Program-made: the position numbers and the translations under genes
Shown: in pieces, positions 1 to 64,000 of the stretch
How the letters are laid out: each line of letters starts with the position of its first letter
Numbering within the stretch: position 1 is the first letter of the stretch
Assembly: GCA_027576995.1 (NCBI GenBank)
Contig: JANBQC010000012.1
Coordinates: forward strand, 62,001-126,000
Length of the DNA stretch: 64,000 bases
Direction: 5' to 3'
DNA from: Dimargaris cristalligena
Taxonomy: Eukaryota > Kickxellomycota > Dimargaritomycetes > Dimargaritales > Dimargaritaceae
The notes under the pieces: generated by a model
The model's input: the letters and a program-made list of their open reading frames with translations, nothing else
Databases searched by the model: none
Told to the model about the DNA's origin: nothing

Positions 1-2917
1 GGATCCTTCTTCGGGACCCACCTGACTTCTATATATGGTAATTCGTTGGTCCGCCGTCTCCCACTACCCTGGGGTTCTCCTTCATACTGGCCACATGTAT
101 TGACGCTCCGCGAATGATGCACCCGTATTCGTCCATACATTCAACAGGGCATACGACCAGGTATGGTCTATAAAACAACAAGTTAGTCAAATGCTTGGTC
201 TTTCTCCAAACTCACTCCGGTTAGTTGACGGGTAAGTGTTAAATGTGTATTCATATATGTAAATGTAAATGGTCATTATGTATGAGTGTGGTACATTCGG
301 TCATCGGGCCGGCTGTGGTTTGGCCCCCTCGTCAGCGAGGATACTCCGCTATGATCACCTATCCACACCCATGTGCATACACATATTTCTACCTTGTTGG
401 ACAATCGCTTGCGCTGTGCTGACTAGTATGGGTGAGAGACTACGGTGCTGTCCTCCCAATTCCCCAAGCTAGAGGGGCTCGCCGTCCATTTTTTTTTTGG
501 ATAGGGTTGCGGAAGATATGTGGAGGGGGGAGCACACGGGGGGGGGAGAGAGGCTATGCGAGCTAGAGACCTAGACCACGCCTGGGGTAACACGAAAGCC
601 GTGACACCCAGCCGTCGACCCTGGGTTGGTTCAGCCCAAGAGCTCACCTCTAATTGGTCTGGTGAAGGGTAATTTGCCCATAAGCCGTATCAGTGAGCTG
701 GAACAGGGTGCCTCGGAAGAAGGAGGAGGAGTAGAAGAAGACCTCCCACATTCACACCCTTCAACCGCTCTCATTCATCCACGCTCCCGTTGCTCCTCTT
801 TTCGCGAGACACTACTTGCCAAAGATGGTGCGAAATGGCCGATGATTGGATAGATACCGGTTTCCACGTTGCTGTCGGGCTGTTGTTGCTACTCCCCCCT
901 CTCCCATTGGGATTGGACTATTTACGGCATCCCCTATACGCCACTCCATATGAGGAGTGTGGGTTCCGGTATGGACTGTGAGCCCTTTCGGTTCGATCGT
1001 CGGCTTGATCCGTAAAATTACCTCCGTCACTAAAAAATATATATATATATATCTAACCAATGTAAAATTTATATGTGTGATCTTCTTCTATATTTACCCT
1101 ACCTGCCTAATTCAATCCGACTAATTTTGGATGGCTCTAAAATCATGTACTACTTGGAACTACTCCCATCCCCGCCACCTCCCCCAACTCTAATACTTCC
1201 TGTCCCTCTTGCAACCGTCGTACCTGGCCTCCTCCTTAGCGACGATGAGCTTGACGACCACCAATATATCCAAAACTGTAAGTAATTTCTGAACTTATTG
1301 AATGGCCTGATGGGCCTTTTATGTTAATCTCTAAATTGGTCCTATAGCTTTTTTTTAAAAAAAAATGGGGCTTGAGTGGGGAGGACACGTGTGACCGGAG
1401 CTTTCCTTTTTAAGGCACACAGTTATTCAGCGACGCAGGCATTTGTAGCTGATTCATACCCACTATGCTTCAGCGCATGTCTCTCGCCGAACGCTTTCCC
1501 AGAGCTCACCGCTGTACCATTCGTGACTGTCAGGATCCCCCCCCCACCACCCATACAACCTCCCGGCAAACACCCACTATATTCTCTACGTATGGGATAC
1601 ACCCGACATCCCCTCATTCTTTGCCCACCATACCAGCGTTTTTGTGGGCGGGCAGGAAATAGATTGGCGGAGCAAGCGGCTTGGGGGGAGGGGATCTACT
1701 CTAGCCACATCGCCTCTTTTCCCCATCTGTACATTGCGTGGACGTAAGAGAGATACGCCCGTGCTCACATTAATGCCCACCTGGCATTAGTGTCGGCCCT
1801 CACTGACTGGAATTCCTATGCACATGACTAATGGTTGATCCATCATCCGGTTTATTTTTATTCATCCATTATCGATTGGTAATACCCCCCCTCCATACTT
1901 AGGTCAATTTGAGGAGGACGATTCTATCCATGTTTATTACTGATTCAATGCAGCATTCTTGGGAATAACAAACGTCGGCACTCCGATCATCCAAAGCCCA
2001 GTGATAATTCGGCGATCATCGCATCCGGCCAGTCTTTTCTAGGCTAGACTGCCTCTGAGCATCGTTCACTGCCCCCCCTAGAAAAAAATAGCCCCCCACC
2101 CGCATATTCCACCTGCAATTCATCCATAGTGCCCATCCCCACCAATTTAGTCGGCTGGGCCAATGGTCACTGCTATACAACCCGCGGCCGTTACCGAGGT
2201 TTCCTCGTATAATGTGTTTCACCTTACTCTTCCCACTCCCACTCCCCTCCCAAAATTTTTTGTACTTGTCTTCTATTCTGATGGTCCATGGCCGCACCGT
2301 AGATGTTTTTAGTAGATATATATAGATATACATATAGTTAGTTAAGTTAGCATATTAGAATATACACCCATCTGTCACTTTTTTCATTTTTTCATTTTCC
2401 ACTTGTTAAACCCGTAATCGACCAATTCAGCTATATTTTTACCGCCTTTCAATGTAACGTGTTTCGTGCTTTCATCCGAAGGCACCAAGCTGCATTATTT
2501 ATGCGCTTGTGTTAATTTTTTATTTCCGTAATGACCATCAGACATTGTTTTTATCACCCTCTCTCTCATTTTTATTTTATTTTTAAATCGGCGGTTTAAA
2601 TTAATTACAAAATTTCATAGGCTACGTGATTGTTCAGACCTTGTCATCTGACCATGCGTAAACCTCATCCTATCATAAAGACGTGTTTGTTCCAAGTGTC
2701 CACTTCCAGTTGTTTTATGAGGTGGTGCGGTACAATCCCCGTACCCAATGGGATGGTGTCCATTTTGGGGGTAGCCGCTATAGGTTGCAATTGTAAAAAT
2801 ATTTTCTCAAGAATTCATTAAAGATGTCTCGAATTGGACAGAATTCGGGGTATCTTAATGATAATAATTGGATAGCCACAGGGATGTCTGGTTTCATTTG
2901 CACTGCATTTCTATATA
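1..2917. other. Intergenic, no supported gene
   Basis: No reading frame here resembles a known family. Isolated exon-like stretches occur: one ends at a GTAAGT donor near 233 and another near 1276, following a proline-rich then acidic frame. Neither has a partner exon I could join in phase. A/T-rich with C or G homopolymer runs. Confidence 0.5.
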
Positions 2918-3055
2918 TGGGAGAGGTTCAACCAAGCTGTAGAGCGAAAAATCCATTTGATGAGGCAAATACTACTGGTTGAAAATAAGCATCCCACCGA
3001 TTTTCCCATACACATATCGGTTAAAACCTTATACAACTAAGCTGCACTTCACCCA
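2918..3055 (+). mobile_element. 138-bp MITE, copy A
   Basis: A 138-bp non-coding element that starts TGGGAGAGG and ends CTTCACCCA, with TA on both sides (2916-2917 and 3056-3057). The ends form an imperfect inverted repeat of about 28 bp that includes an AAGCTGTA-like block. Two more copies of exactly the same length lie at 30977-31114 and 31117-31254. Size, terminal inverted repeats and TA flanks fit a non-autonomous Tc1/mariner-type MITE. No transposase is visible in the window, so the superfamily is inferred. Confidence 0.75.
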
Positions 3056-6000
3056 TATGTTTTTTTACCGTGCTATAGTGCATGGCCAACATCAATAGTT
3101 TTCAACTGCTGCTTGGCGTCACTGCCCAGCCAACTGTATTTATAAATTGAATGAAACACTCGTGGTCACACTGTTAGGGAACTGCATTGGCTTGGGTCCC
3201 AATTACCCGGCTATTGCATTCTTACGGAGTTAGCTGCATGGCGGGCCAAACCCCAAAATCGAACCCAATGTCATTTCCGCCAATCAGCCCACCACAACCC
3301 CCCAAATGAGAATTGGCCCGATACTGTGGGCTGAGTCACATTGACGAACGATTTGCCTTTTTGAACCCAAGTTGACTAAACAGATTGCCCAATATCTATC
3401 GGGTGACGTATGGTGGCAGTATCTACAATGCAGGTGGGGAAGAAACACCAGAGGGATTAGTTCCCTACCTAGAATAGCATCGGCTAGGCTTCAATGAACT
3501 CAGAATTCTCATCGCACCCGAAATTTCCGTTTTGGGGGTCTGTTACCCCTTCCCTTCCCATATTCACTCAGCCATTGCGTTATTCATAATATTTCATACT
3601 CGTAGCTATTCGGGAAAAAAATATATTCATTACGTCTCGACTTCAAGAACCAAATCATGGGGAGGGGGTCTAGGTCAATTGGGAAATAAAAGGACCCAGG
3701 CGTTTTCCTCCTATGGTTTCGCGGGAGGCACCACCCCAAGTGAGATGTTTCAGCTTTAGTGGGACCCTATCACACGGTTGAATTTGGGTCTCTATTATTT
3801 CTCTTTTTTCTTTTATATATATATAAAATAATAATATTTAATTTAACCATAAACGAAAAGGTCTCGTCAGGCAACGGGCCTATCCGCTATCGGATCGCCC
3901 TGGTCAATTCAGCGCATGATTTCACCAATATTAGTACGACGGAGTGTTGGTGTGCTGACAGCCCTTCCAAAGGCCAGAAAGTCCCGTTCTTTACCACCCG
4001 CCAGCCCAAGAAAAGGGGGGCGGGAGGAAGAGGAGGGAGGCATACGCTTAATTTCCAATTAACCGATCCAGCAATACACTGGTCGGAGAGCTACCCCCTG
4101 AGGCGGTTTCCCTTATATGTAAATCCTCCGATTACGATATTCATTGAGTTTTAGGATCCTTAAACCAAAATTATGATATCCCCCTGAGGAGGAGGAGGGG
4201 GGGGGTTTCCAAACAAATCCACGATTTATAGTATTCAAAAGTCACCATGTAAATGTAAGCCTTCTAATATATATATCAGTATGTCAGCAGTTTAGTATAC
4301 CGGGTCATGTTATCGATTAACGAATTTGAGAGTAATCGTTGGTAGCCGTCGGGTTCAAAAGAGCGACTGGTCTGTCTGGGTTTCGCCGAAAAATTAGGTT
4401 GCCGCCCTTTCCGTGTTTCTGATTGTTTACTATTTCAATGAACCATGCGGCCGAGGTGAGTGGGTGGGAGGAGAAGGCATCCTGCTTGGCCTATTAATGC
4501 TGCATTGACACGTCGCCATTCTCCATTTGGTTGGTTGGGGGCGGGTGGGTAGGTAGGTAGGTAGGTAAGTAGGTGGCTGGGTGGGCACAGGCCAGCCGAT
4601 GGGTCCGACGAAATTGGCACGGTGCATGTTTCGGGTAGCACGTAGAAAACCCGTCTGGGTTGGGTTGTCAGGTGGGTGTATGTCTGGGTGAGCAGGATGC
4701 TCTACAATTAGACATAACCAGCCACATATTATGAAGCAGTTGATGTGTTTTGCGGGTAGTCAAAGGAAGAGGGTATAAAGCGGTGACTAATACAGTAAAA
4801 TTCAATATCCCCTAACATTTATATAATGTCCTTTATGCAATTCCCATCACTCGATATTACTTGTCTTCGAAACCGGCACTTACAATACTCACTGGGAATG
4901 CTACGCACTGTCCTCCTAGTAAGGTTTGAGCTCCCAGTATATTTTTTTGTACCACTTGCCCACTTCTTTCCACCAGGTCGTCGGTATCAATTCGGACAGT
5001 CCATACAGCCACTTGCCAAATAATCCCTGTACTCCACTCTAGGAGGGGAAGTGACCATGCTAAAGGGGTCTTATTTTGGTAAACGATGGTTTTACGAAAC
5101 CGCAGACAGCCGCTCTGTCTAACGAGCCCGTCTCACTCAAATGTTCAATTTTTCGATCTCCCAGCGGATACATAGAGGATCAGCGAGACTCGCAAAAAAG
5201 GGGGGGTATTTTGATCTCTTTCCCTTTTCCATCTCAAATGACAAAGCTACATTGTTTAGGACAGGGCCTGCGATTTTAAGTAGAGAAGTCGGCATCAACG
5301 AACTAATCGGGACTGGCTAGATGTTATTGTCCCGGTTGCACCAACAAATCCCACTGTTTCAGAAGGCACTACTTATCTAGGGGTTCGTTATCCCGATTTA
5401 GCAGTGAACCATAGAGTGCACTACGTAACTCCCTCGTTCCGACTGGTGGGTAATTTGATAGGGGATTTGCTTGAACCATTGGACGTGTAATGTTTTTGGT
5501 GTGGCTATTATCCGCTAGCTTTTACGGAGGCAGTTGGGTTTACTTTATGAACAGCACGATCGAATGAAAATATTAATGACCGCAGCCATAATGGTGACTG
5601 TCTTGCTTAATTACTAAACAGCGCAGCCGAAGCCTCCAAATCCCCAAATACGTAGCCCCCCCTCCTCATCACTTATCTTGAAGCCCGTGAATTTATGGGG
5701 CTGCCGAATTCCATCAGGGCAGATTCGCCGGGAGAGAGTATACACCGTGGAACGTCGTCTAAACAACCGAGCTGCCCGAATAGAACACCAAGGGCAGGAC
5801 CGTGGAACGCGATTGTCCAATTGCGAATCTTATGACCCGCTTGGGGCAGGGGCAAAACGCCTACGACATGCAGGTATTCTCTTTCTTTCTTTCTATTCAC
5901 TTTTTCAGTTGCCAGTCCACGGCAACGGCTCGCGGTATTCTTCCTCAATCGAATCACCGGATCCATGAACAGGCCGCCGAATTAAAGATCAGCGAACTGC

Positions 6001-8835
6001 TGATGTGCCTGTGTATTTTCTCTTGCATAATTCCCGCGCATCCCTTAGGCCGCTCATAATGTCGAGCGGATACTACGGGTTAATGTGGCGCTGCTTTCTC
6101 GGGGGCGGTAGGTCAGCCTGGATAGTTACCCGCAAAATTTCTCTAGAACGTCTCTGAATTTCATACCTACTACTTTACTTAATTACTAAGATATAGGGGA
6201 TATATATATATATTGTTATTGGCGAAGGCTATCACAATAATAAATACAACGATCCTGGTTTCCATGGGAAGTGCTTCCACTAATAAAGCCCTAATCCTCA
6301 TTTGTAAACCACCAAACAAGGAAATGTGCCCATTAGGAGATGAAGGGGGGGGGCAATGGTACACGGTAGGTGGTGGCCAGTGCGGTCGGCGGTAGTGGAG
6401 TCGGGTGAATCGCTCGAGACCCCATGCGACCCGACCCCCCACTCATTAACTATAATAGTCCGAGTTTCCCATCGAAGGGGCCCTGGCTATTAGAAAGTCC
6501 AAACAAGTATTCCGGATCATAGTCACAAGACGGGAGGTCACGTCCTTGGCAATGCACCACATAAAAAATAAAGAGAATGAAAGAGTAAGGGAGTGTGAGT
6601 TAGACAAGGTAAAAATAAACCAAGAAAAGCGGAAGTACAACGAGATGCTTCGGATAATGAAGGCGACGTAGTCCTCGGTGGATAGGTAGGTGTATTTTGT
6701 TATTGTATATTATTATTATTATTTTGCTTTATTAACTACCTAATGAATGCATCAGCGGTCTGACCCAAGATATTTTCATGTTCAGATGGACATATTGGGC
6801 TACAGGCAATCTGAATGACTAGTAGTAAACAAGACTTCCCCAAATGGCTAACCATCAAACCAGTCTGTTAATTGGTAAGCGTTTAATTATATTCGAAATT
6901 ATATTGGCAAAAAAATATGGTTCCCAGCCACTTGAAAACAATGGGAGCTCAATGAAGTGCAGCTGAGAATGTAAACGGGTAAATTTGGGGCTAGGCATAG
7001 GATAAGTTCCGAGGAATTCAATTTCCAGGTTGTTCGGATAGGGGAAATGTCAATAGTCGAAAAGGGGGACATTCCGAGGTAGTTACAAAAACCACACGCA
7101 CACACACACACACAGGCACGACAAGTAACCTGGTCCGAGGATCCTATAAACCTTCAAGGTAAGTAAGTAGATAGGTAGATGGGTAGGGGGGGGGCTGGTC
7201 CACCTTCCAACCCTTCATGATAGAAATTGGGCATGACCTTCGTCCCCACCAGGTCCAGAAAACGACGGTTCCTTGGACCAGGTTTCCCCAATGTTGTTCC
7301 GGAAATTGCCAAAGTCTGCCGGCCGTCGATCCAACATCCTTCGGGAAGTTGGAAGCTAGTTTAATCCAGTTTGATATATACCTCTACATTGCCGTTAGAC
7401 TCGGCTAACTTCCTATTTGTCACTATTAACTTGGCCCGTGCACCCCCCTCCCATAGTTCCAATATACCCATCACTATACACATATATGTATGTATATAAA
7501 ATGAAATTGATAAATGACGTCCAGAAAACTTCCACCACTTCCAAATTCCCTTATGCATATACGAATCGGATAAAAGACAGGTCGGTCAAGGAAACCATCC
7601 TTGGACCGCAATGGGAGAGAGCAAAAGCGAGAGGATAGGTTGGAATATGCTGTTACCAATTCTTCCGAGTCGAAGAACCCTTGTGTTCGAAAACTGCGTA
7701 ACCAACAACGGGCAATCCGGTGACCCCTATGGCTGACTGACTGACTTAACCTCCCTCTCTCCTCCATTATACCGCTGGTTCACAGGTCGATTGTTTGTAT
7801 CGCAATCGCACGCCAATAGGAGGTGATGCTGGTGACCTTTATTTTCCTACTTATCTAGGGAAATCCAGAGTCTCCAGACCCGATAAGTTTCAGGTTGACG
7901 CTATTTCTCCTCCTCCTCTGTTTCTTCCTTTGTATCCACATTCACATTCTCGTTCCCTTTTCCCGTTCACCATCTGACCATGATTCTATCAGGAGATTAG
8001 TTTGCTTTCCTTAGTCCCGAAAACTAATAATAATAATAATAAATGTGAAATCACAACAGCTGGTCGTAACCCCCCAGCACTTCACACGGCTGTATGGGTT
8101 CCAACCAGGGCGATTTGCCCTCCTCCACACTTCAACAGACTTTGTCATATTGGGCTGCTCGTTTTTTCTTTTTTTAAAATAGCTAATCAATATCCGATTT
8201 GGTCGGCGAATTCCCTTGGCCCCTGGTCCAAACCAGTTTCCTGAAGTAACTCAGTTCCAAGGGATTTTCATCACAATATTCTTCAACAAAAAAACAATAT
8301 ACAATACACAATAAAGGGTGATTTATCAATATAGCTGTGCGGATAAATAGTACCACCAGTCGATAGGGTTAATAATCTTGGAGAGCAGATTTAAGCAGTG
8401 ATATAAAAGGATTGGGGTGTGATGTAATATAAATATGACCCGTCTATTGCAATGTGTATCAGTATGAGGGTGAGTATGCCATAAGCGAAACGTAATAACC
8501 ATGGCCAATTGGGAGGTGTATATTCCAGCCGTGAGATATGAGGCGGTAGGGAGGAAGGGGGATGGGGTAGTTGGTCGGGTGGGGTAAGGAGGAATTGGAT
8601 ATGTATGAATTAAAAATAAAGGTGGTAACAGTTAAATACCGTATATTGGGCATCAGATAGATATGGATGTGTATGTGTATGTGACAATTAGTTGTCAATA
8701 TTAATATGTATAAACACACTAAGGTTGCTTATAGAAGGAAAATACATTGGTATCATTTGTGAGGGATATAGCCCTAGTATCAAAATGGAGCGCTGGGATC
8801 AAGTAAATTAGAAAATCGAACCCAGCGTTTCACGT

Positions 8836-8866
<31 letters not shown>

Positions 8867-9105
8867 TGAGACATCATTTACCTAGACGAAACTAGGCTTA
8901 AAGCACAGTAGGTAATAAGGGCAGGGCGGTATATTTAACAGTGAGAATCGAAAAATTGGCGAAAAAAGTAGCCAAATCGAAAAATGGTGCAATATTATTT
9001 AGTTTGCACTCTACAACAGTCGGTTGGTTGGGTACGAAGGATTTGGGGAAGGGAGGCCCCTTGAGTAATATTTCGGAGAAAAATTGTTGCAACAGCGGCT
9101 GTCCA
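3056..9105. other. Intergenic, no confident gene
   Basis: Six kilobases of A/T-rich DNA with short unrelated frames on both strands. A minus-strand frame around 7220-7350 has gene-like codon use and ends in a stop near 7217. Another frame at 5676-5870 ends at a GT site. I could not join either to a neighbouring exon or match it to a family. Simple repeats include (GGTA)n near 4549-4572 and (TA)n at 8836-8863. Confidence 0.45.
8836..8863. repeat. (TA)n microsatellite
   Basis: About 14 uninterrupted TA units in intergenic DNA near the 3' end of the kinase gene. Confidence 0.9.
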
Positions 9106-12051
9106 TTAACTTAGGTAATCCAGGAGACGCTCCACAACCTGGCTCATGGAGGGGCGCTTGGTGGGCTCATGGGCCCACATGTCCTGTATCAGGTCCAGCA
9201 AGGTCTGCGGATAGCGCCGCAGTTTGGCCAGCGATGGGCGGTAGCCCCGATCCCGAACTTGAATATACAGTTGATGCTCAGTGAAATCGTGGTAGGGGTA
9301 CGGCTCAGCCCCCCATTGCAGAATCTCCCAATAAATCAGGCCACAGGCATACACATCGACCTTCTCAGTATAGCTGGGATTAGAGGTCCAAAACTCGGGG
9401 GCCTGCCAGTTGGGGGTGCCACACTGGGTGTGGATCATGGTGTTGGCACGTGGGCGAATACGGGCCAGGCCGAAATCGTTGATCTTGGCCCGATTGTCGC
9501 CACTGATAAGAATATTCATCGATTTGAGATCCTAGTAGCAGTCATGATAAAGTAAATACGGGAATGGTCCGGTTAGTTACACTGCGAGGCTCGAAGCAAT
9601 GGTACCGATGACGGACAGGTATTAAACGATAAAACGCGGGAGGGGTTCGGCCCAGGTGCACGAGTCCGCAATTTTAATTTAGATAGGAGTATAAAAAGAG
9701 TACGCTTGTTTATCGCTGGGTATGTCTAACCAAACAACCAACCCTATTTCATTGCATAGTAATATTACATGCAGTAGTTAACTTACCCGATGGATTACAC
9801 TAGGCCGTCTAGTATGAAGGTAAGCAACACCCAACGCAATGTCGTGCATATACATAGTCTAAAGTAGTAATAGTAACAACCGCAGCAAATGTTTTAACAA
9901 TTTGGCTGAATGTGATTAGAAGCAGCGCCAATTACCTAGTTATACGACCAGGGGGATATGGGGAGAGAATTGGCGGTAATAAAAACTAACAATTGAATAT
10001 CAGTATCGAAATCATTATCGTCATGCCGGAAAGGAAACTTACCATCTGAGCAAATCCAGGCTTACGGGTTCGCCGCATGTAATCGAACAAGTCGCCGTGT
10101 TCGCAGAGTTCGGTGATGATACAAAGCCGCCGGGCATTGGTGGAGACACCAATAAATCGAACAATATTTTCGTGCCGAAGTTGTCTAGTAAAGTTGCCAA
10201 TATAGTGACCAAATAGATCCCGAATTAGATATTTTGTTTTATAATAGCACCAGCATAGCAGAGGGCCAGGTGACCTACATTTAGAACATGGTGAAGGTGA
10301 ACGCGTAATAGGCTACTATACTCGACGCACTTTACAGGAAGAATAGGTCTTACTTTAGGACGCTGATCTCGTGTTTGATTTCGGCAAAATCCTCAGGAGA
10401 AAAATCAGTGATACGAAGTTCACCCACTGCGACCGGTTGCTGTATAATGGTGATGACAAATGCGGATTACAAAGCAGAAGTTGTTAGAAAATACAGAATT
10501 GGCGGAATGGGTGCTCTACCCATTGCAAAATCGCGTGATATCGAGGCCTCAGCTAAGTGTTTAAATTCAACGACAGAGCTGCGGCGGCAAATGGTGTTGG
10601 ATCAAATGCCAAGGCAGAACAGGCAAAACCCACAGTCCGGATTCTTTTGACGTGTATATTGCGAGTACGTATACTAAATTAAATTGGTGTCGTTTTTTTA
10701 AAAAATAAAAAAGGAGTGGTTGTCGGCTCAACTTACCCCTAGGTACAATCCGGCATAGCAATCCTTGAATCCGCCAGAGCCCAGCTTCTTGCCCATCTCT
10801 ATGGACTCGAAGGGGATTTCATCAACGACATCAGACAGGTCGTCAAAATAGTCTGAATTGTGTATGGTAGACTGCCGCACACTCTGGGCCTCCAGTTGGG
10901 GTGTCGATGGAGCGGGGATGGGTCGCGCCCCCAGTTTCTATTACCATAATAGTGAGTGGGTGAAATGAAATACATACGGGGGGGGATTAGAAATCAGTCC
11001 TAAAACAGACGAAGCGAGGGGAAGGGGATATACGAAAGTCGGTGCTACTTTTTCCTGCAGTGCATCACATGCAGGTTTAAAAAATGGTAGTTAATAGAGG
11101 TGTTTAAGCAGTGGCTAGTGTGTTGCAACAGGCCAAGTAGGATGTTTCAGAAATAAAAAGGGTAATTAATGCATTAGCGACAGCTGTGCAACCGCGAGTC
11201 GCAACAGCCAACCCCACTGATACGCCCGAATTTCAAACGCTATTGAACATAAATGTATAAGTTGATCAGCGCAGGGGCATTGTAACGAGAGGGGGGGCAT
11301 GTCTAGCTGGCGGTGGGTGGGGGAGGGGCTGGTCGGTTGCACAATGTGGCTGTAAGCACAGGCGAATATAACTGAAGGGCCAGCTACTGGTCTTCTCTAC
11401 GGGCATGTGAAATCAAAATATACACTTACCCAATCCATAAGCGATTGTATGAGCGTTGCTTTCGATTCTCCAATTTTCAGGCCTGTGCATTAGGCAACGA
11501 GTAATAGGAGCGACGGTGATACCGCAAGTGAAAGATGGGATTAAGACAAGATCCATCGAATAAATAGATAAACGCTATTTAGTACAAAACTGCAAAGGGG
11601 TTAAGGGGACCTGGTTTGCCATTAGATGGGCACCAAAGACAATTGGACAAGGATATCCATGGGCGAAGGCAGCTCGAGGGAAATTGCCAGTAGGCAGTCG
11701 GGTGGTCCGCAACCCCCAACCACGGAAACAGATTTGGTGGCTTGGGTAGTACGGGAATGGTCGTGGGGCGACGTATGCGTGTGATGGGTCGGGACAGATG
11801 AGGATAGTAAGGTCCGGCGGGCTAGTTCAATTCCATGGACATGGCCATGTCCAACGCATTCCCTCGATTTCGGTAGTTTTCCACGCATGGGAAACGCTGG
11901 TGGATATATATATATATATATAAAAATGGGAAAACCTACCTCGGTCTTGGCATAGTACGATGAGGTCGGCCTTAATCATACGGTTAAGGGTAAACCAGTT
12001 TTCGTTTTCGAGGAGCTCGTCAACGTGACGGGCAATGGTTTGAAAAGCCAT
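9106..12051 (-). CDS. SAP-domain TKL-like protein kinase, lysine displaced as in WNK
   Basis: Seven exons, read 12051-11940, 11482-11430, 10937-10737, 10439-10354, 10184-10043, 9858-9787 and 9531-9106, join in phase to 363 residues. Residues about 25-55, interrupted by intron 1, form a SAP-like helix-extension-helix (LKIGESKATLIQSL), a fold that often binds nucleic acid. A kinase domain follows: Gly-rich loop GSGGFKDCYAG (108-118), catalytic loop HRDLKSMN (D223, K225, N228), DFG at 241-243, and a GTPNWQAPE activation segment. The usual strand-3 lysine is absent: VAVGEL puts Gly128 there, while Lys113 in the Gly-rich loop sits where WNK kinases carry theirs. The catalytic residues are otherwise intact, so it is probably active. 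The rest of the domain looks like the tyrosine-kinase-like group. Substrate unknown. The start is the first in-frame ATG before the SAP exon. Confidence 0.88.
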
Positions 12052-13641
12052 GGTGTGCGATGCCGGGCAGTGGATGTGGTACTAAGCAGGAGGGCGGGGG
12101 GGGGTAAAGAGGGGGGGAGATTCCAATGCCAACAAAGTCCAGGTGACCGTGGGGGCGGCGGGAAATGAACAGATGGGCGCGAGGTTAAGGCAAGGGGGGA
12201 GATTTATACTTGGACAAGTGGAATGGGTTGGGTTTAAACTGGGCTATTTCAGGGGGGTTTTCGGGAAGGAGTTGCAAAAAGTACTGACAGGTGGGGCGAA
12301 CCAATAGTAGCGAGTGAAACTCGAATGTAATAAAGCCAATGAAACGGTGGAGGATGAAAAAAGATGGATAAAAATAAATGAACTTGATTAAACGGCAGGT
12401 GAGGAGGAGAGTGCGAGTGTATCGAGTAGGATAGAGTGGAGTGAGGGTGGTGAAGGTGCCCCCACAAGCCCATTGTCGAACAAGTTCCACAAAAGCAGCT
12501 AGACAACAGGAAGCAATATACAGTTGGAGGCGGGCCGAAACAATTAAACGTTACCAACCTCGACGGCTTAGGACAACTGGTGGCCTTATAGGTAGGTAGG
12601 CGCGAGTATCCAAGGATTCTAATAGATGGAATAGACCACAGGATTTGACGTGGGAGAACATCGGATGCTGGACGCAGGCTTCATCGTATCGGTGGCGATG
12701 GGGAAATACCAGGGCAGGTGGGCCGCCAAAGGTCATGATGGACACTGCCCTTATCCAGACGGTGGTTACTTAATAATAGTTGGCAAGGCCAGGAATTCAT
12801 CTTTGGGGAAGGCTCGACAATCCAATCCTCTCTCCACATATACATACACCTACCGACTGATATATACATATATATACAGAGCCGGCTCAATCTTGGGCAC
12901 ATTGTCAATTGCCGGATTTCCCCCCAATATTACGCAACGTATATCCCCATTGCTTGCTTAGCTAGGCTTACTATGGAAGAACCGAGTGGAGTATAGCGAG
13001 ATCGCCGAAATGGGTCCCAGGCGGCAATTGGGGAATGATGATACTGGGGTATCGTGTCTGGCGGGGGGTAATTAAACAGTCGCGTGGCCCTTTACTAGGG
13101 CCAACAGGACAAAAAAATACGGGCTGGCCAACTTATGGACGGACAACTGCATCCAAAGAAACCCAGAGAAATGGGACTGGGACATGATTCGAATTTCCTG
13201 GTCACCTTATCTGTTATACGGGTCGAAGCCATGTGTATGACCTACTGTCCTAGTTCGGCCGGGCATTTGGGCGGAATAGTGTTCATCACTATTATTCCAC
13301 TCAATGTATCGCTGCCTCAGTCTAATATTCGTATTTCTAAGCTGACTCGGAGGATGGGGGGGGGGTTAGGATGTTGTCCCATAGCAATATATGAAATTGC
13401 CGGGCTAGATGACACGGGGGAAAATAATAGAAACGAGAGTGGTGGCGACCATCAACAAGTTGACCGTGTGACGGGGTCTGCTGCGCCCCCATTAGGTCCA
13501 TGGGCCCGCCCCAGTGCACGTATACATACGCTTGGCTATAAGCACAGCTATATTGGGGGTTGAACAAGGGGATGTCCAACACAATACCGGGTAGTTTCCA
13601 GCCATAATTCGGCCAAATCCATCGGCCCCAGTGAAACTTAC
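12052..13641. other. Intergenic, nothing recognised
   Basis: Region upstream of the kinase. It holds overlapping open frames on the minus strand (12185-12745) of low complexity and no family resemblance. Some of it is probably kinase promoter and 5' leader. Confidence 0.45.
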
Positions 13642-14009
13642 CGTGACTGTTGTCGGGTGCATGCACCGGCTTGCTGAGGTACATGCTGCAGGTCTCATCA
13701 GCTGTTCCGTAGGCCCAGAGAATGAATCCCAGCATTTTTCTCCAGTCTCTTCGAGTCGAGCACATTTCTATTCAATTCAGTTGGGCAGTGCCCCCCCGTG
13801 TGAAGTGCGGGAATTTATCTAGGTAATGGCGGGTCCCCAACCTAGTAGGCAATCCCCACGGGCCTTATTGCCCATATTAGAAACACTGACTTACCTACTG
13901 AAGTGTGAACACAACAACTGCCCTCTCCAAGATGGCTCACAAGCAGTGCTGTGGATTGGGTCCGAACTTGCCACCATTGGCTCATGCCGAGAAATGAACC
14001 CCCCCGGCT
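13642..14009 (-). CDS. Two exons of an unrecognised gene (partial)
   Basis: Two adjacent minus-strand exons fit together. The first runs 14009-13895, after a TGCAG acceptor and ending at a GTAAGT donor in phase 1. The second runs 13767-13642, after an AATAG acceptor, resumes in phase and ends at another GTAAGT. The joined frame is open, with C-rich third positions like the confirmed genes here, and includes RRDWRKMLGFILWAYGTADE. I do not recognise a family. A further exon may follow near 13560. The 5' end could lie in the frame at 14440-14634. The borders could be wrong. Confidence 0.35.
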
Positions 14010-14973
14010 CTGCATAAAATCGGGCTTCACTTGCATGGTCTAAATCGTGGGCAGTTATAACAAGAAGGAAGGGGCAGGTCGTTCTGGGTAGGGGCAGTAA
14101 CTACGGCAAGGGGTGAAGGGTAACTGAGGGACTATGCACATTACAGAGGACATACCAATAGGGAAAGAATCTGCCGCTACCGCAGGCTAAAGGGGCTGAC
14201 TATGAATGAAGTTTAACCCAGCTGTACCATGAACCATTCGCCCGTAGAACAGGCTTGTTCTAATTAAAAGAATATCGCATATGTTTGTCCAACTGGCATT
14301 CCCTACAGCCTACTATTCGGCCGCTATGGACCCTTCCTATGCGAAATCTCCCTATTGGCAGGTTTTAAAGGCTCTAGAAGACCCTATCGCATTCTAGGGC
14401 TCATCCTATTGACCACCCAATTCGACACTATTACCGAACCTACAAATAGTGCAAGGTATAACAACAGAGGGAGGGGGTAGACATGTGCGCGGCTTGTAAT
14501 TGTCTGTGGCTATTCCAATGTGAAGTTAGGTAGGATCCGCCTGTTTTGGGTGGCGAGGTCTCTTTCATATCTGCCTTACATGTCGGGTTATTCAGCAGTA
14601 GGAGCCCCGGTGTGATCCGCCGGAGGAAACTCACTATCTGTTATCTGGGAGGCTGAACCCCCCCAACCTTGATCAGTACACTGGTAATCAAGGCAATCAA
14701 GCCCTAGACTAAGGTCGTAACCATTTTTTTTTAATTATTAGTGGGGCGGCAATGAAAATCCACCAGATCTAAAACCAACTATTCTTCAGCTACATTTACT
14801 GTATAGATATGGGTGTGGTTTATAACTTCACGGTATTCCAGAATCAGGCCAGTGTACTGCTACTACCGACTGCATTGGTGATAACAAGACGTGTCAATTA
14901 TAAAGGCCGACTGCTGGAGGGGGGGACTTATCGATATAACCGGGGCGAGTCCGAAAAAGGCGTAGTGGGGCTG
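14010..14973. other. Intergenic or undetected exons
   Basis: Between the ALO stop codon and the unrecognised exon pair. A minus-strand frame at 14440-14634 has plausible codon use but no visible family. No other structure seen. Confidence 0.4.
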
Positions 14974-17382
14974 TTAGAGCTTACTTTTGAGTGGAATATT
15001 AGAATATTGGAAACGTATTCCATGTTCAGGAGGTAGGACCGGGTGGTTATTCGGGAGTAAATGCCGGGTCAGATAGTCATTCATAAAAACATTATCAGGA
15101 TCCATTTGAGCCCGGACTTCCATGAAGTTCGGGAGCATTGGGTAAACGCGAGCCAAATCCTCGTAGCCCATGCAGTGGAACTGGTGTCGGAGGGAGGCGG
15201 GTTAAACAATAGGTGCGTTAGCAAGAGATGGGTGTGGTTAATGGATAGGGCAACTTTCTTAATAGATGGAAATAAGCCATGGCATCCTATTGAGCCGGCT
15301 CTGGGGTACAGATAGCAAACTAATAAATATAAAACAGGGTGAAGGGGATGTAGCCGACCATTGCATCACCAGCATATGACCTACTGGCCAATACATAGAG
15401 AGGGCCGTTACGGCAGCCCAAACTAAAAGTGCAGTGGGCGTATCTAAGGCTGACCAGATTGTTCAGGTGACCCAGCAATGTAAATCGAATATATGGGATC
15501 ATCCATTGTCACAAGGTTTAGTTTGGCCTTTGTTAAATCCGCCAGGCATCGTTTGTTACTAGCTAATATATCGATCTTTACCTTGGCCCAGTGTGGTCGA
15601 CCATCCATGGACTTCATAACTGCTTCAAAGTCCGTCCAGAATTCGCCGTACGGAACATTGGAATTGAATGGTCTTGGTTTACAAACATAAGGCAGTTGGT
15701 AGACAAATAAGTATTATATGGTGAGCACAGTAAGTCCCGGCACGCAAGTAATATATACACAGAAATAGATAACCCACTGGGTGCCAATAGCTAGTCGATA
15801 AGGGGTGTGTCGTATGACATAGTTTTTGGAGCGATATGCGGAGATAAAGGAGGTACACTTACTTATACATGACGACCCCAATGTAGCAGGTATCCCGCTG
15901 ATAACACGGGGAGAGCCAAATATCGTCATGCTGGACAAACCGAATCTCAATGGGAAAGTGAATAGGATATTTGGCCTTGGCCAGAACCTGGTTCAACTGT
16001 TTAATGGCTTCACTGGCCCGTCCAGTAGGGATGGCCCACTCATTGGTGTACTGCCGGAACATGCAATCAAAGTTGAAGACTTTATAGCTATCGTCGATTC
16101 GGTGGATTTCTCTTGCATAATCGCGCTTCCAAAGCTGTTTCTCCACCTCGGGCAATATACCCGGCATATACCGACCGACGTACAGCTCCATTTCGTAGCG
16201 CAGCCGATTCTTGCGCTGGGTGATCCGCCAGGTGCTATCCGGCTCTGACTTGACCTAAATAAATGAAATATTATAGGGCAGCGTTCCAAAATGTTAAGTT
16301 AATATAGTGGATACCCCTGCTATGATTCCCAATCCATTAGGAAGAACGGGTCACTGGGTTGGAACATATAGGCGGGACTTGAGGAATTTACCTTAGTAGT
16401 GCGATTCAGAAGAGAGATGGCGACGTTGTTGTTATAAGGAAACCACAGGAATTTAGTGTGCTGGGCTGTCTGCGAAAGGGAGACCAATTCATCCAACATG
16501 GTGGCAAAAGGAATGGGTCGCTGAATGCTCTCGAGCCGGAACGCTCGTTCGCACTGGAGAGTGACTTTGGTCACGATGCCCAGGGCCCCGATATGGCAAC
16601 GAGCGGCCGAGAATATATCGGTGTGATCCATGGCGGAACAATCAATGATTTCACCGGTTCCGGATATGAGGCGTAGACCTAGAACCAGGGTGGATAGATT
16701 ACCAAAACCGGCCCCCGAGCCGTGAGTGGCAGTTCCAATAGCACCAGCGACACTCTGGTCACTGATGGCCCCCAGCACACTGAGGGCTAGATTGTGTTTC
16801 TGTAAGAGAGGGTGGAGCTCGAATAAACGCATGCCACCTTCGACAGTAACCACCATGCGGGTCTCGTCAACCTATTCAGGGGAAAAGCAATGATTGAAGT
16901 TGAGCCCAGTCCAATAGGCGAGTTTTAGTCAATGTATGCGAATCAAACAAGGGTCGGAAAGTGCCCCCTCCGGCCACCGTAGCCCCAAACGAGAAGCTTA
17001 GGTACTAATGTATGTTACGGATGGTCGCTGATCCCCGACATTCATTATTCAGCCGGGTGTAGGCCCAAATAATTTACCCGACCTGATTATCAGCCGATTT
17101 GGCCGTGGGAACAAAAAGACCGGGACCAGGCAGTATGAACCCGCAACTTACTTCCAGCAAACGGTTCATACGGTCCAGGTTGAGCATATAGCCGTCCGTG
17201 CACGGCAAATCGGACGGGGAATGACCCGCCCCGAAGACCTTGACCGTTTTACGGTGTTCACGGGCGCGCTGAACGATGGCCACGATTTCCTTCTCATTTT
17301 GGGGCTCAAAGTAGAGCTCCGGGGAGCAGCTGAACGTTTGGGCCCAGTTACGGTAGGTGAAGGTCTTGTTGGGACGAACCAT
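14974..17382 (-). CDS. ALO1: FAD-linked aldonolactone oxidase (D-arabinono-1,4-lactone / L-gulonolactone oxidase family)
   Basis: Oxidises an aldonolactone in the last step of ascorbate or erythroascorbate synthesis; in yeast the enzyme sits at the mitochondrial outer membrane. Five exons, 17382-17152, 16871-16392, 16254-15863, 15672-15582 and 15180-14974, join in phase to 466 residues, between animal GULO (about 440) and yeast Alo1 (526). Residues 51-57 read GAGHSPS, and His54 matches the histidine that carries covalent FAD in this family. The FAD-binding core continues with SVAGAIGTATHGSGAGFGNL. The ALO C-terminal domain shows FNSNVPYGEFW, the HWAK motif, and a final MDPDNVFMNDYL. Substrate cannot be told from sequence; the fungal setting favours D-arabinono-1,4-lactone. 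Confidence 0.93.
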
Positions 17383-17960
17383 GGTGACTGGGAATCGGTC
17401 CGTTTAGAATTGCTAGGAGGGACCAACGCACTGTCCGGAAAAAACGGCTATGAATGGACAGGAACAGCAAAAATGGGAAATGGCTTGGTACACGACCGGT
17501 TTTTACGAGTTGGAAAGGGAAAAGGAGAAGAGGGTGTTGTATGCGACCAACTACTGTCACTAAGGGAAGGGGGCACTGCATATAGGGGGGTGAAAAAAAA
17601 GGGGAGTAATTAGTGTGACGGTGAATAGGAGACGGCGGGCAAGGCCAATTTGGAGATGCAGTGGTAACTTAATCACCCCAGACAAAGGGTGGTGTGAAAG
17701 TTCCAGTAGGCCATATACCTCCTATAGTTCCCAAAGCCTCTACCAACAGGCTGACTATGTATATATTCATAATATAATGTGGGGAATACGCCCAGCATTG
17801 TTGATAAACCATTTGGATATATGGTAATATTCTCCCATCCTCCATCCCATCCCAACCATATATTATACTTGGTTAATAGGTGAGGAAACAGTTAGTGCGT
17901 AAGGGATGATGTCTTCATAAATGGACGCACCATATCTTAAAATACGCCACGTAAAGAACT
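17383..17960. other. ALO1 upstream region
   Basis: Upstream of the minus-strand oxidase. No gene recognised; presumably holds its promoter and 5' leader. Confidence 0.5.
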
Positions 17961-17999
17961 ATAGGTTACTCTTATATGTAACACGTACTGTGGGGGCAT

Positions 18000-18480
18000 G
18001 GCAGGAACTACTTAGGTGGATGAAAACTGACAATGCCATGAGTTATGTAACCAAGCCCAGTGAACTACATAAAGGTACTGACAGATATTAGGTTATTGGG
18101 TCTAAAATATGCTCGATAAACCAAATATTTAAGTAATATATTGTAAAGGGGTCAATTTGCACACTGTTGTGTGGATAGTGGTACTTTCACCTTAATCTAC
18201 TACATTAATAACTGACCACTTTCCCTTCTTGGCTGGAAATAATATTGAAAATCCTGCCCTTGTTAAGCTAAGAATGTGTATTGTTGTGATAAGTGTCCTG
18301 AACAAATCCTTGCAGGTCTACTGTGGTTTTTTCCAGTTAAATTGAGCAAGGTCCCAGTTATGGTATGTACTTTCTAATCAATAATACCTTGACAAAGTCC
18401 AGTTAAATTAAACCACAAAGAGCTGTACACTCTCCTTAGCTATGCATGGACCTAATGTAACTAATGTAACAATACAGATG
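18000..18480 (-). pseudogene. Decayed Ty3/gypsy integrase fragment
   Basis: On the minus strand, broken by stops and shifts, a translation resembles a gypsy integrase. It runs from a zinc-binding-like stretch through KGKWSVINVVD near 18220, where functional elements usually have W followed by a catalytic-core aspartate, then STTIHTTV. Toward 18010 a shifted frame gives a degenerate FHPPK where AYHPQTDG is typical. Many stops make it non-functional. The match is by eye. Confidence 0.5.
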
Positions 18481-19550
18481 GAGCCATAGAATAATCAGGT
18501 CAAAACATTAAAGCCTGGACAACTCCAGAGCTTTGAACCAAATACATAAATAAATAAAAATGACCAGTCTTTGTTTTTACCTCCTCTTACAAAATACATA
18601 TCCATTATTTAACTGTAAGTAAATGTCACATTATAGCCTAATAAAGACATTTTGGAACTATACTTACTAAACCACCTTCACATAGTAGTGGCCCATAAAT
18701 ATTTTTTACTAAAGTCAATGTTCCTATACAATTGAAATAGTCAGTTAAAAGCATAAACCATTAAGAAAAGACTGGTTTATCTCATAAAGGCATGTTAATA
18801 GTAATGTACTTCTGTAGTTAAAAGCTAATGATATGGGCATATTGCTAGAGCAGATAATAATATTACCAGCACTGAAGTCCAATTAAGGGAATACTGGTGA
18901 TTTCTAAATGAAGTACTATTTATAGTAGTGAGAGTGCCTATAAAATGGCTCTAATAAAATAGTCCTATATATGGTGTTGCCCAGGTTAACCACTCTTAGT
19001 CCATTAAGAGTGCTGAGGATAGGCTTCTAATAGAAGATGGGGCCCAGGATCAGCCAAGTGGGTCTTAGCATTAGGTTGGGGGCATGGTACTAATTAATAA
19101 AGGCTAAGTGCAGGTATATGCAAGGGATGTGCAGTGGGTACACTTACTAGTTAGTCTAAAGGGAGTGAGTATATATAGAGTTTATTGGGGGTAAAACTAA
19201 GGGGCAGAATAAGCTAAGGGAATCTAACTAGACCCAATGGGGCCTGGTTATATATATGTGGGGGATAACTCCAGAGGGAGGTCCTGAAGGAGGATACTAC
19301 TAAGACTAAGGTATACTAAATAATCCAACCAAATGGTTGTGGGGGTCTGGAAGACTTAGGTAGTAACTGGAAGAGTCATCAGATCAGCACCGGAGTGAGT
19401 GGTGTGAACCTAAGAGTCTGGAAGGGGGATGGTTATGTTGAATAGGGTAATCCCATAGTACTAGGGGTGACCATGGGAAGTTACATAGGGTACTATATGG
19501 CCTAGTCAGGACAGATGATTGTTACACCTGGATTAAGTCAGATTAGAAGG

Positions 19551-19890
19551 TGTCATGACTGGCTAATTTGAACTATAAGAATAACCAGCCATATAAGTAA
19601 AAACCCATACCAATAGATGGGTAAATTAACATTTAACATCATAGAAATATATCCCCATTATCCTACTGTATTTTATTTCCATTACTATATTCCCTGTATT
19701 ATCTAGTTACTGATTTATATTCATTAGTCATCATTATTCTTCCCCTGCCCCTTGAGTTTAGATATAACCCCAACTGTTTCCCCACAGCTTACAACTTCTC
19801 TTTTGTTTTGTCTTATTCTGATATTTATCCTAATAAACTTATTCCTGTCCATCCTGTGGTATCTGGCCTTAATACCAGCCTATCATAACA
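19551..19890 (+). mobile_element. Solo LTR with 5-bp target-site duplication
   Basis: A 340-bp unit that begins TGTCATGACTGGC and ends GCCTATCATAACA, giving TG...CA ends and a partial inverted repeat. It is flanked on both sides by GAAGG (19546-19550 and 19891-19895), the 5-bp duplication typical of LTR retrotransposon integrases. ATATAAG at 19591 and AATAAA at 19832-19837 are in promoter and poly(A) order for the plus strand, which suggests the orientation. Matching flanks around one LTR point to recombination between two LTRs that removed the internal region. Confidence 0.82.
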
Positions 19891-20469
19891 GAAGGGCTGA
19901 TAATATCTAAGGCCACTGGTAATAACCAAAGCTAGGAACTGAAAAATATATATAAAATAATGAAATATTAAAATAAACAGTGATATAAGTTATCAGTAAT
20001 CATACCAACAGCATAGTAAATTTAGCTGGATTTATTGCTATTGATTGATATATATTGAAAATATTGCAAGAAATTTAATATAAAATGAAAAGGATATGAT
20101 GGATAATTAGTTTTATGTGATAAAATGGGAATATATGATTGATAAAACTGCGGTTTATAGAGATAAATAGTTTATAACCAGTAAAGAAATCAGTTAATTA
20201 TTTAACCTTTTCAGCTACCTGTACTCTGCAGTACCACATATGCTATGAGTAAAAATAAAGGATATATAAATTGTGGAATGCAAAAATAAATGTTAATAAA
20301 TAGGAGCACCTATTCAATTATAAAGTAGTGTATATTTAACCTAATAAACTATTATAAAAAAATAACTTAAAGTAGTCTCTATAGAGGAGTTAAATTATAC
20401 ATCATCTATTCTTCAAATCTTGAATTTTATTTTTTTGACAAAATGGGAATCGGAAAATCCTTATATGTA

Positions 20470-20542
20470 GCCCGGTTAGCTCAATCGGTAGAGCGTGAGA
20501 CTCTTAATCTCAAGGTTGCGGGTTCGACCCCCGCATTGGGCT
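20470..20542 (+). tRNA. tRNA-Lys (CTT)
   Basis: A 73-nt cloverleaf without intron. The acceptor stem GCCCGGT pairs with ATTGGGC, counting G-T pairs, followed by discriminator T. The D arm is GCTC/GAGC. The anticodon stem TGAGA/TCTCA holds loop CTCTTAA with anticodon CTT, which reads AAG lysine codons. The T arm GCGGG/CCCGC holds TTCGACC. A and B box promoters are intact. It sits at the right edge of the decayed retroelement island. Confidence 0.97.
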
Positions 20543-22320
20543 TCTACTTTTCCACTTTTGATGCTGATGTTTATTTTTCGAGTTAATTTGACCCATTCTT
20601 TATTATTGTAATTGTATATTTACTCACGCCAATGCATTGGCAACCAATTTTTGTACGATCTTATACTGGCCGTTTACATCAATCGTTTTTGGCATGCAGT
20701 AGACATTACCCATATACTACATTAGTTGTCAGTTATATTCTTGGTGACCATAGGTTTTGCCGCAGTTTGAATGAAAAAAAATCGGATTTGGTATTAGTGC
20801 ATGGGGATGTTTATGTTGGATTAGCCAGGCTAACCCCCCCCTGGTCAACTGCGTACTACGGCATAACCGAATTAGCCGGGGGGGAGAGCAGTGCAGTTTC
20901 ATATTGCCATACCTCTGAAAATTAATTGAGCCATTCTTATGCTTATCCCAATATCCAGTGGCCACAGTTCATCCAGGATAGATTGGTTGTATGGCTCTAG
21001 TTGTAGATGCTTCTTATACCTTGGTATTTCTGTAGTTTGCCAATAGGTAAATAACAAGACGCTGAAGAGAAACGCGCTGTCTTTCCCCAGGCATTATTGA
21101 GCTACCCCCCTCCACCTGACTGGGCTAATTACCATTCCCCCCTTATTCAACAGCATCTTGCCCCAGGGTATTTCTCTATCAACTCATTAAGTTAGCCGTT
21201 ACAATATACTTTGAACCCGAATATGCCACGGCCATAGTAACCGGAATGGTACAGATATTACATTTCTTTCGCGATAGCCATTAGCATATGTGGTCAAGGG
21301 ACCTTATCGGTAGATATCAGTGGAGTGGCTCGGACAGACCTATTGTTCGTTTGGGATGTATGCAGATGAGAGGATCACCTTGGCCAACGTAGTCCCCGCC
21401 TAGAAAGAGGGATATGCTGTGCCTTCTTTGCTAATATTTTTCCCCTGACAGAGTCCAAGAGCTGTGGACAACTGACAGTCTGTGGCTTATTTGGCGAATT
21501 CCCAGCAAGTTGAAGTAATGCGAAGAGAAAGATGGACTGCTAGTGGAGTTGGACCCCTTAAGGGGCGCCAGCCTAAGCAAGAGTTGCTCCCGAGGCTCGT
21601 ATGTTTATCATAGACCTTGTAGTACTAATAAAGGAATATGGTTGTCCATTGGATTAGATTGACCTAGTTCATCCCTCCTACCTGACCTACGTGACTCAGC
21701 TGGTCTATTATTTATACCAAATTATCGTCCTCCCCTCTTATCGAGCGCATAAACACATTACCAGCGTGTATGCATGTGTCCACTCCCAAGCCAAATGTTA
21801 TTATATAAGATACAGATGGCGTGCTTATAACAACAGGTCCTTCCTTCCTTTCTCTCTCCCTTGGTCCTTGCGTCCTTCTAATTTACGGCCTTTTCACTTA
21901 TCTCCCGCGTCCTTTAGAAGCCCCCCTCTCTTGTACTTTGCCCGTTAAACTATTATTTGTGTTTTAATATTTTAGATAACCCGGTCCGTCAGTTACGGTC
22001 CTTTGTGCTCACCTCCTCGTTTTATTAGGCTGCCCGGCATCGGCCACAGCCCATTGCTGCCCATTTAGTTTACCCTCCGTTGCCTGCTTCTAACTTTACT
22101 CAGTACCGTTTCCTGTGTTTGCTCACATTCTTATTTTATTACTCTATATGCTCATATCTCCCTCTTTCCATGTAAACTACATTTGCCGTTTTCTTTCACT
22201 ATTAGCTATACCATAAATCTCTTCCAACCCCATTGCCCGCATTACCCGAGCCTTGCCCTGGGCCGTTAATCTTACTTGTGGTTTATTGCTTCGTCACCCG
22301 GTCAATACTGGACAAGCCAA
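20543..22320. other. Intergenic between tRNA-Lys and ATG13
   Basis: Unremarkable sequence with pyrimidine-rich stretches toward ATG13. The open frame at 20632-20925 has no recognisable features. No gene supported. Confidence 0.5.
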
Positions 22321-22420
22321 CCCATTCCCGGCTCTCTACGCATTAGCCCATTCCCGGCTCTTTACTCACTTATTTACCCATTCGCAGCTCTCTACTCATT
22401 AGCCCATTCTCCGACGTCAG
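22321..22420. repeat. Imperfect 26-30 bp tandem repeat upstream of ATG13
   Basis: Units beginning CCCATTC and containing GGCTCTCTAC or a close variant recur at about 22321, 22347, 22377 and 22403, the last one truncated. The array lies about 90 bp before the ATG13 start codon, in likely promoter or 5' leader. Confidence 0.75.
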
Positions 22421-22505
22421 GCGTGTGGTACCTGGTTAGCTTTCAACTGTTCGTTCATTACCTTTTGCGATCGGCGACCTGCTCCGGCAACGGTGTACTG
22501 CGAGG

Positions 22506-25500
22506 ATGAGCCGCCCGCCGACCGGTTCGCCCCAGCTACCCAGCCTTACTCTTACGGCTTCGAATGCCACGGATGGCCCTACTTCCGCCTCGACCGCCAG
22601 AGTCAGCCGCGATGAGCAAATCGTCCAGAATTTCGTTTCCAAATTCGCTCAGCTAGTGGTTCAGACCCGTTGGAGTACAGGTAGCGCATCCCAAGCGTCT
22701 TCACCCACAAGCCCAGACAGGCTCATTACCTCCCCCCGGACCAATAAATGGGTAAGTCATTATAATACAGCTAAATTCCGCCCTATTACTTGGTATTCCT
22801 TGAACCGTTGGTCCATTACAGACTAGTCGGTCTAGTCAGTCAGTGTCGTAGACCCCTCTACTCAATTCTTCATGATAACCTCTAACGATATACCATATAT
22901 ATATATTCTCGGGCAACTCTGCGGTTTATGTCCCAATAGTTCAATTTAGAGACTGAGGACCTCGAATCGGTCCGGTCCGATATCAAGTACTGGCGGGCCG
23001 CTGTATTATTATCAACCCCTCCCCCACCCCTGATACTGGAAGTGTATCTGGATGTAGCTCACCTGGTTCCACACCAGAATTTAGTGGTTACTGACGAGCG
23101 GCTTCGTCGCTGGACGGTCGACCTCCAACTACCCCTGAACGATAGCCATTCCAGTCTCAACTCCCAGTATTCCCAATTTCCCTCACCCGATCACCGAAGT
23201 GGAGTTCGGCGCTATACCTCGGTGCTCCTCGAAACCTGGCAGCTCCAGCTCAGCCACCCCGTTCCCTACCCACCCCCCGAGCTACCAACCATTTACCAAA
23301 AGTGCATCGTATTCTTCCGGGGGCTCTTCACAATGGCTCGGCTACTTCCCGCCTACCGGTTGACCCAGCGCCTCCGCCAATCAACCCCATCTCCTATTCT
23401 TAGGCTAGGCTACCGATTCAACACTTCTCCCACGACACCATCCCAGGAAATTAAAATGGACACGAGTCTGACCGGCGCCGTCAACACTACTTCGCATTAC
23501 TGCTTCGACCCTCTGGCCACCTCCCTTGGCACATTCAACGCCAGCGTCACCTACCGAAGTGGCTGTAGTTTCCACGTGGAAGGCCCCGACCATCTGATTG
23601 ATTCCGAAACTAACCCCTACTTTTCACCAACCCTTGCCCAACCGGGGGCTGACTCCACCACGTTCCATACCCCATTTAAGATTCCCACACCGGCCTCAGC
23701 GGTTGCTACCGCCACAGCCAACCCCGCTGCTCCCGGATATCGGGATAATCTACACCAGTCGCCTGGACTGATGCCACTCCACCGACGAACAGCCAGTACC
23801 CAGTCGAACCGGACCGTGTATAGTTCGTCGACAATGGGGCCCGGGGTCGAGAATGGCCCCCTGTCGTCACTTCACCGGCGTTCATCCACGTCATCCCGGC
23901 CCATCTCAGGAGGATATGCCGCACCTGCATTACATTCCATTTATGAGCGGCGGTCTCCCACGTCAACCGATACAATCCCTTCGTATGATCGGACCATCTA
24001 TTCACAAGGGCGGGCGGCAACTAGCGGCTATCCCACCACTTCCCCCTCTACCCGCCAGCAGCCCCTGATAACAGGCTACCACCATCAGCAGCACTCGGGT
24101 TCCAGTCTCGGACGCATCCCGTCCTCCTTCGAGAGCCGATATTCGCCCCATTCGGGCGGGGGGCCCGGTGGCTCGGTAGTGCCGCCCACGTCCTCCAATT
24201 CGCTGTCCCGGGGTGAGTCTCGAATCCGGCCCCCCAACGCTGTGGTACCAGGTAGCCTAGCCTCACAGCCTGGTTCAAGTGTATCATCAGTGGCGGCTAT
24301 TCTTCGTCGGCCTTCCCTTAGTCTAGTTTCACCTTTCAAGTCCCCATCACTATCATCCTCACCAGCGTCCCCGCTCCACCAATTCCACCATCAACATGCC
24401 CACCATTCATCGTCCAACGAGACTGAGGCGTCCTATATCTCCCAGAAGTCAAAGCGTCCATTGTCATTTGGTCCTCATTCCAATCCTCGTAATGGCGTAT
24501 TCCTTGCCAATTACTCAACTTCCTCTGGGGGGGACCCCACTGGCCTCACTAACCCAGTAACAAGGCCCCAGTCCTCGGCCACAGTCGCCTCGCGGTCCAA
24601 CCCCCTGGGGTCGGAGTCTGTGGCGGGAAGCCCACCCCGTCTATCCTCCTCGTTCGCCCATCGGTACCGTCAATCTAACACCATGTCAACTGAGGGTATC
24701 CGAGACCCTCATTCCCCCGTATCGCCCATCCTGGCCCGACCCAGTACTTCCCAAGGGTCAGCGTCCGGAAGCGGTGGTGGGGTCAGTGGCGGTGGCGGCG
24801 GTGTAACGGCCACAGGTTATCCCCGGGCGGGGACTGTGACCAACCAACGCCGACAGTCACTCCTCAGTGATTGCGCCGAAAGTATCTCTGATATGAGCCT
24901 CAATGCGCCGCCCGCAAACGACAGTAACCCTAGTTTACAGCACCACCCACAACTCCCCTCTCGCCGAGTATCCCTGGGGCGGGACTCTATCCCCCCCTGG
25001 GAAATGGACTCCTTCGACCAGGATACTGCCGAATTTCAGCGCATTCTCGACTCCCAAACTCCGCTTCGGCTGCCCAAAGCGGGGACTGTCAAACCACCGA
25101 CGAGTATAGCCACCCGTCGTCGCATGGATCCACCCCACCAGCCACTGGTTGAGAGGGGCGACCCTTCCCCTAATCAGGTGGTGCATCAATCCCCCGCCTC
25201 GATTGGTCCAGCTGGTCCGTCAAGAATGGCACAGCCAGCAACGGGTCCCAGTGCCACCACTGTTGGAAGTGGTGGTGACCTTGGCCATTTTCGGCGCCTT
25301 CGCCAATCGTACAATTTCATGGCGGATTCCATCGCTTTGAATGTAGGTGGCGGCCCCCCGCTCGCAGTGCCGACGACTCGGTCACCTTCGGAACAGTCTA
25401 CCCGTGCGTTGTACTCGCACTCCCCACGCGAGCCAACTTCCCCATTTGTCAACCCAGCCGACCAACAGGGCCAGGGCGCCAAAGAAATTGTTGAATCTGG

Positions 25501-26308
25501 CAAAAGCGGTAATGGAAAAGGAGATATTTTTAAAGCGGCTAGTGTACCTATCCACCCAACCGCTCAACTGTACTACAAACCCAATAGTGCTAATCGTAAT
25601 CGAGCTGGAAGCATCGCGCAAGGCGATAATGGAATTCGACGGTTCAGGTCGCGCCCACTTGCACCTACTCATGTACACTCGCATGAGGAGACCGAGGGCG
25701 AGGAAGAAGATGATGAGGCCGATAGCCAGGACGAGGCGGATACCCGCAGTCGTGTTCCAGCACCAATACCCAGCCGAAGTAACGGCTACTGGTCCCGCGG
25801 GGGCAATAAAGGGAACAACCCCTCGTCGCCCAAGCCCAATATCGCACCCTATCCAGCCAACACCACCGCCACCAATATCCCTTCTTATGGCACAGCTCAT
25901 GGTCGTTTTTCACTCTCTGACCCCCCGGGCTCACCCAACTACCACCAGTTCAAAGCTGAACTACCCTCCGCTCCCCCCAAATTTGGCCCCCATCCCACCG
26001 CTTCACCCATTGCCACGGTTCAGCACCAGTCCGTGACCGTCGGGCAATCCATTGCGGGGTTTCATCCCTCCAGTGGGGGTGGATCCCCCGGCCCTCTATA
26101 CGGGCCTACTCCCTTGGTTTCGGCCCTCCGTGGCTACACCCTGGACTCACCCTATCCCTCTGCGACAACCAACGGTCGATTGACGGAAGGCCACCGAAAG
26201 ACCTCCTCCCAGCCCACCCATAATGTTGTGATTACACCAGACATGGAAGACAACGACTCATTACTATTCGCCATGAGCGGGTCGTCTTTGAATGAATCCA
26301 ACTTTTAA
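22506..26308 (+). CDS. ATG13: Autophagy-related protein 13 (Atg13)
   Basis: Regulatory subunit of the Atg1 kinase complex that starts autophagosome formation and responds to TORC1. Two exons, 22506-22751 and 22940-26308, join in phase across a 188-bp GTAAGT...AATAG intron, giving 1204 residues; yeast Atg13 has 738. The N-terminal HORMA region carries the family signature: EQIVQNFVSKFAQLVVQTR, WFNLETEDLE right after the splice, LRRWTVDL, a VLLETW strand, and IVFFRGLFTMARLLPAYRL. The rest is a very long Ser/Pro/Gly-rich, probably disordered region of the kind that carries TORC1 phosphosites and Atg17/Atg1-binding motifs. It ends with EDNDSLLFAMSG, close to the C-terminal motif conserved in fungal Atg13. 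The start is the first ATG before the HORMA sequence. Confidence 0.93.
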
Positions 26309-28140
26309 CACTCCATTTGGGCCAATGGGAAAACGGTCACTGATTGTTTTTTATTGTGAGTTTGTATTTTTGGTTAACCATTATTACCTCTATATCTGTC
26401 CTGATATATTATTAAATTCATTTACCAGTCTAGTGGTGTTTTATAAATTTGGGCTATTTTATATACTACCCGCATTTTTGAGACATCGGGAGTGGGGAAT
26501 TTTAGAATGGGCCAGATTTCTTTAACATGGTGATGTCTAGTCGGAACTGGTATCTTGTGATCTTTTTCTGGGCGAGGTTGTCTATGATAACAACTGCCCT
26601 TAAAAATGCCTAGTTGCCGGTCTAGCTTAGATTCTATTTTTAAAGGCCTATTATTTTCCCATTTGGCCAGGTTTATATATTAGCACCTGCTCCACTGAAT
26701 CTTCGCAGCCAACTAACCCTTTAGAGATTTACGCCAAGAATTATTGGCCATCTTAAAGCTGAAACGTCTTTACTTTCATCGGATAAGGCAGGGCACATGA
26801 TTGGGAATTTCGCGGCCACCCCCCCCTGCCTTCTTTATGCATAACACTCTATCCCTACCATCTTTTAATTCGTTATAGGGTATTCTCATCACCGAAAACC
26901 AATAGTCCAGCTTTTGGTCTTCTCGATTACACCGTCTTCGTGCAGTGGTGGGTTAAAGCTCAAGAGAAGCAAATGCCGGGTAGTTTTCTATTCTAGCTAC
27001 TATGTTTTAAAGAACACTCCAAACGCATAGTTCAAGAAGATGGGATGCAACAGAAAATGGCCGCTGTTTAACCGCACCCTCACGCTTGAAATACCGGTTG
27101 GATAGTTTAGCCTATCATGGCAATTGGTTTTCAAGATAAAAGGCCCGATACTGGAGATTATTTTGAGATGGCCGCCAATGCTTATCAATTGGGAGGAAAT
27201 AACCTAACCAGGATCTTTGCATTAATGCCAGTCGGGGGATTCACTATGTGATTAGAGCAGGACATGCCGATGCTGATAGACTTCAAACCGACCCTCTGTC
27301 CCATGGCCTTCGCCTAATGTTTATTCGAATATGACGGCGAAGTAAAATTGGGGAGGGGAGGGTGTTGAAGTACAATGTATTGTGAAGAATAGAGAGAGAA
27401 CAAGAGAGAGTACGAGAAGGAGAGGGTTTGTACTGTATGGAGAAAAGACAAAGACATGGCCAACCACCGATCCTCATTCCCATTGTTATATTTACAGTAA
27501 GAATGATTAGATTATTATTCGTCTATTACTTGCACCACCCTGCTGTATGTATGAGCTATGCTATTTTTACGGATATTGGGTGAGCTGAGACGGTTGGTTG
27601 GATATACGGTAACCTAAAAAGCGAGCATTTAGATAGGCGAGAGGTCTCTTGACGAAATATATAGGGGAAAGAAGAGTAGTAATCGTTCTATAGTCAGAAA
27701 CGGTTAGTGACCCCCATTGGCCAACTCTTGCGCTCGTCTAATATATTATTAGGGGCCCCGAGTTGATTGATCGGCATCTAAATTTGACCTGGGGCACCCG
27801 TTGTAATCGGGACGAAAAGAAGGAATAAGTGCGAGTGAGTAAGAGAGAGAGAGCGGGTGAGGTGAGTGTGACCGTCCCCTTCATTATTCGTCTTCTCCAC
27901 ACGGCCCCTGTTCCCTCTCCCTCCCTCTGTGTTCGATTGCGAGCGAGAGCAATTCCGCCCAGTGGCACGATTAGTCCAGGTGCTATTGAACTGCAGAGGA
28001 ATAACCTTTTTCCGGGGATTTAAATGGCCCAAATTACGGGCATTTCCAGGGCTAACAAAGATTGGGTGGAGGGTGCGTATCCCCGCACCCTCGCCCCACT
28101 CCTCCCCCGCCCCCGCGAATCCTCCGACCAGAAGAAGCAC

Positions 28141-28162
28141 GCACACACACACACACACACAC

Positions 28163-28193
<31 letters not shown>

Positions 28194-28194
28194 A
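28141..28194. repeat. (CA)n(CT)n compound microsatellite
   Basis: Alternating CA units run directly into CT-rich units over about 54 bp. Confidence 0.9.
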
Positions 28195-28812
28195 GGGCCC
28201 TCTATATTAAATTCGGGCATTATTAGTGCGGGGAAAAGGACGACGACGCCGAGTATAATCCGTAAGGATACCCTTTATAACGCACCGGCCCCACTTTCTT
28301 GGAGTTTATATACTACGTAGGTCCCTCTCGGCCGTTGGGCCCCAATGCTCCACACATTCCCTCCAAAAATCACTAAAGTGTGCTTTACGCGACAGGTTTA
28401 TTTAATGTACCTTCACTCTTCTTTAACGAGTCATTATCGCCACCGTTAACAACGAACACGACACTGGTTCCCTAAATTACGGCTATGTTATATATCCACA
28501 TATTCCTCCGCCCATCTTAACCATAAACCCCAGTGTTGAGCTACCGTTTCTTACCTTTCCATGATATATATTACTCTTCGAAGTGCTCTGTTTATTGCAT
28601 CTTCTGTTGATTAGAGCCCGCTTCGCCTTTTCTACCCTTTTCTTGTATAAATACATCTCTCTCTCCAGTAATCATCTCGATTATTTCGGAGTTTTCTGTC
28701 TATCTGTCTGCCCAGTATCATTAACTTGTGCTCTAAATTTTTTCTACCGTGAATACTCGCTTCCCTTTCCTAAGGGTCTTCCCTTGCAGTCTCCCATTCC
28801 ACTCCCTCCCTC

Positions 28813-28820
<8 letters not shown>

Positions 28821-28843
<23 letters not shown>

Positions 28844-28844
28844 C
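28821..28844. repeat. (AC)n microsatellite
   Basis: Twelve uninterrupted AC units about 50 bp upstream of the start codon of the next gene. Confidence 0.9.
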
Positions 28845-28894
28845 CACCATCCGTTCAGGTTTCTTAGCTTAGTGCCGCATTCTGGTGACTGGGT

Positions 28895-30487
28895 ATGCTT
28901 AGAAAACTCATGTTTACCCGCCTGGGGAACTCCGGTACCCCCATGGCCCGCTCCTCCACAGCCCCGACGGGCACTTCCTACACCTTTGACCATTCACCGT
29001 CGAGTACCCTGCATGAGGAGATTGCTTCGGGTCCCGACGCCCCCATTCTCCCGGACCATTCCCCGCATAGTACGGCCGCCAATTCCGCCCCGGGCCGGGG
29101 TCTGCTGGGGGGGACCACCACCGGAAAGTCCAGTAGCAGCAGCGGGGGGTCGGCATCGGCCATACTTGGCCGTATTGGTGGGGAACCGCTCCAGCTCCGC
29201 CGCAGCCAATCCATCCAGCAACTGGTGCAGCAGAAAGTCCGGGCCTGGCGGCGGTACATGCTGGTTCGTGCCATCATGTGGATATGTGCCCTCATGCTCG
29301 TGTGGCTGACCATCGTACCCACCAGTTTTTTCTTGCTGTACAACCACTGGGGTGACAATCGACCCCCGTCATTCTTGATTTACGACGGTCAACGAGTGCT
29401 TCCCCCCAGTGTTACGGCTACCACCACGGCCACAACGGCTACCTTATTATCAACAACCATCCCCCATAACCTCCAATCCGCCAATACGACCCCTCCCCAT
29501 TCCACCCAGAAGCCGTTTGAAGGAGTGGTGGTCAACTTCCGGGTCCTGGAATTCAGCGTCGATCAACAGACAATGCGGGTCCTTTTGGAACCCCGCATGA
29601 CCACCGGGGCCAATTTGACGGACGAGCGGGGACTGTTGTATTCGGACCTTTTGGTCGATTATTACCACGAAACCTATACTATGCCGGCCCAAACGCGCCT
29701 GCGACCGGCCGAACTGGCCCTGCCCATCATGGCCGGAAAAGCCGTATTTTACCCTTTTGACCGGTTCGAGATTAAATTGTCCTTTAGTTTTAGCCGAGAG
29801 GTAGTAGTGAATGGGACAACGGCGGGAAAGGATAATAATAATAATCAGACTACTACTAGTAGTAGTACGACGACACGGACCAAAGGCGAGCGGATACCCA
29901 CCCTCCTCGTTTTCCCGAGTGTCCATATGGTCGGACACACGTTTCGGGTGGTTCCCTACGATAGCGACCAGGCCCTCGACCCTTTCGCAGACCCCCCGCC
30001 TTTTGGCTCACAAACCCAACACCCCACGTTTGAAACCCGCGATTCGTCCGCCGACCTCATCGTGACCGCGCGGCGGCAAACCGCTGTCATGGCGGTGGCC
30101 ATTCTCATCACCTTCCTCATGTACATTCTCACCATCCCACTCCTAGCCCTCACCGTCCGCAGTTGCTGGGTCTACCGCGAGGCCCAACCGTCCCCCAGTT
30201 TCTTGGTCATCAGTGGTTCCTGTGTCCTCATGTTACCCGTGTTGCGGTCCCTCCAACCCCACATTCCGCGTGGGATCTGCTACCTTGACTTTTGGGGATT
30301 CATTTGGAACCTGATCGTGGCCTTGGGTTGCATGATTTCCCTGTTATCCACGATCCACGCCCGCTATAAACCCGACAATGAAGGACTGAATGCGGTCTCG
30401 TTGCAGCCCCGGACACCCCAGCATATTCGGCGGTACGGAATGGCTAGTTTGCCGCCCGACGTGCGCCAGGATTTCCGAGCCGTGTAA
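28895..30487 (+). CDS. DUF4436-like multi-pass membrane protein
   Basis: A single-exon gene of 530 residues. Residues 1-110 are Ser/Gly/Pro-rich and probably cytosolic. A first membrane helix lies at about 123-149. A lumenal or outside domain of roughly 240 residues follows, with the motif FYPFDRFEIKLSF, close to the YPFDRY block I associate with DUF4436. Three more hydrophobic helices are near the C-terminus, starting at QTAVMAVAILITFLMYILT, SPSFLVISGSCVLML and FWGFIWNLIVALGCM. The lumenal domain has an Asn/Thr/Ser-rich low-complexity insert. DUF4436 is a family of unknown role, best known to me from actinobacteria, with fungal members. Start is at 28895; a second ATG lies 18 bp downstream. 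Confidence 0.7.
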   Translation: MLRKLMFTRLGNSGTPMARSSTAPTGTSYTFDHSPSSTLHEEIASGPDAPILPDHSPHSTAANSAPGRGLLGGTTTGKSSSSSGGSASAILGRIGGEPLQLRRSQSIQQLVQQKVRAWRRYMLVRAIMWICALMLVWLTIVPTSFFLLYNHWGDNRPPSFLIYDGQRVLPPSVTATTTATTATLLSTTIPHNLQSANTTPPHSTQKPFEGVVVNFRVLEFSVDQQTMRVLLEPRMTTGANLTDERGLLYSDLLVDYYHETYTMPAQTRLRPAELALPIMAGKAVFYPFDRFEIKLSFSFSREVVVNGTTAGKDNNNNQTTTSSSTTTRTKGERIPTLLVFPSVHMVGHTFRVVPYDSDQALDPFADPPPFGSQTQHPTFETRDSSADLIVTARRQTAVMAVAILITFLMYILTIPLLALTVRSCWVYREAQPSPSFLVISGSCVLMLPVLRSLQPHIPRGICYLDFWGFIWNLIVALGCMISLLSTIHARYKPDNEGLNAVSLQPRTPQHIRRYGMASLPPDVRQDFRAV

Positions 30488-30976
30488 AGAGTTAGGGGGG
30501 GGTAAGCTTGAATAGAGGGCGATTGGCTGCCAATAACCACATCCTTTCACTCCCTTTCCTTTGTTTTGCTTAGCCTGTGCTGCTGCTGTCCGGGCGTTAA
30601 GCTTGGCGATTGCGCCCCTATTCGATGATTCGGATTTGGATATGCCCAGGTGCGGGCAAACATACCTCTCTCCATCCCCCCTCACGAATACATGAGGTAA
30701 TTATAATTGGCTGTTGGTTGCCATTTGCCAGTCCATTGTTTAGATTTTTGGTTTTACCGTAAAAAAAAGTACCCCCTCTCATTTGTACTATCTACATTAT
30801 TCATGCACTTTGCTTTATATCGGCATTTTCATGTTCACGTTTATTTGCATTTCACATTACATTCCTATATTTATTTTTCGCCGCTGACACATTTCTGTAT
30901 ATTATTTTTGTACGATAAAGTCACTGCAACTTACTATTGTGGCTCGATTTGAATGACTATTACTAGCGAAAGTATA
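30488..30976. other. 3' flank of the DUF4436-like gene
   Basis: T-rich sequence with no gene; runs up to the paired 138-bp elements. Confidence 0.5.
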
Positions 30977-31114
30977 TGGGAGAAGTTCATCCAAGCTGTA
31001 TAACGAAAAATCCATTAGATTAGGCCAATATTACTAGTTAAAAATAAATTTCCCATATATTCTCCCATACACATATAATGCAAACCCTTATATAGCTGGG
31101 CTGAAATTCATCCA
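30977..31114 (+). mobile_element. 138-bp MITE, copy B
   Basis: Same family and length as the element at 2918. Begins TGGGAGAAGTTCATCCAAGC and ends GAAATTCATCCA. The ends match as inverted repeats at about 21 of 27 positions. TA precedes it (30975-30976), and a single TA (31115-31116) separates it from copy C. Confidence 0.78.
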
Positions 31115-31116
31115 TA

Positions 31117-31254
31117 TGGGAAAGATTCAACCAGGCTGTATAACATAAAATCCGTTGGATGAGGTAAATATTATTGGTTAATAATGAATCTCCCGCATAT
31201 TTCCCCATATGCCTACCATTTAAACGCTTATACAGTTGGGCCGAATTTCACCCA
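31117..31254 (+). mobile_element. 138-bp MITE, copy C
   Basis: Third copy, in the same orientation, directly after copy B with only a shared TA between them. Begins TGGGAAAGATTCAACCAGGC and ends CGAATTTCACCCA, followed by TA (31255-31256). The divergence between copies suggests old insertions. Confidence 0.78.
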
Positions 31255-34200
31255 TATGTACGTGGTGGGGAAATATTGGTCCGGTCTGCATAGTTGTAGA
31301 CTGCGAATTGGTGGACTAATAATCTACCGACCTTAGGCATTTAAAATATCGATACATCTGCTCTGACGGGGAAGGATGGTTAACCACAGCCCCCTATCGA
31401 AAGGGCCTAGGTGAATTTGGGCTGTAATTTAGTCGGACATTAGAATGTTAGGAAGAAACCCGACGCAATGAAGTGATATTATATAAATGCATGATACTAT
31501 GTAAAGTGGGAGAAGGGGAGGGGATAGTTTGATAAAGGAATCCGAAAATAATAGGTGCTCGCTGGTTTGACAAGACCATCCCTACCCTTCACGTTCCTCT
31601 TTGGTGTATGTCATCTCACCTACCAGGTTAGCTTCTTTCCAACTCCGTCCGCAATAAAGGATCTTGGCAACGTAGCAGGGGAAGGCAGGTGGGTATGGCC
31701 AGTCCTTCGTGGCACGGACATGTGGTCCATTCTGGAATCATATGTGGAACCCCACGCTGTCTCAACGTACAAGGATAGGGAATGGAAGAGAGACATGTCG
31801 CCCCCAAAATAGAGTGCCAAGGTCAACATGGCAAGCTGGCTTTTATCCTCCGTCAATAAGAGCTAATATGTACTTGATGTTAATTGTCGGAGCTTGGGGG
31901 AACTCCCGGAAGCGTAATTTAAGAAGCCGACTCTACTAAACAGTCATTTGGCATAACTATTCCTGCATTAATCTTTAATACCAAAGATAGGTGGAGATGG
32001 AGATGGGGATAAGACATACCTTATCCTTCTCCTCCATCATACGGCTAGGCCATAGCCACTTGCTCCAAATCTAACATAGTGCTGCTGACAAATGAGCCTT
32101 GTTGAATGAGGGGGGAGGGGCACTTTCATACCAAACCTTACCCATCACCCCTTTCTCCGGAACTCAATGGCCAATCCCTCCTACCCACTATTAGCCGCTT
32201 TTTTGTAGGGAGTGATTCATTTTGAATTGAATAGCTTTGTTTCTTGGGTCTCTTGTCCATCCGCTTGTCGAGGCCTGTATTGGTAATACCGATATTCCTG
32301 ATATCGGCCAGGCATGTGTCCTCCCCCTTTACTTTACTCTAACCTAGCCTATAGGTATCCTACCATATCCTATGTTTGCGTTGGCAGGATTGTCACCAAC
32401 TAATATCCAAAGGGATAAGCAGGTGGTAGATATAATAATGACTATGCAGGAGAGGAGGTATCTCTCCACGGGCATTCACCCTCATATCTGTGGGTTTGTC
32501 CAACTACTCTCACTGCTAACACTACTTTCACTGAGATATTTTTGAGGAATGCGGAAATAGAGTTATGGATAGGTATAGGAGAGGACTGGACTGGACTAGA
32601 CAAATCAAACCGACCTGGGTCTTCGTTGTCTCACGACCTTCTAGTGGTTGACAGTCTTGCTCCAAGGGCCCCACATCTTCATTATAGCCATCCGAGGGCC
32701 GCGTGTGTGTTCATGTGTGTATGGGTGGGATTCGACATAACGGAATGCAATTTTAATGGCCATGCCAGCGGGGAAGCAGGCTGTAAGCTCGCCTTAAATC
32801 AATAATAGTAGTTTCACCCAACGAGGTTTTCGTTATATGGCCGGGCTGGGCCTCTCTTGGGGATTATAGCTATTGTATTTCAACCACACATCCATTTTTC
32901 GTCCCCAATGGTGCCTTTGGAGTTTGGGGCTGGATACGAGAAATGATGGAAATAGGTAATAGACCTCATAGAGCCATTGACATTGCCCATAATAAAGGCA
33001 GGTGGGCACATGAAAGAAAGAGGGCCGCATTGAGACCTCCATCCTCCTCTTAAATCCCCTCCCCCACCTTCTTCACATACCGTTTATGAGTGGTCGTCAA
33101 TTGTGCATCTTTTAGCCTATTTTGAACACCCTCTCTCCACTCATAAATAAAATACCAATAGTACGTGTCGGTACAATAAATGAAAGTTATTATAAGTATT
33201 TTAGTACACCAGTCCTCATCTATTACGACTGGTCTTGTAGAGGGGTTATCTCCCGTTAGTCCGGCCAGCGATAAGGGGGAGAGTGGGCGTGGAATAGGCA
33301 ATGCTACGGTAGCACACGTAGAGAGCGAATAATGCTAATGGCGCGATTTCCTGTATTGCGGGCCTCCAATGTAGGGGAGATTGCTCAATCATCCCGGTTG
33401 TGAAACTAGATATGCCCGATAGCAGTATAATAGGCCGGGGGTTTGTATGTGCGGAATTCGGACACCTACTACTATAACCTATACACCTAGAGGCATTGCT
33501 TTTATTTTACATCAGCAGTTCCGGTATATCGGCGGTTATGCGCACCATCGACTCCCACTGGACTCTGAATAAGCAAGCCTGGGGGGAAAAAGAGGCGAAA
33601 ATGAGAAATCCGCATGGTTGGATATATAATTGTATATAAAAATACCGCTATATCAGTAGAGCCCGGATTAATAATTATGCCAACGGAACGGGAAATGCAG
33701 GAAAGAAACTGCCTAAAGACTCGGCGATTAAGACAGTGGAATGGCTTTCAAAAATATAGCAATATACAAAAGGGGGGAAAGAGTCGATGGAGGCGTCAAC
33801 CGAGAATTCGGTATTCAATCCTGAGTTCAGGCGGCCTGCCTTATCGGACCAATGGAGTCCGCTCACGCGGCAAGGGCCAAGTCTTCCCTCCTTTTCCCTT
33901 CTCCTTTTCATAGTTCCCCCTTTCTTTCGCTCTGCCTCCCTATTTTTTCAACCCTAATCGCCACCAATGCTATTAATAGAATGTACACTGCAACTTCGAG
34001 TTGCTTAGGTCGAATGGCCCTTGTGCTAGGCATTCATGGATTTTTATTTAGTTAACCCCTCTTGGCCTTCTTGTCTAACTTACCCTCCTTTACTACCTAC
34101 TAGTACAGCAGGGGGAGGGCAGCCCGGGCAAAAGTGAAGAAGGGGGGGATAAGGGAGGGTTAGTGGGGCGTTAAAGGTATTGGACGAGGAATGTAATCAT

Positions 34201-34590
34201 GAACACAGGCCTACTGCTGTTGTCTACCACTTAGTAAACCGCGCCCCCTTTTTAGCGGGACCACATGTCGAGTAGAGGGCACGGTGCACACTTCTCTATA
34301 TATATATATATATATATGTTAAAATATCCAAATATAAAAGGAAAAAATTAAAAAGGGAGAAGCCGAACGGAAAATCGGTTACTGCTATTGTAAACTAAAG
34401 GAAAGGCCTGAACTATAATGGCAATAGAGCGCACAGGTGGAGAGGGGGAGAGCCACCCAATAGGCAAGGTACCTCGGCGGAAGAAAGGAGCCCGGGCTGG
34501 ACGGGGGAGGGCGGAGGCGCTTTGATGGTTGCAAGTCACTTCTTTGTCTATGCCGAACTTTTGGGCTGAGGATATCGTCGACCCTAAACA
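31255..34590. other. Intergenic, nothing recognised
   Basis: About 3.3 kb without a supported gene. Open frames at 31555-31812 and 33050-33301 lack domain features and splice partners. A (TA)n tract lies at about 34297-34318. Confidence 0.5.
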
Positions 34591-34605
34591 TATAAATACC
34601 CCGCC
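34591..34605 (+). promoter_or_regulatory. TATA box of the secreted repeat-protein gene
   Basis: TATAAATACCCCGCC. It is followed by pyrimidine-rich sequence and then the coding start at 34989, so the 5' leader is long or spliced. The same core occurs before the genes at 55873 and 41772. Confidence 0.55.
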
Positions 34606-34988
34606 GGACGCGTCCCTCTCTACTGCCGACTCATTGCCCATTAGCGTATCCTCCCTCGCTCTCTCCTACCTCAGCACTTTAGCTCGAGAACTTCCCTTCG
34701 TTCCTGCTTTCCATTCTACCCCTCTCGCCTCGCTTAACACCCGCGTATAAGTTTGCTTTTGGCACCCTTGTCTCCGTCGCTTTGCTTCTCCATATACATT
34801 TATAAAATTCATTGGTTTATGTATTAACAATTCGATATTGTACGATATTTACCCCCATTCAGTCCACTATTTATAGCTCGCCAACTAACTCTGCTTGATT
34901 AGTTCTCCCCACACTATCACTTTCGTTTAAGTTCATTTACCCTACCTTCTACTAACATCTCCCCCTAACTGGGCTTGTATACACAACC

Positions 34989-36410
34989 ATGCATCAAAAA
35001 TTAACCGTTCCTTTTCTAACCGCGCTTCTACTAAGCGCCAGTGGTACTTTTAGTCACCCCGTGCCCACTCCCACCCGGACCCAACCCCCCTCCGCCACCG
35101 AACAGCAGGGCCAGTTGGATAAGCGGGGTTTGAAAACGATCCTCGCGGGTGGCGCCATCGGCGCCTTGGGCTACCAAGCGGTCAAATACTTCAAGGAAAA
35201 GGGCGAAAAGGCCCAGGCCGACGAGGAAAGTGCCTCCGCCGCTGCCTTGGCAGCCTCCGAAAGTGCTTCTTCCGCCAGTGCCGCCGCTTTAGCTGCCGCT
35301 ACCGAAACCACCAATGTGAGCTCGGCCGCCCCTACGGAAACGGAAAGCTCTAATGTGGCTATTCCCGCCGCACTGGGTGCCGCTGTAGGGTTGGGCTTGG
35401 CTAACTTGGGCGGTGCTGAATCTTCGTCCACCACCACCACCACCTCGACCACTACTGCCGCTGACTTGGTCGCCACCGATACCTCCACTTCCACCGCCAC
35501 GCCTACTAGCGAAAGCAATGCCATTATCCCCATTCCAGTCGTGGTGCCCGTGGGTAATTTGAATACCGAAACCACTTCGTTGGATCCCATTGCCCTGGCC
35601 CCTACGGCCACGGGCGCTTACTTGACGGAAGAAACTACCTCCGACGAGGGTTCGAATTTGGCCCCGGCGGCGGTAGCGGCGATTCCGGTGGCCGCTGCTT
35701 TGGCGGCTGGCGATAGCGAGACTACCACCACTTCCACTTCTTCGGATGAACCTGCTGCCACGGATGCGGCCGTCGTCCCCATTGCCGCCATGGTTCCCAA
35801 AAATGAAGACTGCGAAACCCAGTCCAAGTGTGCCCCCCAAACCACCGTGGACGAAGACCCCGCTGCCGCCGCGATGATGGTACCTGAAGAAGAAGAAACG
35901 ACGACGACGACGACTTCTACTCTTACCGAAACCAGCTTCTCGACCGTTGAAGAGCCGGCTGCCACGGAAGCGGCCGTCGTCCCCATTGCCGCCATGGTTC
36001 CCGAAAATGAAGACTGCGAAGCCCAGTCCAAGTGTGCCCCCCAAACCACCGTTGATGAACAGCCCGCCGCTGCCACTACCACCGATGACACCACTGTCCC
36101 CGCCGTGGCCGCTATGGTTCCTGAAGAAGACACAACGACTACTACTACTTCTACCGAAACCAGCCTCATGCCCGCTGCCGAGGAAACCATTGCGCCTATG
36201 CTGGCCCCGGTGGACGAGCCTGCTAACTTTGACACTACCCCGACGACGGACCCGGAGCCCATGAACGAGGAAGTGACCCCTATCCCTACCGAAAACTTGG
36301 CCCCAGTGGTGATTCCCACCATGGAATCGGACCCGGCCAATATGGCCCCGATAGTCCCGGCCCCCACCAAGAAGAAGTGCCGTCCCCGTCCCACTTCTAC
36401 CGTCTTTTAA
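34989..36410 (+). CDS. Secreted Ala/Thr-rich repeat protein with Kex2-type site
   Basis: A single-exon gene of 473 residues. Residues 1-22 form a signal peptide (hydrophobic core PFLTALLLSASGTF), then a Pro/Thr-rich spacer and a dibasic LDKR site at 43-46 suited to Kex2 cleavage. A short Gly-rich amphipathic stretch (GLKTILAGGAIGALGYQAVK) follows. The rest is low-complexity Ala/Thr/Ser/Glu sequence with Thr runs, probably heavily O-glycosylated. Two near-identical segments, each with a cysteine pair in NEDCETQSKCAPQ or its variant, lie 204 bp apart. It ends in a basic KKKCRPRP stretch with no clear GPI signal. Likely a cell-wall or secreted protein. No known family. Confidence 0.8.
   Translation: MHQKLTVPFLTALLLSASGTFSHPVPTPTRTQPPSATEQQGQLDKRGLKTILAGGAIGALGYQAVKYFKEKGEKAQADEESASAAALAASESASSASAAALAAATETTNVSSAAPTETESSNVAIPAALGAAVGLGLANLGGAESSSTTTTTSTTTAADLVATDTSTSTATPTSESNAIIPIPVVVPVGNLNTETTSLDPIALAPTATGAYLTEETTSDEGSNLAPAAVAAIPVAAALAAGDSETTTTSTSSDEPAATDAAVVPIAAMVPKNEDCETQSKCAPQTTVDEDPAAAAMMVPEEEETTTTTTSTLTETSFSTVEEPAATEAAVVPIAAMVPENEDCEAQSKCAPQTTVDEQPAAATTTDDTTVPAVAAMVPEEDTTTTTTSTETSLMPAAEETIAPMLAPVDEPANFDTTPTTDPEPMNEEVTPIPTENLAPVVIPTMESDPANMAPIVPAPTKKKCRPRPTSTVF
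35748..35853 (+). repeat. Internal coding repeat, unit 1
   Basis: Encodes EPAATDAAVVPIAAMVPKNE and the following cysteine pair. Nearly identical in DNA to the unit 204 bp downstream, a recent or homogenised duplication. Confidence 0.85.
35952..36057 (+). repeat. Internal coding repeat, unit 2
   Basis: Second copy of the unit at 35748, with a few substitutions such as K to E after MVP and T to A after the first cysteine. The reading frame is kept. Confidence 0.85.
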
Positions 36411-37158
36411 ATTGAATTCCCCCCCCCTCATCACCCCGCGGTTTATTACCGCAACTTCTACTAATGACTCTTCCCTTACAAAATGCAATATAAATATGGG
36501 TGTTGTATGTGTGATATAGTAAACGCCATCTCCCCCAATCTATTGCCCCCCTTCCTTCCTTTTTTTTATTGTATATCTGAATAACTTCATTTGTTTTTAG
36601 GACGTCTTACCTCTTCTTGTTTGCTTGTTTTTGCACATACTAATGGCCCGGTATTATTTTTTTGTAACACACTTCTTATCTATCTATCTATATATATATA
36701 TATATATATGCATATGTTGATGACTCTGAAATCTATTTACCCTTTAAATGTAAATAAAGATGTAGCTTTATTCCATGGAGTAGGTCAAAAAAATAACGCG
36801 AGCTCGGACTATCAGGATGAAGGCGAATGAAAGGGGGGAGGGGTGAAGAGTAGAGTATAATAATAAAAAATAGAAAGCAGTCAGGGAGGAGATAGAGGAA
36901 GAGGGGAAACACATATTTAATATTACTACTCCCTTATGTACATTTAGGTGAGACCAAAATACGGTGAACAGAACCAACGAAAAGGAACATATCCATCGTA
37001 TACATGGAGGAGGAGGAAGGAAGAGTCTGGGCGAACACGTGTACCGGTCACTGAACAAAATGATACTGTGTGCGCATAATGAATGTGTATATATAGTAGA
37101 GCGTAATATTCTCCGTCAGAGATATATAACGGAAGACCAATCCACCGCCACCGGCGGC
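36411..37158. other. Intergenic between convergent genes
   Basis: 3' flanks of the secreted protein (+) and the metacaspase (-). C-rich run, T-rich stretch and a (TA)n tract near 36687-36709. No gene. Confidence 0.6.
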
Positions 37159-38712
37159 TTAGATGATAAACTCGGTGTTCATATCCATGGGACGACCAGT
37201 GGACATTTGGGGAATTTGCTTGTATTTGGACTTGAGAATATCCCGAATCGAGAACAGTAATTCGGTATACACGAGGCTCTGCGAATTGGTGAGTACTTCA
37301 ATGAGGGCGTGGCTCATGGCCCCGGTGGCCTGGTTATTAATCTGGGCGTCGGCCGAGGTTTGGTCATCCCGACAGCCGGAGAACATGACCACATCAGCTG
37401 TGGTACCCTTGGTTTCCTTGGTGAGCTTGTCGGCTTCGTTGGCCTGGCCGCCCGAGGTGAACATTTTAAAGCCCTGCACCAGACCCTGGAGGGCCTTCAT
37501 GGAGTCACCCTGTTGGAAGCTCATGCCGGCGTTGAGGAGGGTCATGGCGGCTTCCTTGCGGTTATCGGAGGTGATGACCTGGATGGACCCGTCGCAGTTG
37601 TAAGTATAAGGCAGGTCGAGCACGGTCCCGCTGTGGCACGAGTCGAAAACCGCGGTCAAACGGACACCCTGGGGGAGGGGTTGGACCAACCACTCGTTGA
37701 GCAAGTCGTCGGGGATTTGGCCCGCCTCTTTGTAGTCAATCGGCAGGATAGTTTCGTCAAAGCCGTCGGCCTCATCCCCGTTGGTGTCCTTTTGGGTCCC
37801 CCCGTGGCCCGAGTAATGCACAAAGAGGGAATCGCCGGGGTTGGCGCCCTTGACCAGCCAGTTACAGGCGGCCTGGATATTGGCGTAGGTGGGGATGAAC
37901 TTGGGGTCCTGCTGGTCGTCGGTCAAGAACACACAGTCACTCTGTTTGAAGCCCTTGCGCTCAATGAGGAACGACGAGATGTTCTTGACGTCGTTGATAC
38001 AACCCTTCAGCTCGGCGTCGGTGTTGAAGTAGTTGATACCAATGAACAGAGCCTTCTTGCGCCCCCGACAGTTGGACAGCGACATCTGGTAGCCGCCGAT
38101 TTCCTGGGAGTACATGCCTCCGTTGCCGCTCTGGTTGGGATCCGCGTAGAACTGACTGCCGGGTGGGGCAATGTGCATCCCGTGGGGACCGGGCCCCTGG
38201 GGCGGTGGGGGGTTGTTGTAGGCCTGGGAATCATGGGGTTGGTACACCTGATGGCCCTGTTGGTCAACATGGGCACCGGGGCCGTAGTTACCACCGCCCT
38301 GTTGGCCGGGGTAGCCCCCCATTCCACCGAACCCCTGGTTGGGAGGAGGGGGATAGTGTCCGCCACCCTGGAAGTTCATGTCGCCACCACCCCCGCCGCC
38401 GTATTGGCCGGGGTAGGCATTATGCTGGCCGTACGGACCGCCTCCACCATGCTGAGGGGGATACTGGTTGGGATAACCGCCACCCTCGCCACCGCCGTAG
38501 CCACCACCCTGCTGGCCAGGGTAGCCGCCGCCTCCTTGGTTCTGGTATGGGGAAGAAGGGTACTGGCCACCGTAGCTACCGCCCTGTTGACCGGGGTACT
38601 GGGACGATTGCTGATAGCCACCGCCGTAGGGAGCGCGCTCCTTATCGTCGTCGGAATTGCCGCTGAAGCGACCGGCCTGCTCCTCCACAAAATTGGTGAA
38701 ACGGTTGAACAT
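37159..38712 (-). CDS. MCA1: Metacaspase (type I)
   Basis: A cysteine protease of the caspase-like clan that cleaves after Arg or Lys; fungal members act in stress, cell death and protein quality control. Single exon of 517 residues. An N-terminal prodomain of about 200 residues is rich in Gly, Gln, Pro and Tyr, with repeated GGYPGQQGG units typical of type I enzymes. The p20-like part begins at KKALFIGINYF. The catalytic dyad is intact: His303 in YSGHGG and Cys359 in FDSCHSG. The C-terminal p10-like part includes SGCRDDQTSADA. The frame stays open to 38844, but those upstream codons are a Ser/Leu-rich leader; I chose the ATG at 38712, which starts MFNRFTNFVEEQAG. Confidence 0.95.
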   Translation of the reverse strand: MFNRFTNFVEEQAGRFSGNSDDDKERAPYGGGYQQSSQYPGQQGGSYGGQYPSSPYQNQGGGGYPGQQGGGYGGGEGGGYPNQYPPQHGGGGPYGQHNAYPGQYGGGGGGDMNFQGGGHYPPPPNQGFGGMGGYPGQQGGGNYGPGAHVDQQGHQVYQPHDSQAYNNPPPPQGPGPHGMHIAPPGSQFYADPNQSGNGGMYSQEIGGYQMSLSNCRGRKKALFIGINYFNTDAELKGCINDVKNISSFLIERKGFKQSDCVFLTDDQQDPKFIPTYANIQAACNWLVKGANPGDSLFVHYSGHGGTQKDTNGDEADGFDETILPIDYKEAGQIPDDLLNEWLVQPLPQGVRLTAVFDSCHSGTVLDLPYTYNCDGSIQVITSDNRKEAAMTLLNAGMSFQQGDSMKALQGLVQGFKMFTSGGQANEADKLTKETKGTTADVVMFSGCRDDQTSADAQINNQATGAMSHALIEVLTNSQSLVYTELLFSIRDILKSKYKQIPQMSTGRPMDMNTEFII

Positions 38713-39649
38713 GGCTATGAGAGTGACAGTAATAGAAAGTAGTAGATGGAAAGTGGGTTTGGGATGAGAAGCAGAGAGAGAGAGAGAGAGAGTATGGGAT
38801 AAGCAGTAGATAAACTTGTGACAGGGGAGGTGGTGGTGATACACAACAACACGCGAGGTATAGAGAACAAGTCAATATAACGGCACCAAAAACGAAATAA
38901 TAGGAAAAAAGACCTGAATAAAGAAACCCGGAGGTATATATATTATATATATAATAAACTGGCCGATATATATATATATATATGTATATTCATTTGTCCG
39001 CTATTATCTATTGGGCTATGATAGGAAGAGAGGGAGAAGGTCCTTTTTTGTCGAGTGTGGACGGAGGAGTTTGCAGTAGGGGGGAATAATAGTTACAGCA
39101 TGCCAATGCCAAGCCTTCCCCATTTGTCTGACGTATTCACTATGGAAATCCACCCACTAACAATAGCCAAGACCACGCACGCACTCGTCTGTGCCTTCCA
39201 CATCACGGGAACACTTTTTGTTTTTCCCCAACAGGATTGTGGGGGGTTTCCGGCCCAGGAAGAATCTCCCTCAGGAACATCACCACCCTCCAACCAAAAA
39301 CTAGTAAATAAGTAAGTACTTGCCCGGTTCCGCAAAATAAACGAGCCCACTTTAAACTAAACGGGGGTATCTTCCCTCAAGTCCACACGCCGCGTTTTAA
39401 ACAATGAAGATCACCCAACTCTCCAGAAACTGTAGGCGTCGTTTATTTAGTTTATTAGTGTAAAGCAGGCCATGCCGCATCAAGAGATTTCTCGGTTATA
39501 AGAAAGTGCAGCCTTCCCAATCAGTATAGTAGATATGATAAACGAGGTGGCATAGTGAATGAAATGATCACGCTGAGCTAGAGTCAGGCGGAATATTACC
39601 GGTAGTATCACCCCACCTTGATGGTTAGTAAACCGATCCACCCCCCTTT
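38713..39649. other. Metacaspase upstream region
   Basis: Contains a GA-rich tract at 38772-38793 and (TA)n tracts at about 38936-38984, probably metacaspase promoter. No gene supported. Confidence 0.55.
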
Positions 39650-40723
39650 TTAGACCTTGGGGGTCGTCTTTTTGAGAGACGCCGACCGGTCAAAGCCAGC
39701 CTCCTTCTTCGGGGGGTTTTGGGCCATTAATGGCCGAGTCGGTTCGGCGGTGCGTTCCTTTCGTTTCGCCTTTTTGGCTACTGACGACCGGTCGACTCCA
39801 GTGGTATCCGACTTGGATTTCGCTTTTTTGGCCGACTCCCGGTGGGGAACAGGGGTACCATCCTTTGCTGAGGTGTCTTTGACGGTTGCTGGCAGCACCT
39901 GGTCGCGTTTGGTCTTCTTTGGGAGTTTTTCGGCTACTGGCACCTGGTCGCGCTTGGCCTTCTTCGGGGGGTTTTCGGCTACTGGTAGCTGGTTGTCGTT
40001 GGTCTCCATCGCGGCTTCATCCGTTTCCGGAACTTGTTCGGCGACCGTTGTCGTTGGGACTGCCTCAGTGGCAGGCACTTGGGTACTAGCATCAGCATCA
40101 GCAATATCATCAGTACCAGTACTAGCAACGCTATCATTCCCATCCCCGTTAGCGTTACCAGCATCTTTCGGGGTTTCCTGGGCCTTATTTGCCGGAGCCG
40201 CTTCAGTCTTCTTGCTACCATTTTCCGCCGGCAGCCCATTTTCCTTCAAGAATCGGGCCAGTCGTTTCGCGTGCATGCGACCCTTGACGTGCGTTTCGGC
40301 ATCCTTGACATTGCCAATGGTCTTCTCGGGGCAGAGGGCGCACCGGTACTGCAGAATCGGCTCCGCATCGGGGTCGTCGCTACCGCTATCTTCCGCACTC
40401 TCCTCCGGTTCGTTCTTGGAGGCCGGGGCGGTCAAGAGATTTTTAGATTTAGAGGAAGCCCGTGGGTGATTATCGGTATCAACGTCGCCGTCGCTATCCC
40501 CGTTTTCGCTGTCGCTGACGTCACTCATTTCGGCTATTTTAGCCTGCATGTAATTGAGGACTTCGCGCTCCTTCTCCTCGTCGTAGTCCGAGTCATCGGA
40601 GTTGATGTCTCGGTCGCTGTCCAGATCGCTATCGGAGTCGTCCGAATCCTCGTTACGCCGCTGGACCTTTTGGGGTTTCTCGCCGTAATGTTCAGCGTAG
40701 CCTTTGTTTACGCGCTTAAGCAT
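39650..40723 (-). CDS. Acidic, Lys-rich protein with one C2H2 zinc finger
   Basis: A single-exon gene of 357 residues. The N-terminus is basic (MLKRVNKGYAEHYGEKPQKV), followed by a long Asp/Ser-rich acidic region to about residue 120. A single C2H2 finger follows: C128, C131, H145, H151, with an H-x5-H spacing like that of zinc fingers in several RNA-binding or ribosome-biogenesis proteins. The C-terminal half alternates Ala/Thr-rich and Lys-rich segments, including near-duplicate VPVAEKLPKK-type repeats. The layout suggests a nuclear or nucleolar protein. No named orthologue recognised. Confidence 0.75.
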   Translation of the reverse strand: MLKRVNKGYAEHYGEKPQKVQRRNEDSDDSDSDLDSDRDINSDDSDYDEEKEREVLNYMQAKIAEMSDVSDSENGDSDGDVDTDNHPRASSKSKNLLTAPASKNEPEESAEDSGSDDPDAEPILQYRCALCPEKTIGNVKDAETHVKGRMHAKRLARFLKENGLPAENGSKKTEAAPANKAQETPKDAGNANGDGNDSVASTGTDDIADADASTQVPATEAVPTTTVAEQVPETDEAAMETNDNQLPVAENPPKKAKRDQVPVAEKLPKKTKRDQVLPATVKDTSAKDGTPVPHRESAKKAKSKSDTTGVDRSSVAKKAKRKERTAEPTRPLMAQNPPKKEAGFDRSASLKKTTPKV

Positions 40724-41550
40724 TATGGGCGAAGTGGATAAAAATAAATGGAGGCTCGCTCAGACGAGGGTTAATGCAGAGTGTAATGGCAGGTGAATGC
40801 GTTGACAGGGGGGCAGAAGTTAGAAAATTAAAGTAAGTCAGAGAAATCCAATGTGCCCTAGTTACTGTGGGCTGGCCACTTACTTCTTCACTTTACTTGC
40901 CTCAATTTTTCGGCGCTCTTTTTTTTTCCAAGTGGTTTAAAGCAGAAAATATATAAAAGATAATTTCACTTGATAACCATACTTCAGCCTACATAGGAAT
41001 GGGAAAATATTTTACAATGTGGTACAGCTTATTCACCCACAGCCCCCTGCACTCTTCCTACTTCAACTGGTGGGTTGTTTGGTTGAAGGGGGAGAGGGAG
41101 TAAAAGACTAGCCCTGATAACAATTAATTTACCAAGTGAAGCCCCCTCTGAGTCGCTTTTTACAAGGCTAGCCGAGTGTTCGAAAGGCGTATTTTATTGA
41201 TAACAGAAAAAATAAAAGGGGTCTTATTGGGGACCTACCCGAAAAAGACTGGGGTAACAATGCAAGCACGGGAAAACGAACCAGATAATTCAACGAATGC
41301 GCAGTGGGTAGAAAATTGTCCGATATTACAGTCTGGTAGAGCACTCGGAAACTTGAAATTGAATATTAACTAAACCTACTAGTGCTAATTGACGGTATGA
41401 CCTATATCGCGTGAGTCAAAATGGTCAAAGTTAACTGTACCGGGTCAGCCCGGAATAAAATAATAATAATAATGCGGTGTTTGGGAGGGAATGCAGTGGA
41501 TGGATAAATACAATAAATAAAAAAAGTAAATGTGTAGGAATGACAGATCT
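40724..41550. other. Intergenic, nothing recognised
   Basis: Upstream of the zinc-finger gene and downstream of the small secreted protein gene. Open frame at 41176-41373 has no features. Confidence 0.5.
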
Positions 41551-41772
41551 TCATTTAGCCTTGACGACACCACTCTGGTCGAATCCTTCTGGAGAAGCTG
41601 TCATACCAAATTGAGCCGAGGCCAAACCGCTAGCCATCTGGAACGCATTTGGAACGAATGCTGCATCACTTAGACGTCTGTGGAGAATCAAAGGGATAGA
41701 AGCGTCCACTTTGGCCGAGAGGACAGCAAGAGAGACAGTTAAAACCATTGCGAATTTCAGCAAGGCCACCAT
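41551..41772 (-). CDS. Small secreted protein, 73 residues
   Basis: Starts MVALLKFAMVLTVSLAVLSA, a clear signal peptide with cleavage likely near residue 25. The mature part is about 48 residues, without cysteines, and includes ASIPLILHRRLSDAAF. The dibasic RR might be a processing site. The start ATG has good context (CCAGCATGG), and a TATAAATACGCC promoter lies about 235 bp upstream. No family recognised. Its small size makes the call less certain, but signal peptide and promoter agree. Confidence 0.6.
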   Translation of the reverse strand: MVALLKFAMVLTVSLAVLSAKVDASIPLILHRRLSDAAFVPNAFQMASGLASAQFGMTASPEGFDQSGVVKAK

Positions 41773-42005
41773 GCTGGATAATGTAACGTGCGCAAAGGAG
41801 GGGGTTGGTTGGTGGGAGCTGGACTAATGATATAATTAAAAGTTAAATAAATCGAGCAAAGCGGCGGTCAATTAACTTGAGTTCTATTTTTAAAAATAAA
41901 ATACAATGCAGATTAATTAACGCAGCGGTGCTTTAGCAAGTAAATAGTTTGAAATAAAATGTAGAAGCGTTGAGGGATGATATTTAGAGAACGGGGGGAC
42001 AGGTC

Positions 42006-42017
42006 GGCGTATTTATA
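42006..42017 (-). promoter_or_regulatory. TATA box of the small secreted protein gene
   Basis: Minus-strand TATAAATACGCC about 235 bp before the start codon at 41772. Shares its core with the boxes at 34591 and 55580. Confidence 0.55.
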
Positions 42018-44650
42018 CTCGGGATATGGGGCATATTATTGGGGAGCAGAAGGGGGGGGGAGGTAGCGCTAACTAACATTGCTCAAAAACACATAATGGC
42101 ACCACTCGTATTTCTTTCCCTTTACATACCAGTCCATCTCCGTACCCTTCCTTGGTCTCGTTTCTTTTACCGGTCCATTAAATCCTGTAGAGCAGCAACC
42201 CTTTGCTATGCTCCCTCAATTTACTATATAACTAGGGTTGCTAGTATCACCTGCGTCGCCAACTCGTTTATTGAAAACTCGATACAAGGTCGGCTCCCAG
42301 ATGATTATGCCTTTGTACAGGGGGCGGGTGGTAATGAGAGGTAGATTTCACGGGTCCCCCATGAGCAAGGGTTAGATAAACGGGCTGGGGCGCTATGGCC
42401 AATGGGCGAGTCTAAGGGGAAGGTGTGGCAATTGGAGCAATGCAAGGCTAAAGGCCCTATCCCCTATATTGATCACAAACCAACTTGCTGTTGTATAGGA
42501 TGGTCAACAAAGAGGGACCCTCTCCCGGGCGGAGGGAGAAGCATTGTTAGAATGTGATTGAGCCCAACCTTCCATCCCCTCACCTCATAGTACAAAGTTA
42601 ATAATGCGACGATGAGCGGGAAAATGAGTGGGGGGGGGACTGCACTCCTCCATCATAATCAAAACCTTAGCGAATTGATCTATTTCAGCCCAGCTTACCG
42701 GAGCTAACCCCCAACCCCGCTCCACCCATCTAGTAAGGGTATGTGGATGTCAGTATTCCCAACCAAAAATAAATTGTACATAATCTCACTTCGCTGAGAG
42801 GTACGCTCTGTTATCGTCAAATCAGATAATAAAATATAGAAGGAAGTGCAGTATAATACCACATCCACACTCGCAGCCTTGGTCATTTTGCTGGGCGCAG
42901 CTAATGTGGTAGTTGCATTTTCCCGAGTTTGAGAAAACTACTATTATACTTAAAAAACCCTAGCCAACCTCTTTGTCGGGTACATCAAACCGAAAGCGCC
43001 CACTTGTCGTGGAATATTCATCGATATGCAGCCATTGAAAAAATAAAAATAAGAAGTTGTAGCACCAACTATTCCCAAGTGGTCACCCACCTCAGTACTA
43101 AATTGGCTGATAAGCACTTAACTTCGCAGATCTAACGGGATACGGTGCTAACGCTTACATATGGCCACAACTGAAAAAGACCACATCAAGCATGCTTTTA
43201 TTAAATATATATTACGTGACTAATGAGCGAAATGGGTATTTGCCCCCTTTCGTCTACGATCGCGTGACAGGTAATGGAAATACTATGTGGCGCTGTCGCT
43301 AATTGCGCTTCAATAGAGTATGCTATCTCTAATTTTCTATTCCTACGACTGTTTAATTGGATTTTTACATAGAAGTCCCAAATTTAAACAGTTCATCAAT
43401 AATGAGGCGATATTATACCTAAATCTTGTATGCAGTTGTTGTTAGTAACCTATGGGTTCTATTTAAGTTTATTGTTTGAAATCGGCCGGTTTGTGCTGCC
43501 TGTCGCGTAAATTTATCTTTTACAGTTGCTCAACGCCACTGTAGAAGTACAGTGGTCTGTAGATTTTCAATGCAATAGCATCGTTATAAGCGTACGCTGA
43601 TAATCTAGCGAATATCAGTCCACCTTTCGATGTTAGTTGGTGGTAGAAGTATGGAGAGATATGTGGGATTAGTAGGGTATTCAGGAGTGCCAGTTCGTCT
43701 ACAGCGAATACTGGCTTACCCACTGTCCCAATATTAGTCACGCCTTTTTAATGACTAAAGTGCTTGGTTGGCGATACCGTATTATATCAGTGTAGTCGGG
43801 AATGTGACGAATTTATGCTACATCATAAATTGGCCTTATTTGATAGTACAGCCTGTCTGGTAGAGGCTAAAGCCAAAAGTACTGTAACGGATGGGTCGAA
43901 GGAAAAGTTGCGGAGGTTGGTGGGTGCACTAGACATAATTGTGGCTAAATATGTCCCTGGTGCTATAAAATGGCCAGCCAGTATGGATAGAGTAATACAC
44001 TGGGCGACTTCTATTAAAAAAGTTGAGTTGGCTAAATGGGAATCTCTAGAAAATGGGCCTGCCCGGATTAACGAAGATCGGGCCAGAGGTAAATAGAGAG
44101 TCACATCGTCGAGGTCCAATATAGAGTGGCCATGGACTAAATGAGTCTGGGGCTGGTTTCAATGATATTGACAGTCTATCCATGTTAGGCTAAACCACTA
44201 GGGGAGCCAGCCAACTCCACTAGTGCAACATGGCTGCTGGTATTTAGAAAAAATGGGTTAAGCCAATGTAAGCCAGGGCTTGAGCCCTATGGGCCCATAT
44301 TTTATCCCACCGATTGTCCCACCCACCCATAGTTGCTATGGGGGAGCGCAATAAGTGTCCACCAAATGGCCTATATATCGCCCAAAGGAAATAGGAAAGG
44401 AGTAATGACTAGAATTATAAAACACACACCAAACCGGCGGGCCGCGGTGAAGCTCCCTCTTCAATCCTGATTTATTCGTTACTCCTTACCCCGTTTCGAA
44501 ACCGTAGGATCAAAAAGGTATGTGCTGCCGTCATTCCACCGTATATTCGTCGCCGCCCCGCCCCATCCTGTCACGCCCGCATACCATCCGACGACATAAC
44601 GAATTGCACTCGAGACATCGATTATAGCCGAAGCGCCACCATTGCTGCTT

Positions 44651-44674
44651 ATCCATCCATCCATCCATCCATCC
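44651..44674. repeat. (ATCC)6 microsatellite
   Basis: Six perfect ATCC units about 270 bp upstream of the uL2 start codon. Confidence 0.9.
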
Positions 44675-44941
44675 GTCTCCCCGTACGGCCGATTGAACAC
44701 GAACCATACTACCCATCCATCCGAGACTTCCCCCTCCCCATCGAAACCACCCCAACTCCAACCGTCGAACGGGCGAACCTAACCATGCCTCGAGCGAGAC
44801 TATATGACCCTCGACCTCATCGTTTTGGAAACCCATCTCTAGTGAATCTGCCGACTAATCTACCTCGCTCCCTATTTTCACTTACCTTGGCATTTCCCCT
44901 TCCACATTCACTCCTCGGCCTTACATTCAGGTCTAATAGCC

Positions 44942-45706
44942 ATGGGTCGCGTCATCAGAGCTCAAAGAAAAGGTAAGGGTAGCATCTTCAAGGCCGTTAC
45001 CCGCCTCCGCAAGGGTGCCGCCAAGCTCCGCTCTCTCGACTTCGCCGAACGCAACGGCTACATTCGTGGTGTCGTGAAGGAAATTATCCACGACCCCGGC
45101 CGTGGTGCCCCTTTGGCCAAGGTGCAATTCCGTAACATGTACCGGTTCCAGCGTGACACCGAAACCTTCATTGCCACTGAAGGTATGCACACTGGTCAGT
45201 TCGTGTACTGCGGTCAAAAGGCCAACCTTACCATCGGCAACGTCCTGCCCGTGGGTACTCTGCCCGAAGGTACCATCATTTGCAACATCGAGGAGAAGCC
45301 CGGTGACCGCGGTTCCCTGGCCCGTACCTCTGGCAACTACGCCACCGTCATTGGTCACAACCCCGACGATAACAAGACCCGTATCAAGCTGCCCTCCGGC
45401 TCCAAGAAGGTCCTCAACTCCAAGTGCCGTGCTACCATTGGTATCATCGCCGGTGGTGGTCGTATCGACAAGCCTCTGTTGAAGGCCGGTCGTGCCTTCC
45501 ACAAGTACCGCGTCAAGCGCAACAGCTGGCCCAAGACTCGTGGTGTGGCTATGAACCCCGTCGACCATCCCCATGGTGGTGGTAACCACCAGCACATTGG
45601 TCACGCCTCGACTGTCGCCCGCAACCTGTGCGCTGGTCAGAAGGTCGGTCTTATTGCCGCCAGACGTACTGGTCTGCTGCGCGGTACCAAGAAGATCAAG
45701 GATTAA
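44942..45706 (+). CDS. RPL2: 60S ribosomal protein L2 (uL2, RPL8 in animals)
   Basis: A core large-subunit protein that binds 25S rRNA near the peptidyl-transferase centre. Complete at 254 residues, the same length as yeast Rpl2. Starts [18 protein letters not shown]; contains [33 protein letters not shown] and the highly conserved [16 protein letters not shown], whose histidine is needed for function in this family; ends [11 protein letters not shown]. Strong C-ending codon bias fits high expression. The coding part has no intron. A TAATAG just before the ATG could be the acceptor of a 5' leader intron. Confidence 0.98.
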
Positions 45707-45810
45707 TTTTAAAGCGGTTTGCCATAACTTTCCTCGTCCGAACGCACTGCTGCTCTACATTTGTACCTTGTTTACTCTGGGCATTTATCTCTTATACTTG
45801 CTGCCTATTA

Positions 45811-45816
45811 AATAAA
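45811..45816 (+). terminator. Poly(A) signal of the uL2 gene
   Basis: AATAAA about 105 bp after the stop codon, in a T-rich 3' flank. Confidence 0.6.
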
Positions 45817-46827
45817 ACCAACACCTATCGGTTTGACAATCTCCAACCTATTTTGATCACCACGGCCAGTGAGCTGTTTGCCTAAGTATTGTTTTACAGT
45901 GGGTAAATATAATGCTTTAGTTGGCCTCTTTAAAGCAGGCATTATTGAACTACTTGAGACAGTTTCGTTTGTTGATGACTCGCCGCAGTATTTGCACCTG
46001 CTGAGGATTTATGAAAGCCGACGTAAATTAGTAATCGACAAGCGCTGTGCGAGTAGATACTATCCGTATTTCCGAAATTAATGGTGCTCGCAGGGATGGT
46101 GTTGTTGCAGAATACTACACTCTTACAGTGTGGGGTTCATTGGTGAATATTAGCTGCTGCTTCAAATGGGTCTTACTTATCGACCAACTGCCGAGTTACA
46201 GAAAGTAGATAGTCGTTTTTAACGCCTTTATTCGTGGAACTTCCTTTACAGACATTTGCCTAAATTAGCTAAATTATCTGTTCACAATCAAGGTGTTCTA
46301 CCCCGCCATTCAGACGATTCACCATATTTAGGTAGATAGGTGGTATTCTGTAGGTGAACAGTGCATACCCATCCTACACCAACAAGGGGAAATGAAAGAA
46401 AGATTGGTCGCGATTCTGGCACAGTCCCTTGGGTGTATTGTTTTATTCGCATGCCCTGCCGTGCGGCATCATCGGCGATCGGGGTTTTCTAGGGACTATT
46501 TCGATGTACTCAGTGGCCTACTCTAGTGAACGGGGGTAATGAAAGGCAGGTGGGTGGGGGGGCTGTCCTACTTGCAATGGGCATCGGGCCCAACAGGTTT
46601 CATATTCTGATGTGTAAAACCCTTGCACTTTGCATATTCCCCGCTGTTGCGTCCCAGGTCTCCTCTAGCTTCTATATAATGAACTTCTACCGCCTGTGAC
46701 CTCCAGCGGTGTCCATCTATTTCCTATTTACGTTTGATAAATAAGTCTGCGTTAGTAGGAATCTGCTTTTGATTTTTCCTCTTCTCTCTCCTCTCTTGTA
46801 TACCTTCCCCACTCCCTTACACTAAGC
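45817..46827. other. Intergenic with one gene-like frame
   Basis: A plus-strand frame at about 45880-46081 follows a TTTTACAG acceptor-like site. It reads like real protein (GKYNALVGLFKAGIIELLET, then FVDDSPQYLHLLRIYESRRK) and stops. No start or partner exon was found, so it may be the relic of a gene. Nothing else seen. Confidence 0.4.
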
Positions 46828-47854
46828 ATGGCGCCTTCGTATTCGCTCAAAGCCTGTTTCGTCGCCTTCAATATCATGTTCCATATTTTCGGAGGCAACC
46901 AGCCCTGGGACACTTCCAAGTTCAGTGCTGTGGACGACAGGTAAGTTAAACCACCCAAGTGCACCCCGTTTTTATTATTTAGAATAGGTCACCCGTGTAA
47001 TCCTAACCCACACTGACGTTTTGTTACTAATTTTGGTTATTATGCACCTCTTGCGGTGATGGATTTGGGCTATTTTTGCGGGTATCGTAATCCTCCTGTA
47101 TAGAGTCCGTGGGGGTCAGAGTCAGAGCTATTTGACTGCCGTAGATGACGGGCGTGCTGTTCGGTTCCATGGCAACCTGGACACCACGACTCTAGGCGGT
47201 GCCGGATTCGCTTCGCAGCGGACTAACCACCTGGAGGCCCAACCCCTCAATTTCACCGGCGTAGTGGCTTTGCGCATCACTCTCGACCGGGACCCCCACC
47301 TCCCTACCTCCTCGACTGATGATGCGGCTCACCAAAGTAAATTATACGCCATTAATTTGCACGACGGGGTCCGTGCGACTCAACCGGACGGCCGTCGCCA
47401 AAGTGACATTGAATTCAAATACATTTTCCGGGTCCCCCCACCTTCCGCTGATTCCCAACCGGCCCAACCAGCTATGACTAATCCTGCCCCTGCCCTAGGA
47501 TCCGTTGAGAGCTTCTATATCATCGATGCGCCTCTAAGTGATTTCAAGCCTTATTACCGCGGCCGCCCGCTTGGTGAACCTACCCCCAATGACCCGAACC
47601 GGGACCTGGCCCAACACGCTGCTCTGGTCAAACGCACCGACAGTCCGAATTCCCAGTGGGTGGTGCGACAGGATGATACCCTTCCCCAAGTCGTCAACCG
47701 GCTGCTGAATCAAAGTACTATCTATGCCCTGGACTTCATGATGGCCTCGTACTTTAATGTTCAGTATGGGCCCTTTTCATTAGTCATTCGGTCGGTGGAG
47801 GCACTGGGGGCCGACGAGTCGCAGGCCAAGTCCGCCGCCTGTCGGATTCTTTGA
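46828..47854 (+). CDS. CIA30-domain protein (NDUFAF1-like)
   Basis: Two exons, 46828-46940 and 47104-47854, join in phase across a 163-bp GTAAGT...TATAG intron to give 287 residues. CIA30 was first described as a mitochondrial complex I assembly factor; fungi also carry other proteins with this galactose-binding-like domain. Signature blocks: FGGNQPWDTSKFSAVDDRVR spanning the splice, GGQSQSYL, VRFHGNLDTTTLGGAGFASQ, FYIIDAPLSDFKPYYRGRPL, and a C-terminal FSLVIRSVEAL. The N-terminus has a short hydrophobic stretch but no obvious mitochondrial presequence. It may be the non-mitochondrial fungal form. Start is the first ATG before the domain. Confidence 0.87.
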
Positions 47855-48133
47855 TCTGATACCTGGGTTTACAATAGTTTGCAGGTCTCTCTTGATTCTG
47901 TGTCGAGATGGTTATAAAAATGAGCTGGGGTGGAATAAGGCATGTGGTCTAATACCGACCCCTCATTCACAATAGATTACGGGGGTACACATATTTAGTA
48001 GATTCGGGATAAATTGTAGTATAAGGCGGGGTATGTATATCTGAGGAAGAACGTATTATTATATATTGTCAAATCGGCCGTTCGTAATGGGTGCGAGGAG
48101 AAATATTGAGTTGGACGGGTTCGACATGGGCGT

Positions 48134-51100
48134 CTAGTTAGATAGGGAGAGGCGAATTTCTCCCATGGGCACTTCTTGGGCCACGCGCAAATAATCCGCT
48201 GAGGCTAGCCCTATAAAATATGAAGTTCAAGATACGTAGATTGTAGAATTTAACAGATATTTTAGAAGATTTAAGGTGGGATTGTGATAGTGTGGTGGGC
48301 GAATGAGAGAGACAGGCTGTATGGGTTGGTTGATGTCAAACAAGTCATATTCCAAGGCCGAGTCCACAAACCTGGTCTAAAAGTATTGCCTACCTAGTAC
48401 GTTGAAGAACGCTTGACTGGCAATCGCCCGGTTAAGGGATTTGGGCGGAACCACATCTTGGAAAGTGCATTGGTTTTCTTGACCAGCCATCAGGTGTTCC
48501 TTTGTGAATCTGGGGTATAGTATGTGCCAGTCAAAGTGGTGTGAAAATTAGAGTCCACCCGACCTCAGATCGGGATGCCCTTAGCTATCCAAGTACTTTT
48601 ATAACGAAGGTAGATAAATCTGTTTGGTTACTTACAGTAAAAAGTCCAGGCAGTCCGAATTCAGGCAGTATAGTTTTGGGGGTTCTGTCAATGTAGGTTG
48701 GGGGGGCTGTGCCTGAGCATTCAGGCCGTCCTCCACAACCTCCTCTAGGTAGCGTGGCGTAATATACAGTAGGTTTGTGGTTTTATTAGTTGCTAAGGGC
48801 TTATCATCCTTGGCTATCCGGGTAATTAAAGAGTTTGGTCTGGAAAGAGGCGCACTGTGAAAAGCCTGTCGTGACCTGGCTGTGGCTAGGATTATTGGTG
48901 TAAATTCTTACCGATAATTGGACTGGTGGGACGAATTATAAACTCATTTGATCGACTCGCACCGCCTTCTGAAAACCTTTCCGCTGTAACCATGTTTCGG
49001 CCCCAGCTTCCCGTTGGACTAATATAAGCAAACACAAAAGTAACATGGTAAGTTTTATATATATGTATTTATGTTGAAATAATTGATGATTAGACAATGG
49101 GCGTTTCATTCGGTTTAAAGCTTCTTGTCGGAGATGGGATCACTTTAGCTACCCTCCTGCCTAAATATATCACTTACGTTAGCTGACTTGGACGTGTCAT
49201 ACCCAAACTCTCATATCGAAAATTAACATTGGCTAGCGAGGAGCGACCTGACAGTCGATCTGTCCCATAGGATTAAACGAACAATAGTGTCCGTAAGGGT
49301 TAATAAACACACCAGTTGCCCGGTGTATTAAAACGTAGAACATTAGTGATTGGTGGGCAGATTGCTCCGAAGTTCACCAGTTTGACATGGGAGGCCCATA
49401 AATATACCATGCATATAAATAAGCACCGCCAAGCGGACTTACCCGTGGTGCGGTGGGTGCTTGTACTCCACGGGGGTATTGGGCGATCCCATTCGTGGAA
49501 AGAGTCGACCTCGGATTCAGCAGCTCGGGCATCTTCTGGGTCTTCGTACTAAGTTTCATTTACAATTCGTATTGTTATCAGGTGTAGATACACCATATAA
49601 AAGTGCATGCTCATTTGGCTAAGTGACTGGGATTGGTATTGACTTTTTTAAATAGACTAAATCAGAGTCAGTCAACTGTATATATCATGGCGAACCGCCT
49701 AAAATCTAGTAAATAACTTACTCGAGGAAACTCGCTCTGTGGGTCTTCTAGTGTATGGGTACTAAAATGATCATCGATTCCTATACTAGATGACTGGTAT
49801 ATGAGCTGATCTACCAAGGCTATTGCATTAAAAACAAAACGCTAGTTTTTAGTACTCGCCGGATTTGACAAAGCTACTTAATACGGTGTAAGATGGCAAT
49901 CCGCTAAACATCCTATTTAGGGTAGTTTATCGTATACTTACCATCTGCCGGGCGCTCATTAAAGGGGAATCGATGACTATATATTCGACTCAGGTTCAAT
50001 TTCCCTAAAATATTGATATAAAAAAAAACCACCGAGAAACAGTTAGAAGAGGTGCGTTGATTAGAAAGTGCAATTCGGTATTTCATCGGGTCCACGGTGA
50101 TGTCGGATCGGCATAACCACTACATTACATTCTAAGGCAATGCTTTAAGTGATTTGGCTTACTTTGCCCTAACCGTCGATAAAGTAGATTGGAGGCTTTT
50201 TGGGATATGTCCATCAATTTTATCTAGAATGTATGTATTGTATTTGGATAGTAGAACTGTACGACCACAGTGTATATCATTAGATCCAAACTGTACTTCT
50301 ATAATGTCCTGTACACTGAATAATGATAATAAAGTAGCCCCCATCATTGGGTAACTGTACTTACTCTTTTACTTATATTCTGACAGCGCTTTTTCATATA
50401 GCCCAGATACTCTATTTGATCTTTAAACCACGCCGTTGGGGGACATTCGGTCGTTTCATCCATCCAGTTGGGCTGACGCTTACGACAATGAGACAAGTGG
50501 ACATCTTCACTTAAAATCCCACCTAATGAAGGTCGCCCGGCCGCCTCCAGCGCCAAAGAATGGACAGTTGCTACCGAGGCTGAATTTCGACTGACTAACC
50601 TATGCCATGGGCCCGTGGTATCGACTTCGTCCGAATGGGATTCGGGCAACTCCAAGGACGGATTTCGAGACGACTCAAGGTAGGTTTCCGCACGAGTTAA
50701 TGGTTTGGAGGTAATGGGTTGTTTCGGTGGAACGACCGGGGCGGACGCGATCCGGTGAACAAAGGGTGTGGTTCGTTGGCCGACTCGCTGGTCGTCGGGT
50801 ACTGTCTCGTGATCACTGGGGAGTGGGAACGCCTCCTCAAAAGTCAAGCTAGATATTGAAAGGCATTGGGTGGAGGCACACACAATGATAATATAATACG
50901 CCTTAAGCAATCAGGTAGAAAAGTTTCTAAAATCAAGTTCAGAAGAAGTACCCGGGGTTTTAGGTATTTATTTAAGAGCCGGTTCAGAGATATGTACACG
51001 AATTTTTGATACTCTATGGTATATATACCCACTTTTGATCCCCGTCTGAAAGGATGTCTAATTCGAGCGAAATGTCCGAGTGGTTCAGGTTAAGGGAAAT

Positions 51101-52640
51101 GTCGTCAAAACATTCCAACGTTGGGCCAAATGACATGGTGGGTAGATCTAGTTTGGTAGTGAAGGACGTATGATCGAGAGTGGTATCCATTACGCACTAA
51201 ATTAGCATAATAGAAAACTCTGTTGGAGCAGCTATACTTGTGTTTTATAGAGCAACCTCTATAAAGGTCAGTATGCATTGTCGACCTACCTAAATCGTCA
51301 TCCAATTTGTGCAGGTGTGGCCCGTGTATCCCATCCGCCAACTCATAGCCCTTCATAAAATATTTAAGCTGGTTTCCCATAGGTAGTGTATAAAGTAATG
51401 GCAATTTTAAGTAGACATGGTTCAATGTGTTAACCCCACAAACGCCAATAATACTTTATCAGGCAGTACGCTGATTGAGATTAGTGACTAATTATGTGTA
51501 AGTAAGGACTTACACTTTCACCCGTAGCTATTTGATCTTCAGTGATAGTACTTAACCCGATGCAGTCTTCCAAAGTAATTGTATCGAATCTGGTAATAGT
51601 GATTTATGCCATTAATACAAAATAAATGCCTATAGCTTCCAAACCTCTAGATTTTTACCTTGAAACTGAAACAATTTTGATAGACCGTTATCAAAAAATA
51701 TAACTATAGTATTACCTGCTGGATTCACACGATAAATTGATATGTTCGCCTAGGTGAACCCAATGATTTCTATACCGGATTTGGGTCCAAATGGAGTTGA
51801 CGTCCGCTAATATATACATGTATATTCATTTACAGGAGGATATATAGCACAATACAAAGCTGTGGGTATTTAGTAAATTTTTATCATCAGGTAGATGGAC
51901 TACTTAGACATCATTATTATGAGAGAAGCTATAGTGTTATTGCTTTAGAGAGCATGCTCCTAGTAGGCCAAATCTGCTTACTCATGTAGTAGGAGATCTG
52001 TTGTTGATATACGCGGGATATCCCAGCCACCAGGTGGGATAGTAGTCTGAGCGCAAATGGATGTGGAGGCTGGCCCAAATATTCGCTGTTAGTATTTGAG
52101 GAATTGTGAATGAAAGTGAATAATAATAGTAACAATAATCTAGGTTAGAAGCCCTTTTAAAATTATCCCGATCTCAAGCGCGAATAATTTAAAATAACCA
52201 ATAGAAATACAGGAAAATCAGTCCATGTATCAAAAAGGGGGATGTCTATGGGTATATTGCCGCTTAGATACTAGACTTACCACACTCTAACAATATTGAC
52301 ATGGTGAATTTCCTTTTTGGAGAGTCGTCGTGAATAGATCTTGGTCCCTACAGTCGCCGCAAGCCTATCAATATTAGGTAATATAATTTCAGCTGAGTGT
52401 ATTCGTACCGGTTAACGGTCTGGGGAGACTGTAGTCAATCTCGGTCCCCCTGTCACTAAGAGTACGGCACCTCTATTCCCTTATCAGCGTGGTCCGAAGT
52501 CGCTGTTGGGCTAGCCAGCATCACCAAAGAAGGGAGGTGATAACAAGCGGGAAGAGTGTGATAGATATCAGACATTGATCTTACCAGATTAGGGCCAAAC
52601 CGTGCTTTTCGGCTGTCACAATCTCGGACGAGTAAAACAT
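48134..52640 (-). CDS. REC8: Meiotic cohesin kleisin Rec8
   Basis: Rec8 closes the cohesin ring on meiotic chromosomes. I joined 13 exons: 52640-52585, 52364-52281, 52085-51982, 51749-51716, 51589-51514, 51196-51033, 50848-50373, 50004-49942, 49747-49722, 49548-49443, 48792-48636, 48509-48394 and 48210-48134. All phases agree and give 512 residues. The N-terminus MFYSSEIVTAEKHGLALIW, then LAATVGTKIYSRRLSKKEI, matches the Rec8 form rather than mitotic Rad21, since S. pombe Rec8 has IWLAATLGSK. ALRL...GISRVYQQQ follows. The C-terminal winged helix reads PPKSLNRAIASQAFFNVL, then ASADYLRVAQEVPMGEI, the SMC-binding end. The middle is acidic and linker-like, as expected for separase cleavage. Least certain is the exon 6 donor (GTGGGT). 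Confidence 0.9.
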
Positions 52641-55579
52641 GCTATATTAAAATGGTATTGATGGTGAGGCGATTTCAGTTGGAAGAGTTGAAGCTACTAT
52701 TCGGGATTTAGAGGGGACAGAGCATAGCGGAACTTATATCTTATTGAGGGTACATATTATCAGTGGTTTCCTCGGTGGCGACTCCCGGTTCGTTATTGTT
52801 ATGGTATACGAAACTACCCACATGGTGGCGGGGTTCTTTAGCCTATTGACAGTCCATGGGCTGCGGCATTGGAGTGTGGCCATTTATAGAAACCTATATG
52901 GCGTAGGCTTTTAACAATATATGAGTTTATCCACCGGGTTTCCGGAAAAGGGCCAAGTTTCGGAAAGATTTAATCTTATGTTTATCATTACCCTGGGCTC
53001 AGCGGGCGCCTCTAGGTCATGAGAGTTGGTAAGATTCTTTTATACTAGGCGTATTTCCCTATGTTATTGGGGCCCAATACCAGCCCTCGAACTCGGTGGC
53101 TATAAGAATAACTGTACTAAAGCGCCAAGCCAGTTGATGAGTTGTCCATCACACGTTAGGCAATCCGAAATCCGAAATAAAAGTGGATGAAAGAGAGGAG
53201 CCGTGAAGTAAATTAGACCAAGACCCAGTCTCTCCCCATTAGAACTCCATACAGCCCTATACCCCACCCCAAACGCAATAATGTGCGATTAGTTTGATAC
53301 GTTTTTAGATTCCCCATCTTACTCCAATCAAAAGGAATGTAGTTTACACCCTCGTACTGCAGCTAAATTTGATTGGCTTTATAGTTTTATGGTCACATTT
53401 CGAGGGAAGTGCAACGATATCTAGTCCATCACTTGGAACGAATACTGACACTAGTGATATCAATAAGCGGATAGATTGATACATGTGCCGTTGTTTGATT
53501 GAAGATATGGATGGTGTTTATTTTACAAGCACCCGAGCTTTAAGTACCCGGGTGGCGGCGGGTCGAGCACTGCTGATCTTCAATAAACCCCTCTATAATT
53601 GGCATAGCCGTAACAGGCGTGGTGACCGCCCCTCTTCTTTATCCACCTTAAATCTCAGGGGTACTCCATTCATGCCAAAATTGGCAATTGTGGTGGAGGA
53701 CTTTGAGCAGGCTAGTGGTAGTACAGCCAATATCAAGGCTGCTCAGGGGTTTCACAGTAGTGTTTAATGTCCCACAAATTGGCATATTTTTTTTAGGACT
53801 TGTTGTTGTTCGACCCTAATTTACATTAGCTGGTGCCCATAATTAAGGGGCAATGAATGGTATTTGGTGTTTAGCCTGGTGGGTGGGTGGCTCTAGTTCA
53901 TGGATGGGCAATTTTTTATGTGGGAGGTAGTTCTGGTTCGGAGCATAACTAGCTCCCGCGATTATCGAAGGACTGGTTCGGCTATTATGGGATAAAAAGG
54001 GAATAGCAGGCACGTAATTCGCTTCCATTCATTGTTGGCTGCGGGTGTTCCCCCCATAGGATAGCTGCCGTCATCGATATCGGTATCAGCCCAAGATCTA
54101 TTGGCTAGTCTAGCCTGTCAGCTCTTTAGAAGTAAGGGGCTCGGCAAAAGCTGATCACCCGACTCGCAACCCATTTAATGGGCTAGGGAGAGAAATGAGA
54201 GGAAAGCCGGAAACGTTGGCCGACGGGTGAGGAAAAGGGGAGAGGGAGTGCATTGGCTAGCTGAATGGATAAAGGTAAACTCTGGCGTGACATACCTTTA
54301 ATGATGAGTCAGTTCCGAGTACGTTCGGGGCTGGTAATGGTGGTATTGGAAGGGCAAGGGGTTGGTTGGTAGGTAGTTTGTGCACTTCCGTAAGGGTTAG
54401 TGACGCCCTCACTATGGCCCACTAGAATTATTCTGTGCCTTAGCCAAATGACACACCAACGCTAGTCGATTTCCCTAGTTTCTCTAGACGAGGTCTGTCG
54501 AAAGTGCATAGGATTCCAAAATAGATTTTTCATATATCCCAAATTGGAAAAAGAATCCTTCCTAACTGGCAAAGGGCCACCAGAATAGCCCAATTAAGAA
54601 CAGGCGGTATTGCTCTTCACTGAACTATTTACAGCCCAGTCTAGGCAACGTACCTCCCACAGCCCTTGGGTTGTTGTCTCGAGTACCGCTACTGATTAGG
54701 TCAAAGACATGGTCACGACTGATGAAGGCTATGTGGGGTAATAATGGGTAGAGGAGGAGGCGAAAGAGTAGAGGTCACCCCCCAACCTTTTTCATAAGCG
54801 GCAACGTCTCTAGAAGTATGGTTGGACCAGTATCCCAATACGAACAGCGGATGGGCGAGGGGGGGGGGTACTGTGGCCTAGCGTGCGACCTGCACCTTCG
54901 AGGATTGGCCCCCCGCCACAGCCAATCGTCCATGCAGTGGGTTCACCAACTTACGATTTCGTTTTCCATCTTTTAGTAATAAGTAATTAGCCGTGGGCCG
55001 TCGTGACTGGGTGGATCCTGACGTCCGGCAGGTAAATCACAGTTGCTGACTGGGCCCGACCACGGTGTAGTGTGTGTGTGGACACTACATAGCCGGGAGA
55101 GCGGGAAATGAGGGGAGGAGGGTTTTATTCGCTCTTGCCAATAAAACAAGAATACTGTGCATTCCCCCACTCTCTCCTCCTTTACTTCTCCGCTTTAGGT
55201 TGGAATGGGACAATAAGCCATATAACTTCTTCAGGACAAACAACGGGAATCGCATCACCCAAGTCTCTTCCACAGTGGAGATGGGCAGAAGGAGGTGCAG
55301 GCCGCGGTTACTATAAGGAGGTTATTCGACTCGGCCAATGGGTGGGAAGAGGACGCTGCCCAGTGTTGATATGCCTTCAAAATATAATATGCGGGTCGCA
55401 TTGATCGTCGTTTCCCCTTGGCCTTTTATCACAGCTAACGAGGTAGGACAAGGAAATTGGGATTCCGCCAGTTAACGCCGCCCTAGACCCAGTCATGGGG
55501 TTACACCCCAGAAAAAAATATACATCTTGGGCCGCGAAAAAACACGTACACCTCAGGCTGTCCCGAATTACTAATGGCT
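52641..55579. other. Intergenic, nothing certain
   Basis: Between divergent REC8 and threonine dehydrogenase. A plus-strand frame at 53483-53767 ends in KLAIVVEDFEQASGSTANIK and a stop, but has no recognisable family. The rest is featureless. Confidence 0.45.
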
Positions 55580-55592
55580 TATAAATACCGCC
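55580..55592 (+). promoter_or_regulatory. TATA box of the threonine dehydrogenase gene
   Basis: TATAAATACCGCC about 290 bp before the start codon, followed by a pyrimidine-rich leader. Shares its core with the boxes at 34591 and 42006. Confidence 0.6.
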
Positions 55593-55872
55593 GGCCCCGT
55601 CCTTCCTCCCCGCCCTACTTCCCATCATTGTGACTCGCTTCTTCATCATCATCGCTCCTTTTTAACCTTTCGCCCCAGTACGCTAGCACGAAACCCTCTG
55701 GTACGCCACACCACTCGCCACAGTTAGTCAGCTCTCACTCTCTCCCTCTTTTTTCCTCGCTCTCTCACTCCCTAAAAACCCCGTCGGCCCTTCTATAGTT
55801 CTGAAACACACAAGTTCTATTGAAGCTCTTATTTCCACCCAACTTCCCCCCTCTTCTTCTTCATCCACCAAC

Positions 55873-57734
<1,862 letters not shown>

Positions 57735-59578
57735 CCGGTTCCATAGCGTCAACAGGATGGAATTGACTGGCAGGCATTTCCCATTACATATTCCACCACT
57801 CCCGAGGATATTCACACCACCTATAAAAAATATATAAATGTTTATAACTAGCTTGATGCGCGAGGCCGAAACCCCTGGAGTATTTTGAAGTCAAAATTCG
57901 CGGCACTCTCCTTCCAACCGCTCACTTATCATTTGCGGTTTACTTCTTCCGCACACGTAGCGGATTTCTTATATCGAAATTATTACTACGCCATCAAGCT
58001 ATTCCCTTTGTGCTTATATTTCCTACTTGAGGTTGGTTTGAGGTCATTCCATATATTTTTTTCAAGTTGTCTAATGTTCACACGCCTACGATATATTGCG
58101 TAGCTACTATACGTGTTTTACTTATTACAATGCCACACTATCTCACTATTATCACCAAACAGAGATATATATACATAAAAACTACAATTTTGCTTGGTCG
58201 TATAAACAAAAGTCACCATTGAAATTTCCAGATAAATAAGGGCGGGGATCTACTAAGGGGCTTAATTTATGGTTAATTTGGGACATGGCAATCTGCAGCT
58301 AGTTTTGGTTATATTAATGTGACTTTATTTGGACACCAGAAGCGTTGATACAGGACCCCTGCACTTTAAAACCGAGATAATATTTTTCCGGCGGGGGATC
58401 CGACGTGGAAGATGATTACTGACCTCCCAAGTACTCCGAAAATATATAGAAACGGGTTAGTCATAGGTAAATGCCAACAGTTTCGTTAACTATGGGCTCT
58501 ATAAAAGGGCCACTGATGCTGAAAAGGCAGTATGGATTCATCGCCATAAAAGGTTATAAGCGCAGTCGCAGTGATTAGGAACTTGAGGGGTATAATCGAG
58601 TTCACTAAATAGAGGAATCTACTGGAGGTACAATTGCTGCAATGAGATAATCTTCATTAAGCCCTGTACCCTGCTCACTATTCGGCCTTCTGCCGATATG
58701 CATCCATTTCGATTCTCCAGTACTATTAAACTACATATACATGGCATCAATTACTGTGGTATTCGACCTTTCCGGGGAGTCGTATATGTATCAACCTCTG
58801 TAGCTCCTTAGAGAAACATTTTGGAATGCAGTAATCAAAAAATACACTGGCTTGGCTTAATTGGCTCTGTAATTATAAAAACTATTTATTAGAAAAGATA
58901 GGAGCCAAGATTAGAGGTATATCTACATGTGCCGTCGGATAGAAGATCCACACTTTGGATGAATAAAGAAGCCCGATTCTTTACAGACTCAAAATTAGGG
59001 GGTGATATAATGTCGGGGTCTAATTAGTAACAGGAATAAGAAACAAGTTAAATAGAAGTAGTTGCAAAGGAAATAGGGGCATAAAATTAGGGATATACTA
59101 ATTAGGGAGTGCTAGGATTTAAAATGGACATTGGGGTATATGTATAGGTATAAATATATATATAGATTATATATGTTAGAAGCAAAAGAAGGGAAGTGCA
59201 CTAATCGACAAAGGAGGTTGATAAAAGGTATGATGGTATGTAGTATAGGGTGAGATTAATGATGATATGCATTGACAAACATCATGCGTGCAAGTCGGGT
59301 ATCGACAACAGAAAAGATAAGCCGGGGAAACAGGTTATAGACATTGCATTAAAATATAAGAAAAAAGGGGCAACCAGGAAAGGTACTTGCCAAGGGCTAA
59401 AATAGTCGGAAAAAACGGGTTAGGTTATAAAGGGTTTGTAACCAATATGATAACTGAAAACAAATGAAAATGATATGATTCACCAACGCCGGAATAAAAA
59501 CATTCACTACTAATATGGGCTTGGTATGAAAAGAAGAAGGGAGAAGGGGGGGTAGGAGCAAAGGCCGAATCCGGGGCA
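57735..59578. other. Intergenic between convergent genes
   Basis: A/T-rich 3' flanks of threonine dehydrogenase (+) and the zinc-finger factor (-). No supported gene. Confidence 0.6.
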
Positions 59579-60862
59579 TTATGGCGACCGCTGGTGGGTC
59601 TTTTCATGTTGTTTCAGATTATCACTTCTTGAGAAGTATTTACCACAACCGCCGTATTTGCACTGGTAGGGACGAAGGTGGCGGTGAACCGTATCGACAT
59701 GGCGTTTGACGTGGGAGGACCTTACAAACCGCAGCTCGCAACCCGATTCCGTGCAAGGATATGGGCGGTCGTGGTAGGAGGCATACGTCATGCCGATGGG
59801 ACCGTGGCCCGCCAGAAAACCCGCGCCTGCACCGCCGGGATAGCCGTGTCCCATAAAGGCGGTGGGGGATGGGGGCGGCAGATTGGGACTTAAAGCCATC
59901 GGAAGCCCGTGTCCATTATAATGGGAGTTGGGGTCGCCCAGGGGGTGGAACTGGCCCCCATGACCGTGGCCGTGCGAGTGGGGGTGGTAGTGGGTCATGG
60001 CGTGGTAGGCCGACGGGTGATGTTGGTTCCCGCTCGCCCCAGGGGTAGACCCGCTGTAATCGTGACCCGATCCTAGCCCCGTTGAGTTAGGTGGCAGAGA
60101 ACTGGGGTGAACGGGATTACTGGGCGTTGATGGCTGTGATGAATGGTGGCCCTGTTGTTGCTGTTGCTGATGGTGATGCTGATGTTGGTGGTGGTGGTGG
60201 TGATGGTCGGATGATAAAAACGAACGGACCCCGACCGCGGCGGCGGCGGCGGCTGCTGCTGCGGCCGCCCCCCCATCGTACGAATCGGCATTCACATAAC
60301 AATAATTACTGTACTCATGCCCATTCGAGCCGGGTACATGCCCCAGCAGGTTAGCCGCCGCCGCTGAATGATGTGCAGTCAACGCCCCATTGGATCCCAC
60401 CGAGTGGTGGCCGTAGCCCATATACATGGAGTTTCCCGCTGACCCCAGGGCGGACGGGAAGGCCGCGTGACTCCCGGGTTCGTGCTTAATGAGTCCTCCA
60501 GCGGCGGCGGCGGCTAGATTACCGAAGGAATGATTATTTGGATGGCCGCCGTGACCGGTGTAGGGAACGAGCGCCCCATTACTGTCACCACCACTGGAAG
60601 TGGCGTGTCCGTTCGGATAACTGCTATTATGACTCCCGTTGCCGTGGTCGGTATTATGAAATGATGACCCCATCCGTTGCGCATTTTGGAAAAAGTCGGG
60701 ATGGGTTGGTGAAATAGGCGATGAGGGGGACCGATGCTGCTGGTCTAGCCCGGAGGAATTTAGCAGCCATTGTTGACCTAGTCCGTCAATGACAAAATTT
60801 TCGTTGGGGTCAAAGTTGATTTGCAAATCAGAGTAGCCTTCTGCGAAACCGTCGGGGGCCAT
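59579..60862 (-). CDS. C2H2 zinc-finger transcription factor
   Basis: A single-exon gene of 427 residues with two tandem C2H2 fingers at the very C-terminus. Finger 1 uses C370, C375, H388 and H393; finger 2 uses C401, C406, H419 and H423, with the helix RSDNLKQH. Both have C-x4-C spacing. The RSDNLKQHEKTH end recalls fungal stress and developmental regulators, but I cannot assign an orthologue. The long N-terminal part is low-complexity: Gly/Asn/Ser/His-rich with a pure Ala tract near the middle, then His and Gln tracts, as in activation or condensate-forming regions. The start MAPDGFAEGYSDLQINFDP is well supported, with an A/T-rich leader just upstream. Confidence 0.88.
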   Translation of the reverse strand: MAPDGFAEGYSDLQINFDPNENFVIDGLGQQWLLNSSGLDQQHRSPSSPISPTHPDFFQNAQRMGSSFHNTDHGNGSHNSSYPNGHATSSGGDSNGALVPYTGHGGHPNNHSFGNLAAAAAGGLIKHEPGSHAAFPSALGSAGNSMYMGYGHHSVGSNGALTAHHSAAAANLLGHVPGSNGHEYSNYCYVNADSYDGGAAAAAAAAAAAVGVRSFLSSDHHHHHHQHQHHHQQQQQQGHHSSQPSTPSNPVHPSSLPPNSTGLGSGHDYSGSTPGASGNQHHPSAYHAMTHYHPHSHGHGHGGQFHPLGDPNSHYNGHGLPMALSPNLPPPSPTAFMGHGYPGGAGAGFLAGHGPIGMTYASYHDRPYPCTESGCELRFVRSSHVKRHVDTVHRHLRPYQCKYGGCGKYFSRSDNLKQHEKTHQRSP

Positions 60863-61763
60863 ATTATTTGGGGGCTTTCTAATTTTTTTAAAAAAATTAA
60901 AATAAAAAAAATGGAGGAGGTAGCCGCGGTCTTTTGGCCGGAATGTCTAGGAGCTTAGAGTGCCTTAAGTAGGGTATTGGGCAATATGCGGGATGCTAAC
61001 CAGTTTTGTGTGATCGTGTGGGTCGCGCTCGTCGGGTGAGTTATGGATTAAGGCGGAAAAATATGAGGGTTAACTAAACCAGACGAGTGAAAATAAGATA
61101 GGTGGGAAATTTCAGCTGTACTTTCCGACGTGATAGAATTAATAGGTACTATCTACAATGGTCAAGATGTAAGTTAAACTGTGCAAGATGACCTTAATGA
61201 TGTATGAAAGTAGTTGTGGTGCAGTCAGCGGACGGCAATAAGTAAGCAGCAACTGATCAAAAATGAAATACTATGTTACAAGTCAACAACCAAATAAAAT
61301 AAATAAAAATAGGTAAGATATCACTTAAGTGCGAAATCGTGTAGAAACCAAGTTAAGGATAAATACAAAAAGAGAAAGGAAAACGACTGGCCTATTCCAA
61401 ATAAAGCGATTTTTGGGGTAGCTATGAAATTATTAATAATAATATCAAAAAGCACATGTACAAGCAGGTAACAATAATAACAATAATGTATCAAACAATA
61501 TGAAGGGTTATCGATATCAAACGTGCATGATAGTTGTGGTAACAAGTCACGTCCATCCAGCCATGCGACAGATGAAATTGTATTACAAGTGATGTGCGAG
61601 CCACGAAACGGAATTAAAACGAAAGAAAGGGTGAAAGAAAAAACGGAAAGATAGAGAAGGCAGGGTTGTTAATCGCCACCCATCCAGATAGTTATCAGAT
61701 TTTTTGTGAGTGGTCAAGGCACGATTGATCATATATGGTTGAATTAGTGAGACGCGGAGAGTT

Positions 61764-61790
61764 GGAGAGAGAGAGAGAGAGAGAGAGAGG
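61764..61790. repeat. (GA)n microsatellite
   Basis: About 13 GA units followed by GGTAGA repeats. Confidence 0.9.
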
Positions 61791-63676
61791 TAGAGGTAGA
61801 GGTAGAGAAGAACGGGAGAGATGAATAATGAGTGAAAACCAAAATATGGCGAATGATGCACGAAAGTGGATGGAATGGGGGTTAGAGATATGTAACGAAC
61901 CGGTCGGCAGATTGGTGGTCATGGCAGTCAGGGGACACGTGCAGACGGGAATGAATCGCGTAAATGTAGTCCGCCACACACCACGGAAATGAATGGAGGA
62001 GGGGGGAGAAACATTGCACCCAATTGCACCGCCAAGTAACCCAAAAATGGGGTAAAGGGCGAGAGACGGCGGAGAGATCAGCCGATACATAAATTATTAT
62101 GTAAGTGATACGGGATAGACAGGCCAGCACCGGATTAATAGAATGGGCGATGTATTGGTCGTGGAGTCCACACACCAGTTGTAAATGGTATTGAATGAAA
62201 CGGTTGCCAATTAGGTTTAAAAATATGCAGTTCAGATAGAGTCATCGTAAAACGTTAGTCTCAGGTTAGGAGGGGGGTCCTTATAGTTAGGACGGGTTTA
62301 CTGAATGGAGGGGGTACGCGGGCCAAGGGTATTTAACCTATAGCCCACGTTGGAATGGCACGTTAGGAATGTTAGGTAGAGGGAAGTTATTATACCCTAT
62401 GGGGAAGGGAAGGGAGGGGAGAGGGCATTCCACATCTCGTCCTGCTTCACGCCGAATAATGTGATGGACGTGCGTCCGAAGCAAGGGCGCCCTCCCTGAC
62501 GTAAATAAAGCCACGCCTGGATTTAATACTCTCAACGCCCCCAATGCGGCCGATCTTTGGGGCCCATCGGAAATTAGGACCCCTCAGTCACATCACCCGT
62601 TCAATAACATAAGGAAATGCCTATGGATGGCCTGGTTGGGCGATGGAACTTACGGTCAAGGACGAGAACTAGGCAGCCAATCGCTGAGCACTTCAATAAT
62701 TCAATAAATGGGACACGAGTGAAGTAGGGCGAGGCAGAAAAGATTGATACGTGTTTAGCTGTCAATAGGGGAGGGGGAGTACGTATTCTTTTTCGAAGTT
62801 CGAGTTCAAGTTAGTGGAAGGCTAGTCCAATTATGGACTCCGACGAGCAACGGTTGATTATATACTTAATAATAAGGGGTCGCTGATGCAATTGGGGTAG
62901 AGGGGGTCGGCGGATAAAGGGTAAAGACAAATAGTTCAGAGAAAGGTAGTGAGTATCGGAATGTATTCGAATTAGTTACTGAGCAAATGTCAACGGCCTA
63001 ATGAATTAGGAAATACCGCTATAATCACTAGCCCAATCCAAGCTGTATAGAGGCAACTGATTACGGGTAGAGAGGATGGGACTCAGTGATAGAGACGCGC
63101 GAGTGAATCGCGGTAGAGAAGAAGGTGGTGGTCGAAGGGCACTAGTGTAAAGGCTGTGACTGGTAACTAAACACGGTGGAAGTGCCGGAAAAAAAAACAA
63201 GTTACGTCAAGGGGTCATCGGATTTCATGACGAAGTTTTCTTCCAAATGAATAAGCCCTACTTGGAACGATCCCTAAATGCCAGGCCCCCAAAATGAAAT
63301 GGAAGTCAAAAATGAGTTTCAATTACCGCTCCCCGTATTGCTAAAGGGATAAATCGGGAGTGGGCTAGTAAAGGGAAGGCCCGTCAGCTGCAATGGGCAA
63401 CTAGTTTGTTTACACATGTCCTTTGTACTCTGCCCTCCCCCTCCTCTTGGACCACGTAAGGTCGGCTAGAGAGGCCATCACTTGGTTCAGGATTAATCCC
63501 ACCGTTTGTAATGAAATCTAGCTAGCCTATCTGCGCTTTCGGGCGAATGATTCAAGGCATCGCCGATGGAAGAGTCACAAGGCCTAGGTTGGAGACTATT
63601 GAACCGGCGATTGGGCATCAGTAACGGGCAAAGGAAGGGGCCGCGAGAGTGTGTATATGTGTGTGTGGGAGAGAAC

Positions 63677-63698
63677 GAGAGAGAGAGAGAGAGAGAGG
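63677..63698. repeat. (GA)n microsatellite
   Basis: About 10 GA units in the purine-rich right end of the window. Confidence 0.85.
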
Positions 63699-64000
63699 AG
63701 TAAAAGCCGCTGGTATGGCCCCTTAGTTGAAAGGACCAACCCAGGAAGCGAGCCAGAGGGGTCCGGGTTTCTGGGTTATTTCTTTCTGATCTCGCTGGGA
63801 AATGGTATAAATTCCGGACACTACTGTGAAATTGGAAGCAATAGAACGTGGAGACCAGCCCTCCCCCCCCCGCGTCACGGCTCGATTGTACACTAATGTA
63901 GCCCACTTAAAATTGGGCCATCGGACCAGTATCGGCCGATCATTTCTACAGTCCTATCACTCCCCTGTATACCCTTTATCCGCTAGCCGAAGGAATAGAT

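What the first reader, a model, noticed from the sequence alone, without database searches (positions are those of the whole stretch)
48134..52640. Rec8 meiotic cohesin hidden in 13 small exons
No single reading frame reveals this gene. Both Rec8 ends are present, all 13 exon phases agree, and the total (1539 nt) is divisible by three. Exons as short as 26 and 34 nt occur. The N-terminus matches Rec8 rather than Rad21, implying meiosis in a lineage where a sexual cycle may not have been observed.
Basis: partly seen in the sequence, partly recalled or inferred. Interest (0 to 1): 0.8.

Follow-up and report, generated by a model that had tools for sequence, protein, structure and literature searches.

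The report
Intron-dense Rec8 meiotic cohesin gene
This stretch carries a gene, predicted to be split into 13 to 15 mostly small exons, whose protein has both end domains of cohesin's ring-closing subunit and is likely Rec8, the version that would hold sister chromosomes together in meiosis; the same genome also encodes the meiosis protein Dmc1, so its owner, probably a fungus, is likely able to reproduce sexually.

Summary
The gene is real. On the minus strand, 52640 to 48134, I rebuilt 15 exons (1791 nt, 596 aa; all 14 introns GT-AG, phases agree). The product passes Pfam's cut-offs at both ends: Rad21_Rec8_N (90 bits) and Rad21_Rec8 (29.8 bits).

The meiotic set includes Dmc1 (over the curated cut-off), Hop2, Mnd1, a Spo11 exon, and likely Mer3 and Msh4. 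Hop1 and Msh5 were not found.

Rec8 itself is a new member of a known kind. What stands out is a contrast in one genome: four meiotic genes carry at least 33 introns in about 1,320 residues, while Rad21 has none and Rad51 none over 311 codons. Non-meiotic genes with introns also exist.

The parts
52585..52640 (-). exon 1 (start codon; MFYSSEIVTAEKHGLALIW), 56 nt
   Evidence: hit by N-domain profile without splicing; exact in gene finder
52281..52364 (-). exon 2 (LAATVGTK...; T after WLAA as in the three recalled Rec8s, H in the three Rad21s), 84 nt
   Evidence: third-best of 3,097 frames
51982..52085 (-). exon 3 (core of kleisin N-domain), 104 nt
51776..51806 (-). exon 4, 31 nt, end of N-domain
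   Evidence: adding exons 4-5 raises the Pfam score from 82.2 to 94.6 bits; its donor is the weakest of 14
51514..51589 (-). exon 5 (FDTITLED...), 76 nt; continues the N-domain frame, Pfam match covers only its first residues
51033..51196 (-). exon 6, 164 nt; donor GTGGGT
50373..50848 (-). exon 7, 476 nt; may end at 50365 instead, at a stronger donor
   Evidence: acceptor recovered
49942..50004 (-). exon 8, 63 nt, weakly supported; absent from the 13-exon variant
   Evidence: donor only recovered
49722..49819 (-). exon 9, 98 nt, weakly supported; absent from the 13-exon variant
   Evidence: donor only recovered
49443..49548 (-). exon 10, 106 nt, holds a separase-like DPEDAR
49178..49232 (-). 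exon 11, 55 nt, weakly supported
48912..49018 (-). exon 12, 107 nt
48636..48813 (-). exon 13, 178 nt
48394..48509 (-). exon 14 (C-terminal winged helix, first part), 116 nt
48134..48210 (-). exon 15 (C-terminal winged helix, end; stop codon), 77 nt
50163..50308 (-). 146-nt open stretch between AG and GTAAGC inside intron 7; out of frame with exon 8 (stop at residue 391 if included); not assigned

Best explanation
The minus strand from 52640 to 48134 encodes a kleisin (both Rad21/Rec8 end domains are present in the predicted 13-to-15-exon product) that is likely Rec8, the meiotic cohesin subunit. By the established working of the family, its N-terminal helices would bind Smc3 and its C-terminal winged helix Smc1, closing a cohesin ring around sister chromatids in place of Rad21 during meiosis. 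Separase would cut it on chromosome arms at anaphase I and at centromeres at anaphase II. Shown here: the two end domains, the Rec8-like N-domain, a separate Rad21, and Dmc1, Hop2, Mnd1 and a Spo11 exon in the same genome. Inferred: the exact exon count, expression in meiosis, ring closure, separase cleavage and the existence of a sexual cycle. The intron load (14 in my model, none in Rad21) is most simply read as ancestral introns kept in genes not transcribed in vegetative cells, while vegetatively expressed genes lost theirs; that step is inference and untested.
For: Pfam: PF04825 1.4e-25 and PF04824 3.5e-7, both over cut-off. Unspliced control: exons 3, 1 and 2 are the three best of 3,097 frames. 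Spliced product: 82.5 bits with a Rec8-only N-domain profile, 40.2 with a Rad21-only one. BLAST: 41% over 92 residues and 85 bits to S. pombe Rec8, 56-59 bits to the other two Rec8s, 45-49 bits to three Rad21s; the three Rad21s form a clade without the query (support 0.974) (Rec8 letters recalled). After WLAA the query has T, as 3 of 3 Rec8 references, where 3 of 3 Rad21s have H. Genome: two kleisin N-domain places found, this one and an intronless Rad21 of 678 aa with both domains. Dmc1 is over NCBIfam's equivalog cut-off (539 against 447.7 bits, with the Rad51 model at 425 under its 478), while C399 is Rad51 (595.6 against 478); PDB agrees for Dmc1 (DMC1 461 bits, RAD51 369). Mnd1 (102.7 and 66.8 bits) and Hop2 (73.3 and 48.8) each show both of their domains after splicing. 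One Spo11 TP6A_N exon is just over cut-off (28.1 against 26).
Against: No RNA evidence. The five-residue stretch after WLAA that Rad21 chains lack is shared by S. pombe Rec8 but not by human or Arabidopsis Rec8 in that alignment, so it is not diagnostic. No homologue in 5.8 billion proteins. [ED]xxR sites number 6 against 4.6 expected, so no separase evidence. Hop1 was not found (the one HORMA place looks Mad2-like), nor Msh5 (4 MutS genes found). The Spo11 Toprim piece is under its cut-off (16.9 against 24.1). On the intron reading: non-meiotic genes with introns exist (Mad2-like, ALO, at least 23 of 89 kinases, 2 of 4 SMC hinge genes).
Confidence: 0.9

Rival explanations
1. It is a second, diverged Rad21-type kleisin working in mitosis or interphase, not Rec8.
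For: Rad21 and Rec8 share both Pfam families, which do not separate them. In PDB the significant matches are all Rad21/Scc1 chains.
Against: The N-domain fits the Rec8 profile twice as well as the Rad21 one (82.5 against 40.2 bits; Rec8 letters recalled). Rad21 is already present. Dmc1, Hop2 and Mnd1 are present.
Confidence: 0.06
2. It is a decaying relict: the lineage has lost meiosis and the Rec8 frame merely has not broken yet.
For: Hop1 and Msh5 were not found. Four of 14 donors depart from GTAAG (introns 4, 6, 7, 14). No expression data.
Against: The model has 14 GT-AG pairs and no internal stop. Dmc1, Mnd1 and Hop2 stay open over 8, 7 and 7 modelled exons.
Confidence: 0.06
3. The kleisin is right but the middle of the gene is wrong: about 13 exons, with exon 7 ending at 50365 and joined to exon 10.
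For: That variant is in frame (1638 nt, 545 aa) and uses a stronger donor (6.8 against 3.2). A crude gene finder did not recover exons 8, 9 and 11 and proposed other exons there.
Against: It needs an 816-nt intron, against 98-368 nt for the 14 in my model.
Confidence: 0.45
4. The intron-dense genes come from a contaminating second organism.
For: They tend to lower GC3: 0.47-0.59 in four meiotic genes against 0.57-0.75 in the long single frames measured, with overlap.
Against: Rec8 lies on the same contig as single-frame genes such as uL2 at 44.9 kb and a caspase-domain gene at 37.2 kb.
Confidence: 0.02

Closest known systems
Rec8, meiotic alpha-kleisin of cohesin (S. pombe Rec8 closest of the three references tried)
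   Same: Both end domains; N-domain 41% identical over 92 residues to S. pombe Rec8, with the same stretch after WLAA (reference recalled).
   Different: 14 introns in my model. S. pombe rec8 has four (PMC3203177, passages read).
Rad21/Scc1, mitotic alpha-kleisin
   Same: Same two Pfam domains; 25% identity to the genome's own Rad21.
   Different: Own Rad21 is one open frame of 678 aa; the N-domain fit is half as good.
Meiosis-gated splicing: S. pombe Mmi1 on rec8 intron 4; S. cerevisiae Mer1 on MER2, MER3, SPO22, AMA1
   Same: Meiotic genes with introns spliced in meiosis (PMC3203177, PMC6380292, passages read).
   Different: The Mmi1 motif is not enriched here: 5 seen, 5.0 expected in the Rec8 region. 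No expression data.

Membership tests
Rec8 | kleisin N-terminal domain (PF04825) | tested here: met
   90 bits, cut-off 23.1
Rec8 | C-terminal winged helix (PF04824) | tested here: met
   29.8 bits, cut-off 22.7
Rec8 | closer to Rec8 than to Rad21 in the N-domain | tested here: met
Rec8 | coexists with a separate Rad21 | tested here: met
   two kleisin N-domain places found in the genome; C445 has both domains in one frame
Rec8 | expressed in meiosis | not testable with these tools
   no RNA data
Rec8 | separase cleavage sites | tested here: inconclusive
   one DPEDAR; [ED]xxR 6 against 4.6 expected
Rec8 | binds Smc3 and Smc1, protected by shugoshin-PP2A | not tested
   no structure was predicted
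Rad21/Scc1 | N-domain closest to Rad21 | tested here: not met
Mmi1-controlled meiotic transcript | U(U/C/G)AAAC motif enriched | tested here: not met
   5 seen, 5.0 expected

The most novel reading that the evidence does not exclude
In this genome the meiotic programme is an intron refuge and perhaps a splicing gate. Rec8, Dmc1, Hop2, Mnd1 and apparently Spo11, Mer3 and the upstream part of Msh4 are cut into exons of tens of codons, while their mitotic paralogues Rad21, Rad51, Brr2 and Slh1 are uninterrupted where checked. Vegetative cells would fail to splice so many introns, holding meiosis off after transcription across the whole pathway.
Probability: 0.2. Interest if true: 0.7.

Novelty: new member of a known kind. 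Interest (0 to 1): 0.4.

Why it matters
A Rec8 plus Dmc1, Hop2 and Mnd1 is the usual genomic sign of a working sexual cycle, and a gene in such short exons is easily missed by annotation, so a lineage could be called asexual by mistake. The paralogue contrast (Rec8 against Rad21, Dmc1 against Rad51) in one genome offers a clean test of why introns are kept or lost: by expression in the cells that pass on cDNA-repaired copies, or by selection for regulated splicing.

Tried and rejected
Relatives by protein search: none. That collection may hold few eukaryotic proteins (my guess), so absence says little.

Naming the organism: a paper search by assembly size showed nothing usable among 30 of 81 listed. 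For uL2 the table gives no species; by entry names and recall, the best ordinary matches are yeast chains (437-441 bits), with other fungal and animal chains at about 424-436 and plant chains at about 400-412; the top row is a chain with a repeated segment. So probably an opisthokont and a fungus; weak, not named.

Crude gene finder: its splice-site weights were trained on the sites of my own model, so agreement is partly circular. With exons of at least 20 nt, all ten settings gave one 16-exon chain with 8 of my 15 exons exact; with shorter exons allowed it gave 19-25 exons. It mis-spliced exons 2 and 3, which homology supports, and an N-terminus of the finder's kind has no Pfam match. I did not trust it for the middle.

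Mmi1 motif: no enrichment in any of eight genes tested.

Intron-dense kinases as hidden meiotic kinases: the pieces read (seven loci) look by eye mixed (Hog1-, CDK7-, Atg1-, AGC-, STE20-, RCK/Ime2-type and one unplaced). Labels recalled, not pursued.

Is the contrast in print? Listings seen: 15 of 415; 15 of 197; 12 of 71; 10 of 1,190; 5 of 5; 1 of 1; none of the titles and abstract openings shown describes it. In PMC8476143 the string 'meio' does not occur in the main text (find). Splicing control of S. cerevisiae meiotic genes is known (PMC6380292, passages).

Full report
What was checked. The window is bases 62001-126000 of contig C12 in an unnamed 27.1-Mb genome of 779 contigs. I translated the minus strand, read the exon chain by eye from the sequence and verified it in code. 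The model runs from ATG at 52640 to TAG ending at 48134, with 15 exons, 1791 nt and 596 aa. Its 14 introns of 98-368 nt are all GT-AG, with GTAAG donors in 10 of 14.

More than chance. A profile of six kleisin N-domains that excludes this gene was run on the 3,097 open frames of at least 12 aa in the window. It ranked exon 3 (E 1.7e-7), exon 1 (0.0042) and exon 2 (0.29) first, second and third; the next frame had E 4.2. With Rad21 domains alone (PDB output and this genome), exon 3 is first (0.0011), exon 1 second (1.1), an unrelated frame third (2.9) and exon 2 fourth (3.8). The full product has both Pfam end domains over cut-off. An N-terminus of the gene finder's kind has no Pfam match, while mine has 94.6 bits.

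How sure is the exon count. Exons 1-4 and 14-15 are anchored by homology; exon 5 continues the frame, and the Pfam match reaches only its first residues. A crude finder, whose splice weights came from these same sites, recovered exons 1, 4, 6, 10, 12, 13, 14 and 15 exactly, 8 of 15; it missed exons 2, 3, 5, 7, 8, 9 and 11, some of them at one end only. Intron 7 is the weak joint: a stronger donor lies 8 nt downstream (6.8 against 3.2), and joining it to exon 10 gives an in-frame 13-exon, 1638-nt variant. A 146-nt open stretch at 50308-50163, flanked by plausible sites, would bring a stop at residue 391 if included; it may be chance or a poison exon.

Rec8 or Rad21. By BLAST the N-domain scores 85 bits to S. 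pombe Rec8, 59 to Arabidopsis SYN1, 56 to human REC8, and 45-49 to three Rad21s; the Rad21s form their own clade (support 0.974), and query plus S. pombe Rec8 are split from the rest at 0.898. By profile the product has 82.5 bits for Rec8 against 40.2 for Rad21. The residues after WLAA that Rad21 chains lack are shared by S. pombe Rec8 but also lacking in the human and Arabidopsis references, so I do not count them as a Rec8 mark; the T after WLAA is shared by all three references. The genome's other kleisin, on C445, is a 678-aa single frame with both domains and is taken as Rad21.

The meiotic set. Family searches of the genome, exon by exon: Spo11 TP6A_N one place, Mnd1 one, Hop2 one, HORMA one, Mad2-like by eye, Rad51 family ten matches. 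The C24 gene, spliced by hand and again by anchors, is Dmc1 by the curated equivalog cut-off; C399 is Rad51. Mnd1 and Hop2 each show both of their domains. A C135 gene with a Ski2-type helicase exon and a Sec63 exon is likely Mer3, because three other Sec63-domain genes fit Brr2, Slh1 and Sec63 by their frames (labels mine). PDB does not single it out: its best chain is ASCC3, then Brr2. One of four MutS genes, on C104, looks like Msh4 by recalled motifs; its best PDB chains are bacterial MutS and Msh3. Hop1 and Msh5 were not found.

Intron contrast. In the parts I could splice: Rec8 14 introns in 596 aa, Dmc1 at least 7 in 314, Mnd1 at least 6 in 199, Hop2 at least 6 in 210, about 2.5 per 100 aa. 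Rad21 has none in 678 aa and Rad51 none in a 311-codon frame (its first residues lie upstream, unmodelled). Non-meiotic yardsticks, all families that I searched: MCM 8 genes, 6 with the domain uninterrupted, one with a stop inside, one in two pieces; MutS 4 genes, 3 uninterrupted over the domain (the likely Msh4 among them, though upstream pieces of it lie in separate frames), one in two pieces; the three other Sec63-domain genes uninterrupted over their five domains; SMC hinge 4 genes, 2 uninterrupted and 2 in two pieces; kinases 89 genes, the longest piece at least 90% of the domain in 51 and under half in 10, and 23 in two or three pieces. Of the Rad51 family, C578 lies in one frame, while C579 and C250 gave only short pieces. 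My quick housekeeping sum (1 break in 3,326 aa) left out the two interrupted MCMs, the SMC genes and the kinases, and so flatters the contrast. Kinases with very short exons would escape detection, so the baseline is a lower bound. Non-meiotic multi-exon genes also occur in this window (an ALO gene, a kinase), and the long ATG13 frame matches only the last part of its domain (profile 144-233 of 233), so it too likely has upstream exons. The contrast is strong for paralogue pairs but is not a rule that only meiotic genes have introns.

Mechanism. Established for the family, not shown here: Rec8 replaces Rad21 in meiosis and is cut by separase, with shugoshin-PP2A protecting centromeres (PMC8871791, passages read). 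For the introns I favour retention in genes silent in vegetative cells. The alternative, regulated splicing, has precedents: S. pombe rec8 intron 4 shows meiosis-specific splicing (PMC3203177, passages), and S. cerevisiae MER3 depends on Mer1 for splicing (PMC6380292, passages). The S. pombe signal is not enriched here. Neither reading is tested.

Verdict. A real, well-supported Rec8 candidate of a known family in an unnamed, probably fungal genome; the claim about an unobserved sexual cycle cannot be judged.

Noticed in passing
window 14977-17403 (-): Multi-exon D-arabinono-1,4-lactone oxidase gene (ALO and FAD_binding_4 matches on four separate frames): a non-meiotic gene with several introns.
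   Followed up: partly
window 9109-10937 (-): Protein kinase gene; the genome search places its domain in two pieces.
   Followed up: no
window 43054-43172 (-) and 20469-20544 (+): 5S rRNA and tRNA-Lys, anticodon ctt.
   Followed up: no
window 23333-26308 (+), 37159-38712 (-), 44942-45706 (+), 55873-56655 (+): Long open frames: part of ATG13, a caspase-domain protein, ribosomal protein uL2 (complete in one frame), part of an epimerase.
   Followed up: partly
L040 3236-4048 (+), genome C104: Msh4-like MutS: 271-aa last exon and separate upstream pieces; the Walker A region reads GAHRSGKTT, unlike the usual GPNMSGKS of MutS proteins (recalled).
   Followed up: partly
window 50163-50308 (-): Open stretch with plausible splice sites inside intron 7 that breaks the frame if included: a possible poison exon.
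   Followed up: partly
window about 27780-28200: Simple repeats giving RERERE and CVCVCV frames.
   Followed up: no
L032 (C183, - strand): STE20-type kinase (label by eye) in small exons; could be a meiotic kinase, not identified.
   Followed up: no
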